Shown here: one piece after another, positions 1-57,306 of the stretch
How the letters are laid out: the number at the start of each line of letters is the position of its first letter
Numbering within the stretch: position 1 is the stretch's first letter
DNA from: Puniceibacterium sediminis
Lineage (GTDB): Bacteria; Pseudomonadota; Alphaproteobacteria; Rhodobacterales; Rhodobacteraceae
Length of the DNA stretch: 57,306 nucleotides
Reading direction: 5' to 3'
NCBI RefSeq assembly: GCF_900188035.1
Contig: NZ_FZNN01000022.1
Location: forward strand, 1-57,306
Notes under the pieces: generated by a model
Told to the model about the DNA's origin: nothing
Databases searched by the model: none
What the model saw: the letters and a program-made list of their open reading frames with translations, nothing else
Made by a program: the position numbers and the translations under genes

Positions 1-164
1 TACGAGCGCCGCGCAAACAGGCCGGACACACGTCTGCTTCTGACCAGTGCGAAATTACTTCAAATATGTCTTGCTATGCAGGAGCTATCCACACAGGCCG
101 TTCAGTTATCCCCGTCACTCAGGTATATTGTCGACGAACCCGATCAAACGCGGAGGATTTAGTA

Positions 165-644
165 TTGAACGATCAGAAGATTGACTACTCAAAGATTGAC
201 GAGGTTACTGAAGACGGTGTTCGCCTCTTTAAGGTTTTGATGCGACTTGAATTCGCTCTGAAAGATGCCGGGTATGTCGTGGCTGGCCAACGGCAAGCTG
301 CCGAAGTCCAGTGGGATCGCTATGCCAACGAAAAACTCGGTTCAGTTTTCTGGAATGAGATCAAGGAGGCTACAAGCGCAGCGGCCTTGATTGAAACACC
401 ACCCAAGCGGCAGGTCGTTGACCAAGGAGGCAATCTGGCTTGGGAAGAAGCTGGCGCGGTTAAGTCAGTTCAGGAACTGGTCGGAGCGCTGAGGCGCGTA
501 AGAAACAACCTATTTCATGGAGGGAAGAGCGGCGATCCTGATGCTGAGCGGAATGCTAAGTTATATGCTGCTTCGCTCTACATCATCGATCAAATTCTGA
601 GAGAAGATGACATAGTCCAAACAATCTTCACCGGACAATATTAG
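165..644 (+). CDS. HEPN-domain protein, putative RNase effector
   Basis: A 159-residue protein. The start is taken at TTG 165 because GGAGG lies at 152-156, about eight bases upstream; the earlier in-frame ATG at 66 has no comparable ribosome site. The sequence is mostly helical and carries R113-N-N-L-F-H118, which fits the Rx4-6H signature of HEPN domains, a superfamily of RNases and nucleotide-binding proteins common in toxin-antitoxin, abortive-infection and CRISPR-linked systems. It is followed with no gap by the next gene and leads a four-gene set that ends in an SMC-like ATPase, so a role as the nuclease part of a defence operon is inferred. RNase activity cannot be shown from sequence alone, because some HEPN proteins are inactive or bind nucleotides only. 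The motif sits late in the domain, in the usual final helices. Confidence 0.6.
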   Translation: MNDQKIDYSKIDEVTEDGVRLFKVLMRLEFALKDAGYVVAGQRQAAEVQWDRYANEKLGSVFWNEIKEATSAAALIETPPKRQVVDQGGNLAWEEAGAVKSVQELVGALRRVRNNLFHGGKSGDPDAERNAKLYAASLYIIDQILREDDIVQTIFTGQY

Positions 645-1250
645 ATGGTTGAAGATGGTCGAGTACGGAGCGAGTTGAATGTGAGCGGCATGGGCGCACT
701 ACATAGCCAGCTTCACGGCGGTCTCTGGCACACCACCCGGCCAGACCGGGTGCCTTCCATCGTAACCTTTGGTTCGATCATGGTCGAACCGAATATTGAT
801 GACAAGGAGCGCTGGGGGTCTCGGGATCGTCCCCCATTCGTGAGAAAGCTAGGAGGTATAAGCCTTTTCGATTTTGACGACTTCGATCCCGAGAATTATG
901 CCGTCAGTCATCCACTCAGTTCTTGGCAATATTTCGTACCACATCGAGATGATTGGGGGGGAGCAGTCTGGCTGAATATCGACCGAGCGGCTGTGTCGAA
1001 TAGCTTTATTTCTCCAGATGAAATCGTGGAGAGGTGGGACGTTACGGGAAACCGAGGCCACAATGTTATGCCGCGGATCGAAGCTGCGCATCTTGGAAAT
1101 TTGCCGGTCTCGGCGATCCGCTCAGCATTCCTAACATGGGACGGCGGGCGTGAGGTTCGTGTCTTTGATATTCAGAATTTCGACGCTGGTCACTTCGAGG
1201 GTATCGTCGGCGAATGGCATATGGCGATAGGTAAAGGTCGTGAAGGATAG
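645..1250 (+). CDS. Possible ADP-ribosyltransferase-like protein
   Basis: A 201-residue protein whose ATG directly follows the upstream TAG, so the two genes are probably translated together. Near the N-terminus it has LWHTTRPDRVPSIVTFGSI, a pattern like the 'H-x-T near a strand, then helix and glycine turn' start of DarT-type and related ADP-ribosyltransferases. Further on come GGISLFDF and W-GGAVWLNIDR, which fit core strands of the same alpha/beta fold. I could not place a catalytic glutamate with certainty, so the family call is weak and the protein may belong to an unnamed family. There is no signal peptide or membrane segment. With a HEPN gene before it and an SMC-like ATPase after it, a nucleic-acid- or protein-modifying effector is the simplest inference. 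Confidence 0.4.
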   Translation: MVEDGRVRSELNVSGMGALHSQLHGGLWHTTRPDRVPSIVTFGSIMVEPNIDDKERWGSRDRPPFVRKLGGISLFDFDDFDPENYAVSHPLSSWQYFVPHRDDWGGAVWLNIDRAAVSNSFISPDEIVERWDVTGNRGHNVMPRIEAAHLGNLPVSAIRSAFLTWDGGREVRVFDIQNFDAGHFEGIVGEWHMAIGKGREG

Positions 1251-1412
1251 CTGACGTTCTTGTTTGCAGAACTTACGGTAAGCTAGTTGTGCCTGCCACG
1301 TGCGGACATGCCGCTGCCATTGCGCCATTCAGTGATTGTGAGTTTGCGGCATCGCAGCTTCCGAAAAGCTAGCGTTCAACCTATAGTTATCAGAAATACT
1401 AGGGAAGGTGGA

Positions 1413-1592
1413 ATGATGGCATCGCTTCAAGAAGCAGTTACAACCAAGTTTCTCGAGACACTTGGGGGAGATGAGGCCTTTGATCAATCCAAGACCGTCA
1501 AACTTGAAGCGCTCCTGACTGCGGACGGGAAGATCAAAGTAGACGATCTAACGGCGATCTTCGCCCTCCCGGAAGGAGGCGAGATCCTATGA
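1413..1592 (+). CDS. Small hypothetical protein before the SMC-like ATPase
   Basis: A 59-residue acidic protein starting at the first of two tandem ATG codons, preceded by the purine-rich stretch AGGGAAGGTGG. Its stop overlaps the ATPase start as ATGA (1589-1592), which indicates translational coupling and a fixed stoichiometry with the ATPase. The sequence is two predicted helices with a short linker and ends in LPEGGEIL. There is no recognisable domain. By position it resembles the small middle components that accompany SMC/Rad50-type ATPases in several defence operons, and it may bridge the ATPase to the effectors. That role is inferred only from gene order and coupling. Confidence 0.6.
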   Translation: MMASLQEAVTTKFLETLGGDEAFDQSKTVKLEALLTADGKIKVDDLTAIFALPEGGEIL

Positions 1593-4042
1593 TCAAAATC
1601 GTCTCTGCGCATATCGAAGAGTTTCGCGGCATTAGAAAATTGGACATCAATCTTGATCAAAAGTCTTTTGCGATTTCCGGCCCGAACGGCTCCGGAAAAA
1701 GCGGGGTCATCGATGCGATCGAATTTGCGCTCACAGGTCAGATAAGCAGATTGACCGGAACGGGAACTAAAGGGCTGTCGCTTTCTGATCATGGGCCGCA
1801 TGTAGACCACATTAAGTTTCCAGACGCGGCATTTGTAGAGCTCGAGGTGAATTTTCCGACACTTGGCAAGAGCGCCAAGCTGACCCGAAAGGTTTCTGCG
1901 CCCAAAAAGCCGAAAATAGAGCCGAATGATCCGGACATTGTATCTATATTGGATGTGGTTGCTCAGCATCCCGAAATTACTTTGGCGAGACGGGAGATTT
2001 TGAAGTTCATTCTGGTCGAACCAACGAAACGCTCTGCACAAATTCAAGAGATTCTGAAAATCGATGAGCTGGGCCAAACCCGTTCGGCGCTACACACTGC
2101 ATCTAGCAAACTCAACCGGGCCGCGATGGCAGCGGAAAAGGATACGCAGGGCAAGAAGAACACACTGCTGCAGCACTTGGGCATCGCGTCGCTGTCTGCA
2201 GCTGAGATGCTGGGAGCAGTGAATGCAAAGCGCGAGCTGCTTGGCCTCGCGATCCACGATGCCATGACGGCCGAGACAATCATTGACCAAGGCTTGGCAG
2301 AGCCCAATGATGAACAATCGCTCAACAAACTTGCCGCACTGATAGAATTAGACAAGCTCACCAAGATGATTACTGGGCTTGATCAGGTAACGTCGCCAGA
2401 CGCAGAAGCCCTTGTTGTTCTAATCGAACAACTTGAAAATGACGCACAGCTTCTTGTTTCATTGCAGCAACGCGAGTTGGTGGAGCGCGGATTGAAGTTG
2501 GTGGATGGCCCTGCATGTCCGATGTGCGACCACGAATGGCCAGATGAAGCACACCTTCTTTCACATCTGCACGAAAAGCAGCAGAAATCGAAAGCGGCTG
2601 GGGAGCTAAAGCAGAAACTCACGGATCATGCAGCATTGCTCTCCACGAATGTGGGTAGCCTGAAGGCCTTATTGCTTGAAACACATCGCATCGCGAAGGT
2701 TGAGAACGCGGCCGACATGCTGGCTAGCGTGATCGCATGGGGTAAAGATTTGGCCGTTCTACAGGAACGGCTAAAGTCATTTTCAACGATATTGGAGCTC
2801 AAGGATCGCCTAGCATCCGGATGGTCGGCTATTCCCGAAGACTTCGAAACCAAGCTGAAAGCTTTTGTAGAGGCGATCCGTGCGAAACCCGATCAGTCAG
2901 CAACCTTGGCCGCGCAGAGTTTTTTGATCAATGCGGAACAGAGATTTAAGGACTACAAAGGGGCCCGTAAGATTGAGAAAAATGCCCAAAAGGCCCATGA
3001 GGCCGGGAAAATCGCTTATGACGCTTGGTGTGCTGCAATGGAGTCCGAACTCGATGCGCTCTATGAGGCTGTCGAGGATGACTTCAGCAATTTCTACCGC
3101 GTCTTGAATGATGGCGACGAGCAAAAATTCGTTGCCCGCTTTAAGGCCACAGAAGGACGTCTCGACTTCGACGTGAACTTTTATGAGCGGGGTCTCTTCC
3201 CACCCGGAGCCTTCCATAGCGAGGGTCATCAAGATGGGATGGGTGTGTGTCTCTACCTTGCCTTAATGAAGCGTCTCCTCGGCAACAACTTTACCGTCGC
3301 GCTGCTCGATGATGTTGTGATGTCGGTCGATGCAGACCATCGATATCAGTTCTGCAAGCTGTTGATGACAGAGTTCCGAAACACGCAGTTTGTGATTGCG
3401 ACGCATGATAAAGTTTGGGCAGAGCAGATGCGATCAGCAAAGTTGGTGACGCGAAAGACGTCGATGGTATTTGACAGTTGGTCGGTCGATACTGGGCCGT
3501 TGGTGGAGTCGAACCCAGAGATTTGGGCGGAAATTGATGCAGCTTTGGCCAAGGGCAAGGTCGAAGTTGCAGCTCCGATCTTGCGTCGTCACATGGAATT
3601 TGTGTCGCGCCTGCTTGCGGATCAACTGGGAGCACAGACGGTCTTCAGAGCTGACAACAGCTACGATCTCGGAGGGCTGTTACCGAGTGCTATGTCTCGG
3701 TTGTCAAACCTTTTGGGAAAGGCAGTCGACTCGGCGCAGTCTTGGGGTAACGAGGACCAAAAAACCAAAGCATATGCTCGCAAAAAACGGCTCAAGCAAG
3801 CCAATACCCAAAAGGGCGAAGACGACTGGACGGTCAACAAAGCGGTGCATTTCAATGAATGGGCCAATTTCAGTCCGAACGACTTCAAGCCCATTGTTCA
3901 GGCGTTCAAGGATCTTCTGGCCTGCGCGCAATGCGATGACTGCGGATCATGGCTCTACATCACGCCCAAAAGCATTTCTCCAGAGGGTCTCCGGTGTTCT
4001 TGCAACCTTGTGAACTTAAACCTCAAGCAAAAACCTAAGTAA
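1589..4042 (+). CDS. SMC/Rad50-like ATPase with zinc hook and C-terminal zinc ribbon
   Basis: An 817-residue protein. The N-terminal ATPase half has the Walker A motif GPNGSGKS at residues 31-38. A long helical, coiled-coil-like middle is broken by CPMCDHEW (C310/C313), a Rad50-type CxxC zinc hook. The second ATPase half has Walker B VALLDDVV with D574/D575. After this ABC-type head come about 200 further residues, ending in C779-A-Q-C782-D-D-C785 and a C803-S-C805 pair that look like a zinc ribbon. Members of this superfamily act on DNA ends or sense nucleic acids, and shorter relatives drive Septu, RloC and other phage-defence systems. Here it is coupled to a 59-residue protein and follows HEPN and ART-like genes, so a sensor or motor of a defence complex is likely. 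No nuclease domain was recognised in it. Confidence 0.8.
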   Translation: MIKIVSAHIEEFRGIRKLDINLDQKSFAISGPNGSGKSGVIDAIEFALTGQISRLTGTGTKGLSLSDHGPHVDHIKFPDAAFVELEVNFPTLGKSAKLTRKVSAPKKPKIEPNDPDIVSILDVVAQHPEITLARREILKFILVEPTKRSAQIQEILKIDELGQTRSALHTASSKLNRAAMAAEKDTQGKKNTLLQHLGIASLSAAEMLGAVNAKRELLGLAIHDAMTAETIIDQGLAEPNDEQSLNKLAALIELDKLTKMITGLDQVTSPDAEALVVLIEQLENDAQLLVSLQQRELVERGLKLVDGPACPMCDHEWPDEAHLLSHLHEKQQKSKAAGELKQKLTDHAALLSTNVGSLKALLLETHRIAKVENAADMLASVIAWGKDLAVLQERLKSFSTILELKDRLASGWSAIPEDFETKLKAFVEAIRAKPDQSATLAAQSFLINAEQRFKDYKGARKIEKNAQKAHEAGKIAYDAWCAAMESELDALYEAVEDDFSNFYRVLNDGDEQKFVARFKATEGRLDFDVNFYERGLFPPGAFHSEGHQDGMGVCLYLALMKRLLGNNFTVALLDDVVMSVDADHRYQFCKLLMTEFRNTQFVIATHDKVWAEQMRSAKLVTRKTSMVFDSWSVDTGPLVESNPEIWAEIDAALAKGKVEVAAPILRRHMEFVSRLLADQLGAQTVFRADNSYDLGGLLPSAMSRLSNLLGKAVDSAQSWGNEDQKTKAYARKKRLKQANTQKGEDDWTVNKAVHFNEWANFSPNDFKPIVQAFKDLLACAQCDDCGSWLYITPKSISPEGLRCSCNLVNLNLKQKPK

Positions 4043-4063
4043 CCGCACAGACCTCTAAAGATT

Positions 4064-4093
4064 GTTTGGCCAAACGCAGAAAACAAAGTCTGC
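4064..4093 (+). terminator. Inverted repeats just after the ATPase gene
   Basis: A perfect 12-bp palindrome GTTTGGCCAAAC lies at 4064-4075, 21 bases past the ATPase stop. A small hairpin follows, with GCAGA at 4076-4080 pairing with TCTGC at 4089-4093 and then TTT. Together they could end transcription of the operon. The T-tract is short, so the terminator call is tentative. Confidence 0.35.
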
Positions 4094-4446
4094 TTTGGGG
4101 ACTTTATCTTGAGTTTCTCGCACCTGCAGAGAACTTCCGTTGTCCGCCGTCATGTCCTGGGCTCGGCTCAATGCTGCGCCGGGCACGAATGTCGTAGAAG
4201 GGCTGGCTGCGGTCGCCTGCGGGCAGCACTGAGGTGGTTGTGGCGCGATGACTCCGTGCGCGCCGCCGCAAGTCGGCTGCACACGAAATCGACGCGAAAT
4301 CGGAAGGCGAGCGGCGGCACTGCGGACCTTTCAGACCTTCGCTACAAGTGGGCCAAGGTCCGGTTCGGCGACCTTTCAACAAACGGTCGATTTTGGTGTG
4401 GATTACCCGATCTTCGCCCGCAGGTTAATGATGCTGAACAGGCGCG
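4094..4446. other. Gene-free stretch before the insertion sequence
   Basis: No convincing gene is visible here. Short open frames exist on both strands but lack ribosome sites and family features. The stretch holds a roughly 55-base segment near 4275-4330 that is related to 6471-6530, and it ends at the insertion-sequence target site. It looks like decayed or spacer DNA between accessory cassettes. Confidence 0.5.
4275..4330 (+). repeat. Degenerate intergenic repeat, copy 1
   Basis: This segment shares a series of blocks in the same order with 6471-6530: GCTGCAC, then CGAAATC, then GGCGAGCG followed by CGGCACTGCGGA. The two copies differ by small indels and substitutions. Neither lies in a gene. 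They look like remnants of one ancestral spacer copied alongside different cassettes. Confidence 0.5.
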
Positions 4447-4452
4447 GCTACC
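4447..4452. repeat. Left target-site duplication GCTACC
   Basis: GCTACC immediately precedes the left inverted repeat of the insertion sequence and is repeated immediately after the right one at 5512-5517. A 6-bp duplication is normal for the IS481 family. Confidence 0.9.
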
Positions 4453-5511
4453 TGTTCCATCCCGGATGATCATGCTTCCCCTCGGCGATCAGCCCTGTTC
4501 ATGGCAAGATCGATACTGAGGGACGTTCGGGACGGGGTGCGACCATGTTGATCCATCTTCATAGCCAAGCGACGACGACGCCCAAGGTTCGGTCGGCCAT
4601 CCAGGCCAGTGACGAACCTGCTTCGGTTCTGGCAGAGCGATACGGGACGACGGAACAGACCGTCTACAAATGGCGGCACCGCGACGGCGTCGAGGATCGC
4701 AGCCACACGCCGCACCGGCTTCAGACTACATTGACGCCCGTTCAGGAGGCCGTAGCGGTCGCCTTGCGTCGGTCTCTTCTGGTATCGCTCGATGACCTGC
4801 TGGCTGTTGTGCGCGAGTTCCTGAACCCGAATGCCTCGCGTTCTGGCCTGGACCGCTGCCTGCGTCGGCATGGCGTGGGAAGCCTGCGCGATCTGAAGGC
4901 CAAAGCACCGAGGCCGAAGCACAGCACCTTCAAAGCCTATGAGCCCGGCTACATCCACATCGATGTGAAATACCTGCCGCAAATGGCCGATGAAAGTTCC
5001 CGCCGCTATCTCTTCGTGGCAATCGACCGCGCGACCCGCTGGGTCTTCATCCGCGTCTTTCAGACCAAGACTGCGGCCAACGCCCGGCGCTTCCTGCGCG
5101 ATCTGGAACGCGCTTGCCCGCTGCGCATCCGCACGGTTTTAACCGACAATGGAAAAGAGTTCACTGATCGCCTCTTCGGCCTGCGCAAGCGCGCCGCGAC
5201 CGGCGGGCATGAGTTCGACACGTTGTGCGCCGCCCTCGACATCGATCATCGGTTGACCCCGCCGAAGTCGCCCCAGACCAATGGGATGGTCGAGCGGTTC
5301 AACGGACGCATCGAGGAGGTCCTGCAAAGTCACCATTTCCGATCAGGCGAAGATTTGGAGACGACGTTGCACCGGTATGTCTGGCTCTACAACCAGCAAC
5401 TTCCGCAATCAGCCTTGGCCAGCAAGTCGCCCTTGCAGGCGATGAAGGACTGGCACAAACTCAAGCCAGAGCTGTTCAACAAACAGCCATACTACCTCCC
5501 GGGATGTGACA
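4453..5511 (+). mobile_element. IS481-family insertion sequence, 1059 bp, intact
   Basis: The left end TGTTCCATCCCGG (4453-4465) and the right end CCGGGATGTGACA (5499-5511) are imperfect inverted repeats that begin TGT and end ACA, as in IS481-family elements. Six-base direct repeats GCTACC flank the element exactly. It encodes one full-length DDE transposase. The exact duplications mean this was a simple transposition, recent enough that neither flank has decayed. Closing the element would restore a single GCTACC in the sequence joining 4452 to 5518. Confidence 0.9.
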
Positions 5512-5543
5512 GCTACCTTCTCATAGGTAATGCGACTATTTAA
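4545..5543 (+). CDS. IS481-family transposase (DDE integrase core)
   Basis: A 332-residue transposase. The N-terminal region contains a helix-turn-helix (residues about 25-45, ASVLAERYGTTEQTVYKWR). The integrase-core catalytic triad is visible as the aspartate in YIHIDVKYLP, the aspartate in VLTDNGKEFT, and the glutamate in SPQTNGMVERFNGRI. These are the classic IS481/IS3-type signatures, and the length is normal for IS481. The open frame runs through the right inverted repeat: residues 323-332 are encoded by the target duplication and host DNA, and the stop TAA lies outside the element. With the canonical NCTAGN target the frame would stop at TAG within the duplication. All catalytic residues are present, so the enzyme is probably active. 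Confidence 0.92.
   Translation: MLIHLHSQATTTPKVRSAIQASDEPASVLAERYGTTEQTVYKWRHRDGVEDRSHTPHRLQTTLTPVQEAVAVALRRSLLVSLDDLLAVVREFLNPNASRSGLDRCLRRHGVGSLRDLKAKAPRPKHSTFKAYEPGYIHIDVKYLPQMADESSRRYLFVAIDRATRWVFIRVFQTKTAANARRFLRDLERACPLRIRTVLTDNGKEFTDRLFGLRKRAATGGHEFDTLCAALDIDHRLTPPKSPQTNGMVERFNGRIEEVLQSHHFRSGEDLETTLHRYVWLYNQQLPQSALASKSPLQAMKDWHKLKPELFNKQPYYLPGCDSYLLIGNATI
5512..5517. repeat. Right target-site duplication GCTACC
   Basis: Matches 4447-4452 exactly and abuts the ACA end of the right inverted repeat. Confidence 0.9.
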
Positions 5544-5587
5544 TGATGAAGTCCTAAAATACATAACTGCGGAATGGAGTTCATCTA

Positions 5588-6277
5588 ATGGCAGTCAGGC
5601 GTTCTTTTGAACAGCGACATAAATATCTGTTTGGCACTAAGGGCCTTAGAGAGGATGATTATTTGTACATTTCTAAGGTACTGAATCGGTATGGAGCCGA
5701 GGTTATTTATCAAGCCGGAGAATTTGAGTTTTCGACAATAGAAGAACTTGTTGGATTTTGCAAAAAAAAGCAGTGCAATACGTTGCTTGCACTTGGCACC
5801 CTTTCAAAGGGAAAAATAAGGTTCTCTCTCATCATAGGGGGAAGCATGAGTATATGGGAAGTAGACAACCCAACTAACGCTTCGCCCGAAGAGGCTGCAA
5901 TTTCAGCTCAAACATTCAATGAAATCAAGGCGAGGTTAAAGCAGCGGTATGACTTCATCCCGGGATTTCCTTGGCATGTTGCTAGAAACACATTGGTTTT
6001 GCTACCTTTGCTTTTACTGTCCAGCACAGTTCTCGTTCCATCACGAGCACCTGAAACAAATTCGATCTTTCAAATTACGCTTTCAGTAGCTTTCATCCAT
6101 TACACTTGGGCATGGGTAGAGCGACGTCGGTGGAACAAAAGTATTTTTGTTCAGCGAAGTCCCTTGGCTTTAAGATTAGTCAAGATGTGGCCCGAAGCAC
6201 TTTTAGTCATATTTGGAGCTGCTTTGGGACCTATCTGTAATTTTCTTCTCAAGCTAGTCGCTGAGAAAATTCTATAA
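5588..6277 (+). CDS. Hypothetical protein with C-terminal membrane segments
   Basis: A 229-residue protein starting at ATG 5588 with a GGAG-type site upstream. The first 130 residues are soluble and charged. The rest has three likely membrane segments: around NTLVLLPLLLLSSTVLV, around IFQITLSVAFIHYTWAW, and around ALLVIFGAALGPICNFLL near the end. I recognise no family. The gene is clearly more AT-rich than the genes beyond 14 kb, which suggests recent transfer. It stands alone between the insertion sequence and a kinase-like gene. A membrane-anchored effector with a cytoplasmic sensor domain would fit the architecture and the island setting, but this is inference. Confidence 0.6.
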   Translation: MAVRRSFEQRHKYLFGTKGLREDDYLYISKVLNRYGAEVIYQAGEFEFSTIEELVGFCKKKQCNTLLALGTLSKGKIRFSLIIGGSMSIWEVDNPTNASPEEAAISAQTFNEIKARLKQRYDFIPGFPWHVARNTLVLLPLLLLSSTVLVPSRAPETNSIFQITLSVAFIHYTWAWVERRRWNKSIFVQRSPLALRLVKMWPEALLVIFGAALGPICNFLLKLVAEKIL

Positions 6278-6593
6278 GACACTTTTGCCTTATATCATAT
6301 GGCTATGTTACAAAACGCTCGTTATCGACACGCCTGCAAAACATCCCATTTGACGCTGCCACAAACCCCGTTCAAAACCCAAGCAGTTGTTGAAGGTTTT
6401 TGGCTCGTTCGTGATAGCGGACATCCCAACATCACGCAGCATCGGTCAATTTGGGCTCACTGCCGACCTTCGCTGCACTTGCAAGCGAAATCAGCGTCGA
6501 ACCGGAGGGCGAGCGCCGGCACTGCGGAGGGAGCTGCCGTTGCACTATTTCTACTTCTGGCTTCTTATCCTGCACGACAGGGAGTGCAGGAAC
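6278..6593. other. Gene-free stretch with degenerate repeat
   Basis: No supported gene. Open frames continue upstream of the next gene but start without ribosome sites. The stretch contains the second copy of the degenerate repeat near 6471-6530. A GGGAG-type ribosome site for the next gene lies at its right end. Confidence 0.5.
6471..6530 (+). repeat. Degenerate intergenic repeat, copy 2
   Basis: Related to 4275-4330 through the same ordered blocks: CGCTGCAC, CGAAATC, GGCGAGCG and CGGCACTGCGGA. It lies in non-coding DNA before the first kinase-like gene. Confidence 0.5.
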
Positions 6594-7547
6594 ATGAAAC
6601 TTTGGCCAGACATCTCAATCGCGGAGGACTTCAGGCGGTGGCGGTCTGCCTCGCACCTCTGGTTGCCCGTCGTCATCGAGATTGCGCAAAGGGCAAATAT
6701 AGATGCCGTCTCCCCCACTTCGTTTAAAACCGGCACCAATCTTGTTGTCGATTTGAATGGCAACGCCATCTTAAAAATTTTCCCGCCGATCTATGCCGCA
6801 CAGTTCGCGGCTGAACGACTTGCGCTGCGCCAGCTCGACGGCCGTTTGTCCGTCCCTATTCCCCGAATACTGGCAGAAGGAGAGGACAGCGGATGGTCAT
6901 GGCTGATCATCACCAAGCTGCCCGGCACAGTAGGGTCCGAGGTCTGGCCGGTGCTATCCGAGCAAGAACGCATCTACATTCTGGGCGACATTGGGCGCAC
7001 GATTGCAGAGGTCCAGGCCGTCGATCCCGGAGAGTTGCTTGAGATGCAGCCAGCGTGGCCAGAGTTCGTCAAGCGTCAAGCCGAAGGCTGCATCGAGCGA
7101 CATAGACATCAGGGATTAGAAGAAGCGCTGTTGGCCGAAATACCGGCTCTTCTGCGCGCGGCGCCCTCAGTACTGCCTGCGGAAGTGGAGCCTGTTATCT
7201 TGACCGGGGAATGGATTCCGGAAAATCTGCTTCTGACAGAAACGTCTGATGGCTGGCGGCTAGCCGCTGTCATCGACTTCGGCGACGTGATGACAGGCTG
7301 GCGCGAATACGATCTTTTGGGCCCGAGCACCTTCATGTGTGCGGGCGTCCCCGACCGCCTCCAGGCTTTCTTTAAAGGCTATGGTATGCCTGCGAAGAAC
7401 TATGACGATGCAATGCGGCGACGCCTGACGACACTAATGATGCTCCACGGGGCCAGTGACCTGCGCCACATCGCGATCAGCGACTGGAAGTCCTCCGTCA
7501 GAAGGCTGGAGGATCTTGAAGACATAATCTGGCCCAAGATCCTGTAA
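6594..7547 (+). CDS. Aminoglycoside phosphotransferase-family protein, altered catalytic loop
   Basis: A 317-residue kinase-fold protein. ATG 6594 is chosen because GGGAG lies 9-10 bases upstream; longer in-frame extensions run into non-coding repeat sequence. The fold is recognised from the N-lobe lysine strand ILKIFPP, the hinge segment WLIITKLPG, and the metal-binding strand AAVIDFGDV with D228. The catalytic loop reads T204-G-E206-W-I-P-E-N211 instead of the usual H-G-D-x4-N, so the catalytic aspartate is replaced by glutamate and the histidine by threonine. The metal-binding asparagine N211 is kept. The APH family covers antibiotic, sugar and small-metabolite kinases. The substrate here is unknown, and drug resistance should not be assumed. 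Confidence 0.75.
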   Translation: MKLWPDISIAEDFRRWRSASHLWLPVVIEIAQRANIDAVSPTSFKTGTNLVVDLNGNAILKIFPPIYAAQFAAERLALRQLDGRLSVPIPRILAEGEDSGWSWLIITKLPGTVGSEVWPVLSEQERIYILGDIGRTIAEVQAVDPGELLEMQPAWPEFVKRQAEGCIERHRHQGLEEALLAEIPALLRAAPSVLPAEVEPVILTGEWIPENLLLTETSDGWRLAAVIDFGDVMTGWREYDLLGPSTFMCAGVPDRLQAFFKGYGMPAKNYDDAMRRRLTTLMMLHGASDLRHIAISDWKSSVRRLEDLEDIIWPKIL

Positions 7548-7704
7548 GCACCAACCCTCACGACTGGTGGCTCTGGGCTTATTCCGTTGAAAAGCTCCGC
7601 TACGCGAAAAATAACTCGGAAATTTGGATTTTTTTCGCACCATGGGTGTTGATTGTCATTGAGAACTGACCCCACGGGGGCGGGTTGGACTGACCCAGAA
7701 CAGA

Positions 7705-8097
7705 CATGACCTCTGCCGTCATATCTGGTCGCTCTGGTCGCCTAGCTGGAGTTTTGGTGATGAGACCTGGGGCGCAACGGCCCCCTCGTTCGACAATCCT
7801 GACTTTGTGGAGGTCGTGCTCCATTCCTACCGGCATCGCTTTGGCGGTGTTTCAGGTGATCCGTCATATGACCGAATCGAGGCGCTGCTGGCCGCGCAGC
7901 CGTATATCGCCGTGCCATGCATCGTACTTCAAGGGCAGGATGATGGGGTCGATCCGCCTACAGATGAAGACTTTGACCGCAAACATTTTGCTGAGTTCTA
8001 CGAGCGCAGGATCATAACTGGAGCGGGTCACAACTTGCCGCAAGAAGCACCCACAGCATTCGTCGCTGCGATGCTAACCTTGGCCGGAGCGCAGTAG
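7705..8097 (+). pseudogene. C-terminal fragment of an alpha/beta hydrolase
   Basis: The open frame from about 7705 encodes some 130 residues resembling only the last part of an alpha/beta hydrolase. It begins within a cap-like segment (IWSLWSPSW), continues with FDNPDFVEVVLHSYRHRFG, has the strand and turn with the catalytic acid (VPCIVLQGQDDGV), and ends with the catalytic-histidine loop TGAGHNLPQE. The nucleophile elbow and the whole N-terminal half are missing, and an in-frame stop lies just upstream at 7660. This is therefore a truncated remnant, not a functional enzyme. The break coincides with a sequence (7651-7680) that may be the end of another lost mobile element. Confidence 0.7.
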
Positions 8098-8241
8098 GTC
8101 CAGCGGAGGCCAAAGGCAGCAAAGTCCGCTCACCGGACCCTCGTGCAGGGCGCGCCGCAAGTCCGGTCGGAGCCCACTGCGGTTATTGTCAGAATCTGCT
8201 TTGGGTTGCAAAGTTTGGCTAGGAAGAGTGAAAGGTGATGG

Positions 8242-8952
8242 ATGGAACGACCGCCAATCGAACGCTGGGGCATAGCGGCTGAGCTCGTTCCGCTGGTTGG
8301 GGGACACCGGAACTTGGTGTTCAAGACGGCCGGTCTCGGATTCGGGCGGGAGCTCGTATTCAAGTCTACTCAGCGACCTGAAGCGGCCATGCGCTGGCTT
8401 GCGGGGGTCCAGGAGATCGCTCGGGCGACCGGCTTCGTCGTTCCCGAACAGATGGCGGGCCGTAACGGTCATTTAGTCGAGGAGGGCTGGATCTGTGAAA
8501 ACTTCGTAGAAGGCGAGGCGTTCTCGCCACAAGATGTTCCGTCCGTTCTTCCACTTGTCTTGGCTTTACATGGTGCGACGGCCGGTGTGCCGCAGCGGCC
8601 AGGCTTTCTGTCCTCTCACGACCTAATCCAAGAATCTTATGGCGGGGACGTGGATCTGCGCGCAATGCCCATCGATCTCGTGTCCAGCTGCCGCGAAGCA
8701 TGGCTGACTGTTTCAGAGAGGATGTATGCCGTCATCCATGGTGATCTCAACTCCGGAAACCTGATCAGATGCCCGGATGGGCGTGTCTCTCTGATCGACT
8801 GGGATGAATGCCGCCGCGACCTGGTTTTGTTTGATATCGAGCCGTTGCGAGGGGGCGATGAAGAAGAGCGCAGGGCGCGTCTTGCATGGGAAGTTGCATG
8901 TTCGTGGCTGATAGAACCAGTTCATGCCAGACAGATCGCCACCCGGCTTTGA
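8242..8952 (+). CDS. Aminoglycoside phosphotransferase-family kinase
   Basis: A 236-residue protein with an intact APH-type active site: the catalytic loop VIH166-G-D168-L-N-S-G-N173 and the metal-binding strand SLID186WDE. The N-lobe is short but contains the nucleotide-binding strand ELVFKS. The protein is small for the family (260-300 residues is common), mostly because of the reduced N-lobe and C-terminus. The start ATG 8242 follows GAAAGGTG. The gene stands alone on the island, with non-coding DNA on both sides. The substrate is unknown. Compared with the first kinase-like gene at 6594, this one keeps all canonical catalytic residues. Confidence 0.75.
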   Translation: MERPPIERWGIAAELVPLVGGHRNLVFKTAGLGFGRELVFKSTQRPEAAMRWLAGVQEIARATGFVVPEQMAGRNGHLVEEGWICENFVEGEAFSPQDVPSVLPLVLALHGATAGVPQRPGFLSSHDLIQESYGGDVDLRAMPIDLVSSCREAWLTVSERMYAVIHGDLNSGNLIRCPDGRVSLIDWDECRRDLVLFDIEPLRGGDEEERRARLAWEVACSWLIEPVHARQIATRL

Positions 8953-9311
8953 ACGACAGTCCGAAAAGTCCGCACTGCTGCCGGTCGGCCGTGCTTGAAT
9001 GATGCAGCTGCAGCGAACGGCGGCTCCTGCGCGCGGCATCGCAGGATGAAACGCCGCCAGATCTCGCCAGAAGGCTGAGTTTGCACCGGCTGCTATCTGC
9101 GCGTTGCTGCCGCCGATGCAGGCTGCAGCGTCGAAAGGAGCAGCATTGCCTTGCAGAGCGTCTGCTTCAGGAAAGGTGACCTCGGAATCTCGTGCCTGCG
9201 GCAGAACGGATGCTGCACCAGGTCAAAGGTCCCGAAAGGGCAGACACCGGTAATTCGCCGCATGCGGTGAAAAACCGATAGTAGTCTTGTGTTGGGCACT
9301 TAGGAGCGTTT
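8953..9311. other. Gene-free stretch before the caspase module
   Basis: No supported gene on either strand. The composition is GC-rich, with short CTGCAG- and GCGAACGGCGG-type words like those in the other spacers of the island. A clear AGGAG ribosome site for the next gene lies at its right edge (9302-9306). Confidence 0.5.
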
Positions 9312-9926
9312 ATGGGCAAAATACCGTTCCACTTTCCTGAAGTCGAAATCGGATTCATGGAGGGCTTCACCGAAGCAATCGGCGAAAACGCTCGTGTTTT
9401 GCGCGAACGGTACATGGCACCTGACAACGTCTTGAAGTTCAGTCATGGCCGCACTTGGGAGGCCCCGGCAAACGCCCTTGGGGACACGAAGGGGGAGATA
9501 AATGAGCACAGCACAGAGACGGAACTGAACCTGAAAGACATTGCCGCAGGTAAGGTGGAAGCGGTTTTCGTGGCGGTCTCACAGATTACAGATGATATGA
9601 ATGCCCAAATGGAACGACTGCTTATTGATACGATGACTAGGTCGACAGAGCAAAGCGGGCAAGTTGTTAATGGAGCCGAAAAAACGTTCCCAGAATCGAT
9701 GTACGAAATGCTGGAAATGATGGAGCTGCCTCTGGATGAGGACGGAGAACTGTCTATGCCAACTATGCTTATTCACCCGTCCCAAAGTTCGAAGCTGCAA
9801 GCTCAAATTGAAACTGCTGGTGTGGAATTTGAAAGAAAGTTCTCGGCGCTTAAGGAGAAAAAGAAATCTGATGCTCAAGAACGTGAAAGACAACGCCTTG
9901 CTCGTTTTGAAAGACGTCAGAAGTGA
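9312..9926 (+). CDS. Hypothetical coiled-coil partner of the caspase-like gene
   Basis: A 204-residue protein with an AGGAG site before its ATG. No family is recognised. The N-terminus is aromatic and compact (IPFHFPEVEIGFMEGF), the middle is acidic, and residues from about 160 to the end form one strongly charged helix rich in Lys, Glu and Arg. Its stop overlaps the GTG start of the caspase-like gene by four bases, so the two are co-translated. In known prokaryotic systems a caspase-like protease is often encoded beside a sensor, an inhibitor or its substrate, and this protein could be any of these. The long charged tail could be an exposed segment suited to interaction or cleavage. No function is demonstrated. 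Confidence 0.65.
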   Translation: MGKIPFHFPEVEIGFMEGFTEAIGENARVLRERYMAPDNVLKFSHGRTWEAPANALGDTKGEINEHSTETELNLKDIAAGKVEAVFVAVSQITDDMNAQMERLLIDTMTRSTEQSGQVVNGAEKTFPESMYEMLEMMELPLDEDGELSMPTMLIHPSQSSKLQAQIETAGVEFERKFSALKEKKKSDAQERERQRLARFERRQK

Positions 9927-11818
9927 ATTTTTCAATTTGCATTGCTATCGGGGCCGCGCACTACAAGGATAGTTCGATTTCGAGCCTTCCCGGTGCGACC
10001 GTAGACGCGAAGAATTTCTATGGCGCAGCGACTAACAAGGAATTTGGCACCTGTGATGAAACGCTTTCAAAGCTCTTACTTGATCCGACGAAAGAGGACG
10101 TCAGGGTAGCAGTAGCCGATGCAGTATCAAACCCTACTGTGACAAGCCTGACATTATTTTTCGCTGGGCACGGTGCAGAAACAAAATCGGGCTACTTCTT
10201 GACGTGTCATGATGCCGATGCCAGCCGATTGGCGCTGTCCGGCCTTTCTCTGACTGATGTCTTCCAGCTTCTGAATGAACGCTCCGGTTTGCATACTAAC
10301 ATCGTATTGGACGCTTGCCAGGCTGGCGGAGTTGCAATTGATTTGTCGGCTGTTACAAAAAGCTTTGAAGTCGGTGTCGCAGGTGGGTCTAGTGTATCAA
10401 TCTTAGCCATGAGTTCCAGAGGCGAGGCGGCCCAAGAGGCGTTGGATGGCTCGGGAGGTTTTGGCACGCAAGCGCTGCTAAGAGTGATGAAAGGCGAGGT
10501 AGATACAGGCAAAAACGTTGCGGAACTCACATTGGCGGACATAGCACAAGCCATAGATGTTAGCGAAAACGCCCAAACTCCATCATTCTGGTCGTTTAAT
10601 CTCCAAGGGACATCTGCTTTTTGCAAGAATGCGTTTGCACTGCAATTTCGCGCCGCCGAGGTCTATGAGACGCCAGAAATTTTTAGCGAAGTTCAAGTTG
10701 AACTATCTCAACCGCATCGTGAACAGCTTTGGCAGTGCTACTTAGATTTCCACAAATCCTTAGATACACGAAGAATTTACGACGTCTTGTCAACGGTTTT
10801 AAGTGATGAGGAATATGGAGATTCCGCACCTGCGATACTGTCTGGTCTCTTTGTGAGTTTTCTTTATCGGTCTCACACTTCAGATGATGCCTTTGCGCCT
10901 GTTCTGCTCACATCTGTATTTTCGATGATAGCATCTGAAAAACTGCAAAATTTGCAACTATCTACTCATTTCGTCAAAGTGCTTTCGGAAGAGCTAGAGC
11001 GCACTTTGACTGAACTAGCCGATGATCTAGATTCGGATGACTTGTTTTTGGTGCGCGGAGGCGGCGGCTACAGTGAGTTTTTTACCCTGCCGCAACGTAT
11101 CTCTAGCTTAGCAGCATGGTCGCTTGTGGCTGCTCGAATTTCCGTCCTAGCCGGAGTTGATCCCACCGACTCTTCGGAGACTTCACGCCGAATACTTGCA
11201 GCGTTGTCGAGAGATTATATCGAATCGTTTAACTTGATGAGTGAAAGGCAAGCTGCTGCAATATCTGTAGTGTGTGCGCTTGGAAAAGACTTTGATGATT
11301 GCTGGGTTGAGATGTTCATAGGATGCCTCTACAATTCATACCTTGAGAACAGCGGAAAAATCGCACGCGTCGACTTACCCGCTGACAAGGCGTTTCCCTT
11401 CTTGATGCAGCGCACTTCAACTGAAAAAGCAGACTTTCAAGAGTTTTGCGAAAGACCATCTGAAGCGTTGTTTGCATTGTTTGCGGCGTTCTGGCACTTG
11501 GGGCTTCTAGAGATAGTCCGATATGATATCGCCGATTTGGACGACGCGGTATTGGGTACATTTATTCCTGAATCATATTCAGCGTTTTCGGAGAAGGTTA
11601 TACGAGACGGCACCAACGTTCATTTCAAGATTGGCTTCGAAGTTTTCACGATATCAGATTTATCCGACTTCTTTGAAAACGAACTAATGCCGCGCGCAGT
11701 GGCGGCTAGCGAAGACCTAAGCGACATAGAGAAGGCGGTCGCAACTTGTGCTACACTTGTATTTCCAGACAGAGTCCCTTGGCATTTGTTTGCTCGGGTG
11801 TCCGAATCCGTCACTTAG
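9923..11818 (+). CDS. Caspase-like cysteine protease (peptidase C14 fold) with long C-terminal region
   Basis: A 631-residue protein starting at GTG 9923, overlapping the previous stop. Residues 1-230 form a caspase-hemoglobinase fold. The first strand is SICIAIGAAHY, followed by LPGATVDAK, a typical 'P-G-A-x-x-D-A' helix start. The catalytic histidine is H83 in FFAGHGAE and the catalytic cysteine C132 in IVLDACQAGG. Both dyad motifs are intact, so proteolysis is likely. About 400 residues follow with no recognised domain; they are largely helical and acidic and may be a sensing or oligomerisation module. Caspase-like proteases act as effectors in several bacterial immune systems (CRISPR-linked TPR-CHAT, gasdermin operons). 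The coupled partner, AT-rich composition and island location make this pair a good candidate for a compact defence or toxin module. Confidence 0.8.
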   Translation: MNFSICIAIGAAHYKDSSISSLPGATVDAKNFYGAATNKEFGTCDETLSKLLLDPTKEDVRVAVADAVSNPTVTSLTLFFAGHGAETKSGYFLTCHDADASRLALSGLSLTDVFQLLNERSGLHTNIVLDACQAGGVAIDLSAVTKSFEVGVAGGSSVSILAMSSRGEAAQEALDGSGGFGTQALLRVMKGEVDTGKNVAELTLADIAQAIDVSENAQTPSFWSFNLQGTSAFCKNAFALQFRAAEVYETPEIFSEVQVELSQPHREQLWQCYLDFHKSLDTRRIYDVLSTVLSDEEYGDSAPAILSGLFVSFLYRSHTSDDAFAPVLLTSVFSMIASEKLQNLQLSTHFVKVLSEELERTLTELADDLDSDDLFLVRGGGGYSEFFTLPQRISSLAAWSLVAARISVLAGVDPTDSSETSRRILAALSRDYIESFNLMSERQAAAISVVCALGKDFDDCWVEMFIGCLYNSYLENSGKIARVDLPADKAFPFLMQRTSTEKADFQEFCERPSEALFALFAAFWHLGLLEIVRYDIADLDDAVLGTFIPESYSAFSEKVIRDGTNVHFKIGFEVFTISDLSDFFENELMPRAVAASEDLSDIEKAVATCATLVFPDRVPWHLFARVSESVT

Positions 11819-12156
11819 CATCGAAACAGGAAGCACAATGACTTTAGACGTCTTGGCAACGAAATTCCTTAGCGTTTATAACTCTTTGCGCTCCTAATCT
11901 GGAAATACCTTCTACGGATGGGCCTTCTCGACGTTCTGACGTTGGCCCTGCCGTCGCCCTCACAGAGCGTCAAAGACGTTTTGACCGGGGAAGGGCTAGG
12001 CGACCTTGACCTTGCCCGTGGCGGCGCACTTGGGGGCATTTCTCGCCACCGACCGGCCTACTGTCGCGGCCCTGTGCGAACACCCAAACGAAGCTTCCCT
12101 GCGCGCCAAGAGCAACTGACGCCGGTTTGCATTCTCGGTCGCAACCATGTTGTCAT
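11819..12156. other. Gene-free stretch between caspase and orphan gene
   Basis: No supported gene. An ATG at 11838 opens only 18 codons. The open frame on the plus strand at 11918-12160 has a biased composition and no family features. The GC content rises sharply here relative to the caspase gene, so this is probably a junction between DNA segments of different origin. Confidence 0.45.
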
Positions 12157-13260
12157 TTAGTAGAAAGTGAGCAATCGCAGCACTTTGTTATCGGGCCGAT
12201 ATTCCAAAGCGGCCATAAGGCGAAATGGCTCTCCGTCTTCGCCCGGCACTTCAATGACTATGCTGAACTTGGTGACGTTGTGTTCTGCAAGATACGACAT
12301 ATTGTATATGTAGTTGGATCGCAGTTTCCCACGGATTATTTCCTGCAACTCTTGAGTCGAAACACCGCTAAGACCTGCATGGTGAAGCGAACCTGCTTTA
12401 GCCGTTTTGATATATCCAAGCTTTGCATCTTCAACCTGAACGTCGAACCCACCCAAAGTTGACGGCGAAGCGTTCACCGAATTGATTGCCATTTCTCTGT
12501 CGGCTTCAAAGCCGTCGAACACAGGGCTTTCAATCTTGTAGGACAGCAACACGCCCTCCAAGTCTGAGCGAACGCTAATACACTCATAGCCGTTTTCTTC
12601 GAAGGGCATTCCCGACATGTTCACGTTGTCCGAGTCGTCGCGGTCGTCTTCGTGTCCTTGAATGATCTTTCTGCCAGCCTTCACGCAAAGATTAACCAGC
12701 TTCATTGAAAGAAGCGTCTTGAAGAAGGAATGATAGGTCGTGTTTGCGCAACCCACATACGGTTCATAGGCTATCAGACCGTCCGCAAGCTTTTGGAACG
12801 CAGTATCCGTCAAGTTGTTGATGTAGACCACGTAGAATTGGCTGCTATGCCGGTAGTCGATGCGACGCACTGGGCAAACCGCCTCGCAGAAGGCTTCATA
12901 CAGGGTCTCTTGTTGGCTGTTGCTTCCGATGTAGTCGCCAACCAAAATGCTGTTCTTCGTTCTTGGATCGAGTAGCGGAATGATGCGTTCGAACACTTGG
13001 TAGCCATACCAGCTATCTTCAATCCGCATCGTGTCGAAGATCAAAGCTATCTCAAGCTTTTCGCGGTCGGGCACTAACGCTGCTCGCAGGTCGTCGTAGT
13101 TGATGCCCTTAGACTTCAATGTTCGTGCAATTTGCGCACGCATCCCCTGTATCTCAAGCAGCATCCGATCCGGGGACAGCCCAAAGTAGTCGCGAATAAC
13201 CTCTAGCATCCCGTTGCCGCGTGCGTTCAGGGTATGGATCGGTAGAATTTCTGATGCCAA
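12157..13260 (-). CDS. Orphan hypothetical protein next to tRNA-Ser
   Basis: A 367-residue protein. Its start is TTG at 13260, supported by AGAGGTG seven bases upstream. I recognise no family. The N-terminal region is helical with alternating acidic and basic residues, the middle contains aromatic strands (SSQFYVVYINNL), and the C-terminal third is strand-rich and ends in KVLRLLTFY. There is no signal peptide or membrane segment. It lies about 100 bases downstream of the tRNA-Ser 3' end in the same direction, the slot usually held by a tyrosine integrase in tRNA-borne islands, but no R-H-R-Y integrase signature is visible. It may be a defence or cargo gene left after integrase loss. Confidence 0.65.
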   Translation of the reverse strand: MASEILPIHTLNARGNGMLEVIRDYFGLSPDRMLLEIQGMRAQIARTLKSKGINYDDLRAALVPDREKLEIALIFDTMRIEDSWYGYQVFERIIPLLDPRTKNSILVGDYIGSNSQQETLYEAFCEAVCPVRRIDYRHSSQFYVVYINNLTDTAFQKLADGLIAYEPYVGCANTTYHSFFKTLLSMKLVNLCVKAGRKIIQGHEDDRDDSDNVNMSGMPFEENGYECISVRSDLEGVLLSYKIESPVFDGFEADREMAINSVNASPSTLGGFDVQVEDAKLGYIKTAKAGSLHHAGLSGVSTQELQEIIRGKLRSNYIYNMSYLAEHNVTKFSIVIEVPGEDGEPFRLMAALEYRPDNKVLRLLTFY

Positions 13261-13298
13261 TTTATCACCTCTCGCCGCACATCTTACCCTGAAAATCG

Positions 13299-13359
13299 CA
13301 TGGGTAGTTCATGGGTAGGATTGGTCGAGCGCCAATTTATCTAATGAAATCAATGGGTA
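13299..13359. repeat. Three ATGGGTA repeats beside tRNA 3' end
   Basis: CATGGGTA occurs at 13299-13306 and 13310-13317, and ATGGGTA at 13353-13359, directly next to the tRNA CCA end. On the tRNA strand they read TACCCAT. Short direct repeats beside a tRNA attachment site can be arm-type sites of a tyrosine integrase. No integrase gene is present in the window, so the role is inferred. Confidence 0.4.
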
Positions 13360-13360
13360 A

Positions 13361-13450
13361 TGGCGGAGATGAAGGGATTCGAACCCTCGAGACCCTTCCG
13401 GGCCTACTCCCTTAGCAGGGGAGCGCCTTCGACCACTCGGCCACATCTCC
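13361..13450 (-). tRNA. tRNA-Ser (anticodon GCU)
   Basis: A 90-base class II tRNA on the minus strand. The acceptor stem GGAGATG pairs with the 3' segment CATCTCC. The anticodon stem-loop CTCCC-CTGCTAA-GGGAG gives anticodon GCU for AGC/AGU serine codons. A variable arm typical of serine tRNAs follows, then the T-arm GAGGGTTCGAATCCCTTC, discriminator G and an encoded CCA. It reads intact. Its 3' end faces the accessory DNA to its left, so it is the likely insertion point of that island. Confidence 0.97.
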
Positions 13451-13457
13451 ACTGACG

Positions 13458-13487
13458 CGTATAGCCAAGCAAACATAGGGATTACAA
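13458..13487 (-). promoter_or_regulatory. Probable tRNA-Ser promoter
   Basis: Read on the minus strand, TTGTAA (13487-13482) and TATACG (13463-13458) are separated by 18 bp and sit seven bases before the mature tRNA 5' end. This fits a sigma-70-type promoter. A second -35 choice is possible. Confidence 0.45.
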
Positions 13488-14006
13488 GGCAAAAATCCCT
13501 CTTTTTGAAATTTGCGCTCCGGGCCTCAAAACCACTCAAAACTGCACTGAGAGGCACAGAACAGCACTGGTTTTGGGCAATATTTGGTCATTTCCCCTCC
13601 GCGGGTTCGCGGCTTTGGGGGCATGGGAAAGCGCTCCGTCACCTGAGCCTCTCGAAGATATTGGGCAAAATTTCCAGTACGGCTTCCGCCTTGACGGGAG
13701 CGATCCAATCTCCTGAACAACAAGAGGTCGCAAGATGACAAGCATTGAACAAACACCCGGATCAGCAAGCGTCGAAGAGTTGAAGGCATATTGGAGAGAA
13801 TACCTTTCAAGAGAACTGCATGCGAGCTCGCCTTGAAGCGAGGCGTGCGTCGCGTCGCGGGTCAATACCCATGGCTGGCGATCTGGGCGGCAGAGCGTAT
13901 GGCGCCCCCCGCGCGCAAGCTGTGGGATGAACCCAAAAAATCACACCTACCCGACAACCGATCCGGGCAATTCATGATTGCACGCTCAAATGCGCCCATC
14001 GCGCCA
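13488..14006. other. Mostly gene-free stretch between tRNA and minus-strand cluster
   Basis: Only one short gene is supportable, at 13735-13836. Downstream of it, 13840-13960 reads on the plus strand as a protein-like segment containing YPWLAIWAAERMAPPARKLWDE without a start, possibly the tail of a decayed gene. An inverted repeat AGGGATT/AATCCCT lies near 13478-13501 and is followed by CTTTTT. Confidence 0.4.
13735..13836 (+). CDS. Possible 33-residue small protein
   Basis: ATG 13735 is preceded by AAGAGGTCGCAAG, a good ribosome site, and opens 33 codons ending at TGA 13836. The peptide is acidic in the middle and helical (SVEELKAYWREYLSREL). No family is recognised. It may be a real small protein or the start of a broken gene, because the sequence after the stop still reads as protein-like in another frame. 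The ribosome site is the main support. Confidence 0.35.
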   Translation: MTSIEQTPGSASVEELKAYWREYLSRELHASSP

Positions 14007-14918
14007 TCAGCGCTGTTTCGGTGCCGGGGCGGCAACCGGTCCGGCACCGCGAATTGACACGAACCGTTTCAAAAGGTCGAACCAGAACGGAGCGCCAAGC
14101 GTCATTGCAAGCGCGGTCAGGAAAATGCCCAGGCCTTTCAGCAGCCAGCCTTGCGGTGTGGTGGGGACGCTCTGGGATACTTCCGGGCCGGACCAGCCGA
14201 AGGGCAGGTCGGCGCGCAGAGTTTCCAGCTTGTCGAGTATCTCTTTGGGCACGGTTTCGTCCACTCGGGAGGTTTCGATGGCGGACACTACGATTTTGTC
14301 GCGCAGTGCATCGTCTTTCCACAGGACGGCGGCGATGTGCAGCGTATCGGCATTCATGGCGGTCGCGACCAGCAGGGCCACCAGGAACGACGTCAGCTGC
14401 ATCCGGCGCTTGTAGACCCCGGTGGCGCGATTCATCACCTGATCGAACCAGTCCGACAAACCGCTTTGCAGGTTTTCGTAGCGCGCTTGTCCGTCGGTGG
14501 CCAAGGTGTCGATGACCGACTTGAGGATCGAGGATTGCGGAACGTGGCCAGCCAGGCCCACGATGTCCAGCGGTGCGTTCCGGGTCAACTCGGCGCCGTC
14601 GATCTTCCCGGTGCCGGACAGCGCGTGCAGCAGTGCGATGGAAAAGGTGTTTGACTCCATATAGCTTGGCGCTCTGTTTCCCTTGGTGGAATCTGGTATG
14701 CCAATGCTGTGACCCAGCGACCGGACCAGCCCCGAGGACCAGAAGGCCGCGTTCACATCGTCGACTTCGATCATGCGCGATACCTCAGAAAACAGTATCC
14801 GTGCGCGCAGGCGCAGCAGCCCGGCAATCGCTTCGTTCGCGCTGGTGCACAACAGGCTGAGCACCAGATAGATAAAGATGAGACCGATGGTGAGGTCGAG
14901 CGTCGAGGACAGGGTCAT
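14007..14918 (-). CDS. Hypothetical membrane protein, end of haloperoxidase cluster
   Basis: A 303-residue protein. The start at 14918 places the first membrane helix (LTIGLIFIYLVLSLLCTSANEAI) at the N-terminus. A second hydrophobic stretch follows at about residues 170-200 (SFLVALLVATAMNADTL) and a third near 270 (GIFLTALAMTLGAPFWFDLL). The soluble loop between the first two contains charged helices. The family is unknown to me. The end QGWLLKGLGIFLTALAMTLGA followed by a positive tail suggests an anchored cytoplasmic C-terminus. It is the last gene of the minus-strand cluster, 54 bases after the previous stop, so it is probably co-transcribed. A membrane adaptor for the secreted or soluble proteins upstream is possible but unproven. 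Confidence 0.65.
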   Translation of the reverse strand: MTLSSTLDLTIGLIFIYLVLSLLCTSANEAIAGLLRLRARILFSEVSRMIEVDDVNAAFWSSGLVRSLGHSIGIPDSTKGNRAPSYMESNTFSIALLHALSGTGKIDGAELTRNAPLDIVGLAGHVPQSSILKSVIDTLATDGQARYENLQSGLSDWFDQVMNRATGVYKRRMQLTSFLVALLVATAMNADTLHIAAVLWKDDALRDKIVVSAIETSRVDETVPKEILDKLETLRADLPFGWSGPEVSQSVPTTPQGWLLKGLGIFLTALAMTLGAPFWFDLLKRFVSIRGAGPVAAPAPKQR

Positions 14919-14972
14919 AGCAGTCTCGCTTTTGCAGAAGGGGGCGGTGCTGAGGCAGCGCAACAAAGCGGA

Positions 14973-15323
14973 TTAGGTGTCTCGGAGCCGCATCAGTGCG
15001 GCTTCCTGCACTTGGTCGATCAGGCCGTGCACGATGGTGTCACCCAGCAGGATGTTCGGTTCGGCGGTTGTGCCCTTTTCCTGGAAGGCGACGCGCGGAA
15101 TCCAAGTCTGCCCGTCGCCTTCGATACCAGTTTGCTCTTCGAGTTGAAGCATACCGAAAAAGCACAGATCGAAGAGAATGCCGGACTGTTCCTCGGTCGT
15201 GGCGTCGACGGAAAAGGTGACAAGGTCAGAGTTCCGAAGCTGGTGCGCGATGGCGGTGACATAGCGGGTCGCGAATTCGGTTGCGACGATCTTGAACCGT
15301 GGGTCATTGCGGTCGATGGGCAT
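14973..15323 (-). CDS. Small hypothetical protein in haloperoxidase cluster
   Basis: A 116-residue soluble protein. The start at 15323 is fixed by a perfect AGGAGG just upstream. It begins MPIDRNDPRF and ends with a helical tail. No signal peptide, metal motif or known domain is visible. The middle has alternating strands (LVTFSVDATTEE, TWIPRVAFQEKG). It lies 26 bases after the DM13-like gene and is probably in the same transcript. Its function is unknown; an accessory or chaperone role to the enzymes of the cluster is only inferred from position. Confidence 0.65.
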   Translation of the reverse strand: MPIDRNDPRFKIVATEFATRYVTAIAHQLRNSDLVTFSVDATTEEQSGILFDLCFFGMLQLEEQTGIEGDGQTWIPRVAFQEKGTTAEPNILLGDTIVHGLIDQVQEAALMRLRDT

Positions 15324-15349
15324 CGGAACCTCCTGAAGCGGGGTGCGGG

Positions 15350-15712
15350 TCAGACCCGGGTGATCGGCGCAAAGCCGAGGATGAAGGGCGTGGCGAAGCA
15401 CCACAAAACGAGGGTGTCAAAGCTGTCCAGATCGGTGCCGGGGTTGATCGTGCCAGAGTGTCGACCGCTGACCGGGACGAGGTTGCCGGGCAGGTTCAGG
15501 AACCGTGTCCGCTGCATGTTGCTGCGAAGCACCAGATCATGACGGTCGGTGGGCGTGCCGACATTCAGGCCGAAAGCGGGCTCGGGCGAACCGTCGAAAA
15601 AGAAATCGTCGCTGGTCTGCATCACGACGTCGCCGTCTTGGCGGGTCAGTGTGTAGGTGCCGCGCAGAACGTGCGGCATACCGGGGGTGAAAGAGCCTGT
15701 GGCGATGAGCAT
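15350..15712 (-). CDS. DM13-like domain protein
   Basis: A 120-residue protein made almost entirely of strands. It starts GSFTPGMPHVLRGTYTLTRQDGDVVMQTSDDFFFDGSPEPAF and ends DSFDTLVLWCFATPFILGFAPI. This resembles DM13 domains, which have an early 'G-x-y-x-L ... dF' strand pair and a late cysteine-containing strand (V-x-x-W-C), and which have been proposed to work in redox or electron-transfer reactions. There is no signal peptide. The gene lies 60 bases after the vanadium haloperoxidase stop on the same strand. A redox partner near a haloperoxidase is attractive but speculative. Confidence 0.55.
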   Translation of the reverse strand: MLIATGSFTPGMPHVLRGTYTLTRQDGDVVMQTSDDFFFDGSPEPAFGLNVGTPTDRHDLVLRSNMQRTRFLNLPGNLVPVSGRHSGTINPGTDLDSFDTLVLWCFATPFILGFAPITRV

Positions 15713-15772
15713 CGCGTCCTCCTGTTCGGTGTGAAAGGCGGTCGGCCCGAGGGCTGGGCCGACCGGGGTGTA

Positions 15773-17857
15773 TCAGTTGGGTGTGCGTCCGGGGGTGGCC
15801 GACACCGACTCCAGCGTGCCATCCGAGAGGATGCGGACGGCCGACACCATTTCGTCCTTGCCGATGCTGCCGTCGTGGATCAGGCAGGCGGGTAACGTGC
15901 GCGGGACCAGCAGCGGCACGGTCAGGGTTACCTTTTCTTCGGCATGGTACATCATCATCTGTTCGCGCAGGATGCCCAGCGTGATCGCCTCGCCCAGCAG
16001 TGCGGATTCGATGTAATCGGTGTAATAGTGCACCCCGGCGATGTTGCGCGCGTTGGAAATGTTCCACATCAGCTTGTTCAACTCGCCTTCAAGCGTCAGC
16101 CCCTGCGGCATCTTCAGGCCCAGCATGTCGATGTTCACCGAGTCCGGCGCGGCACCGCCATCGGGAACAAGCGCAATCCCATCCCGTTTAACCAGAAGGG
16201 CCGGTGAATCGGGAGCGTCTGGGTCCTGCATGTCGAAAAACGCCTTGAGCAGGGTGACGCAGGCACCCGCCACGGTTGCGTGGCCCGCGCCGTAGGACGG
16301 ATGCATCGGCGAGCCTTCGGGAAAGGCCATCGGCAGCAGCCAGGAATTTTCCTTCGTCTCTTTGAGGTTGTGCGCCAGCACCGCGCTGAGGATCGGATCC
16401 AGAGCCGGCTCCGGTCCCTTCGGCTTGTCGGCTACATAGGGGTGGGTATAGGCCCGCGCGACGTCCCGAGCGATCTGCCAGCGCGCCTTGGCCTCGACCG
16501 ACCCGTCGTTTTCGGCATAGGGGGCGGTGCCTTTCAGGCTCTTGTGCGGGTGGTATTCGGTGAAAACAGTGTGAAACAGCGCTGCCGCTGCTTCGGGCCG
16601 CAACCGGCGGTGGACAGAAAATTTCTGATAGCGCACCGCCTTGAGCGCGCGGCTAGACACTTCGGTCACTAGGGTCAGAAGGTGCGGCGGCCCGAATAGT
16701 GCAAAAGGTTCGCGATTGTCGCGCGACAGCGGGTTGGCCGATTTGCCGTGAAACGGCAGGCCAGGGTCAAACGGGTATTTTTCGTCAAGCAGGATCAACG
16801 CGGCGTTGAGATAGGCCTGATACAACTGGTCGTCATGCACATAGGTGGCCATGTCTCGCAGCCGGGCAATCGGGCGGCGGGCACCTTTGATGAACTCTTG
16901 GCCGCGGTCCTTGACCAGCGCGCGCTTGTTCAGACCGTTCTGTACATCGAGCCAGTCGGCCCAGGTCATCATGTAGTCCTGCCCGGGGATCGCGACGCGC
17001 ACCTTCTGGTCGATCTGCTGTGCGCCATATCCGATCTGGCCGGTCGCACGCTGTCCGATCTCGCGCTCGCAACCGCCCGATCCCATCACCATGAACTGGG
17101 ATAGGAACGGCGTGTCCCAGCCGTCTTCGCCCATCCCGCGGAACAGGTTCGTCGCGCTTTGCTTGTGGCCAAAGCGGCGGCGCTCGCGCTGTTCTTTGAC
17201 CATCACATCCTTGTCCGTGTAGGTGCCGCCGAACCACCGCAGGGCGGACAATTCACCGGCGTATATGCTCACTGTGCGGTTGGCTTTCTTGATCAGGTCA
17301 ATGGCGCCTTTGCCGACGGGCGTGCCGTTGATATTGATCAGGGTGGCGATCAGACTGTCGGGCATGAAGGCGGCCACCGGCAGGTCGCGGGCGCGGGCCA
17401 TCTGATAGACCTCGGCCATTTCCGCGGCGAATTCTGCCGATCCAACCTCGGGGGCAGGGGGCATGGTCACGGCCTGGGGATCGGGGCCTTCCATCGCATA
17501 GGCATGACCGGCGGTCGGGCTTTCCCATTGACGGTAGACGTTGTGATCGGCCTTGCACTTCAGGGTGGCGAACTGTGCCGGGTCTTCGGTGAGGTAGTTG
17601 TCTTTGGCCGGCGGGGTATCGGCGAAGACACGCGGATCATGCGTCTCTGTCCCTGCCCGAAAGGTTTCGAAATGCGTCGGGTCGATCAACAGCCCGTTCG
17701 GGCCGTGTTCCAGCCCTTTCGTGAAGTTGAAAACATACGGCGTCTTGTTGTCCCGATTGGCGACGTGTTGGGGGTGTTCGGCGGCGCTCGAGAGGTCAGT
17801 CGCGCAGTTACGGCGCAGCCGCGCCTGTTCCCGGCGTGGTTTGTCCTTGAAGTCCAT
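15773..17857 (-). CDS. Vanadium-dependent haloperoxidase
   Basis: A 694-residue protein. The start at 17857 follows AGGAGACACTGAA. The active-site motifs are present in order: KFSVHRRLRPEA (lysine and arginine that bind vanadate), PMHPSYGAGHATVAGA (the histidine-glycine segment that holds the acid-base histidine), and RNIAGVHYYTDYIESALLGE (arginine and the vanadate-coordinating histidine). The K-x7-RPEA form matches the bacterial and algal bromoperoxidase type. Such enzymes oxidise halide with hydrogen peroxide to hypohalous acid, halogenating organic molecules or acting as a chemical defence. The N-terminus is basic and has no clear Sec signal. A second PAP2-fold gene lies in the same cluster (20769-21983). 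The halide preference cannot be read from sequence. Confidence 0.88.
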   Translation of the reverse strand: MDFKDKPRREQARLRRNCATDLSSAAEHPQHVANRDNKTPYVFNFTKGLEHGPNGLLIDPTHFETFRAGTETHDPRVFADTPPAKDNYLTEDPAQFATLKCKADHNVYRQWESPTAGHAYAMEGPDPQAVTMPPAPEVGSAEFAAEMAEVYQMARARDLPVAAFMPDSLIATLININGTPVGKGAIDLIKKANRTVSIYAGELSALRWFGGTYTDKDVMVKEQRERRRFGHKQSATNLFRGMGEDGWDTPFLSQFMVMGSGGCEREIGQRATGQIGYGAQQIDQKVRVAIPGQDYMMTWADWLDVQNGLNKRALVKDRGQEFIKGARRPIARLRDMATYVHDDQLYQAYLNAALILLDEKYPFDPGLPFHGKSANPLSRDNREPFALFGPPHLLTLVTEVSSRALKAVRYQKFSVHRRLRPEAAAALFHTVFTEYHPHKSLKGTAPYAENDGSVEAKARWQIARDVARAYTHPYVADKPKGPEPALDPILSAVLAHNLKETKENSWLLPMAFPEGSPMHPSYGAGHATVAGACVTLLKAFFDMQDPDAPDSPALLVKRDGIALVPDGGAAPDSVNIDMLGLKMPQGLTLEGELNKLMWNISNARNIAGVHYYTDYIESALLGEAITLGILREQMMMYHAEEKVTLTVPLLVPRTLPACLIHDGSIGKDEMVSAVRILSDGTLESVSATPGRTPN

Positions 17858-17873
17858 TTCAGTGTCTCCTGTG

Positions 17874-18377
17874 TCAGGGGGCGGCGGCAAAGCGCCGTTC
17901 TTCGGCATCGAAATGCCAGTTGACTGCGGCGTCGTAGGACGGCGCCGGGTCGGGAATATCGTGCAGGATCAGGCGGCCGACGGTCATGCCACTGGTGTGT
18001 GCGTGGCGACCGAAGGCCTTCAGCCCCAGACCCTGTTCGCCCTGCGTGAGGCGCGCCGCGCCGTCGGCGGGAAAGAATGTCCCCGCGACCTGCACACCGG
18101 GTGGCAGGTGCCGCACCATCAAAAACTGCGGCGCGGATGCATCCGGCTCGGCAAGCAAAGCCAGTATGGTGTTGCGTTCGGACAGATCGGCGGGGGGCTC
18201 GTCACTGTCGGGCGACTTGGCAACGCCGGTGTCCGAGATCTGCAGCAGCGCTCCCTCTGGGCCGGAGCGGGAGACGATCAGCCATTCCTGACCGGCCGCC
18301 TGTGCACTGTGCGGGGTACCGAAGGGACCAATGCGCAGGCTATTGCACATGGCGATTCGAAAGTCGTTTGGGATCAT
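17874..18377 (-). CDS. Hypothetical protein before vanadium haloperoxidase
   Basis: A 167-residue soluble protein starting MIPNDFRIAM at 18377. It ends 16 bases before the haloperoxidase start, so the two are translated from one message. The sequence is rich in strands, with segments EWLIVSRSGPEGALLQISDTG and PQFLMVRHLPPGVQVAGTFFP. It ends NWHFDAEERRFAAAP. No known domain or signal peptide is recognised. Tight spacing suggests a structural or activity partner of the haloperoxidase. The function is unknown. Confidence 0.65.
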   Translation of the reverse strand: MIPNDFRIAMCNSLRIGPFGTPHSAQAAGQEWLIVSRSGPEGALLQISDTGVAKSPDSDEPPADLSERNTILALLAEPDASAPQFLMVRHLPPGVQVAGTFFPADGAARLTQGEQGLGLKAFGRHAHTSGMTVGRLILHDIPDPAPSYDAAVNWHFDAEERRFAAAP

Positions 18378-18561
18378 TGGACCTGTCCTTTGTTCGGGTA
18401 GTGACAGTGTCGGCACAGCGCATCAGTGGGCTGTCAGCAGGGCATCAATGCGTCGTCAAATCGGTGTCAATCCGGCGGTCGATCCTGTCATTTGGCCGCG
18501 CAAAATCTATCCGGCGCCCGGGGACAGCCGGGCGCCGGTCAGGTCTGGGACAGATCAGGGG

Positions 18562-20772
18562 TCAGCGCGCGCGGGGACCCAGCAGAACCCGTACTCCGGT
18601 GCGCTCGGGCGTTCGGGAGGCCGCGAAATAATCGGCGCTGCTGATTTCAGCCAAACGTCTCAGGTCGTCGCGCGACTTAAGCTGGGGGTTGGCAAGCATC
18701 GCGGCGATCCAGCGCGCCACCTGTGGCGCTGCGCTGGACGTTCCGGCAAAGCGAAAGACAGAACCACTGTGAGTTCCGGCGGCCAGTACACCCGGAGCGG
18801 CATGATTGATCTCGGTCACGGCGGCCAGATCGACGCTGGCGCGGCGCAAGGCGCCGCTTTTCGCAAGCGGCTCCCCGGCGCTGGAAAATGCGCTGGTGCC
18901 GCCGTTGTCGATGCGGTTGCTGGCCAGGGTCCGACGGCTCAGCGCGGATTTTCGCACGCTGCCGACGCGGATTGTGCTGGTTCCGGTGCCGATGGCGTTC
19001 AGCGTGCCGCGGCGCAGAACCCAGGCGTTTGGCACATCCCCATCGTCGGGGCGTCCGTCGGGCCGGTATTCACTGTAGTTCGGATCCACCAGCGTGCACT
19101 GGCGCCCGAACGGGCGAAAGCCAAAGGGCGTGTCGTTACGCTGACAGCGCACGTCGATCTTCTGCGGCTCTATCTCGCGGGTGTCCCACAGACGAATTTC
19201 CCAGGTGCCAGACGGCACCGATGCCGGTTCCTGCTGAAATTCAACCGTCTCCAGCGGCTGTTCGAACAGCGTCGGGGCCAGGATCAAGGTCAGCTTGAAC
19301 TGTTCGGTCAGGGGTCGCTTGCCGTCGGCTTTGTCGACATTCTTGCGGGGCAGGCTTTGCAGCACTTCGTGATAGGCCATGCCGACGAGGATGTCTTTGC
19401 CGCCGCGATGCTGAACCAATGGCACGGCATGGAAGAAGTCGATCTGTGAGTGCTGCCCGTCGATATCGAGCGCGATCCAATCCGCCGCATTCGGCGGGCG
19501 CAATTCCAGCCTGAGGGGGGACGGTCGGGTGCTAAGTTCCTCGACGATGTGCTTGCGGGTCTCCTCTGTCAGCGCCGTGGGTAGGGGGGAGGCGGGAGCG
19601 TCAGAGGGGGCATCGGGTTGGGCCGTGGTATTGTGCCCTATGAAATCGGTCTCTTGCTCAGGCCACCAGAATTCCACGATCGCGGCGGCTTTGTCCTCGG
19701 GCTGGCGGCGCAGCAGCAGCGGTGGGTTCTGCCGGTCGGGCCGGGTGCAGCCGATAGTCTGCTCGCCGCGTGTACGGCTTTGATAGCTGTTGCCTGCGGG
19801 CAGAGTCAGCCAGACCGGAATGCTGTGTACGTCTTGCATGGTCTGCACCGCGTCATCGATCCATTCCTCCATCTGGTCGCGGCCGTTCATCGGACCGGCA
19901 AAGATGCCGTAGGAAAAATTCAGCACCAGCGGAATCCGTGGCGCATCGCTGTCTTCCGGTTGTAGATGTATGGTGCGGGCAAGGATGAATTCGATCGCAT
20001 GGGTGACATAGGTTGCCATGAATGCGCCCGAGGAGTCGCGGGTGGCAATCCGGGCCAGCTGCACCGCCACGATTGGACGCAGGTGCGCCATCTTAGCCGG
20101 TGTTTCGCCGAAGTCATCGACGGAGCGGTCGTTGCAGTCGTATCCTGTCGCAAGGTCCATCACATGGGTGCCGTGCTGGGCGCAGCGTGACAGCGCGCTC
20201 TGCATCTCTGCCAGCCGGTAGGCGGTGTCGGCATGGGGCAGGCCGACAGGATCGCGGCGCACGAACAGCCGTTCGTTGATTTCCGTTTCCACCCAATCCC
20301 GGCCAAAGGGTAGCACGTACCCATTGGTTTCACGCCCTGCCTCGCAGGCCGCGTCCTGATTCCAGAGTGCCGAAAGTCGCGTACCATAGCGGCCCGTGTT
20401 ATCGCGTTTCAGAAAGCGTGCGTTTGCAAAGGCGATACCGTCATCGACGATCCCGATGATGACCTTTCGCGGCGCGGGTTCGAGTGCGGTAAAGCCAGGA
20501 GAACCTTTGAACTGGACACATAGGCTGTCAGGGCGAACCGGGGCCAGTTCTTTCGGATGGGCGGTTTGAAGCGCTCTGTCAACGGGTCTGGCGGTGCCAC
20601 CCTTGATAGATACCGGGCCCCTCGTCAGGAAAGGCGTAGGAAACGGTAGGGTCGGTCCTTGGATAAAAGAGGGGGCCTGGGTCCGCAGCCACCAGTCGCT
20701 GTAGGGTGACAGGATCTGTGCGTCGTTGTCACCCCCATCGGCGCGCACGGGGCTGTCCCAGCGCAGGGTCAT
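18562..20772 (-). CDS. Subtilisin-like serine protease (S8 family)
   Basis: A 736-residue protein. The S8 catalytic triad is intact: D110 in VIIGIVDDG, H200 in QHGTHVMDLATG and S679 in FAGTSSAAPQ; the oxyanion region PVWLTLPAGNS is also visible. A large insertion of roughly 250-300 residues lies between the histidine part and the serine part, so it is much longer than a minimal subtilase. No signal peptide is seen, so the protease may act inside the cell or be exported by a non-Sec route. Its ATG overlaps the stop of the PAP2-fold gene (ATGA 20769-20772), a sign of coupled synthesis. A stretch of 184 bases separates it from the next cluster gene. Confidence 0.85.
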   Translation of the reverse strand: MTLRWDSPVRADGGDNDAQILSPYSDWWLRTQAPSFIQGPTLPFPTPFLTRGPVSIKGGTARPVDRALQTAHPKELAPVRPDSLCVQFKGSPGFTALEPAPRKVIIGIVDDGIAFANARFLKRDNTGRYGTRLSALWNQDAACEAGRETNGYVLPFGRDWVETEINERLFVRRDPVGLPHADTAYRLAEMQSALSRCAQHGTHVMDLATGYDCNDRSVDDFGETPAKMAHLRPIVAVQLARIATRDSSGAFMATYVTHAIEFILARTIHLQPEDSDAPRIPLVLNFSYGIFAGPMNGRDQMEEWIDDAVQTMQDVHSIPVWLTLPAGNSYQSRTRGEQTIGCTRPDRQNPPLLLRRQPEDKAAAIVEFWWPEQETDFIGHNTTAQPDAPSDAPASPLPTALTEETRKHIVEELSTRPSPLRLELRPPNAADWIALDIDGQHSQIDFFHAVPLVQHRGGKDILVGMAYHEVLQSLPRKNVDKADGKRPLTEQFKLTLILAPTLFEQPLETVEFQQEPASVPSGTWEIRLWDTREIEPQKIDVRCQRNDTPFGFRPFGRQCTLVDPNYSEYRPDGRPDDGDVPNAWVLRRGTLNAIGTGTSTIRVGSVRKSALSRRTLASNRIDNGGTSAFSSAGEPLAKSGALRRASVDLAAVTEINHAAPGVLAAGTHSGSVFRFAGTSSAAPQVARWIAAMLANPQLKSRDDLRRLAEISSADYFAASRTPERTGVRVLLGPRAR

Positions 20773-21983
20773 GATCCGGTGCCCCCTGTTTTGGCTGTCG
20801 CCCATTCCGCTCTGGCCCGCGCATAGAGTTCGCGCAGCACAGAACCGGTGTTGGACATGGTCAGCTTGTATGTCGTCGGCGTGCCATATTCGACCTCGGT
20901 ACCATCACCTTCGTAGGCCACAAGCGGTGCATGATCAAAAAGCCCGCGGGACGTCTCGTGGGTGAAATCCGCAGCCCCGAATGCATCGCTTCTGCAATGC
21001 CAGCCGGTAGCTTCGACATTAAGGTGATCGGCTGATGTCCCTTCGGGGCGATGCGCGAGCGCGAGTATATAGCGCGCCAGAGAGATCCCCAGAGTGGCCC
21101 CCGCGGCGCTGTCGACGGGAAAGTGCACCCCTGCCACGGTACGGTTCTGCGCGATCCGGGTGGCTTGGCGCAGCAATTGTTGCTCGACCAGATAGGGCCG
21201 GACCGCCGCGTGCATCACGAGATCGCGCAGGATTGTTGCGACCAGAAACGCCTCGGTTGCGTGGCCAGACGGCAGCGTGCCGTGACCCGGGGTCTGGATC
21301 ATCGGATGCACCTGGGCCGAAAATACGTTCGGCCGTTGGCAGGCCAGCAAATGCTTACACTGCATTTCGATTAACGACGCGGCCTGCAGCGCCACCAGCA
21401 AAAGCTCGTGCGTCCAGCGATTTCGCTCGGGCTCAAGCGGAACCACCGCGCCAAATGACGAAAGGATGTCCGTGAGTTGCAACAGGATCTCTGCCGCGCG
21501 CTCGACTCTCTGATCGGCGTAATATTCGATGTAATTCAACTGTTGGGCAAAGGCTTCCATCCCGGGCCGGTCAATTTGCGCGACGACGATTTCGCCAGAC
21601 CCCAGCCGTGAAAGCACCCGCACGGTCGCGGGCGTAGGCACAGTTTGACCCTGCGCGTCCGGCGTTTCGCTGGCATGATGAGGAGTGACACACAGGGTCG
21701 AAATGATTTCCTGCACGGTGACCAGCATGCGCGTGTCCATCGACCACTGCTGCATGTTGTCGGCACTTGCGAAGGAAAGCTCTGTCGGGAGGGGATACGA
21801 GGGATCCCACGACCAGTGGCCGGTCAGGGAGGCATGGCTCATTGTAAGAGCTGCAGCGGCTGCGGGCGGCGTCCTGCCTCCGGCCATCAGTTGTCCGTGT
21901 TGGCCATGCTGTCCGTGTTGCCCGTGCTGTCCATGCTGGCCGTGTTGACCATGCTGCACAAATAATATGCTATTCGTCACCAT
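20769..21983 (-). CDS. PAP2 / vanadium haloperoxidase-fold protein with (HGQ)7 tract
   Basis: A 404-residue protein with the full PAP2/vanadium-haloperoxidase signature: K-H-L-L-A-C-Q-R-P (K-x6-RP), LPSGHATE (PSGH) and NRTVAGVHFPVD (R-x5-H-x3-D). Members are either acid phosphatases or vanadate haloperoxidases. Soluble layout and the neighbouring haloperoxidase gene favour the latter, but the motifs do not separate the two. Residues 11-31 are seven perfect HGQ repeats, close to the N-terminus and possibly metal-binding. The start at 21983 follows GGGAGAAG. It is the first gene of the minus-strand cluster and is divergent from the SARP-like regulator. Confidence 0.82.
   Translation of the reverse strand: MVTNSILFVQHGQHGQHGQHGQHGQHGQHGQLMAGGRTPPAAAAALTMSHASLTGHWSWDPSYPLPTELSFASADNMQQWSMDTRMLVTVQEIISTLCVTPHHASETPDAQGQTVPTPATVRVLSRLGSGEIVVAQIDRPGMEAFAQQLNYIEYYADQRVERAAEILLQLTDILSSFGAVVPLEPERNRWTHELLLVALQAASLIEMQCKHLLACQRPNVFSAQVHPMIQTPGHGTLPSGHATEAFLVATILRDLVMHAAVRPYLVEQQLLRQATRIAQNRTVAGVHFPVDSAAGATLGISLARYILALAHRPEGTSADHLNVEATGWHCRSDAFGAADFTHETSRGLFDHAPLVAYEGDGTEVEYGTPTTYKLTMSNTGSVLRELYARARAEWATAKTGGTGS
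21891..21953 (-). repeat. Seven-copy 9-bp tandem repeat encoding (HGQ)7
   Basis: Seven 9-base units, each a CAT/CAC GGN CAA/CAG variant, encode residues 11-31 of the PAP2-fold protein. Synonymous differences between units show that the peptide has been maintained rather than freshly duplicated. The repeat number could vary by slippage. Confidence 0.9.
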
Positions 21984-22088
21984 ATCGCCGCTTCTCCCAA
22001 ATTACATGCACACAATTGCGGTCCATGGTCGGGCCACGTTCAATTTTGTCAACAAGCGATCCGAAATCGTGTTAGACTAACGGTCGAA

Positions 22089-22108
22089 TTAACAATTTTT
22101 TAACAATT
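22089..22108. promoter_or_regulatory. Direct repeats spaced 11 bp, candidate SARP-type operator
   Basis: TTAACAATT occurs at 22089-22097 and 22100-22108, start to start 11 bp, one helical turn apart. SARP-family regulators bind direct repeats with such spacing. The site lies between the divergent cluster gene (start 21983) and the regulator (start 22156), so it could control either or both. Confidence 0.45.
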
Positions 22109-22155
22109 CAATCTTGTGACGTCGTCCATTTTGATGTCGAAACGGAGGTTTTCAA

Positions 22156-23802
22156 ATGATGGAAAACCCATATAGGCTTTATTTGGCGGGGGCGTTTCGG
22201 TTCGAATGCCCGGCGGGCAACAAGATTGATATGCTGGGCAAGAAATCGCGCGCAATTATCGGTTTTCTTGGCACCGGTATCGACCACGAGAGGCCCCGCG
22301 CCTGGGTTCTGGACCATCTGTGGAGTGATCGGGGCGAACGTCAGGCCGCCGCCAGCTATCGTCAATGCATTTACGAATTGCGGCGCAGTCTTGGTGAGGG
22401 CAGCGATATTCTGGAGGTCGCGTCAAATCGTCTGGCTCTGAAACCCGGTCGGATATGGGTGGATGTGGACGACACCGACTATCTGACCACTCTGTGCGCA
22501 AATACCGCCGAATTGCCCGAATTCCTTGCGGATCTCGATATCCGCGATCCAGAATTCGAACACTGGCTGCGCGACCGGCGCAGTTGGTTGGCGTCTTGTA
22601 TGGAAACGTTGCGCGCGCCACCAAACGAACAGCCGCGACAGAAGCCTATCGAATTGCAGAAACATCCGATGCGCCCGATCGTCATCCGCGGCAAAGTCTT
22701 CGGTGACAGCCAAAAGACCGCCGCGATCAATTCGGTCCTGCTGGATCTGATTTGCAAAAGTATAGACGAAAACGGCCGGGTCAAGATCGTGGATGAGGCG
22801 ACGATGTCCGGCTTGCGGCCAACGGATGCCGCGCGTGCATTCCGCGTTCAGGTCAACAGCCTTGAAAACGGGGGCGGGGTCGGTGTGTCGACCACGCTCA
22901 CACGGTCCTATGATGGGACGGTCTTTTCAAACGAAATGCGGGTGACGCAGGGTGCCGACCTGCTGGGACAGGACGAGAACGGTGGGATTGATCTGGTGAA
23001 CGAGGCGGTTCAGTGCGCGCTGGATGAAATCGTAAGCTACGAGGAGCGCCTGTCGGAGTCTCAGATTGCCACCGCTCTGTGCCTCAGTGCCGTCCGTTCG
23101 GCTCTGGATCTTTCGGGCGGGTCGCTGGAGCGGGCCGACCGTCGACTTGAGACGGCCTACGAGATCGACCCGCAGCCGGTCTTTCTGGCATGGCGTGCCT
23201 ATTTGCGCACCTTTCAGCTGGGCGAAAATGGCAACATCTGCCGCCAGTCGACCCAGGATGAAATGCAGCATCTGATTTCCCTGGCCGAGGAACAGCAGCC
23301 GGGCAACTCAATCATTCTGTCGCTGTCGGCCTTCATCCGGTCGATGTGGCTCTTGTCGAACGAAGAGGCGTTGGGTCTTGCGGTGCGCAGCACGGCGATC
23401 AATCCAGCCAACCCGGTCGGGATTGCCTATTTGGGCATGGTGCAGACCCATCTGGGGCATTTCGAAGAGGGTTATAAGCTGACGCGCAGGGCCAATGCGT
23501 TGACATCCCGGGGGTTGATGAAGCGGTCGATCCGCTACGTGGCCATGCGGTCGGCCGCCTGTGCGGGACACTATGCCGAGGCGCTCCGGATCGGGGAGGG
23601 GCTGTCGCGCGACTTGCCGGGGTTTGTTGCACCCAAGCGGCTGATGGGCCTGCTCTACATGAAGGACGGCCGCCCGGATCTAGCCGAACTGGTCGCCGAG
23701 GATATGCGTCAGGTCGAATCAGACTACAGCCTGGACAAGATGCAGGATTTCTTTCGCGCCTCGCCCCTGCTGTACCGTTGCGAACTCGGCGAGCCGACTT
23801 AG
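22156..23802 (+). CDS. SARP-like transcriptional regulator with TPR-type C-terminus
   Basis: A 548-residue protein with GGAGG before its tandem ATG start. The N-terminal 110 residues look like an OmpR-type winged helix of the SARP kind: YRLYLAGAFRFE, then an LGKKSRAIIGFLG helix, and RQAAASYRQCIYELRRSLGEG as the recognition region. The middle (about 175-300) resembles the TolB/adenylate-cyclase-associated segment found in such regulators. The rest is a repetitive helical array typical of TPR-type regions. SARP-like proteins activate secondary-metabolite or specialised clusters in response to internal signals. This one is divergent from the haloperoxidase/protease cluster and is likely its regulator. 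There is no separate sensor kinase nearby. Confidence 0.75.
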   Translation: MMENPYRLYLAGAFRFECPAGNKIDMLGKKSRAIIGFLGTGIDHERPRAWVLDHLWSDRGERQAAASYRQCIYELRRSLGEGSDILEVASNRLALKPGRIWVDVDDTDYLTTLCANTAELPEFLADLDIRDPEFEHWLRDRRSWLASCMETLRAPPNEQPRQKPIELQKHPMRPIVIRGKVFGDSQKTAAINSVLLDLICKSIDENGRVKIVDEATMSGLRPTDAARAFRVQVNSLENGGGVGVSTTLTRSYDGTVFSNEMRVTQGADLLGQDENGGIDLVNEAVQCALDEIVSYEERLSESQIATALCLSAVRSALDLSGGSLERADRRLETAYEIDPQPVFLAWRAYLRTFQLGENGNICRQSTQDEMQHLISLAEEQQPGNSIILSLSAFIRSMWLLSNEEALGLAVRSTAINPANPVGIAYLGMVQTHLGHFEEGYKLTRRANALTSRGLMKRSIRYVAMRSAACAGHYAEALRIGEGLSRDLPGFVAPKRLMGLLYMKDGRPDLAELVAEDMRQVESDYSLDKMQDFFRASPLLYRCELGEPT

Positions 23803-24883
23803 TTTCGTGATCGGCTTAAGGTGCTGCTTGAACTCCATCGCGTTTCGGTATGGAACAAATCTCAGTGGAAACTACCCGCTTACGCGGCTCACTTCTGCTC
23901 GAAAATCCACATGAAGGCAGGCCAAACTTGGTCAACGTCGCTGTGGCGCACGCGAAGCCGCCGCCCTAGGTGAGGATCGTCGGACCCTTGAGGCCTTCGA
24001 CAGGGCAGGGGGCGCCGGTGCGGGCGGCGTGATGCCTGGGGACCCGCCGGGGCAAAGGCGAAATAGCTCTTGGTCCCTGGCTCAGCGTGGTCGCAGCTGG
24101 GACATCATATATAACTTGTCGCATTTGGGCCGCGGATCACGACGATCATCTGGCCCACCGGGTGATTTGCACTGCCAAGAGCCGAGGCAAAGAAGTTGCT
24201 GTGCGCGCGCACCTCCGTCGCCCCCAACAAATTCGACGCTGGCTTGATGAACAATCGCGCTTCATCTACTTCCCTAGGGCGCAACCGGGACCATCTAGTC
24301 GCGCCACCGGCGCGGTCTGGGTCGTTGGTCGGAACATGAACTGGTTTCACAAAATGGCGGGGCGGTTCCAGGCCTCCTCCACACGATGGACATGCCTGGA
24401 GCGTCTCTGCGTCGTATGGGAGGCGTCCCACGTTTCGACAGCTTTGATAAATTTGAAGGTGACCTTCGTTCATCCAGACATCATGTACGCGTTGTAACAT
24501 TCGTCGAGAGATGCCTGCGCTGGTCCAGCTCCGCCGGGCTGCGATGGTTTCTGCCTCAGGCGTGAATTCGGAGCCCGGCGACCAGCGCGCTGTCGGTGGT
24601 CTGCGTTCCACGGCGGAACTCACCGTCGGATGGCACTCTCGACGTCTCCAAGATCGGCGCGCAGTTGGGCACGGGAGTTACACCGATATCGTTCGGAGCT
24701 CTCGCCGAGCTTGATCTTGTCTAAGTCGACCGACACAACAGCTCCTGTGGGCGGGTCTGAAAACACTACCTGCCTGATCCAGGGCCGTGTCAAACTAGCT
24801 ATTACCTTCGAAGGTGGAAAGCGGTAAGAATACCAGAGCGGTCCGGAGTTGGACGCGATTGTAAATTAGGCCTGTATGCTATC
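23803..24883. other. Decayed 1.1-kb stretch without intact genes
   Basis: No intact gene is supported. The best protein-like segment is on the minus strand at 24105-24623 (listed separately). Other open frames are short and overlap each other on both strands. The stretch separates the SARP regulator from the pqi operon and looks like remains of former cargo. Confidence 0.5.
24105..24623 (-). pseudogene. Possible remnant of a zinc-finger or helicase-associated protein
   Basis: The minus-strand frame contains LQACPSCGGGLEPPRHFVKP followed by an arginine-rich segment. It resembles a zinc-finger and neighbouring domain seen at the C-terminus of some DEAD/DEAH helicases (DUF1998-like proteins), but no helicase core remains. 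There is no good start or ribosome site. A decayed fragment is the best explanation; a chance open frame is the alternative. Confidence 0.25.
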
Positions 24884-25561
24884 ATGAGTGTCGCAACCGG
24901 AGATGAGACAGATCCACAGCGTGCAACGCTGTTTGGTGGCATTCCGCTCGAGTCCCTTATTGCCTGTCCGCAGTGCGATGCGCTTTATGTCGCGCATATG
25001 CCAGCCGTAGGGGAACGCGCGGTCTGTGAGCGGTGCCACACCGTCCTGATCGCGCCCAAACGCAAGGCGGGGCTCAAGATCATCGCGCTGACTTCGGCTG
25101 TGATCATCCTTGTTGCTGCCGCGCTGTTCTTTCCGTTTCTCACCATCAGGGCCGCCGGGTTCGGCAACGAGGCTTCGATCCTCGATTCCGCTTCGAGCTT
25201 TGAATCCGGGCCGATGGTGCTGTTGGCGCTTGCCGTCGCGGCGATGATCGTGGTGATACCGCTGATCCGCACTCTGCTGATCCTCTACGTGCTCATACCC
25301 GTCGTGGCGGATCGTCCACCCTACGCCCATGCCAAACATGCCTTCCGCCTGACGCAGGAATTGAAACCCTGGGCGATGGCCGAAATCTTTGCCATCGGTT
25401 GTGCTGTCGCGCTGGTCAAGGTGGCGGATCTTGCGCATATCGGGTTCGGTCCCGCCTTCTGGATGTTTGCCGTTCTGGTGGTCATCGTCATCTTCAACGA
25501 TAATTATATGTGTACATGGTCGGTATGGAAATCACTGGAACTGGATCAGAAAGAGGCGTGA
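24884..25561 (+). CDS. pqiA: PqiA-like membrane protein, first copy
   Basis: A 225-residue protein. The N-terminus has two CxxC pairs, CPQC and CERC, then four membrane helices, typical of one half of PqiA (paraquat-inducible protein A), which has two such halves in E. coli. PqiA sits in the inner membrane and works with PqiB and PqiC in lipid transport between membranes. Here the two halves are separate genes: this stop overlaps the next gene's GTG start (25558-25561). The operon order pqiA-pqiA-pqiB-pqiC matches the known locus. The start ATG 24884 has only a weak ribosome site. Confidence 0.88.
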   Translation: MSVATGDETDPQRATLFGGIPLESLIACPQCDALYVAHMPAVGERAVCERCHTVLIAPKRKAGLKIIALTSAVIILVAAALFFPFLTIRAAGFGNEASILDSASSFESGPMVLLALAVAAMIVVIPLIRTLLILYVLIPVVADRPPYAHAKHAFRLTQELKPWAMAEIFAIGCAVALVKVADLAHIGFGPAFWMFAVLVVIVIFNDNYMCTWSVWKSLELDQKEA

Positions 25562-26169
25562 CCGCACGCGACGCAGGCCTTGTGGCCTGTCGCCGCTGCG
25601 GACGCGTCTGGCCGATGAGGACCGAGCGGTGTGGCCGCTGCGGCAGCCATCTGCAATCGCGTGATACCGGTAGCCTGGGCCGTGTCTGGGCCTTCTGGCT
25701 GGCCGGACTGATCTGCTATGTACCGGCGAACCTGAATCCGATGCTGATCACCCAGACGCTGTTGAGCAGTTCCAAAAGCACCATCGTCGGTGGCGCGGTG
25801 GATTTGATACACCACGGGGCGATCGGCGTGGCGATCATCATTCTGGTGGCGAGCGTATTGATACCGGTCGGAAAATTCATGGCCATTGCCTATCTTGCCG
25901 TGTCTGTGCGGCGCGGTTCCAGCATTTCATCTGCCCGCCGTCACCACCTTTTCGAGGTCGTGGAATTCATCGGGCGTTGGTCTATGGTCGACGTTTTTGT
26001 GGTGGCAATCCTCAGTTCACTGGTACAGTTGTCGGTGGTTGCGTCCATCCATCCCGGATCGGCCGCGCTGACTTTTGCGCTTTCGGTGATTTTTACAATG
26101 TTGTCGGCGCAGGCTTTCGATACCCGTCTCTTCTGGGACACCAAGGACGCAAGGAATGAAACGACGTGA
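25558..26169 (+). CDS. pqiA: PqiA-like membrane protein, second copy
   Basis: A 203-residue protein starting at GTG 25558, overlapping the previous stop. Cysteine pairs C-R-R-C and C-G-R-C at the N-terminus are followed by the conserved AGLICYVPANLNPML segment and three further hydrophobic helices. It corresponds to the second half of a fused PqiA. Its stop overlaps the GTG start of pqiB. Splitting of PqiA into two coupled genes is common in alphaproteobacteria, so the two proteins probably pair in the inner membrane. Confidence 0.88.
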   Translation: MTARDAGLVACRRCGRVWPMRTERCGRCGSHLQSRDTGSLGRVWAFWLAGLICYVPANLNPMLITQTLLSSSKSTIVGGAVDLIHHGAIGVAIIILVASVLIPVGKFMAIAYLAVSVRRGSSISSARRHHLFEVVEFIGRWSMVDVFVVAILSSLVQLSVVASIHPGSAALTFALSVIFTMLSAQAFDTRLFWDTKDARNETT

Positions 26170-28988
26170 CTGACTCATCCAAGGATACAAATCCAACCCA
26201 GCCCGGGAACGTCCCGATCAAGGCCGGCAAGAGTTCTTTCTGGGACAGCGCATCAATCATCTGGCTTATTCCGATCCTAGCCCTGGCGATTGCCCTGGGC
26301 GCTGCCTGGCGCAATTATAACGCGCAGGGCCCGTTGATTCAGGTATCCTTTGAAAATGCCGCCGGTATCCGTGCCGGAGAAACCCAGATGCGCTACCGGG
26401 ACATCCGTGTCGGTACGGTCGAGGAGTTGAGTTTCAGCAAAGACTTGACAGAGGTCGTGGCTTCCATCCGTGTGGAGAAGTCTCTGGCCCCATATATCAA
26501 TAGAGACGCCGTTTTCTGGATCGTGCGCCCCGAGGTCAGTGCGCGGGGGGTATCTGGGCTCGATACTGTGCTCTCGGGCGTTTACATTCAGGGTTCATGG
26601 GACAGTGAGCCCGGTATTTTTTATAATGATTTTGAGGGGCTAAAGGACGCGCCATTGCTGAGTCTGGACCGCGAGGGCATCAGCTTTACCCTGCGCTCGG
26701 ACGACGGCCTGCCTGGGTCGGGAACACCCATCCTGTACAAAGGGGTTGAGGTTGGCCTAGTTGGCAATTCAACCGTCAATGACGACGGTACCGGAGTGTC
26801 CGCCGTGGCTGTGATCTACAAGCCCTACAGCAGTTTCGTGACCAGCTCGACCAGGTTCTGGGACATCTCGGGATTCAGCTTTTCAGTCGGGGCCAGCGGT
26901 GCGCAGTTGAATTTCACTTCGCTCGCCTCGTTGATCTCGGGCGGTGTGACCTTTGCCGAAATCGGGTCGGGCGGCACGCCGCTGGCCGAAGGCGCGACAT
27001 TCGAGCTATTCTCCGACGAAACCGCAGCGCGCGACGACTTCCTTGTCGATGGCGACGGTCAGGCCGTCAACGTGTCGATGATCTTTGACCAGAATCTGGC
27101 CGGACTTGCCGCTGGGTCTCCGGTCGAACTTGGCGGGTTGAAGGTGGGCGAAATCACCGGAATCAACGGAATCGTGGACCGCGAACGCTTTGGTGACAAC
27201 GAGGCGCGGCTGATCGCGACCGCGCGCATCAACCCCGGCCGGATCGGCCTTGGGCAGGATGCGGGCGAAGATGAACTATTGCACTATCTGTCCGTGCGTA
27301 TCGGCGAAGGCCTGCGCGCGCGTCTGACGAATGCCTCGATCTTTACAGGCGGGCTCAAGGTTGAACTTGTGGTGCTGCCCGGTACGGGGGTTGCCACACT
27401 GGACCGGGGGGCTGATCCGCTGCCCCGGATCCCGACGGCGAATGCCGATGTCACCGATGTCGGCGCCACCGCGCAGGGGGTGCTGCAACGCGTCAACGAC
27501 CTGCCGGTCGAAGAGGTCATGCAGTCCATCACCGATTTCCTCAACAACGCGACTGCCCTTATCAGCAGCGAAGAGTTGCAGCGCGCTCCGGCGGAGTTGA
27601 CCGGCATTCTTACCGCCGTACGTGGCGTCGCCGAAAGTGAGGGCGTGCAGGGTCTGCCCGAGCAGATCAGCACGGTGCTGAGCGATCTGCAAGAAACCGG
27701 CACCATGTTGAACCGCGTGATTTCGGTCCTCGAAGAACAGGACGCGGCCGGCAAGCTGACGACCGCGATCGACAACGTGGGCGTGGTCTCCGCGACCCTG
27801 CCGGAACTGGTTGCCGACATCCGCGCCGTACTGGTCAATGCACAAGAGGTGCCGCTGGCAGAACTATCGCAGAACATAACCGAACTGCTTGCTTCGGCGG
27901 ACTTGTTGCTGACCGATGCAGATACCTTGATAACAAGCGCCGATGTGCAGGCCATTCCGACCGATCTGCGCGGCATCCTGTCTTCGGTTCGTGACGTAAC
28001 CACCAGCGCCGATGTGCAGGCACTGCCGACCCGTGTCACCGAACTTTTGGCCGGGCTTCAGAGCACCAGCGCGCGGCTTGACAGCATGATCGCCGATCTG
28101 CAGGAGCAGGACGCAACCGGCAAGCTGACCAGCGCGATCGACAATGTGGGTACCGCCACCGAAAGCCTGCCGGACCTTCTGGCCGACATCCGCTCCGTTG
28201 TCGCCAAGGCCGAGGCGCTGCCGCTTGCGCAACTCTCGCAGGATGTTTCGGATCTGCTGACCACCGCAGAGGCGCTGATCGCGAATGAGGACGTGCAGGC
28301 CGTTCCGGTCGAGCTGCGCCAGGTTCTGTCGTCGCTGCGTGAAGTGACGACCAGTGCCAGTGTACAGGCCCTGCCAACGCGCGTGACCGAATTGCTGACC
28401 GGGTTGCAGGATAGCGCAACCACGTTCAGTCGACTGCTGCGGGATGTCGAAACCCAGGATACCGTGGGCAAGCTCACTGCGGCCGTGGATGACGTGGCAC
28501 AGGCGGCGGAGGGGCTTCCGTCGCTTGTGGAAGAGGCGCGAGGCATCGTTCAGAACGCCAACGAGATCCCCCTTGCCAGGCTGTCTGATCAGGCGACGAA
28601 GTTGCTGGAATCGGCCAATGCGCTGGTGGATCAGGACTCCACCCGTGCGCTGCCGGGCGAGCTGAACACCGCGCTTGCCGAAGTCAGCGCCGTGCTGCGC
28701 GAATTGCAGGACGGTGGGCTGATCAACAACGCAAACGCCACGCTGGCTTCGGCCCGCGACGCGGCGGATGCCATCGCAGAGGCTTCGGCCACGCTGCCAC
28801 AACTCGCGGCGGATCTGCGTGCGGTGGCCACTCAGGCCGGTACGACCCTGTCGGCCTATTCCGAAGACTCAAGCTTCACCCGCGATACTCGGGGTGCGAT
28901 CCGGCAGATTCAGTCTGCCGCCGAAGCGATAGAGCGCCTTGCGCGCACTATCGAACGCAACCCGAATTCGCTGATCCTGGGACGGTAA
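26166..28988 (+). CDS. pqiB: PqiB-like MCE-domain protein with long repetitive C-terminus
   Basis: A 940-residue protein starting at GTG 26166 within the previous stop. An N-terminal anchor (IIWLIPILALAIALGAAW) is followed by three MCE domains up to about residue 430. These form hexameric rings with a central lipid tunnel in MCE proteins. The rest is a roughly 500-residue helical extension built from 116-123-residue repeats (residues about 447-890). E. coli PqiB is about 546 residues and ends in a shorter helical needle. The longer needle here might span a wider periplasm. The protein is expected to carry lipids between the two membranes with PqiA and the lipoprotein PqiC. Confidence 0.9.
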   Translation: MTDSSKDTNPTQPGNVPIKAGKSSFWDSASIIWLIPILALAIALGAAWRNYNAQGPLIQVSFENAAGIRAGETQMRYRDIRVGTVEELSFSKDLTEVVASIRVEKSLAPYINRDAVFWIVRPEVSARGVSGLDTVLSGVYIQGSWDSEPGIFYNDFEGLKDAPLLSLDREGISFTLRSDDGLPGSGTPILYKGVEVGLVGNSTVNDDGTGVSAVAVIYKPYSSFVTSSTRFWDISGFSFSVGASGAQLNFTSLASLISGGVTFAEIGSGGTPLAEGATFELFSDETAARDDFLVDGDGQAVNVSMIFDQNLAGLAAGSPVELGGLKVGEITGINGIVDRERFGDNEARLIATARINPGRIGLGQDAGEDELLHYLSVRIGEGLRARLTNASIFTGGLKVELVVLPGTGVATLDRGADPLPRIPTANADVTDVGATAQGVLQRVNDLPVEEVMQSITDFLNNATALISSEELQRAPAELTGILTAVRGVAESEGVQGLPEQISTVLSDLQETGTMLNRVISVLEEQDAAGKLTTAIDNVGVVSATLPELVADIRAVLVNAQEVPLAELSQNITELLASADLLLTDADTLITSADVQAIPTDLRGILSSVRDVTTSADVQALPTRVTELLAGLQSTSARLDSMIADLQEQDATGKLTSAIDNVGTATESLPDLLADIRSVVAKAEALPLAQLSQDVSDLLTTAEALIANEDVQAVPVELRQVLSSLREVTTSASVQALPTRVTELLTGLQDSATTFSRLLRDVETQDTVGKLTAAVDDVAQAAEGLPSLVEEARGIVQNANEIPLARLSDQATKLLESANALVDQDSTRALPGELNTALAEVSAVLRELQDGGLINNANATLASARDAADAIAEASATLPQLAADLRAVATQAGTTLSAYSEDSSFTRDTRGAIRQIQSAAEAIERLARTIERNPNSLILGR
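27504..28860 (+). repeat. Internal repeats in pqiB C-terminal region
   Basis: Units start at residues 447, 563, 686 and 802 of PqiB, giving lengths of 116, 123 and 116 residues and a partial fourth unit. Shared landmarks are PLA-LS at the start, LPTRVTELL in the middle and GKLT-A-D-V near the end. The nucleotide repeats are diverged, so the array is old. Confidence 0.8.
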
Positions 28989-28992
28989 TGTC

Positions 28993-29562
28993 ATGAAGAC
29001 TACGTTTATATCGAAAAGCCTTCTTTTGGCGGCCACTTTGTTAGTCGCGGCCTGTGCCGGGGGCGATGTCCGGTTTGCCACGCCTGCGGTCGAACCAACG
29101 GTCAAGGTAGCATCGCGCTATCGCAGCCTGGAGGTGGTCGAGGTCACGTTGCCGTCCTATGCCGGGGCCGAGGAAATTTATTTCCAACAACCGGATGGTT
29201 CGATCGAGGAACTGGGGCCACTCTGGGCAGACCTGCCGTCACGTGCAATAACGCTGGGGCTGGCCCGCGATCTGGGCGCCATCACCGGCGCGACAGTGGC
29301 TCCCGCGCCATGGCCCTTCCGCGGTTTTTCGGATGCGCGCATTGATGTTCGGATTGAGGAGATGGTCGCCACCGCATCCGGTCAGTTCCGCCTGTCAGGA
29401 CAGTATTTCGTCGCACCTGAACAGGATGGCGGCGACCGGTCCGGCCACTTCTCGATTGCTGTGCCATTGCCTGAAAAGGCGACCGCTGCGCAGATCGCTG
29501 CGGCCCGTGGCGCTGCGACAGCGCAACTGGCGGAACAGATCGCCAAGGCCGCACTCCGCTAA
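28993..29562 (+). CDS. pqiC: PqiC / ABC-type transport auxiliary lipoprotein
   Basis: A 189-residue lipoprotein. The signal peptide LLLAATLLVAACAGG has a lipobox with the cysteine as +1. The body matches the PqiC/DUF330 family: YRSLEVVEVTLPSYAGAEEI and the terminal helix rich in AAQIAAARGAA. In E. coli PqiC is an outer-membrane lipoprotein that caps PqiB. It is the last gene of the pqi operon, four bases after the pqiB stop, and is convergent with the TetR gene that follows 25 bases later. Confidence 0.88.
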   Translation: MKTTFISKSLLLAATLLVAACAGGDVRFATPAVEPTVKVASRYRSLEVVEVTLPSYAGAEEIYFQQPDGSIEELGPLWADLPSRAITLGLARDLGAITGATVAPAPWPFRGFSDARIDVRIEEMVATASGQFRLSGQYFVAPEQDGGDRSGHFSIAVPLPEKATAAQIAAARGAATAQLAEQIAKAALR

Positions 29563-29587
29563 ACCGTTTGGCCTGCACGCCTGGGTA

Positions 29588-30217
29588 TCAGACCACGTCG
29601 AAGGCGTGCAGGAACCGGTCTATGGCACCTTCGATGGCCTCAGACGGGTCATCGGGGCAGGGCATTCGGTAGATGTGCTGGCGAATGCCGATATAGACGA
29701 TTCCGCCGTGCAGATTCCACAGATCCTCCATCCCCGGGCGACTGCCCGTGCGGGATGCCGCACCGATTTCGGCCAATAGCGGCGTGAGAATCACACTGCC
29801 CAGATGTTCAAGGTATCGGCGGTTCAGTTCGGCCCCCGCCAAGCCCGAGAACATGAAGATCCGCATCCATTCGTACTGAAAGATCAGCGTGCTGTATTCG
29901 GCATAGAAGTCCAGCAGCCGGTCGCGCAGGGGCCGCGTGCGGTCGGTCAGTCGGCGTGGCCAGTCATCCGAAAGGCGGTTCAGATACACATGTTCGTACA
30001 CCGCTTCGATCAGATTATCCTTGCTTGAGAAGTAGTTGAACAGCAGTGACTGGGTCACGCCCAGCCGTTTTGCCAGATCGCGGGTCTTACCCTCCAACCC
30101 GACATCGGCAAAGAAGGCGACTGCCCCGTCGATGATCTGTTGGCGTCTCTCTTCCGGCTGCAATCGGCGACGAGAGACTGGGTCGGTTGTGGCCGCTGCG
30201 CTCACTGGTCTCTCCAT
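29588..30217 (-). CDS. TetR-family transcriptional regulator
   Basis: A 209-residue protein starting at 30217. The N-terminal helix-turn-helix spans about residues 20-66: RRQQIIDGAVAFFADVGLEGKTRDLAKRLGVTQSLLFNYFSSKDNLIEAVYEH. This is the TetR/AcrR pattern with the conserved F-N-Y-F-S-S-K-D-N-L. The C-terminal part is a helical ligand domain. It is divergent from the molybdoenzyme operon, and two inverted repeats lie between them, so autoregulation and control of the neighbour are likely. The ligand is unknown; a purine-like or aromatic substrate of the oxidase is a guess. Confidence 0.9.
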   Translation of the reverse strand: MERPVSAAATTDPVSRRRLQPEERRQQIIDGAVAFFADVGLEGKTRDLAKRLGVTQSLLFNYFSSKDNLIEAVYEHVYLNRLSDDWPRRLTDRTRPLRDRLLDFYAEYSTLIFQYEWMRIFMFSGLAGAELNRRYLEHLGSVILTPLLAEIGAASRTGSRPGMEDLWNLHGGIVYIGIRQHIYRMPCPDDPSEAIEGAIDRFLHAFDVV

Positions 30218-30239
30218 CCTGAAATCCCCTGATTTGTGA

Positions 30240-30258
30240 CAAGTAAAAATCATACTTG
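30240..30258. promoter_or_regulatory. Inverted repeat upstream of tetR
   Basis: CAAGTA at 30240-30245 and TACTTG at 30253-30258 form a perfect inverted repeat with a 7-base spacer, 23 bases before the TetR start. A candidate autoregulatory operator. Confidence 0.5.
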
Positions 30259-30272
30259 CAATGTTTCGGCAT

Positions 30273-30294
30273 TTATAGATCATATGATCAATAA
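30273..30294. promoter_or_regulatory. 22-bp palindrome, candidate TetR operator
   Basis: The core GATCATATGATC at 30278-30289 is a perfect palindrome. Outer arms TTAT (30273-30276) and ATAA (30291-30294) also pair, with one central-flank mismatch. The site lies about 70 bases before the molybdoenzyme operon and fits a TetR dimer site. Confidence 0.6.
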
Positions 30295-30363
30295 GGGATG
30301 ATCGTCTGATCCATGAGGCCCCGGGGAGGGGGCGGGATCGCCGGTCTGAGGGAGGGAGTCGCA

Positions 30364-31197
30364 ATGAAAGCTTCGGCAGGCGGATACGCCCGGGCCAGGG
30401 ATCTGAGCCATGCGCTGGATCTGCTGGCGGATGCGGATGGGATGGGTCGTGTGCTGGCCGGTGGTCAGAGCCTGATCGCGGCGATGAACATGCGGCTGAG
30501 CACGGGTGACATGCTGGTGGATATCTCGCGGATTTCCGATCTTTCCGGAGTAAGCGTGCAGGGTCGGCGCCTGCGCATCGGCGCGCTGACGCGGCATGCT
30601 GAACTGGGGCGCGATGCGCTGATTGCGCGGCATGCGCCTCTGCTCGCGCAGGCGGTAAATCATATAGCTCACGCAGCGATCCGCAACCGGGGCACGATTG
30701 GTGGTGCACTTGCTCATGCGGACCCGGCGGCCGAGTTCCCGGCATGTGTGCTGGCGCTTGATGCGGTCCTGCACCTTGAGGGGCCGGAGGGCAGCCGCGA
30801 GGTGCGGGCCGAGGATTTCTTTGTCGACGTGTTTGAAACCGCGATTGCCGAGGGCGAGATCCTGACGGCGATCAGCATGCCCCTCGCGGAACCTGACGAA
30901 GTGCAAATGCTGAAAGAGGTGGCGCGGCGGTCCGGGGATTACGCCTTGGCCGGGCTTTGTTTTGTGCGGCGTGCAGGCGGGGTCAGGCTGTCCGTGCTGG
31001 GCGCTGGATCAACCCCGCTGCTGGCGCGTGCGGCGATGGCGCGGCTGGATATGGAGGACATCGGCGGCGCGGTGGCGGCGCTGCGCGGCGAACTCAACCC
31101 GCCCAGCGATACGCAGGCAACTGCGGCCTATCGTCGGCACATCGCGGGCGTGCTTCTGCGCCGGATCTGGGAAGAGATCGGGGGCGAGAGCGCATGA
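30364..31197 (+). CDS. Molybdopterin hydroxylase, FAD-binding subunit (CoxM-like)
   Basis: A 277-residue medium subunit. The FAD-binding motifs are LAGGQSLIAAMNMR (residues about 34-47) and TIGGALAHADPAAEFP (about 110-125), both typical of CO-dehydrogenase and xanthine-dehydrogenase medium subunits. ATG 30364 follows a GGAGG-containing leader. Its stop overlaps the ATG of the iron-sulphur subunit (31194-31197). It passes electrons from the 2Fe-2S subunit to FAD and on to an acceptor. The substrate is not set by this subunit. Confidence 0.9.
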   Translation: MKASAGGYARARDLSHALDLLADADGMGRVLAGGQSLIAAMNMRLSTGDMLVDISRISDLSGVSVQGRRLRIGALTRHAELGRDALIARHAPLLAQAVNHIAHAAIRNRGTIGGALAHADPAAEFPACVLALDAVLHLEGPEGSREVRAEDFFVDVFETAIAEGEILTAISMPLAEPDEVQMLKEVARRSGDYALAGLCFVRRAGGVRLSVLGAGSTPLLARAAMARLDMEDIGGAVAALRGELNPPSDTQATAAYRRHIAGVLLRRIWEEIGGESA

Positions 31198-31688
31198 GCG
31201 ATGTGTTCCGGAACAAGGTCGACATTACGCTGACAGTGAATGGTGAAGAGGTCGAGGCGCGCGTTCCCGCAGGCCGACATCTCATTGATTTTCTGCGGCT
31301 GGATCTGGGACTGACTGGCGCGCATGCCAGTTGTGAGCACGGTGTCTGCGGTGCCTGCACGGTCAAGGTGGATGGCGATGCTGTGCGCGGTTGTCTCATG
31401 CTTGCGGCGCAGGCGGACGGGGCCGAGGTCTGGACCATCGAAGGGATGAGCGACACCGGAGCGATCCGGGATCTGCAGGACGCCTTTGTGACCCGCAACG
31501 CGTTGCAATGCGGGTTCTGCACGCCCGGGATGCTGGTCGCCTGCGAAGAGCTTTTGACACGCGACGCGTTGCCGGAACGCGACGAGATCCGCGATTATCT
31601 TTCGGGCAATTACTGCCGCTGTACGGGCTACGAGGCCATTGTCGATGCCGTCGAGGACGTGGCCAAGGCGCGGAGGGGGCTGACATGA
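31194..31688 (+). CDS. Molybdopterin hydroxylase, [2Fe-2S] subunit (CoxS-like)
   Basis: A 164-residue small subunit with two iron-sulphur sites. The plant-ferredoxin-type cluster is formed by CEHGVCGAC plus the later RGC, and the second by CGFCTPG with NYCRCTGY. Both are fully conserved in order and spacing, so electron transfer should be intact. Start and stop overlap the neighbours as ATGA, giving a three-gene translational unit. The length matches CoxS/XdhA-type small subunits (150-170 residues). Confidence 0.92.
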   Translation: MSDVFRNKVDITLTVNGEEVEARVPAGRHLIDFLRLDLGLTGAHASCEHGVCGACTVKVDGDAVRGCLMLAAQADGAEVWTIEGMSDTGAIRDLQDAFVTRNALQCGFCTPGMLVACEELLTRDALPERDEIRDYLSGNYCRCTGYEAIVDAVEDVAKARRGLT

Positions 31689-34066
31689 CGATATCCTTTG
31701 GCAATCCCGACCGTCCCAACAGCTATATCGGCAAGACCGTGCCACGCCCCAATGCGGGGCGTCTGGTCGAGGGGCGCGGGCACTACGTCGATGACATGAC
31801 CCTGCCGCGGATGGTGCATGTGGTCTTTGTCAGATCGCCCTTTGCCCATGCGCGGATCAAGGGGATCGAGGCGGCTGACGCGCTGGCGGTCAAGGGCGTC
31901 CTGCGGGTATTCACAGGCGCAGATATTGCAAAGGTCTGCACACCCTGGGTCGCGGTTCTTGCGCACCTCAAGGGCCTGAAATCGCCGCCAGAGCATGCAA
32001 TTGCCGTGGATCGCGCCTGCTGGGTGGGCGAGCCCGTGGCGGCGGTGGTGGCGACGTCCCGTGCGGCGGCCGAGGACGGCGCGGCGCTGGTCGAAGTGGA
32101 CTTTTATCCGCTGCCGGTGACGGGTGACATGATGACTGCGCTGGATGCCGACACACCGGTTCTGCATGCAGACATGGGCGACAATCTGGCGTTTCGCCGC
32201 GAACATCACGAGGGCGACGTGGATGCGGTGATGGCGGGGGCGCACAAGGTGGTCTCGGCGCGTTTCAAGACCGCGCGGCACACTGGCGTGACGCTGGAAC
32301 CTCGCTCGATCCTCGTGGATTGGAACGGTGCCGAAGGGCAGCTGACTGCCTGGCACGCAACCCAGGCCCCCCACATGATTCAAAGCGTCCTTGCCCAGCA
32401 TCTCGGGCTGGAAGAGGGCCGCGTGCGGGTGATCTGCGGCGATGTGGGCGGATCCTATGGCATCAAGGTGCATGTCTATCCGGATGAGGTTGCCACAGCG
32501 GCGATTGCCAAGATCATGGGGCGGCCGGTCAAGTTCATCGCCGACCGGTTGGAGAGTTTCACAACCGACATCCACGCGCGGGACCACGAGATCAGAGCGA
32601 AGATCGCTGTCGATGAGACCGGCAAGATCCTGGCCTTTGATATCGACGACTGGACTGCGATCGGCGCCTATTCGGTCTATCCGCGCACATCCGCGATTGA
32701 GGGCAATCAGGTTGTTAACCTGTGCGGTGGGCCCTACGACTTTTCCGATTACCGGGCCAAGACGACCGTGGTTTTCCAGAACAAGACGCCGACCTGCCAG
32801 TACCGGGCCGTGGGCCACCCTATCGCCGTCGCGGTGACCGAGGGGCTGGTGGATATGGCGGCGGCGGAACTGGGCATGGACCCGGTCGCGATCCGGCGGC
32901 GCAACATGTATGCCGATGACTGTTACCCGGTGACCTCGCCCGCCAAGATGCGGTTCGAGGGGTTGTCGCATCATGCGAGCATGGACACGCTGGTCGCGCT
33001 GATGGACTATGACGGGCTGCGCTTGGAGCAGGCAGAGATGCGCGCCAAGGGCATCTATCGCGGCATCGGCATTGCGAGCTTCATCGAACTCACCAACCCG
33101 TCGCCGTTTATGTACGGCATCGGCGGCGCGCGGATTTCTGCGCAGGATGGCTGTACCGTGCGGATGGACCCGGACGGCTCGCTTGTTGCCCTATCGGGCG
33201 TCACCGAACAGGGCCAGGGAACCGAGGCGATGCTGTCCCAGATCGTGGCCGAAGGCGTCGGGGTGTCCCCGTCACGTGTCCGGGTGATCACCGGGGATAC
33301 ACAGGTCACGCCCTATGGCGGCGGCACCTGGGCATCGCGCGGGGCGGGCATTGGCGGAGAGGCAGCACTTCAGGCGGCGCTGGCGCTGAAGGCGTCAATC
33401 CTCGAGGTGGCGGCATCGATGTTGCAGGCACAGGCCAAGGCGCTGGATATCCGTGACGGCAAGGTGGTCGACGCAGACAGCGGCGCGGAACGCTTGGCCC
33501 TCGAAGAACTGGGGCGGATCGTCTATTTCCGCGGCGACACCCTGCCAAAGGGTCTGCCGCGCGAACTGGTGCAGACCCGGCATTTCATCACATCGGAATA
33601 TCCCTTTGCCTTCACCAACGGGGTGCAGGCCAGCTACCTTGAGGTCGACACCGACACCGGCATCGTAAAGTTGCTGAAACACTGGTGTGTCGAGGATTGC
33701 GGCCGCATCATCAATCCTCAGCTGGTCGATGAACAGATCCGCGGTGGTATTGTACAGGGCCTTGGCGGTGCGCTTTACGAAGAGATCCACTATGACGCCG
33801 AAGGGCAGCTGCTGAACGGATCGATGGCTGACTACCTTGTGCCGATGGCGGGCGAAATGCCGGATATGGTTATCGGCCACGTCGAAACACCAACGATGGA
33901 AAGCACGCTGGGTGCCAAGGGCGCAGGCGAGGCTGGCACGGCGGGCGCGCCCGCAGCGGTGATGAATGCGATCAACGACGCACTACGCGGGCTGGGCGCT
34001 CAGGTGACTGAGATGCCCTTTACCCCGGAACGTATCCTGCGGGCATTGGGCAAGATCGAGGACTGA
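31685..34066 (+). CDS. Molybdopterin hydroxylase, Moco-binding large subunit (CoxL-like)
   Basis: A 793-residue large subunit of the xanthine oxidase/CO dehydrogenase family. The molybdopterin-binding signature GDVGGSYGIK and the late segment QGQGTEAMLSQI are visible. The active-site glutamate is E749 in KGAGEAGT, which acts as the base in hydroxylation. The loop that in CO dehydrogenase carries AYRCSF reads QYRAVGHP here, without the cysteine, so this is not a true CO dehydrogenase. It is probably an aldehyde, N-heterocycle or purine hydroxylase. Its substrate may be imported by the TRAP transporter encoded directly downstream. Confidence 0.9.
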   Translation: MTISFGNPDRPNSYIGKTVPRPNAGRLVEGRGHYVDDMTLPRMVHVVFVRSPFAHARIKGIEAADALAVKGVLRVFTGADIAKVCTPWVAVLAHLKGLKSPPEHAIAVDRACWVGEPVAAVVATSRAAAEDGAALVEVDFYPLPVTGDMMTALDADTPVLHADMGDNLAFRREHHEGDVDAVMAGAHKVVSARFKTARHTGVTLEPRSILVDWNGAEGQLTAWHATQAPHMIQSVLAQHLGLEEGRVRVICGDVGGSYGIKVHVYPDEVATAAIAKIMGRPVKFIADRLESFTTDIHARDHEIRAKIAVDETGKILAFDIDDWTAIGAYSVYPRTSAIEGNQVVNLCGGPYDFSDYRAKTTVVFQNKTPTCQYRAVGHPIAVAVTEGLVDMAAAELGMDPVAIRRRNMYADDCYPVTSPAKMRFEGLSHHASMDTLVALMDYDGLRLEQAEMRAKGIYRGIGIASFIELTNPSPFMYGIGGARISAQDGCTVRMDPDGSLVALSGVTEQGQGTEAMLSQIVAEGVGVSPSRVRVITGDTQVTPYGGGTWASRGAGIGGEAALQAALALKASILEVAASMLQAQAKALDIRDGKVVDADSGAERLALEELGRIVYFRGDTLPKGLPRELVQTRHFITSEYPFAFTNGVQASYLEVDTDTGIVKLLKHWCVEDCGRIINPQLVDEQIRGGIVQGLGGALYEEIHYDAEGQLLNGSMADYLVPMAGEMPDMVIGHVETPTMESTLGAKGAGEAGTAGAPAAVMNAINDALRGLGAQVTEMPFTPERILRALGKIED

Positions 34067-34120
34067 ATCAACGTAAGGGCGGCTGAGGAGAGGCGCCCGT
34101 TTCCAGGGAGGGAAACCAGA

Positions 34121-35176
34121 ATGAAGATGACGACCTTTACAGCCGTGGCGGCCTTGACCGTATGCGCGGCAGGCTGGGCAGCGGCGCAGCAGACGATCAC
34201 CATCAATATCGGAAGCAGCCACCCGGAACAGAACATCTGGGTCTATGCGATGAAGAACACCTTTCAACCCGAGGTAAATCGCATTCTTGCCGAAAAGGGT
34301 GAATACACCGTGGACTGGAACGAGGCCTATGCCGGCACGCTCTACAAGTTCACAGACACGCGCGAGGCGGTGATGGATGGCATCGTCGATGTCGGGATGG
34401 TCGGCACGGTCTGGGAAGGCGCGAACATGCCGTTGCAGAACGTGACCTACTTCACGCCCTTCGCCACCTCCGATCACAAGATGATCATCGAGATCTTTGA
34501 CGATCTGAGCGCGAACCTGCCCGAACTGCGCGACAGTTGGGCCGAAAACAACATGGTGCATCTGTCGTCGCTGATCACCGACAGCTATGACATCTATGCG
34601 ACCTTCCCGGTCAACACGATGGCCGATCTGCAGAACCGCAAGCTTAACGCGCCGGGGACCTCGGCCAACTGGCTGCGCGAAACGGGGGCAACGCCGGTCG
34701 ATGGCGCGCTGACCACCTATTACACCAATATCCAGACCGGCGTGACCGAAGGCACGCTGTCCTTTGCATCCGGGATCCTGCCGACGCGGGTTTACGAGGT
34801 CGCGCCCGAACTTACCCGCGTGGGAATTGGATCGATGTATTTCGGTGGCATCGCGGCGAACAAGGATTTCTTTGACGGCCTGCCGGAACCGGTTCAGGTG
34901 GCCTTCAGGGACGCGGCCAAAGCGACGTCGACGGCGCATGGTGATTATGTTGCCGACCTTGCCGCGCGTGCCATGACGGAAATGCAGGCGGCGGGCCTGA
35001 CCGTGCACGAGCTTCCGGCCGAGGAAAAAACCAAGTGGGTCACCGGCCTGCCCAACATCATCGAACCCTGGCTGGAACAGACCGGCGATGCGGGCAAAAC
35101 CGTGCTCAAGGCGTATTTCGACGCTCTGCGGGCGCATGGAGCCACGCCTCTGCGCAACTGGGACGAAGGTTTGTAA
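34121..35176 (+). CDS. TRAP transporter solute-binding protein (DctP family)
   Basis: A 351-residue periplasmic protein with a Sec signal (TAVAALTVCAAGWAAAQ) cut after about residue 22. The body shows the TRAP binding-protein pattern, with GSSHPEQNIWVYAMKN near the start and DGIVDVGMVGTVWEG. An arginine at the ligand-binding position may be the one in DTREAVMDG. It follows the molybdoenzyme operon by 54 bases with a GGGAGGGAAA site. A hairpin after its stop probably raises its ratio to the membrane subunits. The ligand is likely a substrate or product of the molybdoenzyme. Confidence 0.9.
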   Translation: MKMTTFTAVAALTVCAAGWAAAQQTITINIGSSHPEQNIWVYAMKNTFQPEVNRILAEKGEYTVDWNEAYAGTLYKFTDTREAVMDGIVDVGMVGTVWEGANMPLQNVTYFTPFATSDHKMIIEIFDDLSANLPELRDSWAENNMVHLSSLITDSYDIYATFPVNTMADLQNRKLNAPGTSANWLRETGATPVDGALTTYYTNIQTGVTEGTLSFASGILPTRVYEVAPELTRVGIGSMYFGGIAANKDFFDGLPEPVQVAFRDAAKATSTAHGDYVADLAARAMTEMQAAGLTVHELPAEEKTKWVTGLPNIIEPWLEQTGDAGKTVLKAYFDALRAHGATPLRNWDEGL

Positions 35177-35198
35177 GCCTTTCATACAATGCGTCTTT

Positions 35199-35229
35199 CG
35201 CCTGTCCGGATCACCCGGGCAGGCGTTTT
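35199..35229 (+). terminator. Attenuator hairpin between dctP and dctQ
   Basis: CGCCTGTCCGG (35199-35209) pairs with CCGGGCAGGCG (35215-35225), an 11-bp stem with one G-T wobble, followed by TTTT. It lies between the binding-protein gene and the membrane subunits, and would let some transcripts end early, favouring the binding protein. Confidence 0.7.
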
Positions 35230-35248
35230 ATCTGGAAGTGCGAGCGTT

Positions 35249-35815
35249 ATGACTGACCAGACCACCGAAGTTCCTGATGACGGCACCATCCCGTCGTTTT
35301 CACGGGCGCCCGTTGGGGCCATGCTGGGGGTCGTGGCGGCTTGTCTGTCCTCGGTCGGCACGCTGTGGATTGGTGGCCTCATGGCGCTGGTCGTGGCGGA
35401 TGTTCTGGGGCGCAATTTCCTGAATGCGCCGATCACCGGCGTGTCCGAAATCGCGGGCCGCTCGGTCGTGGCGATCGTGTTTCTTCAGGTTTCGGCAGCG
35501 GTGCTGCAAAAGCGGCTGACCCGTGCGGATTTTCTGCTGCGTGCTATCGGCGGAGGCAACCCACGCGGGGCCCACGTGCTTGAGTGCGCTTTTGCGCTGA
35601 CTGGGGCTGTGGTCTTTGCGCTGGTGCTCTGGGCATCCTGGCCCAAGACATGGGAGGCGCTGGCCACCGGTGAATTCTTTGGCGTGCAAGGGGTGTTCAC
35701 CATCCCGACCTTTCCCTTTCGCCTGATCACGGTCGTTGGCGCCGGGTTGGCATCGCTTTGCAGTCTTTACCGCGCCGCCTGCGAAATCCGCGCGCTGAAG
35801 GGAGGCGGGGTATGA
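35249..35815 (+). CDS. TRAP transporter small membrane subunit (DctQ family)
   Basis: A 188-residue protein with four membrane helices. The conserved DctQ segment LVVADVLGRNFLNAPITGVSEIA is present around residues 45-70. The small subunit binds the large subunit and is needed for transport. Its stop overlaps the ATG of the large subunit by four bases. Start ATG 35249 was preferred over an earlier frame extension because the extension would run through the terminator hairpin. Confidence 0.88.
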   Translation: MTDQTTEVPDDGTIPSFSRAPVGAMLGVVAACLSSVGTLWIGGLMALVVADVLGRNFLNAPITGVSEIAGRSVVAIVFLQVSAAVLQKRLTRADFLLRAIGGGNPRGAHVLECAFALTGAVVFALVLWASWPKTWEALATGEFFGVQGVFTIPTFPFRLITVVGAGLASLCSLYRAACEIRALKGGGV

Positions 35816-37140
35816 CGACCCTGACACTCGGGTTCATCCTGATCGGCGTGCTGATCCTGCTGGTGCTGCTGGGCATGCAGATCGCCTATGCGCTGTTCAT
35901 CGTAGCCTTTTCCGGGATCTGGCTGATCCGTGACAATCTGGGCCTGTCCTTCAAGATGCTGGAGCTGACGGCCTACAGCGGGATCGACGATTATCTTTTC
36001 GCCACCATTCCGCTATTCGTGTTGATGGGGCTTCTGGTCAGCGTCTCGAATGTCGGGCGCGACACATTCGAGGTGGCCGAAGAACTGCTGCGCCGGATGC
36101 TTTGCGGACTGGGCGTGGCGACCGTGGCGGCGAATACCGTGTTTGCCGCCGTCACCGGGGTGTCTATCGCCTCGGCGGCGGTATTCACGCGCGTGGCGGT
36201 GCCTGAAATGACGCGGCACGGTTATCGCCCCGCGTTTTCGGCCGGAACGGTAGCGGGCAGTTCGGTACTGGGCATGCTGATTCCGCCCAGCCTGCTTCTG
36301 ATCATCTATGGCGTGCTGGCTGAGGTTTCCATCGGTGGCATGTTCCTTGCCGGGATCGTGCCGGGGCTGTTGCTGGCGCTTGGGTTCGTCGCGATGCTGA
36401 TGGGGGTGACGCTGCTGTTTCCCGGTTTCGTGTTCGCCGACCCCGAGGCAGCGAGAGAGAGACGGGTTGCGGTTGACGTCCGTGGCATGAGCGCGACAAC
36501 CATGTTCGCAAAGATCACCCCGATCCTGTTGCTGGTGTTCCTTGTTCTGGGGGGACTTTATTCCGGCTATTTCACCCCGACCGAGGCGGGCGGCATCGGC
36601 GCGTTCGGCGCGCTGCTCATCGCTCTGGGGCGCCGAAGCCTGAACCGGGGCAAGCTCTGGCAGGTGATGAAGCAAACCGGCACGATTTCGGTTTCGATCC
36701 TACTGCTGTTGATCGCGGCTGGATTCTATTCGCGGATGCTGGCGATTGCGGGCCTGCCGAACGCCATCGGTGATCTTGTGCGGTCCGGCGGTTTCAGCCC
36801 CTTGGGGTTCCTGTTCTGCCATGCGGTGATCATTCTGCTGATGGGGATGATCCTCGACAGCACGTCGATCCTGCTGATCATGGTGCCGATTGCAGCACCA
36901 ATTGCCCAGGGCCTTGGGATAGACCTCAGCCATTTCGGGATCGTCACGGTGCTGGCGGTCGAAATCGGCTTGCTCACGCCACCATTTGGCATTTCCGTTT
37001 TCACGGTACACAACACGCTGAACGATCCGGATGTGTCGGTTGAGCAGATCTTTGCCGCGACGATGCCGTTTATTCTGGTGATGGTCGCAATCCTCGTGCT
37101 GGTCGCGCTGGTGCCGTGGACTGTGACGGTATTCCTGTAG
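35812..37140 (+). CDS. TRAP transporter large membrane subunit (DctM family)
   Basis: A 442-residue permease with about 12 membrane helices. Family segments include ATIPLFVLMGLLVS, AGTVAGSSVLGMLIPPS and FGIVTVLAVEIGLLTPPFG, all diagnostic of DctM. It uses a sodium or proton gradient to import the ligand delivered by the binding protein. It is the last gene of the molybdoenzyme-TRAP unit. After it come about 170 bases with an apparent remnant of a minus-strand reading frame. Confidence 0.92.
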   Translation: MTTLTLGFILIGVLILLVLLGMQIAYALFIVAFSGIWLIRDNLGLSFKMLELTAYSGIDDYLFATIPLFVLMGLLVSVSNVGRDTFEVAEELLRRMLCGLGVATVAANTVFAAVTGVSIASAAVFTRVAVPEMTRHGYRPAFSAGTVAGSSVLGMLIPPSLLLIIYGVLAEVSIGGMFLAGIVPGLLLALGFVAMLMGVTLLFPGFVFADPEAARERRVAVDVRGMSATTMFAKITPILLLVFLVLGGLYSGYFTPTEAGGIGAFGALLIALGRRSLNRGKLWQVMKQTGTISVSILLLLIAAGFYSRMLAIAGLPNAIGDLVRSGGFSPLGFLFCHAVIILLMGMILDSTSILLIMVPIAAPIAQGLGIDLSHFGIVTVLAVEIGLLTPPFGISVFTVHNTLNDPDVSVEQIFAATMPFILVMVAILVLVALVPWTVTVFL

Positions 37141-37309
37141 GTCCGTGGAAATTCGGCAATCAGCGCCAAGCGTGCGTCGAGCAGTGTCGTCTCCAGTCGC
37201 TGCACCGCATCTTTCGAGACGCTGAAAAACGGCGCCAAAACACGGGATCTGGCGTTGATAATCCGCTGCCAGCCTCTATGCTGCGACCGCACAATCATTG
37301 GGACATATC

Positions 37310-38599
37310 ATGGATTTCATCGCACGCGCGACGGCCATCGTGGGGGGCACGATGGTCTTACTGAGACGGATGAGCGCACCTGCCGCGCAGGCCGTCGGGC
37401 TGACGCCGACCATCCCCGAGGCGAAAAAGCAGGGCATCATGACGTTGAAGATGCCCACGGCGAAAGGCTGGGAACCGGGCCACAAGCCGACTGCGGCGCA
37501 GGGATTGAAGGTCAACGCCTTTGCCAGCGGCCTTGCCCATCCGCGGTGGATCGAAGTGCTGCCAAATGGCGACGTTCTGGTTGCCGAAGCACTGCAGACG
37601 GAGCGCCCGCCGACCAGCCTGATGGACCGGGTGATGCAGGCCACGATGAAGCGGGCCAAGGCGATCGGCGTCAGCGCAAATCGCATCAGCCTGTGGCGTG
37701 ACCCGGATGGTGACGGCGTGGCCGAGGTGCGCAAGGTGTTTTTGGAAGGGCAGAACCAACCCTTTGGCATGGCACTGGTGGGGGACACTTTCTACGTCGG
37801 GAACACCGATGGGATCGTCGCCTTTCCTTACGAAAAAGGTGCCACAAAACTGACCGGACCGGGGCGTAAGCTGGTCGATTTCAAACCTGGTGGGCACTGG
37901 ACGCGCAGTCTGATCGTTTCGCCCGATGGCACAAAGATCTATGCCGGGGTCGGATCGCTGTCCAACATCGGTGACAGCGGGATGGAAGCCGAAGAGGGTC
38001 GCGCCGCGATCTGGGAGCTGGATCTGGCGACCGAAAAGGCACGGATCTTTGCCTCGGGTCTGCGGAATGCTGTCGGTACGGCGTGGGAGCCGGTGACAGG
38101 CCAACTCTGGACTGTGGTGAATGAACGCGACGGCCTGGGCGACGAGACGCCGCCGGATTACCTGACCTCGGTACAGGACGGCGGTTTTTATGGCTGGCCT
38201 TACTGCTACTGGGGCAAGACGGTGGATGACCGGGTCGAACAGGACGCGGAACTGGTCGCGCGTGCGATCACGCCCGACTACGCCTTGGGCGGTCATACCG
38301 CGTCGCTGGGTCTGTGCTGGATGCCCGAGGGCACGCTGCCCGGCTTTGGCGATGGCATGGTGATCGGGCAGCACGGGTCGTGGAACCGCTCGACCCTCAG
38401 CGGGTACAAGCTGATCTTTGTGCCGTTTGTGGATGGTCGTCCCTCTGGTGCACCGCGCGACATCCTGTGGGGCTTTCTATCCGAGGATGAAAAGGTGTCC
38501 TATGGGCGTCCTGTCGGCGTGACGATCGGGCCGGACGGCAAATCGCTGCTGATGGCGGACGATGTCGGCGACGTGATCTGGCGCGTGACCGGAGCGTAA
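37310..38599 (+). CDS. Sorbosone dehydrogenase-like PQQ-type beta-propeller protein
   Basis: A 429-residue protein. A hydrophobic N-terminus (ATAIVGGTMVLLRRMSAPAAQA) may be a signal or anchor. The body matches the L-sorbosone dehydrogenase/soluble glucose dehydrogenase propeller, with segments LAHPRWIEVLPNGDVLVAEA, NQPFGMALVGDTFYVGN, ASGLRNAVGTAWEP and GFYGWPYCYWG. A catalytic histidine may be the one in QHGSWNRS. Such proteins oxidise sugars or polyols in the periplasm with PQQ. ATG 37310 was preferred to an upstream TTG 37298. It is followed by a clear bidirectional hairpin. The substrate is not certain. Confidence 0.85.
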   Translation: MDFIARATAIVGGTMVLLRRMSAPAAQAVGLTPTIPEAKKQGIMTLKMPTAKGWEPGHKPTAAQGLKVNAFASGLAHPRWIEVLPNGDVLVAEALQTERPPTSLMDRVMQATMKRAKAIGVSANRISLWRDPDGDGVAEVRKVFLEGQNQPFGMALVGDTFYVGNTDGIVAFPYEKGATKLTGPGRKLVDFKPGGHWTRSLIVSPDGTKIYAGVGSLSNIGDSGMEAEEGRAAIWELDLATEKARIFASGLRNAVGTAWEPVTGQLWTVVNERDGLGDETPPDYLTSVQDGGFYGWPYCYWGKTVDDRVEQDAELVARAITPDYALGGHTASLGLCWMPEGTLPGFGDGMVIGQHGSWNRSTLSGYKLIFVPFVDGRPSGAPRDILWGFLSEDEKVSYGRPVGVTIGPDGKSLLMADDVGDVIWRVTGA

Positions 38600-38634
38600 A
38601 GCACAGTTTTCGGGCTGCCAATCTTGGCCTAAAT

Positions 38635-38658
38635 GGCAGGCGCTACTTGGCGCCTGCC
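38635..38658. terminator. Bidirectional terminator hairpin
   Basis: GGCAGGCGC (38635-38643) and GCGCCTGCC (38650-38658) form a perfect 9-bp stem with a 6-base loop between two convergent genes. There is no strong T-tract, so the call rests on the stem and position. Confidence 0.65.
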
Positions 38659-38701
38659 TGTTACGTCTCTCAATCTTGGAGGTTTTCGGCCCGGCAGGTC
38701 C

Positions 38702-40297
38702 TTAGAACCCGACCGCTTGGCCGTCCTTACGCGGATCGGACCCCGCCGCATAGCCGCCCGATTCCATCCGGTGAACTAGCTGCGCACCACCAAAGCCAAA
38801 GGCGCTGTCCGGGGCCTCGACCACGATGCCGTGACCCAGACCGCTCAGCGTGTCACGCGTTTCGGCGGGCAGGGCGGTTTCAACAGCCACCTCGACCCCT
38901 TGGGTGAACCGCCAGCGGGGGGCGTCCACCGCCGATTGCACATCCTGACCCCAAAGCTGAGTGCGCAGTGTCATTACCACATGGCCCTGTGCCTGCATCG
39001 GCCCGCCCATCACGCCAAAGCTCATCTGGGGCGCGCCGTTCTTCATCAGGAACCCGGGGATGATGGTGTGGAACGGGCGTTTGCCAGGCGCGACAAGGTT
39101 GGGATGCCCCGGCTTCAGCGAAAATCCCGCGCCGCGGTTTTGCAGGCTGATGCCTGTATCCGGCACTACAACGCCCGAACCGAAACCGGCATAATTCGAC
39201 TGGATGAAGGACACCATCATGCCGCTGCTGTCCGCCGTGCTCAGATACACCGTGCCGCCATTCTTGGGGACGCCTGATCCAAAGTCCTGCGCCCGGTCGG
39301 CCCGGATCAGCGCGGCACGGGATTTTAGGTATTCGGGATCAAGCAGCGCCTGAGGCGTCACATCCTGCATATGGGGGCGATCGGCGACATAGGCGTAGAG
39401 GTCGGCAAAGGCGAGCTTGATCGCCTCGATTTGCAGGTGCAGGGCCTGTGGATCATCGGGCCCAAAGTCGCGGATGGCGGTGTGATCAAGGATACCCAGT
39501 GCCATCAGCGCGGCGATGCCCTGCCCATTTGGTGGGATCTCGTGCAGGGCCACGTCGTCAAAGCCCATGGAAATCGTCCCGCACCACTCCGGGCTGAAGG
39601 CAGCCAAGTCCGCCTCGTTCAGCGCGGCGCCATGCTCACGGGCAAAGGCGGCGATCTTTGTGGCCAGCGCACCTTCGTAGAAATCGCGTCCTTTGGTTTC
39701 CGCGATCCGCGTCAGGCTTTTGGCCATCGCCGGGTTGGCAAACCGTTCTCCGGCGCGTGGCCCGCGCCCGCCGGGCATGAAGTTCTGTGCGAAACCCGGC
39801 TGATCGCTCAGGGTGTTGGCCCCGATCTCCCACAGCTTGCCAATGACGGGGGAGACGGGAAAGCCGTTTTCGGCATAGCCGACGGCCGATTCCAGCAGCG
39901 TCGCAAAGTCAAGCTTGCCGAACCGTTCGGACAGCGCAGCCCATGCGGCGACGGCGCCGGGAACAGTCACGCTTTCCCAACCACGAAACGGGATCTTGTC
40001 CTGTCCGGCAAAGCGTTCCGGCGTCCAGCCCATCGGCGCTGGACCTGATGCGTTGAGGCCATGCAATTCCGCGCCATCCCAAAGGATGCAAAAGGCATCT
40101 GACCCCAGACCGTTTCCCGTCGGTTCCACCACGGTCAGGACCGCAGCAGTAGCGATGGCCGCATCAACGGCGTTTCCACCCTTTGCCAGCATCGCAAGGC
40201 CTGCCTGCGCCGCAAGGGGGTGTGAGGTCGAGACCATCGAGTCGGCCAGAACGGGAGAGCGCCGCGAGGCATAGAGTGAGTCGTGACGCAGGTTCAT
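38702..40297 (-). CDS. ggt: Gamma-glutamyltransferase family protein
   Basis: A 531-residue Ntn hydrolase. The nucleophile threonine T349 lies in KNGGT-V-YLSTAD, where the precursor is normally cleaved into two subunits. Other family landmarks are GGNAVDAAIATAAVLTVVEPTGNGLGSDAF near the N-terminus and NYAGFGSGVVVPDTG. No signal peptide is seen, unlike many periplasmic GGTs, so this may be cytoplasmic and act on gamma-glutamyl compounds or related amides. The family also includes cephalosporin acylase-like enzymes. It is divergent from the BMP/ABC operon. Confidence 0.88.
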   Translation of the reverse strand: MNLRHDSLYASRRSPVLADSMVSTSHPLAAQAGLAMLAKGGNAVDAAIATAAVLTVVEPTGNGLGSDAFCILWDGAELHGLNASGPAPMGWTPERFAGQDKIPFRGWESVTVPGAVAAWAALSERFGKLDFATLLESAVGYAENGFPVSPVIGKLWEIGANTLSDQPGFAQNFMPGGRGPRAGERFANPAMAKSLTRIAETKGRDFYEGALATKIAAFAREHGAALNEADLAAFSPEWCGTISMGFDDVALHEIPPNGQGIAALMALGILDHTAIRDFGPDDPQALHLQIEAIKLAFADLYAYVADRPHMQDVTPQALLDPEYLKSRAALIRADRAQDFGSGVPKNGGTVYLSTADSSGMMVSFIQSNYAGFGSGVVVPDTGISLQNRGAGFSLKPGHPNLVAPGKRPFHTIIPGFLMKNGAPQMSFGVMGGPMQAQGHVVMTLRTQLWGQDVQSAVDAPRWRFTQGVEVAVETALPAETRDTLSGLGHGIVVEAPDSAFGFGGAQLVHRMESGGYAAGSDPRKDGQAVGF

Positions 40298-40523
40298 GTC
40301 GTGCCTTTCCAAGACAGTAGGTCGGTCTATTCAGATGCAGGCGGACCTTAATGTGCGTTTTCCGGAAAGCCCATACGCAAGGCCAGGCGAAACGCGCAGG
40401 GAAAGATCAGACAACGGCGCGCCCCTCCGAAGATCCCGAGTGGCAACGAAAACGGCCATTTCCCCTGTGCCCCGCGCTGGTCGTCAAATGCTGTGCGATT
40501 GAAAAAACGGCGGAATTCGTATC

Positions 40524-40533
40524 TTTGATCAAA
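40524..40533. promoter_or_regulatory. Palindrome TTTGATCAAA upstream of BMP operon
   Basis: A perfect 10-bp palindrome 17 bases before the -35 element, a suitable place for an activator site. No regulator is encoded next to it. Confidence 0.35.
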
Positions 40534-40549
40534 AAATCAGCCAAGATTC

Positions 40550-40579
40550 TTGACCCGCTGCAAAGCCCCCCCCTAGGGT
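40550..40579 (+). promoter_or_regulatory. Candidate promoter of BMP/ABC operon
   Basis: TTGACC (40550-40555) and TAGGGT (40574-40579) are spaced by 18 bp and lie about 47 bases before the first ATG. The -35 is near consensus, the -10 weaker. Confidence 0.5.
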
Positions 40580-40625
40580 CGCAGCAGAAATAATAAAACG
40601 CTTCCGACAGCCAGAGGATACAGCC

Positions 40626-41663
40626 ATGCGCGACCGACACTTCCTTTCACAGACTGGCCTGATCAGCCGCCGCGGCCTCTTGCAGCGGGGTCTTGTCGCC
40701 GCCGCGGCGACGGGCGTTGCCAGCCTTCCGCTGCGCGCCTTTGGGCAGGAACCTCTTTCGGTTGCAGGCATCTATACCGTGCCGGTGGAACAACAGTGGG
40801 TCAGCCGCATCCACATCGCCGCCTTAGCGGCCAAGGAAGCTGGGCAAATCAGCTATACCTTCTCGGAAAACACCGCCAACACCGACTATCCCCGTGTCAT
40901 GCGCGAATATGCCGAAAGCGGCGTCAAGCTGATCGTGGGTGAGATTTTCGGCGTTGAGCAGGAGGCGCGCGAGGTGGTGCTGGATTATCCCGACACCGCG
41001 TTTCTGCTGGGGTCGTCCCTGCCAGCGGATCCCGAATACCCAAACCTTGCCGTCTTCGACAATTACATTCAGGACGCATCGTATCTATCTGGAATCATTG
41101 CCGGGGCGATGACAGAGACCGGCAAGATCGGTATGGTCGGCGGATTTCCGATCCCCGAGGTCAACCGGTTGATGCACGCCTTTATGGCCGGTGTGAAAGA
41201 AACCCGTCCAGACGCCGAATTCCAGGTGAGCTTTATCGGGTCGTGGTTCGATCCGCCCAAGGCCAAGGAGACGGCATTCGCCATGATCGAGGGCGGTACG
41301 GATCTGCTTTACGCTGAACGCTTTGGCGTCTCGGACGCGGCTCAGGAAAAGGGCATCCTGGCCATTGGCAATGTGATCGATACCCAAGCCGAATACCCCG
41401 ATACGGTTGTCGCTTCGGCCATCTGGCATTTCGAACCGACCCTTCAGGCTGCGCTTGCCAACATTGCAGCCGGAACTTTCAAGGCGGATGACTACGGCCT
41501 CTTCTCCTTCATGAAGGAAGGCGGCTGCTCGCTTGCCCCACTGGGTACCTTCGACGGCAAGGTGCCGCAGGGCGCGCTTGATCTGGTGGCCGAGAAGGAG
41601 GCCGCGATCAAGGCGGGCAGCTTCGTGGTCGAGATCGACGATACCGAACCGACATCGGTCTGA
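40626..41663 (+). CDS. BMP-family ABC transporter substrate-binding protein
   Basis: A 345-residue periplasmic binding protein. The N-terminus ISRRGLLQRGLVAAAATG has a twin-arginine signal. The body matches the BmpA/PnrA-like family: LPADPEYPNLAVFDNYIQDASYLSGIIAGAMTETGKIGMVGGFPIPEVNR. The family binds nucleosides or related compounds. Membrane and ATPase genes follow at once, then a cytosine-deaminase-like gene, so the ligand is likely a nucleobase, nucleoside or related cyclic amide. The start ATG 40626 follows AGAGGATACAGCC. Confidence 0.88.
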   Translation: MRDRHFLSQTGLISRRGLLQRGLVAAAATGVASLPLRAFGQEPLSVAGIYTVPVEQQWVSRIHIAALAAKEAGQISYTFSENTANTDYPRVMREYAESGVKLIVGEIFGVEQEAREVVLDYPDTAFLLGSSLPADPEYPNLAVFDNYIQDASYLSGIIAGAMTETGKIGMVGGFPIPEVNRLMHAFMAGVKETRPDAEFQVSFIGSWFDPPKAKETAFAMIEGGTDLLYAERFGVSDAAQEKGILAIGNVIDTQAEYPDTVVASAIWHFEPTLQAALANIAAGTFKADDYGLFSFMKEGGCSLAPLGTFDGKVPQGALDLVAEKEAAIKAGSFVVEIDDTEPTSV

Positions 41664-41685
41664 TGCCCTTCGGGAAGTTGGCCTG

Positions 41686-43227
41686 ATGACATCTGAAACC
41701 GCAGCGCAGGGCGATCCCGTCCTGCGTCTGTCCGGCATCACCAAACGTTTTGGCGCGCTTGTTGCAAATGACGGCATCAGCTTTGACCTCGCCCGTGGCG
41801 AAGTCATCGCCCTGCTGGGCGAAAACGGCGCGGGCAAGACGACGCTGATGAACATCCTGTTTGGCCACTACAGCGCCGATGCAGGAAGTGTTGAGGTCTT
41901 TGGCCAGACGCTGCCGCCGGGCCAGCCGGGTGCTGCGCTAAAGGCCGGTGTCGGCATGGTGCATCAGCACTTTACGCTCGCTGACAACATGAGTGTGATG
42001 GACAATATCCTGCTGGGGACCGAACCGCTGTGGCGGCTGGGTCTGGGGCGCAGGGCGGCGCGGGCCCGTGTGGCGGCGTTGTCGCGGGACTTTGGGCTGG
42101 AGGTCGACCCGGATGAGACCATCGCCGCGCTGTCGGTGGGGGAACGCCAGCGGGTCGAGATCCTCAAGGCGCTTTACCGCGACGCAAAGATCCTGATCCT
42201 TGACGAACCCACTGCGGTGCTCACTCCGCAAGAGACGAACGCACTGTTTCTGACGCTGCGCAAGGCCGTGGCACTGGGGCTGTCGGTGATCTTCATTTCC
42301 CACAAATTGCACGAGGTCATGGCGATTTCGTCCCGTGTTCTGGTCTTGCGGCATGGTCGGCTGGCTGGGTCCGTTGTGGCGGCAGAGACAGATCGCCAAA
42401 AGCTGGCCGAATTGATGGTTGGGGCGGAAATTACCCCGCCTGCACCGTCCAAAGCTACTCCCGGCGCGCCGCTTCTGGTGCTGGACCGGGTGGCGACCGA
42501 GCCCCAAGGTCAAAGGCCCGGCCTGCACGACGTTTCGCTGTCTTTGCGCGCGGGCCAGATCACTGGACTGGCGGGCGTTTCGGGCAACGGGCAGGGGGCA
42601 CTGGCCGATCTGCTGTCAGGGCTTGCGTTGCCAACCGAAGGCAGTCTTGAGATTGTCGGAGAGCGGGTGACAGGCTGGAGCCCCCGCGCCGCCATTGCGG
42701 CCGGTATCGGGCGGATCCCCGAGGACCGGCATCGCACCGGCACGATTGCGGATTTTACCCTGACCGAGAACGCGATCCTTGAAACCTACGCCCAAGCCCC
42801 GGCCAGCCGAAGGGGCTGGATGGACTGGCGCGCTGCGCGCGAGCGTGCAGAGGACATCATCGCGCAGTACGATGTACGCTGTCCCGGGCCGCAGACCCGC
42901 ATTCGGCTGCTGTCGGGGGGGAACATGCAAAAGCTGATCCTGGGCCGGGTCCTTCAGGGAAATCCGCGCGTGATCATTGCCAACCAGCCGGTGCGCGGCC
43001 TTGATATCGGCGCTGTCACCTATGTGCAGAACCAGTTGATCAAGGCGCGCGATGCAGGCGCGGCAGTGCTGCTGATTTCCGAGGATCTGGACGAGATCCT
43101 CACGCTGTCGGACGTGATCCACGTGATATCCGAAGGCCGACTGTCGCGCGGATTTCCCCGTGGCACGATGAAGCCCGCAGACCTTGGCCAGTGGATGGCC
43201 GGGCAGGGGTTTGATCATGCGGCTTGA
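41686..43227 (+). CDS. ABC transporter ATP-binding protein, double domain
   Basis: A 513-residue ATPase with two ABC domains, as in nucleoside and sugar importers (RbsA/YufO type). Domain one: Walker A GENGAGKTT, Q-loop MVHQHF, signature LSVGERQR and Walker B ILILDEPT. Domain two is degenerate: its Walker A region reads GVSGNGQGA without the lysine, its signature is LSGGNMQK, and its Walker B is VIIANQP. Loss of catalysis in the second domain is normal for this family. The gene is 22 bases after the binding-protein stop and overlaps the first permease by 11 bases. Confidence 0.92.
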   Translation: MTSETAAQGDPVLRLSGITKRFGALVANDGISFDLARGEVIALLGENGAGKTTLMNILFGHYSADAGSVEVFGQTLPPGQPGAALKAGVGMVHQHFTLADNMSVMDNILLGTEPLWRLGLGRRAARARVAALSRDFGLEVDPDETIAALSVGERQRVEILKALYRDAKILILDEPTAVLTPQETNALFLTLRKAVALGLSVIFISHKLHEVMAISSRVLVLRHGRLAGSVVAAETDRQKLAELMVGAEITPPAPSKATPGAPLLVLDRVATEPQGQRPGLHDVSLSLRAGQITGLAGVSGNGQGALADLLSGLALPTEGSLEIVGERVTGWSPRAAIAAGIGRIPEDRHRTGTIADFTLTENAILETYAQAPASRRGWMDWRAARERAEDIIAQYDVRCPGPQTRIRLLSGGNMQKLILGRVLQGNPRVIIANQPVRGLDIGAVTYVQNQLIKARDAGAAVLLISEDLDEILTLSDVIHVISEGRLSRGFPRGTMKPADLGQWMAGQGFDHAA

Positions 43228-44263
43228 GGCAATCGAAAATCCAACCCTGGCCCGCTCTTTGGGCCTTCCTGTGCTGGCGCTGGTGGCGACATTCATGGTG
43301 GGTGGGTTTCTCGCGATGCTTGCGGGCGCCAACCCGCTGCTGACCTTCGGGCTGATCGTGAAGGGCGCGGTGGGGTCGAAATTCGCTTTGCTGGAAACGT
43401 TGAACCGCGCGACGCCGTTGATCTTTACCGGCCTCGCCGTCGCGGTCGCCTTTCGTGCAAAGCTCTGGAATATCGGGGCCGAGGCACAGTTATACGCGGG
43501 GGCACTGGTCACCATCCTGATCGGGACCAAGCTGGCGCTGCCGGGGCCTTTGCTGATCCCACTGATGGGCATCGGGGCGATGATCGCTGGGGGCGTCGTT
43601 CTGCTGGGGCCGGTCCTGCTCAAGACCCGGCTGGGCGTGGACGAGGTGGTGACGACGCTGCTTTTCAACTTCATTATGCTTTTGTTGATTTCAATGCTGC
43701 TTGAAGGGCCGCTGAAGGACCCGATGGGAATGGGCTGGCCGAAATCCGAGGCGATCCCAAGAAATGCGCGCCTGCCAAGGCTGGTCGAAGGGCTGCGGCT
43801 GCACTGGGGGTTCGGAATTGCCATCCTGTCGGCTGTGGTGGTCTGGGTGGTCCAGACCCGTACGACGCTGGGCTATGAAATCCGCGCGGTGGGCCTGAAC
43901 GCCGAAGCGGCGCGGTTTGCGGGCATCCCGGTCGGCGCGGTGATGGTCAAGACGGCGCTTTTGTCGGGGGGGCTGGCGGCACTCGCCGGCTATTCCGAGG
44001 TGGCGGGTCTGAAGGGCAACCTCACGCTCGATCTGTCGCCGGGGTTTGGCTACACGGGGATCGTTGTTGCGATGCTGGCGCTTCTCAACCCGCTTGGCGT
44101 CATCGTCTCGGCAATCTTTGTCGCGGGTATATTCGTCGGTGCCGACGGGATGAGCCGCGCGGCCGAAGTGCCGACCTATATCGCCGATATCCTGCTCGCC
44201 TGTGCGTTGCTGTTCATGGTGCTGGCGATTCTTCTGACCAAATTCAGGGTGCGCAAAGGATGA
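43217..44263 (+). CDS. ABC transporter permease (BMP-type importer), subunit 1
   Basis: A 348-residue membrane protein with about nine helices. It carries the conserved segments FRAKLWNIGAEAQLYAGAL and LGVDEVVTTLLFNFIMLLL, typical of BmpB/YufP-type permeases. Its start overlaps the ATPase stop and its stop overlaps the second permease by four bases, so all three membrane-complex genes are coupled. It forms half of the import channel. Confidence 0.9.
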   Translation: MRLEAIENPTLARSLGLPVLALVATFMVGGFLAMLAGANPLLTFGLIVKGAVGSKFALLETLNRATPLIFTGLAVAVAFRAKLWNIGAEAQLYAGALVTILIGTKLALPGPLLIPLMGIGAMIAGGVVLLGPVLLKTRLGVDEVVTTLLFNFIMLLLISMLLEGPLKDPMGMGWPKSEAIPRNARLPRLVEGLRLHWGFGIAILSAVVVWVVQTRTTLGYEIRAVGLNAEAARFAGIPVGAVMVKTALLSGGLAALAGYSEVAGLKGNLTLDLSPGFGYTGIVVAMLALLNPLGVIVSAIFVAGIFVGADGMSRAAEVPTYIADILLACALLFMVLAILLTKFRVRKG

Positions 44264-45207
44264 GCGAGATTGTCGATATCCTGATCTCGGCCAGCTTTTG
44301 GGCGGCCGTATTGCGCATTGCCTCTCCGCTGATCTTTGCGACGATGGGGGAACTCATCTGCGAACGCGCCGGGGTGCTGAACCTCGGGATCGAGGGAATC
44401 ATGGTGATCGGCGCCTTCGCTGGCTGGATTGCGGTTTACGCAGGCCTGCCGCTCTGGGGTGGTGTGGCGGTGGCGATGCTCTCGGGCATGTTCTTTGGCC
44501 TCATCCACGCCGTACTGACTGTTCCCTTTGGCCTCTCACAGCATGTTGTGGGAATCGGGATCACCCTGCTTGCCACATCATCCGCCTATTACGCCTACCG
44601 CCTCAGCCTGCCCGAGGTGTCATCGCCGCCCAGGATTGAGCCGTTCCAACCGATCGACATCCCGGGCCTCTCGGATTTGCCATTCGTCGGCCCGGCGCTG
44701 TTCTCGCAGACGCCGCTCACCTATTTCGCCTTCTTTACCGTGCTGGTGGTGGCGCTGGTGCTTTACCGCACGCCGCTTGGGCTGGCACTTCGCGCGGTTG
44801 GCGAAAACCCCTCGGCGGTCGAGGCGCAGGGCCTTTCGGTCACGGCCCTGAGGATGGGGGCGGTCATCGTCGGATCGGGATTGATGGCGGTCGGCGGGGC
44901 ATTCCTGACAATCTCGGCGTTTTCGTCGTTCTTCTTTGAGATGGTGAACGGGCGCGGCTGGATCTGCATCGCGCTGGTTGTCTTTGGCGCCTGGTCGCCA
45001 TCCCGGGCGCTTCTGGGCGCTCTGCTGTTCGCGGCGTTTGATGCTTTGCAGGTGCGGCTGCAGCAGACGTCATATGGCACGCTGGTGCCCTATCAGGTGT
45101 TCCTGATGATCCCCTACATCCTGTCCATTCTGGCCCTGATCCTCATGTCGCGCCGCGCAAATGTGCCGGCCGCACTGATGACCCCCTACAATCGCGGAGA
45201 ACGCTGA
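44260..45207 (+). CDS. ABC transporter permease (BMP-type importer), subunit 2
   Basis: A 315-residue membrane protein with about eight helices. The diagnostic segment TMGELICERAGVLNLGIEGIMVIGAFAGW lies near the N-terminus, as in BmpC/YufQ-type permeases. Another family segment is ALRAVGENPSAVEAQGLSV. Its TGA shares one base with the ATG of the amidohydrolase, which ties the enzyme to the importer. Confidence 0.9.
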   Translation: MSEIVDILISASFWAAVLRIASPLIFATMGELICERAGVLNLGIEGIMVIGAFAGWIAVYAGLPLWGGVAVAMLSGMFFGLIHAVLTVPFGLSQHVVGIGITLLATSSAYYAYRLSLPEVSSPPRIEPFQPIDIPGLSDLPFVGPALFSQTPLTYFAFFTVLVVALVLYRTPLGLALRAVGENPSAVEAQGLSVTALRMGAVIVGSGLMAVGGAFLTISAFSSFFFEMVNGRGWICIALVVFGAWSPSRALLGALLFAAFDALQVRLQQTSYGTLVPYQVFLMIPYILSILALILMSRRANVPAALMTPYNRGER

Positions 45208-46481
45208 TGGCCGATTTCGATCTTCTGGTGAAAGGTGGTACGCTGCCCGATGGTTCGCATGCTGATATCGGCATCCGCGGTGATCGGATCATCGCCATCG
45301 GTGCGCTGTCCGGGGCGGTGGCGGGCGAGGTCATCGACGCCACAGGGGATCTTGTCGCGCCGCCTTTTGTAGATCCGCATTTTCATCTCGATGCGACGCT
45401 CAGCTACGGAACGCCGCGGATCAACGCATCCGGTACTCTGCTTGAAGGGATTTCTCTGTGGGGTGAGTTGCGGGATACCGCGACGGTGGACGAAATGGTG
45501 GCCCGTGCGCTGACCTACTGCGACTGGGCGGTTTCCATGGGGCTGCTGGCGATACGGTCCCATGTGGACACGACGTCGGATCATCTGAATACCGTGACCG
45601 CGATGCTTGAGGTGCAGAAGATCGTGCGCCCCTACCTCGATCTGCAACTGGTGGCTTTTCCGCAGGACGGGTTGTACCGCACGCCGACAGGACGGACCAA
45701 CCTGTTGCGGGCGCTGGATATGGGTGTCGATGTCGTGGGCGGCATCCCGCATTTTGAGCGCACGATGGAAGAGGGGCGCGCTTCGGTGCGCGATCTCTGC
45801 GAAATCGCGGCAGAGCGTGGCCTGCCGGTCGATCTGCATTGCGACGAAACCGATGATCCCCTCAGCCGCCATATCGAGACGCTGGCCTATGAGACGCAGC
45901 GCCTTGGCCTGCAGGGGCGGGTGGCGGGGTCGCATCTGACCTCGATGCATTCGATGGACAACTACTACGTCTCAAAGCTTTTGCCGCTGATCGCCGAGGC
46001 CGAGGTGGCCGCCATCCCGAACCCGCTGATCAACATTACCCTTCAGGGACGGCACGACACCTACCCCAAACGGCGCGGCCTGACCCGGGTGAAAGAGATG
46101 CAGGCCATGGGCATCACTGTCGGCTGGGGGCAGGATTGCGTGCGCGATCCGTGGTATTCGCTTGGTACCGGCGACATGCTCGACGTTGCCTTTATGGGGC
46201 TGCACGTGGCGCAGATGACGGCACCGGAACAGATGAGCCGGTGTTTCGACATGGTGACCGTGGAAAATGCGCGGATCATCGGGCTTGAGGGCTATGGCTT
46301 GCACGAAGGCGCTGTCGCATCGCTGGTGGTTCTGGATGCCGGTGACCCGATCGAGGCAGTTCGCCTGCGGCCAGACCGGCTTGCCGTGGTATCCAAGGGC
46401 CGCCTAGTGTCACAAAAGGCGCGGAATGACGCGCGACTGGCACTTGAGGGGCGGCCCCAAAGTGTGCGTCGGCGGCATTGA
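45207..46481 (+). CDS. Cytosine deaminase-like amidohydrolase
   Basis: A 424-residue metal-dependent hydrolase. Metal-binding histidines lie in PHFHLD, the substrate-site segment is DLHCDETDD, and the late catalytic aspartate is in GWGQDCVRDPWYSLGTGDML, all as in the CodA/cytosine deaminase group. The protein is the last gene of the importer operon, so the imported compound is probably deaminated or ring-opened here. Relatives also act on other cyclic amides (isocytosine, creatinine, triazines), so the substrate is not certain. The length is normal for CodA. Confidence 0.85.
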   Translation: MADFDLLVKGGTLPDGSHADIGIRGDRIIAIGALSGAVAGEVIDATGDLVAPPFVDPHFHLDATLSYGTPRINASGTLLEGISLWGELRDTATVDEMVARALTYCDWAVSMGLLAIRSHVDTTSDHLNTVTAMLEVQKIVRPYLDLQLVAFPQDGLYRTPTGRTNLLRALDMGVDVVGGIPHFERTMEEGRASVRDLCEIAAERGLPVDLHCDETDDPLSRHIETLAYETQRLGLQGRVAGSHLTSMHSMDNYYVSKLLPLIAEAEVAAIPNPLINITLQGRHDTYPKRRGLTRVKEMQAMGITVGWGQDCVRDPWYSLGTGDMLDVAFMGLHVAQMTAPEQMSRCFDMVTVENARIIGLEGYGLHEGAVASLVVLDAGDPIEAVRLRPDRLAVVSKGRLVSQKARNDARLALEGRPQSVRRRH

Positions 46482-46532
46482 TCCAACAATGAATTTACAG
46501 ACCCCGGCCCGGAGCCAAGGCGTAAGGGCCGG

Positions 46533-46562
46533 GCGAGCGCCACACAACGGGCAGGCGCTCGC
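46533..46562. terminator. Terminator hairpin between convergent codA-like gene and tex
   Basis: GCGAGCGCC (46533-46541) pairs with GGCGCTCGC (46554-46562) as a 9-bp perfect stem with a 12-base loop between two converging genes. No T-tract is seen on either side. Confidence 0.6.
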
Positions 46563-46571
46563 CGGGGTTCC

Positions 46572-48899
46572 TTATCGCCGCTTCATCGCATCCAGCAGCG
46601 CTGAGCCAAACGCACCCGGTGCATCGCTTTTTGGCGGTGCGGCAGAGGTCACCGGCTTGCTCTTGCCTCGGAAATTTCCCTGCGGCTTATCGCCTTTGGG
46701 TCCGCGTTCCGCACGATCCTCGCGCGCGGAGTAACCGCCGTCCTTGCGCATCGAAAGACCAATCCGTTTGCGGGGAATATCGACCTCTGTCACGCGGACC
46801 TGAACCACGTCGCCTGCCTTGACCACTTCGTGTGGATCCTTGACGAACTTATCTGCCAGCTGGCTCACGTGCACCAGCCCGTCTTGATGCACGCCGATGT
46901 CCACGAAGGCACCAAAGGCCGCGACATTGGTCACGGTGCCCTCAAGCACCATGCCGGATTTCAGATCTTTGATATCCTCGACCCCGTCCGCAAAGACTGC
47001 CGTCTTGAAGCTCGGGCGCGGATCGCGGCCCGGCTTTTCAAGCTCTGCCAGAATGTCGCGCACGGTCGGCAGGCCGAATGTGTCATCGACGAATTGTTCG
47101 GCGTGCAACTGGCGCAGAGCCGAAGGGTCCGCCATCACGGCGCGCAGGTCCCGCCCGCAGGCCTTCACGATCTTGCGAGCCAGACCATAGGCTTCGGGGT
47201 GAACTGAAGAGGCATCCAGCGGCTCGGCCCCATCGCGGATGCGCAGGAAGCCGGCGCACTGCTCAAAGGCGCGCGGGCCAAGCCGGGCCACCTTCAGCAA
47301 TTCCTTGCGCGACTTGAACGCGCCAGAAGTATCGCGATGCGCCACAATCGCCTCGGCCAGCCCGGGTCCAAGGCCCGACACATGGGCAAGCAGCGGCGCA
47401 GAGGCGGTGTTGAGGTCGACGCCGACGGCATTCACTGCATCCTCGACCACGGCCTCAAGCGATTTGTCCAGACGGGACTGGTCCACGTCATGCTGGTACT
47501 GGCCGACGCCGATGCTTTTGGGTTCGATCTTGACCAGTTCGGCCAACGGATCCTGCAACCGGCGGGCAATGGACACCGCACCGCGCAAGGAGACATCAAG
47601 ATCGGGGAACTCCTTTGCCGCCAGTTCAGAGGCGGAATAGACAGAGGCCCCGGCTTCGGAAACAATGACTTTGGTCGGCTTTTTCACGTCCTTGGGCAGA
47701 TGCGCCAGCGTGTCGGCGACCAGCCGTTCCGTCTCGCGGCTGGCTGTGCCGTTGCCGATGGCGATCAGTTCGACGTTATGCTTGGTGATCAACCGCAGGA
47801 TCGCCGCCTCGGCCCCGCGCAGATCGTTCTTGGGCTGAAACGGATACAGCGTTTCAGTTGTGAGCACCCGGCCCGTGGCATCGACCACCGCCGCCTTGAC
47901 CCCGGTGCGGATGCCCGGATCAAGACCCAGAGTCGCGCAGGCCCCTGCAGGTGCCGCCAGCAGAAGGTCACGCAGGTTGCGGGCAAAGACGTCAATGGCC
48001 TCTTGATGGGCGCGAGCACGCAGATCGCCCAGAAGATCCAGCATCATGGTCGAACTCAGCTTGACCCGCCATGTCCAGCCCGCGATCTTGCGCAGCCAGG
48101 TGTCGCCGGGCCCGTTGCCCGGAACACCGATATATTTGCACACGATGCCTTCGGCCCGGGCGGCGCCGGTTTCGGGATCAGGGGCGATGTCGACATAGAC
48201 GACGCCTTCCTTGCTTGCGCGCAACATCGCCAGCGCGCGGTGCGACGGCACCTTGGACCAAGGTTCGGAATGGGCGAAGTAATCCGAGAATTTCGCGCCT
48301 TTCTCTTCCTGTCCCTCGATCACGCGGGCGGTCAGCAGCGCCTCGTTCTGCATGAAGCCGCGCAGATCCCCCAGCAGGGCGGCGTTTTCGGCCAGCCGTT
48401 CGGCCAGAATGTCGCGGGCCCCCTCCAGCGCTTCTTTGGTTCCGGGAACGGCTTCGCTCACATAGGTTTTTGCCAGGGCTTCGGGATCAGTGGCACGGTC
48501 CGACAGGATCGCCTCCAGCAGCGGCTCCAGGCCGTTTTCGCGCGCGATCATCGCCTTGGTGCGGCGCTTTGGTTTGAAGGGCAGATAGATGTCTTCGAGC
48601 ACGGATTTCGTCTCGGCTCCGGCCAGAGCACGGGTAAGCGCGTCAGTCATCTTGTCCTGCGAACGGATCGAATCAACGATCGCCGCGCGCCGGGATTCAA
48701 GTTCGCGCAGATAGGTCATGCGGTCGGCCAGCTTGCGCAGTTGGGTGTCGTCCAGCCCCCCGGTCGCCTCTTTGCGGTAGCGGGCGACGAAGGGCACCGT
48801 GGCACCACCGTCAAGCAGGGCAATCGCCGAGGAGACCTGATCAGGGCGGGCGGCGATTTCGGTCGCGATGGTCTGTGCGATACGCTTTTCGGTGTCCAA
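46572..48899 (-). CDS. tex: Tex RNA-binding transcription accessory protein
   Basis: A 775-residue protein. The start is TTG 48899, seven bases after a perfect AGGAGG; the length then matches Tex of other bacteria. Domain order is the helical Tex N-terminus, a YqgF-like RNase-H fold (LGLDPGIRTGVKAAVVD), helix-hairpin-helix segments (LDKSLEAVVEDAVNAVGVDLNTASAPLL) and a C-terminal S1 RNA-binding domain (FGAFVDIGVHQDGLVHVSQL). It is a widely conserved cytoplasmic protein linked to transcription and stress survival. Confidence 0.95.
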   Translation of the reverse strand: MDTEKRIAQTIATEIAARPDQVSSAIALLDGGATVPFVARYRKEATGGLDDTQLRKLADRMTYLRELESRRAAIVDSIRSQDKMTDALTRALAGAETKSVLEDIYLPFKPKRRTKAMIARENGLEPLLEAILSDRATDPEALAKTYVSEAVPGTKEALEGARDILAERLAENAALLGDLRGFMQNEALLTARVIEGQEEKGAKFSDYFAHSEPWSKVPSHRALAMLRASKEGVVYVDIAPDPETGAARAEGIVCKYIGVPGNGPGDTWLRKIAGWTWRVKLSSTMMLDLLGDLRARAHQEAIDVFARNLRDLLLAAPAGACATLGLDPGIRTGVKAAVVDATGRVLTTETLYPFQPKNDLRGAEAAILRLITKHNVELIAIGNGTASRETERLVADTLAHLPKDVKKPTKVIVSEAGASVYSASELAAKEFPDLDVSLRGAVSIARRLQDPLAELVKIEPKSIGVGQYQHDVDQSRLDKSLEAVVEDAVNAVGVDLNTASAPLLAHVSGLGPGLAEAIVAHRDTSGAFKSRKELLKVARLGPRAFEQCAGFLRIRDGAEPLDASSVHPEAYGLARKIVKACGRDLRAVMADPSALRQLHAEQFVDDTFGLPTVRDILAELEKPGRDPRPSFKTAVFADGVEDIKDLKSGMVLEGTVTNVAAFGAFVDIGVHQDGLVHVSQLADKFVKDPHEVVKAGDVVQVRVTEVDIPRKRIGLSMRKDGGYSAREDRAERGPKGDKPQGNFRGKSKPVTSAAPPKSDAPGAFGSALLDAMKRR

Positions 48900-49149
48900 T
48901 TGCGCCTCCTGTGAGCATTCGGGAGCCGAGACATACCGCCGGCATGGGCAGAGGCCAAGGGCCATGGGGCTTGCAGAAGGGCTGACGCGCAGTTTCCCGC
49001 ACGAAACCCACTTCAGCTAACGGCGATACGGGTGGCGGGCATAGTGATGCGGTGGCGTGTCGGCGGCAATTAGTTCGCTTGGTGTTGTGTCCTGTCGCGC
49101 AAAAGGTCATCTGGTGGCCATGACTTTGACAGGCGACAGGAATCAATCC

Positions 49150-50037
49150 GTGCGCAAAGGCACCACAGCTCAGTGTCGATCCCGGACCGTCTTTGCCCGG
49201 GTCACCAGCGCGGCACGCACCATTGCATGGACGCTGTTTGCGACGCTGCCTGCCGGGGTCTGCGCCGCGGACACCCTGCCAAGGGTTGTGTCGATGAACC
49301 TGTGTACCGATCAGCTTGTCCTGCTTCTTGCCGATCCCGATCAAATCCTGTCGCTCAGCCGGTTGGCGGGTGATCCGCGTTCGTCGTCGATGATGGCAGA
49401 GGCCGCAGCCTATCCACTGAACACTGGCGCGGCCGAGGAAATCTTTGCGCTGAACCCCGACGTGGTCCTGGCCGGGCGCTATTCTGACCCAACGGTGCTG
49501 GCCATGCTGCGCCGTCTGGGTCTTCGGGTCGAGCAGATCCCGATCACCGCCGCGCTGAACGAGATCCCGGAACTAATCCGAACGGTGGGTGCGATGTTGC
49601 AGCAAGATTCGCGGGCAGAGCGACTGGCGGGTGAAGTCGCCCCACGGATCGCAGCCTATGGCACCCCTTCTCCGGATGCCCCTGTGGCGGCTTTTTTCTA
49701 TCCCAACGGCTATTCACTGGGTGCGGATACGCTGAGCCATGAGATCGTGTCGGCGGCCGGTTTTCGCAACCTGTCCGAGGCGTTGGGGATGACCGGTGGC
49801 GGTCGGTTGGCGCTGGAACAACTGGTGGCACATGCGCCGGATGTCCTGATATCCGCGCCGCGTTATCCGGGTCATTCGCGGTCCGAAGACCTGTCCTTTC
49901 ACCCGGTGCTTGCGCGCTATTCCGATGAGGGCAGGCTGATTTTCAGCACCTCGGACTGGGTGTGCGGCACGCCCTTCAGCCTGCGTGCGGTCGACACAGT
50001 GGCAACGGCGCGTGCGGCGTTGGAGCGTGATCAATGA
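49150..50037 (+). CDS. BtuF/FecB-type ABC substrate-binding protein
   Basis: A 295-residue periplasmic binding protein (helical backbone type). The start GTG 49150 follows AGGA and leaves a signal sequence with hydrophobic core [15 protein letters not shown]; an upstream ATG 49057 is the alternative. Body motifs include [26 protein letters not shown] and [15 protein letters not shown], as in BtuF. Its stop overlaps the ATG of cobQ, so it is co-expressed with cobalamin genes and probably binds cobinamide, cobalamin or a corrinoid. No permease or ATPase partner is encoded next to it. Confidence 0.8.
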
Positions 50038-51515
50038 CCGCGCGCGCCATCATGATTCAGGGCACCGGGTCAAACGTGGGCAAGTCGATGCTGGTGGCCG
50101 GGTTGTGCCGGGCGGCCTTGCGGCGGGGGCTGTCCGTCGCGCCGTTCAAGCCGCAGAACATGTCCAACAACGCTGCCGTGACCGAAGACGGCGGCGAAAT
50201 TGGTCGTGCGCAGGCGCTGCAGGCCATCGCCTGCGGCAGGGCGCCCAGCGTGCATATGAACCCCGTCCTGCTGAAACCCGAAAGCGATACTGGATCGCAG
50301 GTTGTTGTTCAGGGTAAGGTGGTCAGCCGACTTGACGCCCGCGACTTTGGCCGTGCGCGAGGTGCCCTGCTGGCGCCGGTGTTAGAAAGTTTTGCGCTGT
50401 TGGCCGAAACGGCGGATCTGATCATTGTCGAAGGTGCTGGCAGCCCGGCCGAGACGAACCTCCGCCGGGGTGACATCGCCAACATGGGTTTTGCCTGTGC
50501 CGCCGGGGTGCCGGTTGTGCTGGCCGGTGATATCGACAGGGGCGGCGTGATCGCGCAGATTGTCGGGACCCATGCGGTTCTGGACCCGGAAGATGCGGCC
50601 ATGGTCGCGGGGTTCCTGATCAACAAATTCCGTGGTGATGTTTCCCTGTTTGACAATGGCTATACCGATATCGCCGCGCGCACAGGCTGGCGCGGGTTCG
50701 GCGTGCTGCCGTGGTTCGCGCAGGCGCATCTGCTGCCTGCCGAGGATGCTGTGGATCTGGCCCGGGCCAAGGGCAACGGTGCATATCACATCGCCTGTCC
50801 GATGCTGTCACGCATCGCAAATTTCGATGACCTTGATCCGCTGGCGGCAGAGCCTGGTGTGCGGCTGACAATGGTTCCGCCGGGCAGCCCGTTGCCCGGT
50901 GATGCGGATATGGTTATCCTGCCGGGGTCGAAATCGACGCGTGGTGATCTGGAGTTTCTGCGCGTGCAGGGCTGGGACATTGATCTGTTCGCGCATATCC
51001 GCCGGGGTGGCCGGGTCCTCGGCCTGTGTGGCGGTTACCAGATGCTTGGCCAGCGGATCGACGATCCAGATGGGCTTGAGGGCGCACCGGGGTCGGTCGC
51101 CGGTTTGGGATTGCTGGAGGTCGATACGGTGATGGCAGCAGACAAGACGCTGACCCGCGTTTCGGCGCAACACGCACCCACAGGTGTCGGATTTTCCGGG
51201 TATGAGATCCATATTGGCCGTACCACCGGCCCGGATTGCGCGCGGCCCTTTGCCCGGATCGGGAACGATCTGGATGGCGCGTACTCTTCTGACGGGCAAG
51301 TCAGCGGCACCTATCTGCACGGGCTCTTTTCCGATGACGCCTTTCGCGCGGCTTGGCTGGCCGAGCAGGGGGCCACGGTGGGGGCAACCTGCTATGGCGA
51401 CACGATCGAGAAAACGCTGAATGCCCTTGCCGATCATATGGAGCGGCATCTGGACGTCAGCGCCATATTCGATGCCGCTGCCATTGTCCGACCCTCTGAC
51501 GGAGGTCTTTCATGA
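50034..51515 (+). CDS. cobQ: Cobyric acid synthase CobQ
   Basis: A 493-residue enzyme of late cobalamin synthesis that amidates adenosylcobyrinic acid diamide at four positions using glutamine. The N-terminal synthetase has the P-loop-like GTGSNVGKS and the family segment [10 protein letters not shown]. The C-terminal glutaminase domain has the cysteine nucleophile C332 in [11 protein letters not shown] and the histidine in GYEIHIG. It is coupled to the genes before and after by ATGA overlaps. Confidence 0.95.
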
Positions 51516-52018
51516 GGACACTCGCACTTGTCACCGGCGGGGCCAAATCCGGCAAAAGCCGCTTTGCCGAGGGGCTGGTGCGCGGTATAGGCGACCGGCT
51601 GGTCTATATCGCCACCGCCGAGGCGCTGGATTCCGAGATGGAAGAGCGCATTGCTGCCCATCTTGTCCAGCGTGGGGCCGGGTGGCACACGGTGGAAGAG
51701 CCGCTGGATCTGTGCGGCGCGTTGGTGCGTAGCGACGGACAGGGGCCGCGGCTGGTGGACTGCATGACGCTCTGGCTTTCGAACCTGATGATGCAGGACA
51801 GAAATGTTGATGCTGAATTGGACGCGCTTCTGGAGACGCTGACGGCTCAGGTGAGCCCGGTGGTGATGGTCACGAACGAGGTCGGATCAGGCATCGTCCC
51901 GGCGACGGCGCTGGGACGGGTTTACCGCGACAGATGCGGAGCGATGAACCAGAGGCTCGGGGCCGTCGTTGACCGGATCGATCTGGTTGTCTGTGGACAT
52001 CCGCTGCGGGTGAAGTAG
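51512..52018 (+). CDS. cobU: Adenosylcobinamide kinase / guanylyltransferase CobU (CobP)
   Basis: A 168-residue enzyme that phosphorylates adenosylcobinamide and attaches GMP. The P-loop GGAKSGKS is at residues 9-16, and the family motif [17 protein letters not shown] lies near 120-136, both well conserved. It is coupled to cobQ and ends the cobalamin unit. Together with the upstream binding protein it could support corrinoid salvage as well as synthesis. Confidence 0.93.
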
Positions 52019-52125
52019 CGACTTGCCGCAGTTGGCAGCAGAACCCTGACGCACAGTTCGCCGTTTGGGTACAGCACCTCGCCTGCGGTTTCAGTCGAGG
52101 TTGATCTACGGCTTATCCAATGGGG

Positions 52126-52161
52126 CTGTCCGGACAGTGAGATATATCACTGCCCGGACAG
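52126..52161. terminator. Large bidirectional hairpin between cobU and minE
   Basis: CTGTCCGG (52126-52133) plus CAGTGA (52135-52140) pair with TCACTG (52147-52152) plus CCGGACAG (52154-52161), a 14-bp stem with one A-C mismatch and a 6-base loop. It lies between converging genes. No T-tract follows. Confidence 0.7.
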
Positions 52162-52172
52162 GATTATGCGCT

Positions 52173-52436
52173 TTAGGCCTTTTCCGTGCTCGGAAACTCG
52201 ATGTTGATCTCAAGGCTCGACCATTCATCGCCGCGATCCATCTTGATCTCGACGGCGTCCTTGTCGATCTTCATGTGCCGACGGATCACTTCGAGGATGT
52301 CGCGCTGCAGTTCCGGCAGGCAATCGGGACCCGATCCGGCGCTGCGTTCATGCGCGAGAAGGATCTGCAGGCGGTCCTTGGCGGTCTGCGCCGATTTGGC
52401 CTTGCGGGGGCGGGGGCGGAAGGTGAAACCGAACAT
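52173..52436 (-). CDS. minE: Cell division topological factor MinE
   Basis: An 87-residue protein that stimulates MinD ATPase and drives its pole-to-pole oscillation. The N-terminal half contains [16 protein letters not shown], the conserved MinD-binding helix segment. The C-terminal half is the dimerisation domain. It ends the minCDE operon, two bases after minD. Confidence 0.93.
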
Positions 52437-52438
52437 CG

Positions 52439-53290
52439 TTACGCCGTCATCCCGAAAAGCCGCTGCAGCAGGCCGGGGCGCTTGTCCGATTCAACCCGCA
52501 TTTCGACCTCTTCGCCCGTCAGACGCGCCACGGCGTCCATATAAGCTGCCGAAGCCGGCGAAGGTTCGTCCATCGTGACCGGCACACCTTCGTTGGAGGC
52601 GCGCAGAACGGCGGTGCTTTCCGGCACGATGCCCAGCAGCGGCACGGCAAGGATTTCAAGCACATCCTCGACCGTCATCATCTCGCCTTTGGCGATGCGG
52701 TTCGCGTCGTAACGCGTCAGAAGGACCTGCGCCTTGATCGGCTCGGCGCCGGGGCGCTCGGCGCGGGCTGTCTTGCTGCTCAGCAGGCCAAGTACACGGT
52801 CGCTGTCGCGCACCGAAGATACTTCGGGGTTGGTCACGACCACGGCTTCGTCGGCAAAATACATTGCCAGATGCGCGCCGCGTTCGATCCCGGCGGGGCT
52901 GTCGCAGATGATATAATCGAACTCCTCGCGAAGTTCGTTCAGCACTTTCTCCACGCCCTCCTTGGTCAGGGCGTCCTTGTCGCGGGTCTGCGAGGTGGGC
53001 AGAATCGACAGATTCTCAAGGCGCTTGTCTTTGATCAGCGCCTGTTTCAGCCGGGCATCGCCCTGGATCACGTTGATAAAGTCGAACACCACGCGACGTT
53101 CGCAGCCCATGATCATGTCGAGGTTGCGCAAACCCACGTCAAAGTCGATCACAACCGTCTTGTGGCCCAGCATGGCAAGGCCAGCGCTGATGGCGGCGGC
53201 CGAGGTCGTCTTGCCCACGCCGCCCTTGCCCGAGGTGATCACGATGATCTTGCCCTTTGCCGGGGTGTCTTGTTTCAATTGCGATGTCAT
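52439..53290 (-). CDS. minD: Septum site-determining ATPase MinD
   Basis: A 283-residue ParA-type ATPase that binds membranes and recruits MinC. The deviant Walker [12 protein letters not shown] is near residue 20, the switch II segment [10 protein letters not shown] is intact, and the C-terminal amphipathic membrane helix ends LQRLFGMTA. The start at 53290 overlaps the minC stop (ATGA). The order minC-minD-minE is standard. Confidence 0.95.
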
Positions 53291-54039
53291 CCGAGTGTCT
53301 CCACACAAAGGCGTTCATCCTGGAGGAAGACTTGTACGTTGCGTTTGTGGACCTCGTGCTCCAGGTTTTCACTGGTCCGGTACAGGCCTGCGATGGCCAG
53401 AAGTTCGGCATCCAGGCTCTGGCAGAAGATCCGCGCGCTCAGGTCGCCATGACATCCAGCCATGGCCCGTCCGCGCAGGGTGCCGTAAACATGGATATTG
53501 CCGCGCGCGATCAGTTCGGCACCTGACGCGACGGGGCCGATCACCACCAGATCGCCATGATCCGCAACCACTGTCTGACCCGACCGCACCGGCGTTGTCA
53601 CGACACGGGTGGCGGCGGATGGCGTTCGTTCGGTGGTGCGGCGGCGATCCGGCCGTTCGTCCCGCAACGGGGCGTCGCGCCCGGGGGGGACGGGGATTAG
53701 ACCAGCCTCAGTCGCGGCGGCCAACTGTGCGTCGCTGGCATTCTGCACACCGAAGGCCATGAATTTGCGCGCCTTCAGGTTTTCGACCAGCTGCCGCAAA
53801 TCATCGGGATCTGTCAGACCTTCGGCCCCGTCCAGATCAAGGATCAGCGGTGCATCGACCAGAAAATGCGGCCTTTGGCGCAAGAGGTCGTCCAATCCGG
53901 CGTAAAAGGCGTCATCGGGCGGGCCGCCATCGACCCGCAGCGCGACAGCGGTCAGAAACCGGCCACGAATCTGGATGGGCCGCACCGAAGTGCGCGCCTC
54001 TGCTTGACGTTCCATTGGATCATCTACTGCCACGTTCAA
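53287..54039 (-). CDS. minC: Septum inhibitor MinC
   Basis: A 250-residue protein that blocks FtsZ polymerisation. The N-terminal FtsZ-binding domain is followed by a linker rich in Arg and Pro (residues about 125-150) and the C-terminal beta-helix domain with HGDLVVIGPVASGAELIARGNIHVYGTLRGRAMAG, the diagnostic MinC_C pattern. It is the first gene of the min operon. Confidence 0.93.
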   Translation of the reverse strand: MNVAVDDPMERQAEARTSVRPIQIRGRFLTAVALRVDGGPPDDAFYAGLDDLLRQRPHFLVDAPLILDLDGAEGLTDPDDLRQLVENLKARKFMAFGVQNASDAQLAAATEAGLIPVPPGRDAPLRDERPDRRRTTERTPSAATRVVTTPVRSGQTVVADHGDLVVIGPVASGAELIARGNIHVYGTLRGRAMAGCHGDLSARIFCQSLDAELLAIAGLYRTSENLEHEVHKRNVQVFLQDERLCVETLG

Positions 54040-54216
54040 CTGCTGCTCCTGCTCAGGGCCTGCCGCAGATTCGAGTCTGCCGCGTTTTCGCCGTGTCTAG
54101 TCCCAAGGGCCCGTGCGGTCCACCACCTGTTTCCCAGTTATTTGGCTTTGGCAGACTCATGCCGGTGGGTTCGAGTCCGGCAGGCGGAAATCGGGGGGGT
54201 GAGAACGGCATGCCTC

Positions 54217-54261
54217 TTGTAAGGATGCTGCACGGCATCCATATACCATCCATACGGATGG
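54217..54261 (+). promoter_or_regulatory. Promoter and palindromic operator of RHH gene
   Basis: TTGTAA (54217-54222) and TATACC (54242-54247) are spaced by 19 bp. CCATCCATACGGATGG at 54246-54261 is a perfect inverted repeat (6-bp arms, 4-base centre) overlapping the start site, 10 bases before the ATG. This is a good place for autoregulation by the encoded ribbon-helix-helix protein. Confidence 0.6.
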
Positions 54262-54271
54262 AGAATTGAAC

Positions 54272-54688
54272 ATGAGCAACGTTCGGCAACTGCGGGACAA
54301 GACCCCTGATAGCGAAAAGATCACCATAAATCTTGGGTTTGTGGATTTGGGGCGGATCGACCTGCTGGTGCAGGAAGGATTCTACTCCAACCGCAGTGAT
54401 TTCATTCGCACCGCGATCCGCAACCAGATCGAAAGCCACGGCGAAACGGTGACCCGCTCGATCGAACGTCACACGATGGAGCTGGGGTTGAGGGACTTTT
54501 CCGCAGCGGATCTCGAATCGGCCAAGGCCGCCGGAGAGATCCTGCACATCAAGGTTGTGGGGCTGGCGCGGATCGCGGCGGACGTAACCCCGGAACTTGC
54601 GCTGCAAACCATCGGATCCCTGACCGTGCTTGGTGCGTTGCAGGCAAGTGCGGATGTCAAAAAGGCCCTTGCCGACCGAATTCTCTGA
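54272..54688 (+). CDS. CopG-like ribbon-helix-helix regulator
   Basis: A 138-residue protein. The N-terminal segment KITINLGFVDLGRIDLLVQEGFYSNRSDFIRTAIRNQIESHG is a ribbon-helix-helix domain (beta strand, then two helices with S-N-R-S-D-F-I-R-T-A-I). The C-terminal half is unlike the metal domain of NikR: it lacks the H/H/C set. It has an LGLRDFSAADLESAKAAGEILHIKVVGLARIA segment known in uncharacterised relatives. A palindrome at its promoter suggests autoregulation and control of the esterase gene that follows 33 bases later. Confidence 0.8.
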   Translation: MSNVRQLRDKTPDSEKITINLGFVDLGRIDLLVQEGFYSNRSDFIRTAIRNQIESHGETVTRSIERHTMELGLRDFSAADLESAKAAGEILHIKVVGLARIAADVTPELALQTIGSLTVLGALQASADVKKALADRIL

Positions 54689-54721
54689 AAGCTGAAACCG
54701 ATCACCAAGACTGGATATAAG

Positions 54722-55798
54722 ATGAAAAGAACCGTTGGCGCACCGCGCTCGACGACAGAAGATGCACGCTCAGCGCATGTGTCCGCCGCAAATGACCTCG
54801 TAAACCGTACGCTCGCCCAACATGGTCTGGCATCACCTGCCGGATTTGGCGGCGCGACGATGCAGGACACTCTGCAGTCCATGATGTCGAAACTGCAGGG
54901 GATGGGCGGCGCCTTTGGGCAGTCAACCTCTGGCGTGACGATCGAGGGGATGTTGCCCGGCAGCTATACCTGCTCCGCCGGAACCCGCCGCTATCGGACC
55001 TATGTGCCAAAGTCGGCGGATCAGGGCGCAAGCGGCTTGGTCGTCATGCTGCATGGGTGTACGCAGAATCCCGAAGACTTCGCTATCGGCACGGGCATGA
55101 ATGCCCTGGCGGAAAGGCATGGATTTGTTGTGCTTTATCCTGAACAATCGCGCGGTGACAATGCACAGTCCTGCTGGAACTGGTTCAGCATTGGTGATCA
55201 GCGCCGCGACCGGGGCGAACCGGCCATTCTTGCCGGGATGACCCGGCAGGTCGCGCAGGAAAATGAGGTGCCAACCGGCCGGGTCTTTGCCGCAGGCCTG
55301 TCCGCCGGGGGGGCGATGGCCGTCATTCTGGGCGAGACCTATCCGGAAGTCTTTTCCGCCGTTGGCGCCCACTCCGGCCTGCCCGCCGGGGCCGCCCGCG
55401 ACGTTGCATCGGCCTTTGCGGCGATGGCCGGGAACGGTCCCGATCTGGCCACACCGGTGGCAGGTACGCAGACCGTGCGAACGATCGTCTTTCATGGCAC
55501 GGCGGATGCCACAGTGCATCCCATGAACGGCGAGCGGATCTATCAGCACGCCCTGAACCGTGGTGCGGCGCAGACACTGCATTCCGATGCAAGCGGCAGC
55601 ACGGGGGGGCGCAGTTACCAGCGCAAAACCGTTACCGGGACGGATGGGGCGGCCATGCTGGACTACTGGGTCATCGACGGGCTGGGCCATGCCTGGTCTG
55701 GCGGGCAGGCGGCGGGAACCTATACCGACGCGGGCGGCCCGGATGCCAGTGCCGAGATGGTGCGGTTCTTCTTCGAGACCGACCGGGGAGCTGTCTGA
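54722..55798 (+). CDS. PHB depolymerase-type esterase (LpqC family)
   Basis: A 358-residue alpha/beta hydrolase of the extracellular short-chain-length PHB depolymerase type. The oxyanion region LHGCTQ is at residues 110-115, the nucleophile elbow AGLSAGGAM with S194, and the late histidine is in GLGHAWSGG. The first 65 residues have no signal peptide, and instead a helical lead with Met-rich turns, so the protein may stay in the cell. It may mobilise polyhydroxybutyrate or cleave other esters. Its TGA overlaps the ATG of the next gene by one base, which links the two. Confidence 0.85.
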   Translation: MKRTVGAPRSTTEDARSAHVSAANDLVNRTLAQHGLASPAGFGGATMQDTLQSMMSKLQGMGGAFGQSTSGVTIEGMLPGSYTCSAGTRRYRTYVPKSADQGASGLVVMLHGCTQNPEDFAIGTGMNALAERHGFVVLYPEQSRGDNAQSCWNWFSIGDQRRDRGEPAILAGMTRQVAQENEVPTGRVFAAGLSAGGAMAVILGETYPEVFSAVGAHSGLPAGAARDVASAFAAMAGNGPDLATPVAGTQTVRTIVFHGTADATVHPMNGERIYQHALNRGAAQTLHSDASGSTGGRSYQRKTVTGTDGAAMLDYWVIDGLGHAWSGGQAAGTYTDAGGPDASAEMVRFFFETDRGAV

Positions 55799-56916
55799 TG
55801 GCCAGCATGTCCCTGACCTTTGATGCGGTGAACGAGGCGACTCCGGGTCCGAAATGGCTCGCGCGGTGGAACCGGTCCTGGCCTGCTTACGAGGCCTGGT
55901 TCCTCGGGCGCGGCGGTGACGCGGGCCCATCCGCAGCTGCCAGCCGCGACGCACTGCAAAAGCATATGCCGGAACTGGTCCCGGTCTATGACCGGCTGGT
56001 GGCGCTGACCGGGGGCGGCGACAGGGCGGCCCGTTTCCTGTCGACCTGGTGCCCGCCAAAATACCTTGGCGGCTGCTCGCTCGCCGCTATGGCCGATGGG
56101 GCTGAAGTGCGTCTGGTGCGCAACTACGACCTGTCCCCGGACCTGAACGAAGGCCTGCTGCTGCGCACCGAATGGGGCGGTCGGGCGGTCATGGGCATGG
56201 TCGAATTCCTTTGGGGCCTGTCTGACGGGATCAACGATGCCGGTCTCAGCGTGGCGTTGGCCTATGGCGGGCGGTCGTGTACCGGGCCCGGGTTCGGGAT
56301 CACCACGATTCTGCGCTATGTGCTTGAGACCTGCGATACCGTTGCCGGTGCGCTGAAGGTTCTGCGGCGCGTGCCATCGCACATGGATTATAACCTCGTG
56401 CTGGCCGATGCGTCAGGCGCGACAGCCAGTGTCGAGATGATTGCCGGCGGCGGAATGCGCCTGATGCCCCGGGCGATTGCAACCAACCACCAGAGCGGGT
56501 CTGACCTGCCGGATCGGGCGCCTTTTACCCGGACCTACGAACGCCACGATCACCTGTCAAAGTTGAGGGTCGCGCCAGACGCCCTTAACCGTCAGTTCCT
56601 GCAGCACCCCCTGCATCAGGACCGCTACGGCGAAGGCTTTGGCACCCTGTTCACAGCCGAATATAACCCAGCGACGGGTGGCATCTGTCTGCACTGGCAA
56701 AATGCGCGATGGGAGCAATCCATTGATGCCTTTGAGGAAGGCAGCCGCGTCGTGGACTATGCCCGCGGGCACGCCTTTGATGCCGCGCTGAACGATTTAG
56801 CGACGCAGGAGGCCATGCCCGACTGGAGCCGTGCAGCCCAGATCGACTGGCAGGCGCTGGCGCGTGACTACGCCAACGGCTGCGGTCGAGAAGTGCACAG
56901 CTACTTGCCTCACTGA
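55798..56916 (+). CDS. C45-family Ntn hydrolase / acyltransferase-like protein
   Basis: A 372-residue protein of the linear-amide hydrolase / acyl-CoA:6-aminopenicillanic acid acyltransferase group. The nucleophile cysteine is C93 in LGGCSLAA, followed by VRLVRNYD, and a later NHQ segment supplies a conserved polar pair. In related enzymes the precursor is cleaved before the cysteine. It is translationally coupled to the esterase gene, so it may act on the same acyl compounds. The natural substrate is unknown; antibiotic synthesis should not be assumed. Confidence 0.78.
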   Translation: MASMSLTFDAVNEATPGPKWLARWNRSWPAYEAWFLGRGGDAGPSAAASRDALQKHMPELVPVYDRLVALTGGGDRAARFLSTWCPPKYLGGCSLAAMADGAEVRLVRNYDLSPDLNEGLLLRTEWGGRAVMGMVEFLWGLSDGINDAGLSVALAYGGRSCTGPGFGITTILRYVLETCDTVAGALKVLRRVPSHMDYNLVLADASGATASVEMIAGGGMRLMPRAIATNHQSGSDLPDRAPFTRTYERHDHLSKLRVAPDALNRQFLQHPLHQDRYGEGFGTLFTAEYNPATGGICLHWQNARWEQSIDAFEEGSRVVDYARGHAFDAALNDLATQEAMPDWSRAAQIDWQALARDYANGCGREVHSYLPH

Positions 56917-57276
56917 GAAATTTCTTCAAAGCATCATGGGGTGGCTCCGGTCTGAGAAGGGGGCCACCTAGCGCTGATCCCGGCTGGGGACTCAATTTTT
57001 CGGGCGGAGCATGCGATTGTTGGCAGAAAGACCTGCTTCTATATGCCATAAAATCATTTGTTCAGCGGGCTTTCGGTACTGTGCGATGGTGTCGTGCCGA
57101 ACGGCATCCAATGCTCCGCGCGGGAAGGAAATCTCTTCCTTGGAGCGGTGGCGGCGTCACTGATCGGGCTGCATTGACAATCCCTACTATAACAGTAGGT
57201 TTTATGGTCTGAAGGGATTGTGGCTTGTTTTGGCTGCGCGCCCCGGGTTTTTTATTGTGATGCTGACGGAGCTCTG
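56917..57276. other. Gene-free stretch at right edge
   Basis: No supported gene. It contains GAAATTTC at 56919-56926 and a perfect hairpin at 57183-57199. Open frames on the minus strand have no ribosome site or family features. Confidence 0.5.
57183..57199. promoter_or_regulatory. Perfect inverted repeat CCTACT-ATAAC-AGTAGG
   Basis: Six-base arms with a 5-base loop, followed by TTTTA. About 80 bases before the partial gene at the edge. It could be an operator or a weak terminator. Confidence 0.4.
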
Positions 57277-57306
57277 ATGGACGCCTATCTGACATATGCC
57301 AGGGAT
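57277..57306 (+). CDS. Start of a gene running off the window
   Basis: ATG 57277 is preceded by GACGGAGCTCTG, with GGAG about six bases upstream, and opens ten codons (MDAYLTYARD) to the window end. No stop is seen. This is too short to name a family. Confidence 0.35.
   Translation, partial: MDAYLTYARD

What the first reader, a model, noticed from the sequence alone, without database searches (positions are those of the whole stretch)
9312..11818. Caspase-like protease with an overlapping partner gene: candidate two-gene immune module
Seen: His83/Cys132 dyad in a C14-type fold, a 400-residue unknown C-terminal region, and a 204-residue partner ending in a long charged helix with a 4-base gene overlap. 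Known: bacterial caspase-like proteases execute cell death in several immune systems. Inferred: the C-terminus may sense infection, and the partner may be substrate, inhibitor or sensor.
Basis: partly seen in the sequence, partly recalled or inferred. Interest (0 to 1): 0.85.

Follow-up and report, generated by a model that had tools for sequence, protein, structure and literature searches.

The report
Caspase gene pair with swappable executioner
Two overlapping bacterial genes, a caspase-like protease and a small partner of no recognised family, are inherited together in distant relatives, and elsewhere the same partner family sits with a DNA-cutting-type enzyme instead, which points to a rare immune-type switch whose weapon can be exchanged; its function is untested.

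Summary
In detail: ORFs 9312-9926 (204 aa) and 9923-11818 (631 aa) overlap by GTGA, and the second has a Peptidase C14 domain with His83/Cys132 plus about 400 unassigned residues. The pair is real. In 4 of 4 full-length caspase relatives found elsewhere (Roseovarius, a Sulfitobacter plasmid, a fecal 'phage' scaffold, an IMG/VR contig) the partner lies directly upstream with the same 4-nt overlap; the dyad is conserved in 5 of 5. The unexpected result: in 5 other loci the same partner family precedes, with a 35-44 nt overlap, a Mrr-like PD-(D/E)XK nuclease-type protein instead. So one small constant component is paired with either of two unrelated effectors. Its last ~120 residues are shared between types; its first ~84 diverge. 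The module lies in a low-GC island ending at tRNA-Ser with a LmuB-like ATPase. Best reading: a rare, mobile, probably abortive-infection-type module whose constant component gates the effector. The shared partner makes 'partner = caspase substrate' less likely. It works like EACC1-caspase systems but fails the defining features tested. Immunity, activity and binding are untested, and the C-terminal regions of the two effector types are not significantly related.

The parts
9302..9306 (+). AGGAG, Shine-Dalgarno-like, before the partner gene
   Evidence: read in the sequence
9312..9926 (+). partner gene, 204-aa constant component of no recognised family (P0001)
   Evidence: ORF; homologues in 9 other loci; dN/dS 0.09
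9312..9563 (+). partner residues 1-84, which diverge between effector types
   Evidence: mean identity between types 10.8%
9564..9923 (+). partner residues 85-204, shared by both effector types, ending in the charged helix
   Evidence: mean identity between types 21.7%; helix 171-203
9923..9926 (+). 4-nt overlap GTGA of the two genes
   Evidence: NTGA in 5 of 5 caspase-type loci
9923..11818 (+). caspase-like effector gene, 631 aa (P0002)
   Evidence: ORF; dN/dS 0.17 against L002
9935..10600 (+). Peptidase C14 (caspase) domain, residues 5-226
   Evidence: PF00656 46.1 bits, cut-off 21.4
10169..10171 (+). His83 codon of the catalytic dyad
   Evidence: H in 5 of 5
10316..10318 (+). Cys132 codon of the catalytic dyad (Asp130-Ala131-Cys132)
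   Evidence: C in 5 of 5, Asp130 in 5 of 5
10625..11815 (+). C-terminal region, residues 235-631, of no known family, conserved in 5 homologues
   Evidence: drawn mostly as helices in a low-confidence model
1589..4042 (+). context: SMC/LmuB-like ATPase in the same low-GC stretch
   Evidence: PADLOC LmuB E 5.6e-25, SMC_N
13361..13450 (-). context: tRNA-Ser(gct) at the edge of the low-GC stretch that carries the module
   Evidence: ARAGORN; GC profile

Best explanation
This is a rare, horizontally moving two-gene conflict module, probably anti-phage and probably acting by killing or arresting the infected cell. The small upstream protein is the constant, soluble control component: its last ~120 residues do the same job in both versions (trigger sensing and/or oligomerisation), and its first ~84 fit the particular effector. 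The downstream protein is the executioner. Here it is a caspase-like protease, predicted to cut after Arg/Lys because it has the metacaspase-like Asp-x-Cys arrangement (recalled knowledge), tied to a ~400-residue region that keeps it inactive until the control component reports a trigger. In sister modules the protease is replaced by a Mrr-like PD-(D/E)XK nuclease. Shown: co-inheritance, gene overlap, conserved dyad, one partner family with two effector types, signs of mobility. Inferred: binding, gating, trigger, cell death, anti-phage role.
For: 4 of 4 new full-length caspase relatives have the partner with an NTGA overlap. 4 of 4 new loci found with partner profiles have an overlapping nuclease-type gene next; a fifth was reached from the nuclease side. 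Partner homology across types: the caspase-type profile hits three nuclease-type partners at 1.7e-15, 2.5e-14 and 2.8e-6, best of 6000 shuffles 0.22; hhalign probability 99.2%. The five caspase-type partners are one side of a branch, support 96/96. GC 48.2% against 59.6% for the window, in a stretch ending at tRNA-Ser. Defence-type neighbours: LmuB-like (window), GajA and GajB (L028), HamB-like (L038), PD-T7-1 (L041). Mobility genes near L036, L024 and L041. Precedents: caspase CanA was obtained as a soluble complex with CanB, and CanABC protects against T4 (PMC12799240, section 8 read); a caspase-like effector acts in type IV Thoeris (PMC12847820, passages read).
Against: No functional data. 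Neighbours for the family scans were chosen by eye and there was no control set, so a defence-island enrichment was not measured. L031, L032 and L051 sit beside genes that look like ordinary chromosomal ones by eye. The C-terminal regions of the two effector types are not significantly related (hhalign P 0.11), so a shared docking surface for the partner is not shown. Both structure models are poor (mean pLDDT 49 and 47). Only 10 loci are known, and the Pfam Mrr match was obtained for 1 of 4 nuclease-type proteins scanned.
Confidence: 0.55

Rival explanations
1. Toxin-antitoxin-like pair: the partner is a neutraliser that binds and silences a toxic protease (or nuclease); loss or inactivation of the partner frees the enzyme. 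Its benefit may be stabilisation of the island or plasmid as much as defence.
For: Small upstream gene overlapping a downstream enzyme gene, translationally coupled by arrangement; island, plasmid and mobile-element settings; one neutraliser family with exchanged toxins is compatible with the two effector types.
Against: The effector has a long conserved region beyond the catalytic domain, more than a simple toxin needs (inference). No known antitoxin or DNA-binding family matches the partner.
Confidence: 0.25
2. Protease-substrate pair: the partner is the protein that the caspase cuts (a pro-effector), and the cut product kills or signals, as CanC nuclease in Canu or gasdermin in gasdermin modules.
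For: The precedent of proteolytic activation in Canu (PMC12799240, section 8 read); the partner's charged C-terminal helix offers many Lys/Arg sites.
Against: The same family pairs with a nuclease-type effector without a caspase in 5 loci. The part shared between types includes the Lys/Arg-rich helix, so its conservation is not explained by caspase cutting. No enzyme or membrane-type segment in the partner.
Confidence: 0.1
3. Non-immune regulatory protease module (stress, development or plasmid maintenance) with no role against phages.
For: No phage experiment exists; three of ten loci sit beside genes that look ordinary by eye; orthocaspases are studied in other roles (search listing only).
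Against: Very rare and scattered: partner in 1 of 295 family genomes, the own one; low GC and island setting; defence-type genes near four loci; alternative nuclease effector.
Confidence: 0.1

Closest known systems
EACC1-caspase two-gene systems (Kaur et al. 2020, PMC7159879, passages including section 33 seen)
   Same: 5' small constant component followed by a 3' protein with an N-terminal caspase domain; predicted conflict system; exchange of modules. [quoted passage not shown]
   Different: EACC1 is a single-TM-helix domain; our partner has no TM-like segment and no family match. There the caspase is mostly constant and the C-terminus highly variable; here the C-terminus is conserved in 5 homologues. 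NF047832 score 64.6, cut-off 140.
Canu caspase-nuclease defence, CanABC (PMC12799240, outline and section 8 read)
   Same: Caspase plus a partner (CanB) with which it forms a soluble complex; defence-island and transposase setting reported.
   Different: Canu has a separate downstream MBL-fold pro-nuclease, and CanA has an Ig-like domain; neither was seen here. Our nuclease-type version replaces the protease and is not paired with one. CanB's sequence was not compared.
Type IV Thoeris, TIR plus caspase-like effector (PMC12847820, passages seen)
   Same: Caspase-like protease as immune executioner.
   Different: Uses a TIR protein that makes N7-cADPR; no TIR domain was found in the proteins scanned around the module.
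Mrr-type PD-(D/E)XK restriction nucleases (effector of the sister modules)
   Same: GKD...Q-x-K motif readable in 5 of 5 sister effectors; Mrr_cat E 1e-4 on 1 of 4 scanned.
   Different: Long unassigned C-terminal region and an overlapping partner gene.

Membership tests
Peptidase C14 (caspase-like) family | Significant match to the C14 profile | tested here: met
   PF00656 46.1 bits, cut-off 21.4; whole-genome search 48 bits
Peptidase C14 (caspase-like) family | His-Cys catalytic dyad | tested here: met
   His83 and Cys132 in 5 of 5 homologues
Peptidase C14 (caspase-like) family | Proteolytic activity | not testable with these tools
   needs biochemistry
EACC1-caspase system | 5' component is an EACC1 domain with one conserved TM helix | tested here: not met
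   no Pfam match at E<=1 for P0001; highest 19-residue Kyte-Doolittle mean 1.06 among 8 partners. I did not check that this Pfam copy holds an EACC1 model
EACC1-caspase system | Caspase of the EACC1-associated type | tested here: not met
   NF047832 64.6 bits against a cut-off of 140
EACC1-caspase system | Constant caspase with variable C-terminal domains | tested here: not met
   C-terminal region alignable end to end in 5 homologues
Canu (CanABC) | Linked MBL-fold nuclease gene | tested here: not met
   no such Pfam match among the window proteins scanned around the module; small ORFs were not all scanned
Canu (CanABC) | Ig-like domain after the caspase domain | tested here: inconclusive
   only Peptidase_C14 in P0002 at E<=1; the low-confidence model is mostly helical
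Type IV Thoeris | Adjacent TIR-domain gene | tested here: not met
   no TIR match in the neighbours scanned
Gasdermin-protease modules | Adjacent gasdermin-fold pore protein | tested here: inconclusive
   partner has no Pfam match and no TM-like segment; its fold is unresolved
Toxin-antitoxin systems | Toxic effector neutralised by its partner | not testable with these tools
   needs expression tests; gene order and overlap are compatible
Mrr-like PD-(D/E)XK nuclease (sister effectors) | Match to the Mrr catalytic profile and catalytic motif | tested here: inconclusive
   Mrr_cat in 1 of 4 members scanned, E 1e-4; motif readable in 4 of 4 aligned and in the fifth
Anti-phage defence system | Protection against phage | not testable with these tools
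   needs phage challenge

The most novel reading that the evidence does not exclude
An undescribed family of small soluble control proteins forms a 'socket' for exchangeable executioners: one branch drives a caspase-like protease, the other a DNA nuclease, with the control protein's N-terminal part re-fitted to each. The long C-terminal regions of the two executioners may be one very diverged scaffold: the two profiles align end to end over 329 columns, though not significantly. This would be a new immune architecture in which one sensing mechanism ends in either proteolysis or DNA cleavage.
Probability: 0.4. Interest if true: 0.75.

Novelty: new variant of a known kind. Interest (0 to 1): 0.62.

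Why it matters
Caspase-like proteases execute several described bacterial immune responses, but how they are switched on is known for few. Here one partner family is paired with a protease in one branch and a nuclease-type protein in the other, a natural experiment: what is common to both pairs should be sensing and control, what differs should be execution. If confirmed, comparison of the two kinds of pair in laboratory strains could show directly how a bacterial caspase is controlled, which also bears on the origin of caspase pathways.

Tried and rejected
Searching for close relatives of the caspase in genome contigs gave one locus; that scan uses exact short peptides. Plasmid, phage and whole-genome searches gave the rest. 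Viral-contig scans with A2, A1, A6, P0004, the L028 caspase and the L041 nuclease found no relative. A4 found L036 and L037, and a repeat with the L036 caspase found only those two contigs, 100% identical over the matched part, so they count as one locus. tblastn of nuclease-type effectors gave nothing in phages; in plasmids only the Rhodococcus record turned up, and the L041 nuclease found none. The L036 partner found no plasmid.

C-terminal homology between caspase and nuclease-type effectors: not established. hhalign with 4 against 2 sequences, and hmmsearch and hhalign with 5 against 4, gave nothing. With 5 against 5, hhalign gave an end-to-end alignment (329 columns, P 0.11, probability 0.5%). 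Of 60 column-shuffled controls 59 gave an alignment; 1 scored as high and none aligned as many columns; the reversed profile scored 13.1 against 20.5. Leave-one-out runs kept 275 or more columns in 6 of 10 cases, P between 0.02 and 0.43 over the ten. A lead, not a result.

EF-hand resemblance of the partner (troponin C, best E 0.056): set aside as chance; only the glycine of the loop is invariant in nine partners. WD-40 hits of the nuclease profile (E 0.001): set aside, a 43-residue match with no stretch passing on its own. Foldseek of the poor caspase model: 0 of 558 matches at E<=0.001, the top one caspase-8 at E 0.025; taken only as agreeing with the C14 assignment. The partner model was not searched.

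The second pair on CP144550 (offset 331,180 in a 349,750-base record, same scores) is probably an untrimmed circular overlap and was not counted. The tRNA-Ser end has a second match in the genome, but it is another tRNA-Ser gene, gga, not an attachment-site copy.

Not followed: the 22 other family genomes and the 7 other plasmid records that match only part of the caspase. In the same draw of 295 family genomes the partner was found only in the window's own genome, so those caspases lack a partner that a single-sequence search can detect. Paper searches for a prior description showed none in their listings, but the library holds open-licence PMC papers only and cannot be searched by sequence.
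Full report
WHAT IS THERE. The window has two overlapping genes on the + strand: 9312-9926 (204 aa) and 9923-11818 (631 aa, GTG start), joined by GTGA. A Shine-Dalgarno-like AGGAG precedes the first; none is obvious before the second, so translational coupling is likely (inference). The second product has a Peptidase C14 domain in residues 5-226 (PF00656, 46.1 bits, cut-off 21.4), the only C14 match found in the genome (69 contigs, 99.8% complete). Its remaining ~400 residues match nothing in Pfam at E<=1. NCBIfam's EACC1-associated caspase model matches below its cut-off (64.6 of 140 bits), PADLOC's 'caspase' model weakly (E 1.1e-5), and two PHROGs of unknown function weakly (E 6e-4 and 2e-3). 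The partner has no recognised family: no Pfam match at E<=1, and over nine partners the best NCBIfam and Pfam E-values are 0.0078 and 0.062, each for one member only. Eight partners tested have no membrane-type segment.

THE PAIR IS CONSERVED. Full-length relatives of the caspase were found in Roseovarius aestuarii (L002, 82% identity), on Sulfitobacter pontiacus plasmid pls1 (L024, 38%), in a fecal scaffold deposited as 'Bacteriophage sp.' (L028, 27.6%) and in an IMG/VR contig (L036, 29%). In 4 of 4 the partner lies directly upstream, and the junction is an NTGA overlap in all 5 loci, the window included. Partner and caspase identities to the window's proteins run in parallel: 81 and 81%, 46 and 38%, 25 and 27%, 28 and 27%. 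His83, Asp130 and Cys132 are invariant in 5 of 5. Between window and L002, dN/dS is 0.09 for the partner and 0.17 for the caspase (0.10 for residues 1-235, 0.24 for the rest).

THE PARTNER HAS A SECOND EFFECTOR. A profile of four caspase-type partners, run on 385 genomes of the window's class, hit 3: the window's own and two others (E 1.4e-14 and 8.2e-10). In both new loci the partner is followed by an overlapping gene for a 540-550-residue protein with a readable PD-(D/E)XK motif and no caspase match. Further searches added G899 (own plus 1 of 398 phylum genomes; effector) and G1200 (1 new of 210 genomes of G899's order; effector). All four genomes are of the window's class, by inference Alphaproteobacteria. 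A Rhodococcus qingshengii plasmid, reached from the nuclease side, has the same arrangement, annotated 'hypothetical protein' then 'restriction endonuclease'. The overlaps are 44, 35, 44 and 35 nt, and 35 nt in G1200. Pfam Mrr_cat matches 1 of the 4 nuclease-type proteins scanned (E 1e-4), and PADLOC matches none of the 2 scanned. That makes 10 loci, 5 of each type. Searches in the families of G333 (10 genomes) and G433 (3 genomes) added nothing new.

HOW SURE IS THE PARTNER HOMOLOGY. A profile of the five caspase-type partners scores the first three nuclease-type ones at E 1.7e-15, 2.5e-14 and 2.8e-6 (the last is Rhodococcus), against 0.22 for the best of 6000 shuffles. The reverse search gives 3.9e-15 to 1.4e-11, best shuffle 0.018. 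The two later ones score 53.3 and 41.1 bits. Profile to profile, hhalign gives 99.2% probability. In a tree of 10 the caspase-type partners are one side of a branch, support 96/96, present in 93% of 200 bootstrap trees, so one exchange of effector suffices; several rows are long-branched. Mean identity between types, measured on nine partners, is 10.8% in residues 1-84 and 21.7% in residues 85-204: the first part goes with the effector, the second is common.

RARITY AND CONTEXT. In the window's family the partner was found in 1 of 295 genomes, its own, although 23 of 295, own included, have some match to the caspase protein. The caspase C-terminal profile hit 1 of 398 phylum genomes, the own one. 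The module has 48.2% GC in a 59.6% window. It lies in a stretch whose 1-kb GC values run from 0.48 to 0.59 up to position 13,000; from 14,001 to 22,000 they run from 0.61 to 0.66. The step is at tRNA-Ser(gct), 13361-13450, and a Pseudorhodobacter turbinis plasmid matches from the tRNA rightwards only. The same stretch has a LmuB-like ATPase at 1589-4042 (PADLOC E 5.6e-25) and a transposase at 4545-5543. Among neighbours that I selected by eye (20 proteins or partners, across five of the ten loci), L028 has GajA and GajB, 2.4 kb away, L038 a HamB-like helicase and L041 a PD-T7-1 gene. Mobility genes are near L024, L036 and L041. L002's contig is too short to tell. L031, L032 and L051 sit among genes that look ordinary by eye and were not scanned. 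There is no control set, so this is context and not enrichment.

STRUCTURE. The caspase model finds caspase-8 first in the PDB, at a non-significant E of 0.025, and its C-terminal region is drawn mostly as helices. No solved structure matches the caspase profile by sequence at E<=0.01. The C-terminal regions of the two effector types are not significantly related, though the best alignment runs end to end.

MECHANISM. Shown: consistent pairing in every locus examined, conserved catalytic residues, one partner family with two effector chemistries, signs of mobility. Inferred: the partner binds and gates the effector, a phage or plasmid signal releases it, and the cell dies or stops growing. The exchange of effector argues that the partner is a control component and not simply the protease's substrate. 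The Asp-x-Cys arrangement suggests cutting after Arg/Lys, as in metacaspases (recalled, not tested). A neutraliser (toxin-antitoxin) role for the partner is the strongest rival.

AGAINST KNOWN SYSTEMS. The logic (5' constant component, 3' enzyme) is that of the EACC1-caspase systems (PMC7159879, passages seen; EACC2 in PMC8195603, passages seen). The EACC1 features tested are not met: no TM helix, caspase model below cut-off, C-terminus conserved and not variable. Canu (PMC12799240, outline and section 8 read) shows that a bacterial caspase can form a complex with a partner and defend against phage T4; its MBL nuclease was not found among the proteins scanned here. No TIR gene of type IV Thoeris was found (that system known to me here from passages of PMC12847820). 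I file the gene pair as a caspase-family effector in a new variant of the constant-component, exchangeable-effector kind.

VERDICT. Immune function is likely but unproven.

Noticed in passing
window 1-13450: Low-GC stretch (1-kb values 0.48-0.59 up to 13,000) ending at tRNA-Ser(gct) 13361-13450, as in a genomic island; its other end lies beyond the contig start. No integrase was seen among the proteins scanned.
   Followed up: partly
window 1589-4042: SMC/LmuB-like ATPase (PADLOC LmuB E 5.6e-25) with a 201-aa ORF of no family just upstream (645-1250): possibly a Lamassu-type system cut by the contig end.
   Followed up: partly
window 12157-13260 (-): 367-aa ORF without a clear family between the module and the tRNA-Ser; possibly another island gene of interest.
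   Followed up: partly
window 6387-7547 and 8242-8952: Two APH-superfamily phosphotransferase-like ORFs near the module (PF01636). The one scanned against NCBIfam is far below the APH(3') cut-offs, so drug resistance is not implied.
   Followed up: no
L024, record CP144550.1: The pair occurs twice in the plasmid record, offset 331,180 bases of 349,750, with identical scores: probably an untrimmed circular overlap of the assembly.
   Followed up: partly
L028, record MT835554.1, 16074-25161: A scaffold deposited as 'UNVERIFIED: Bacteriophage sp.' carries the module next to a Gabija GajA/GajB pair; it may be bacterial or mobile-element DNA and not a phage.
   Followed up: partly
L041, 4490-15726: The G899 nuclease-type module sits near a PD-T7-1 gene, a nucleotidyltransferase-like gene, ArdC and MobC/NikA genes: it looks like a mobile element carrying defence genes.
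   Followed up: partly
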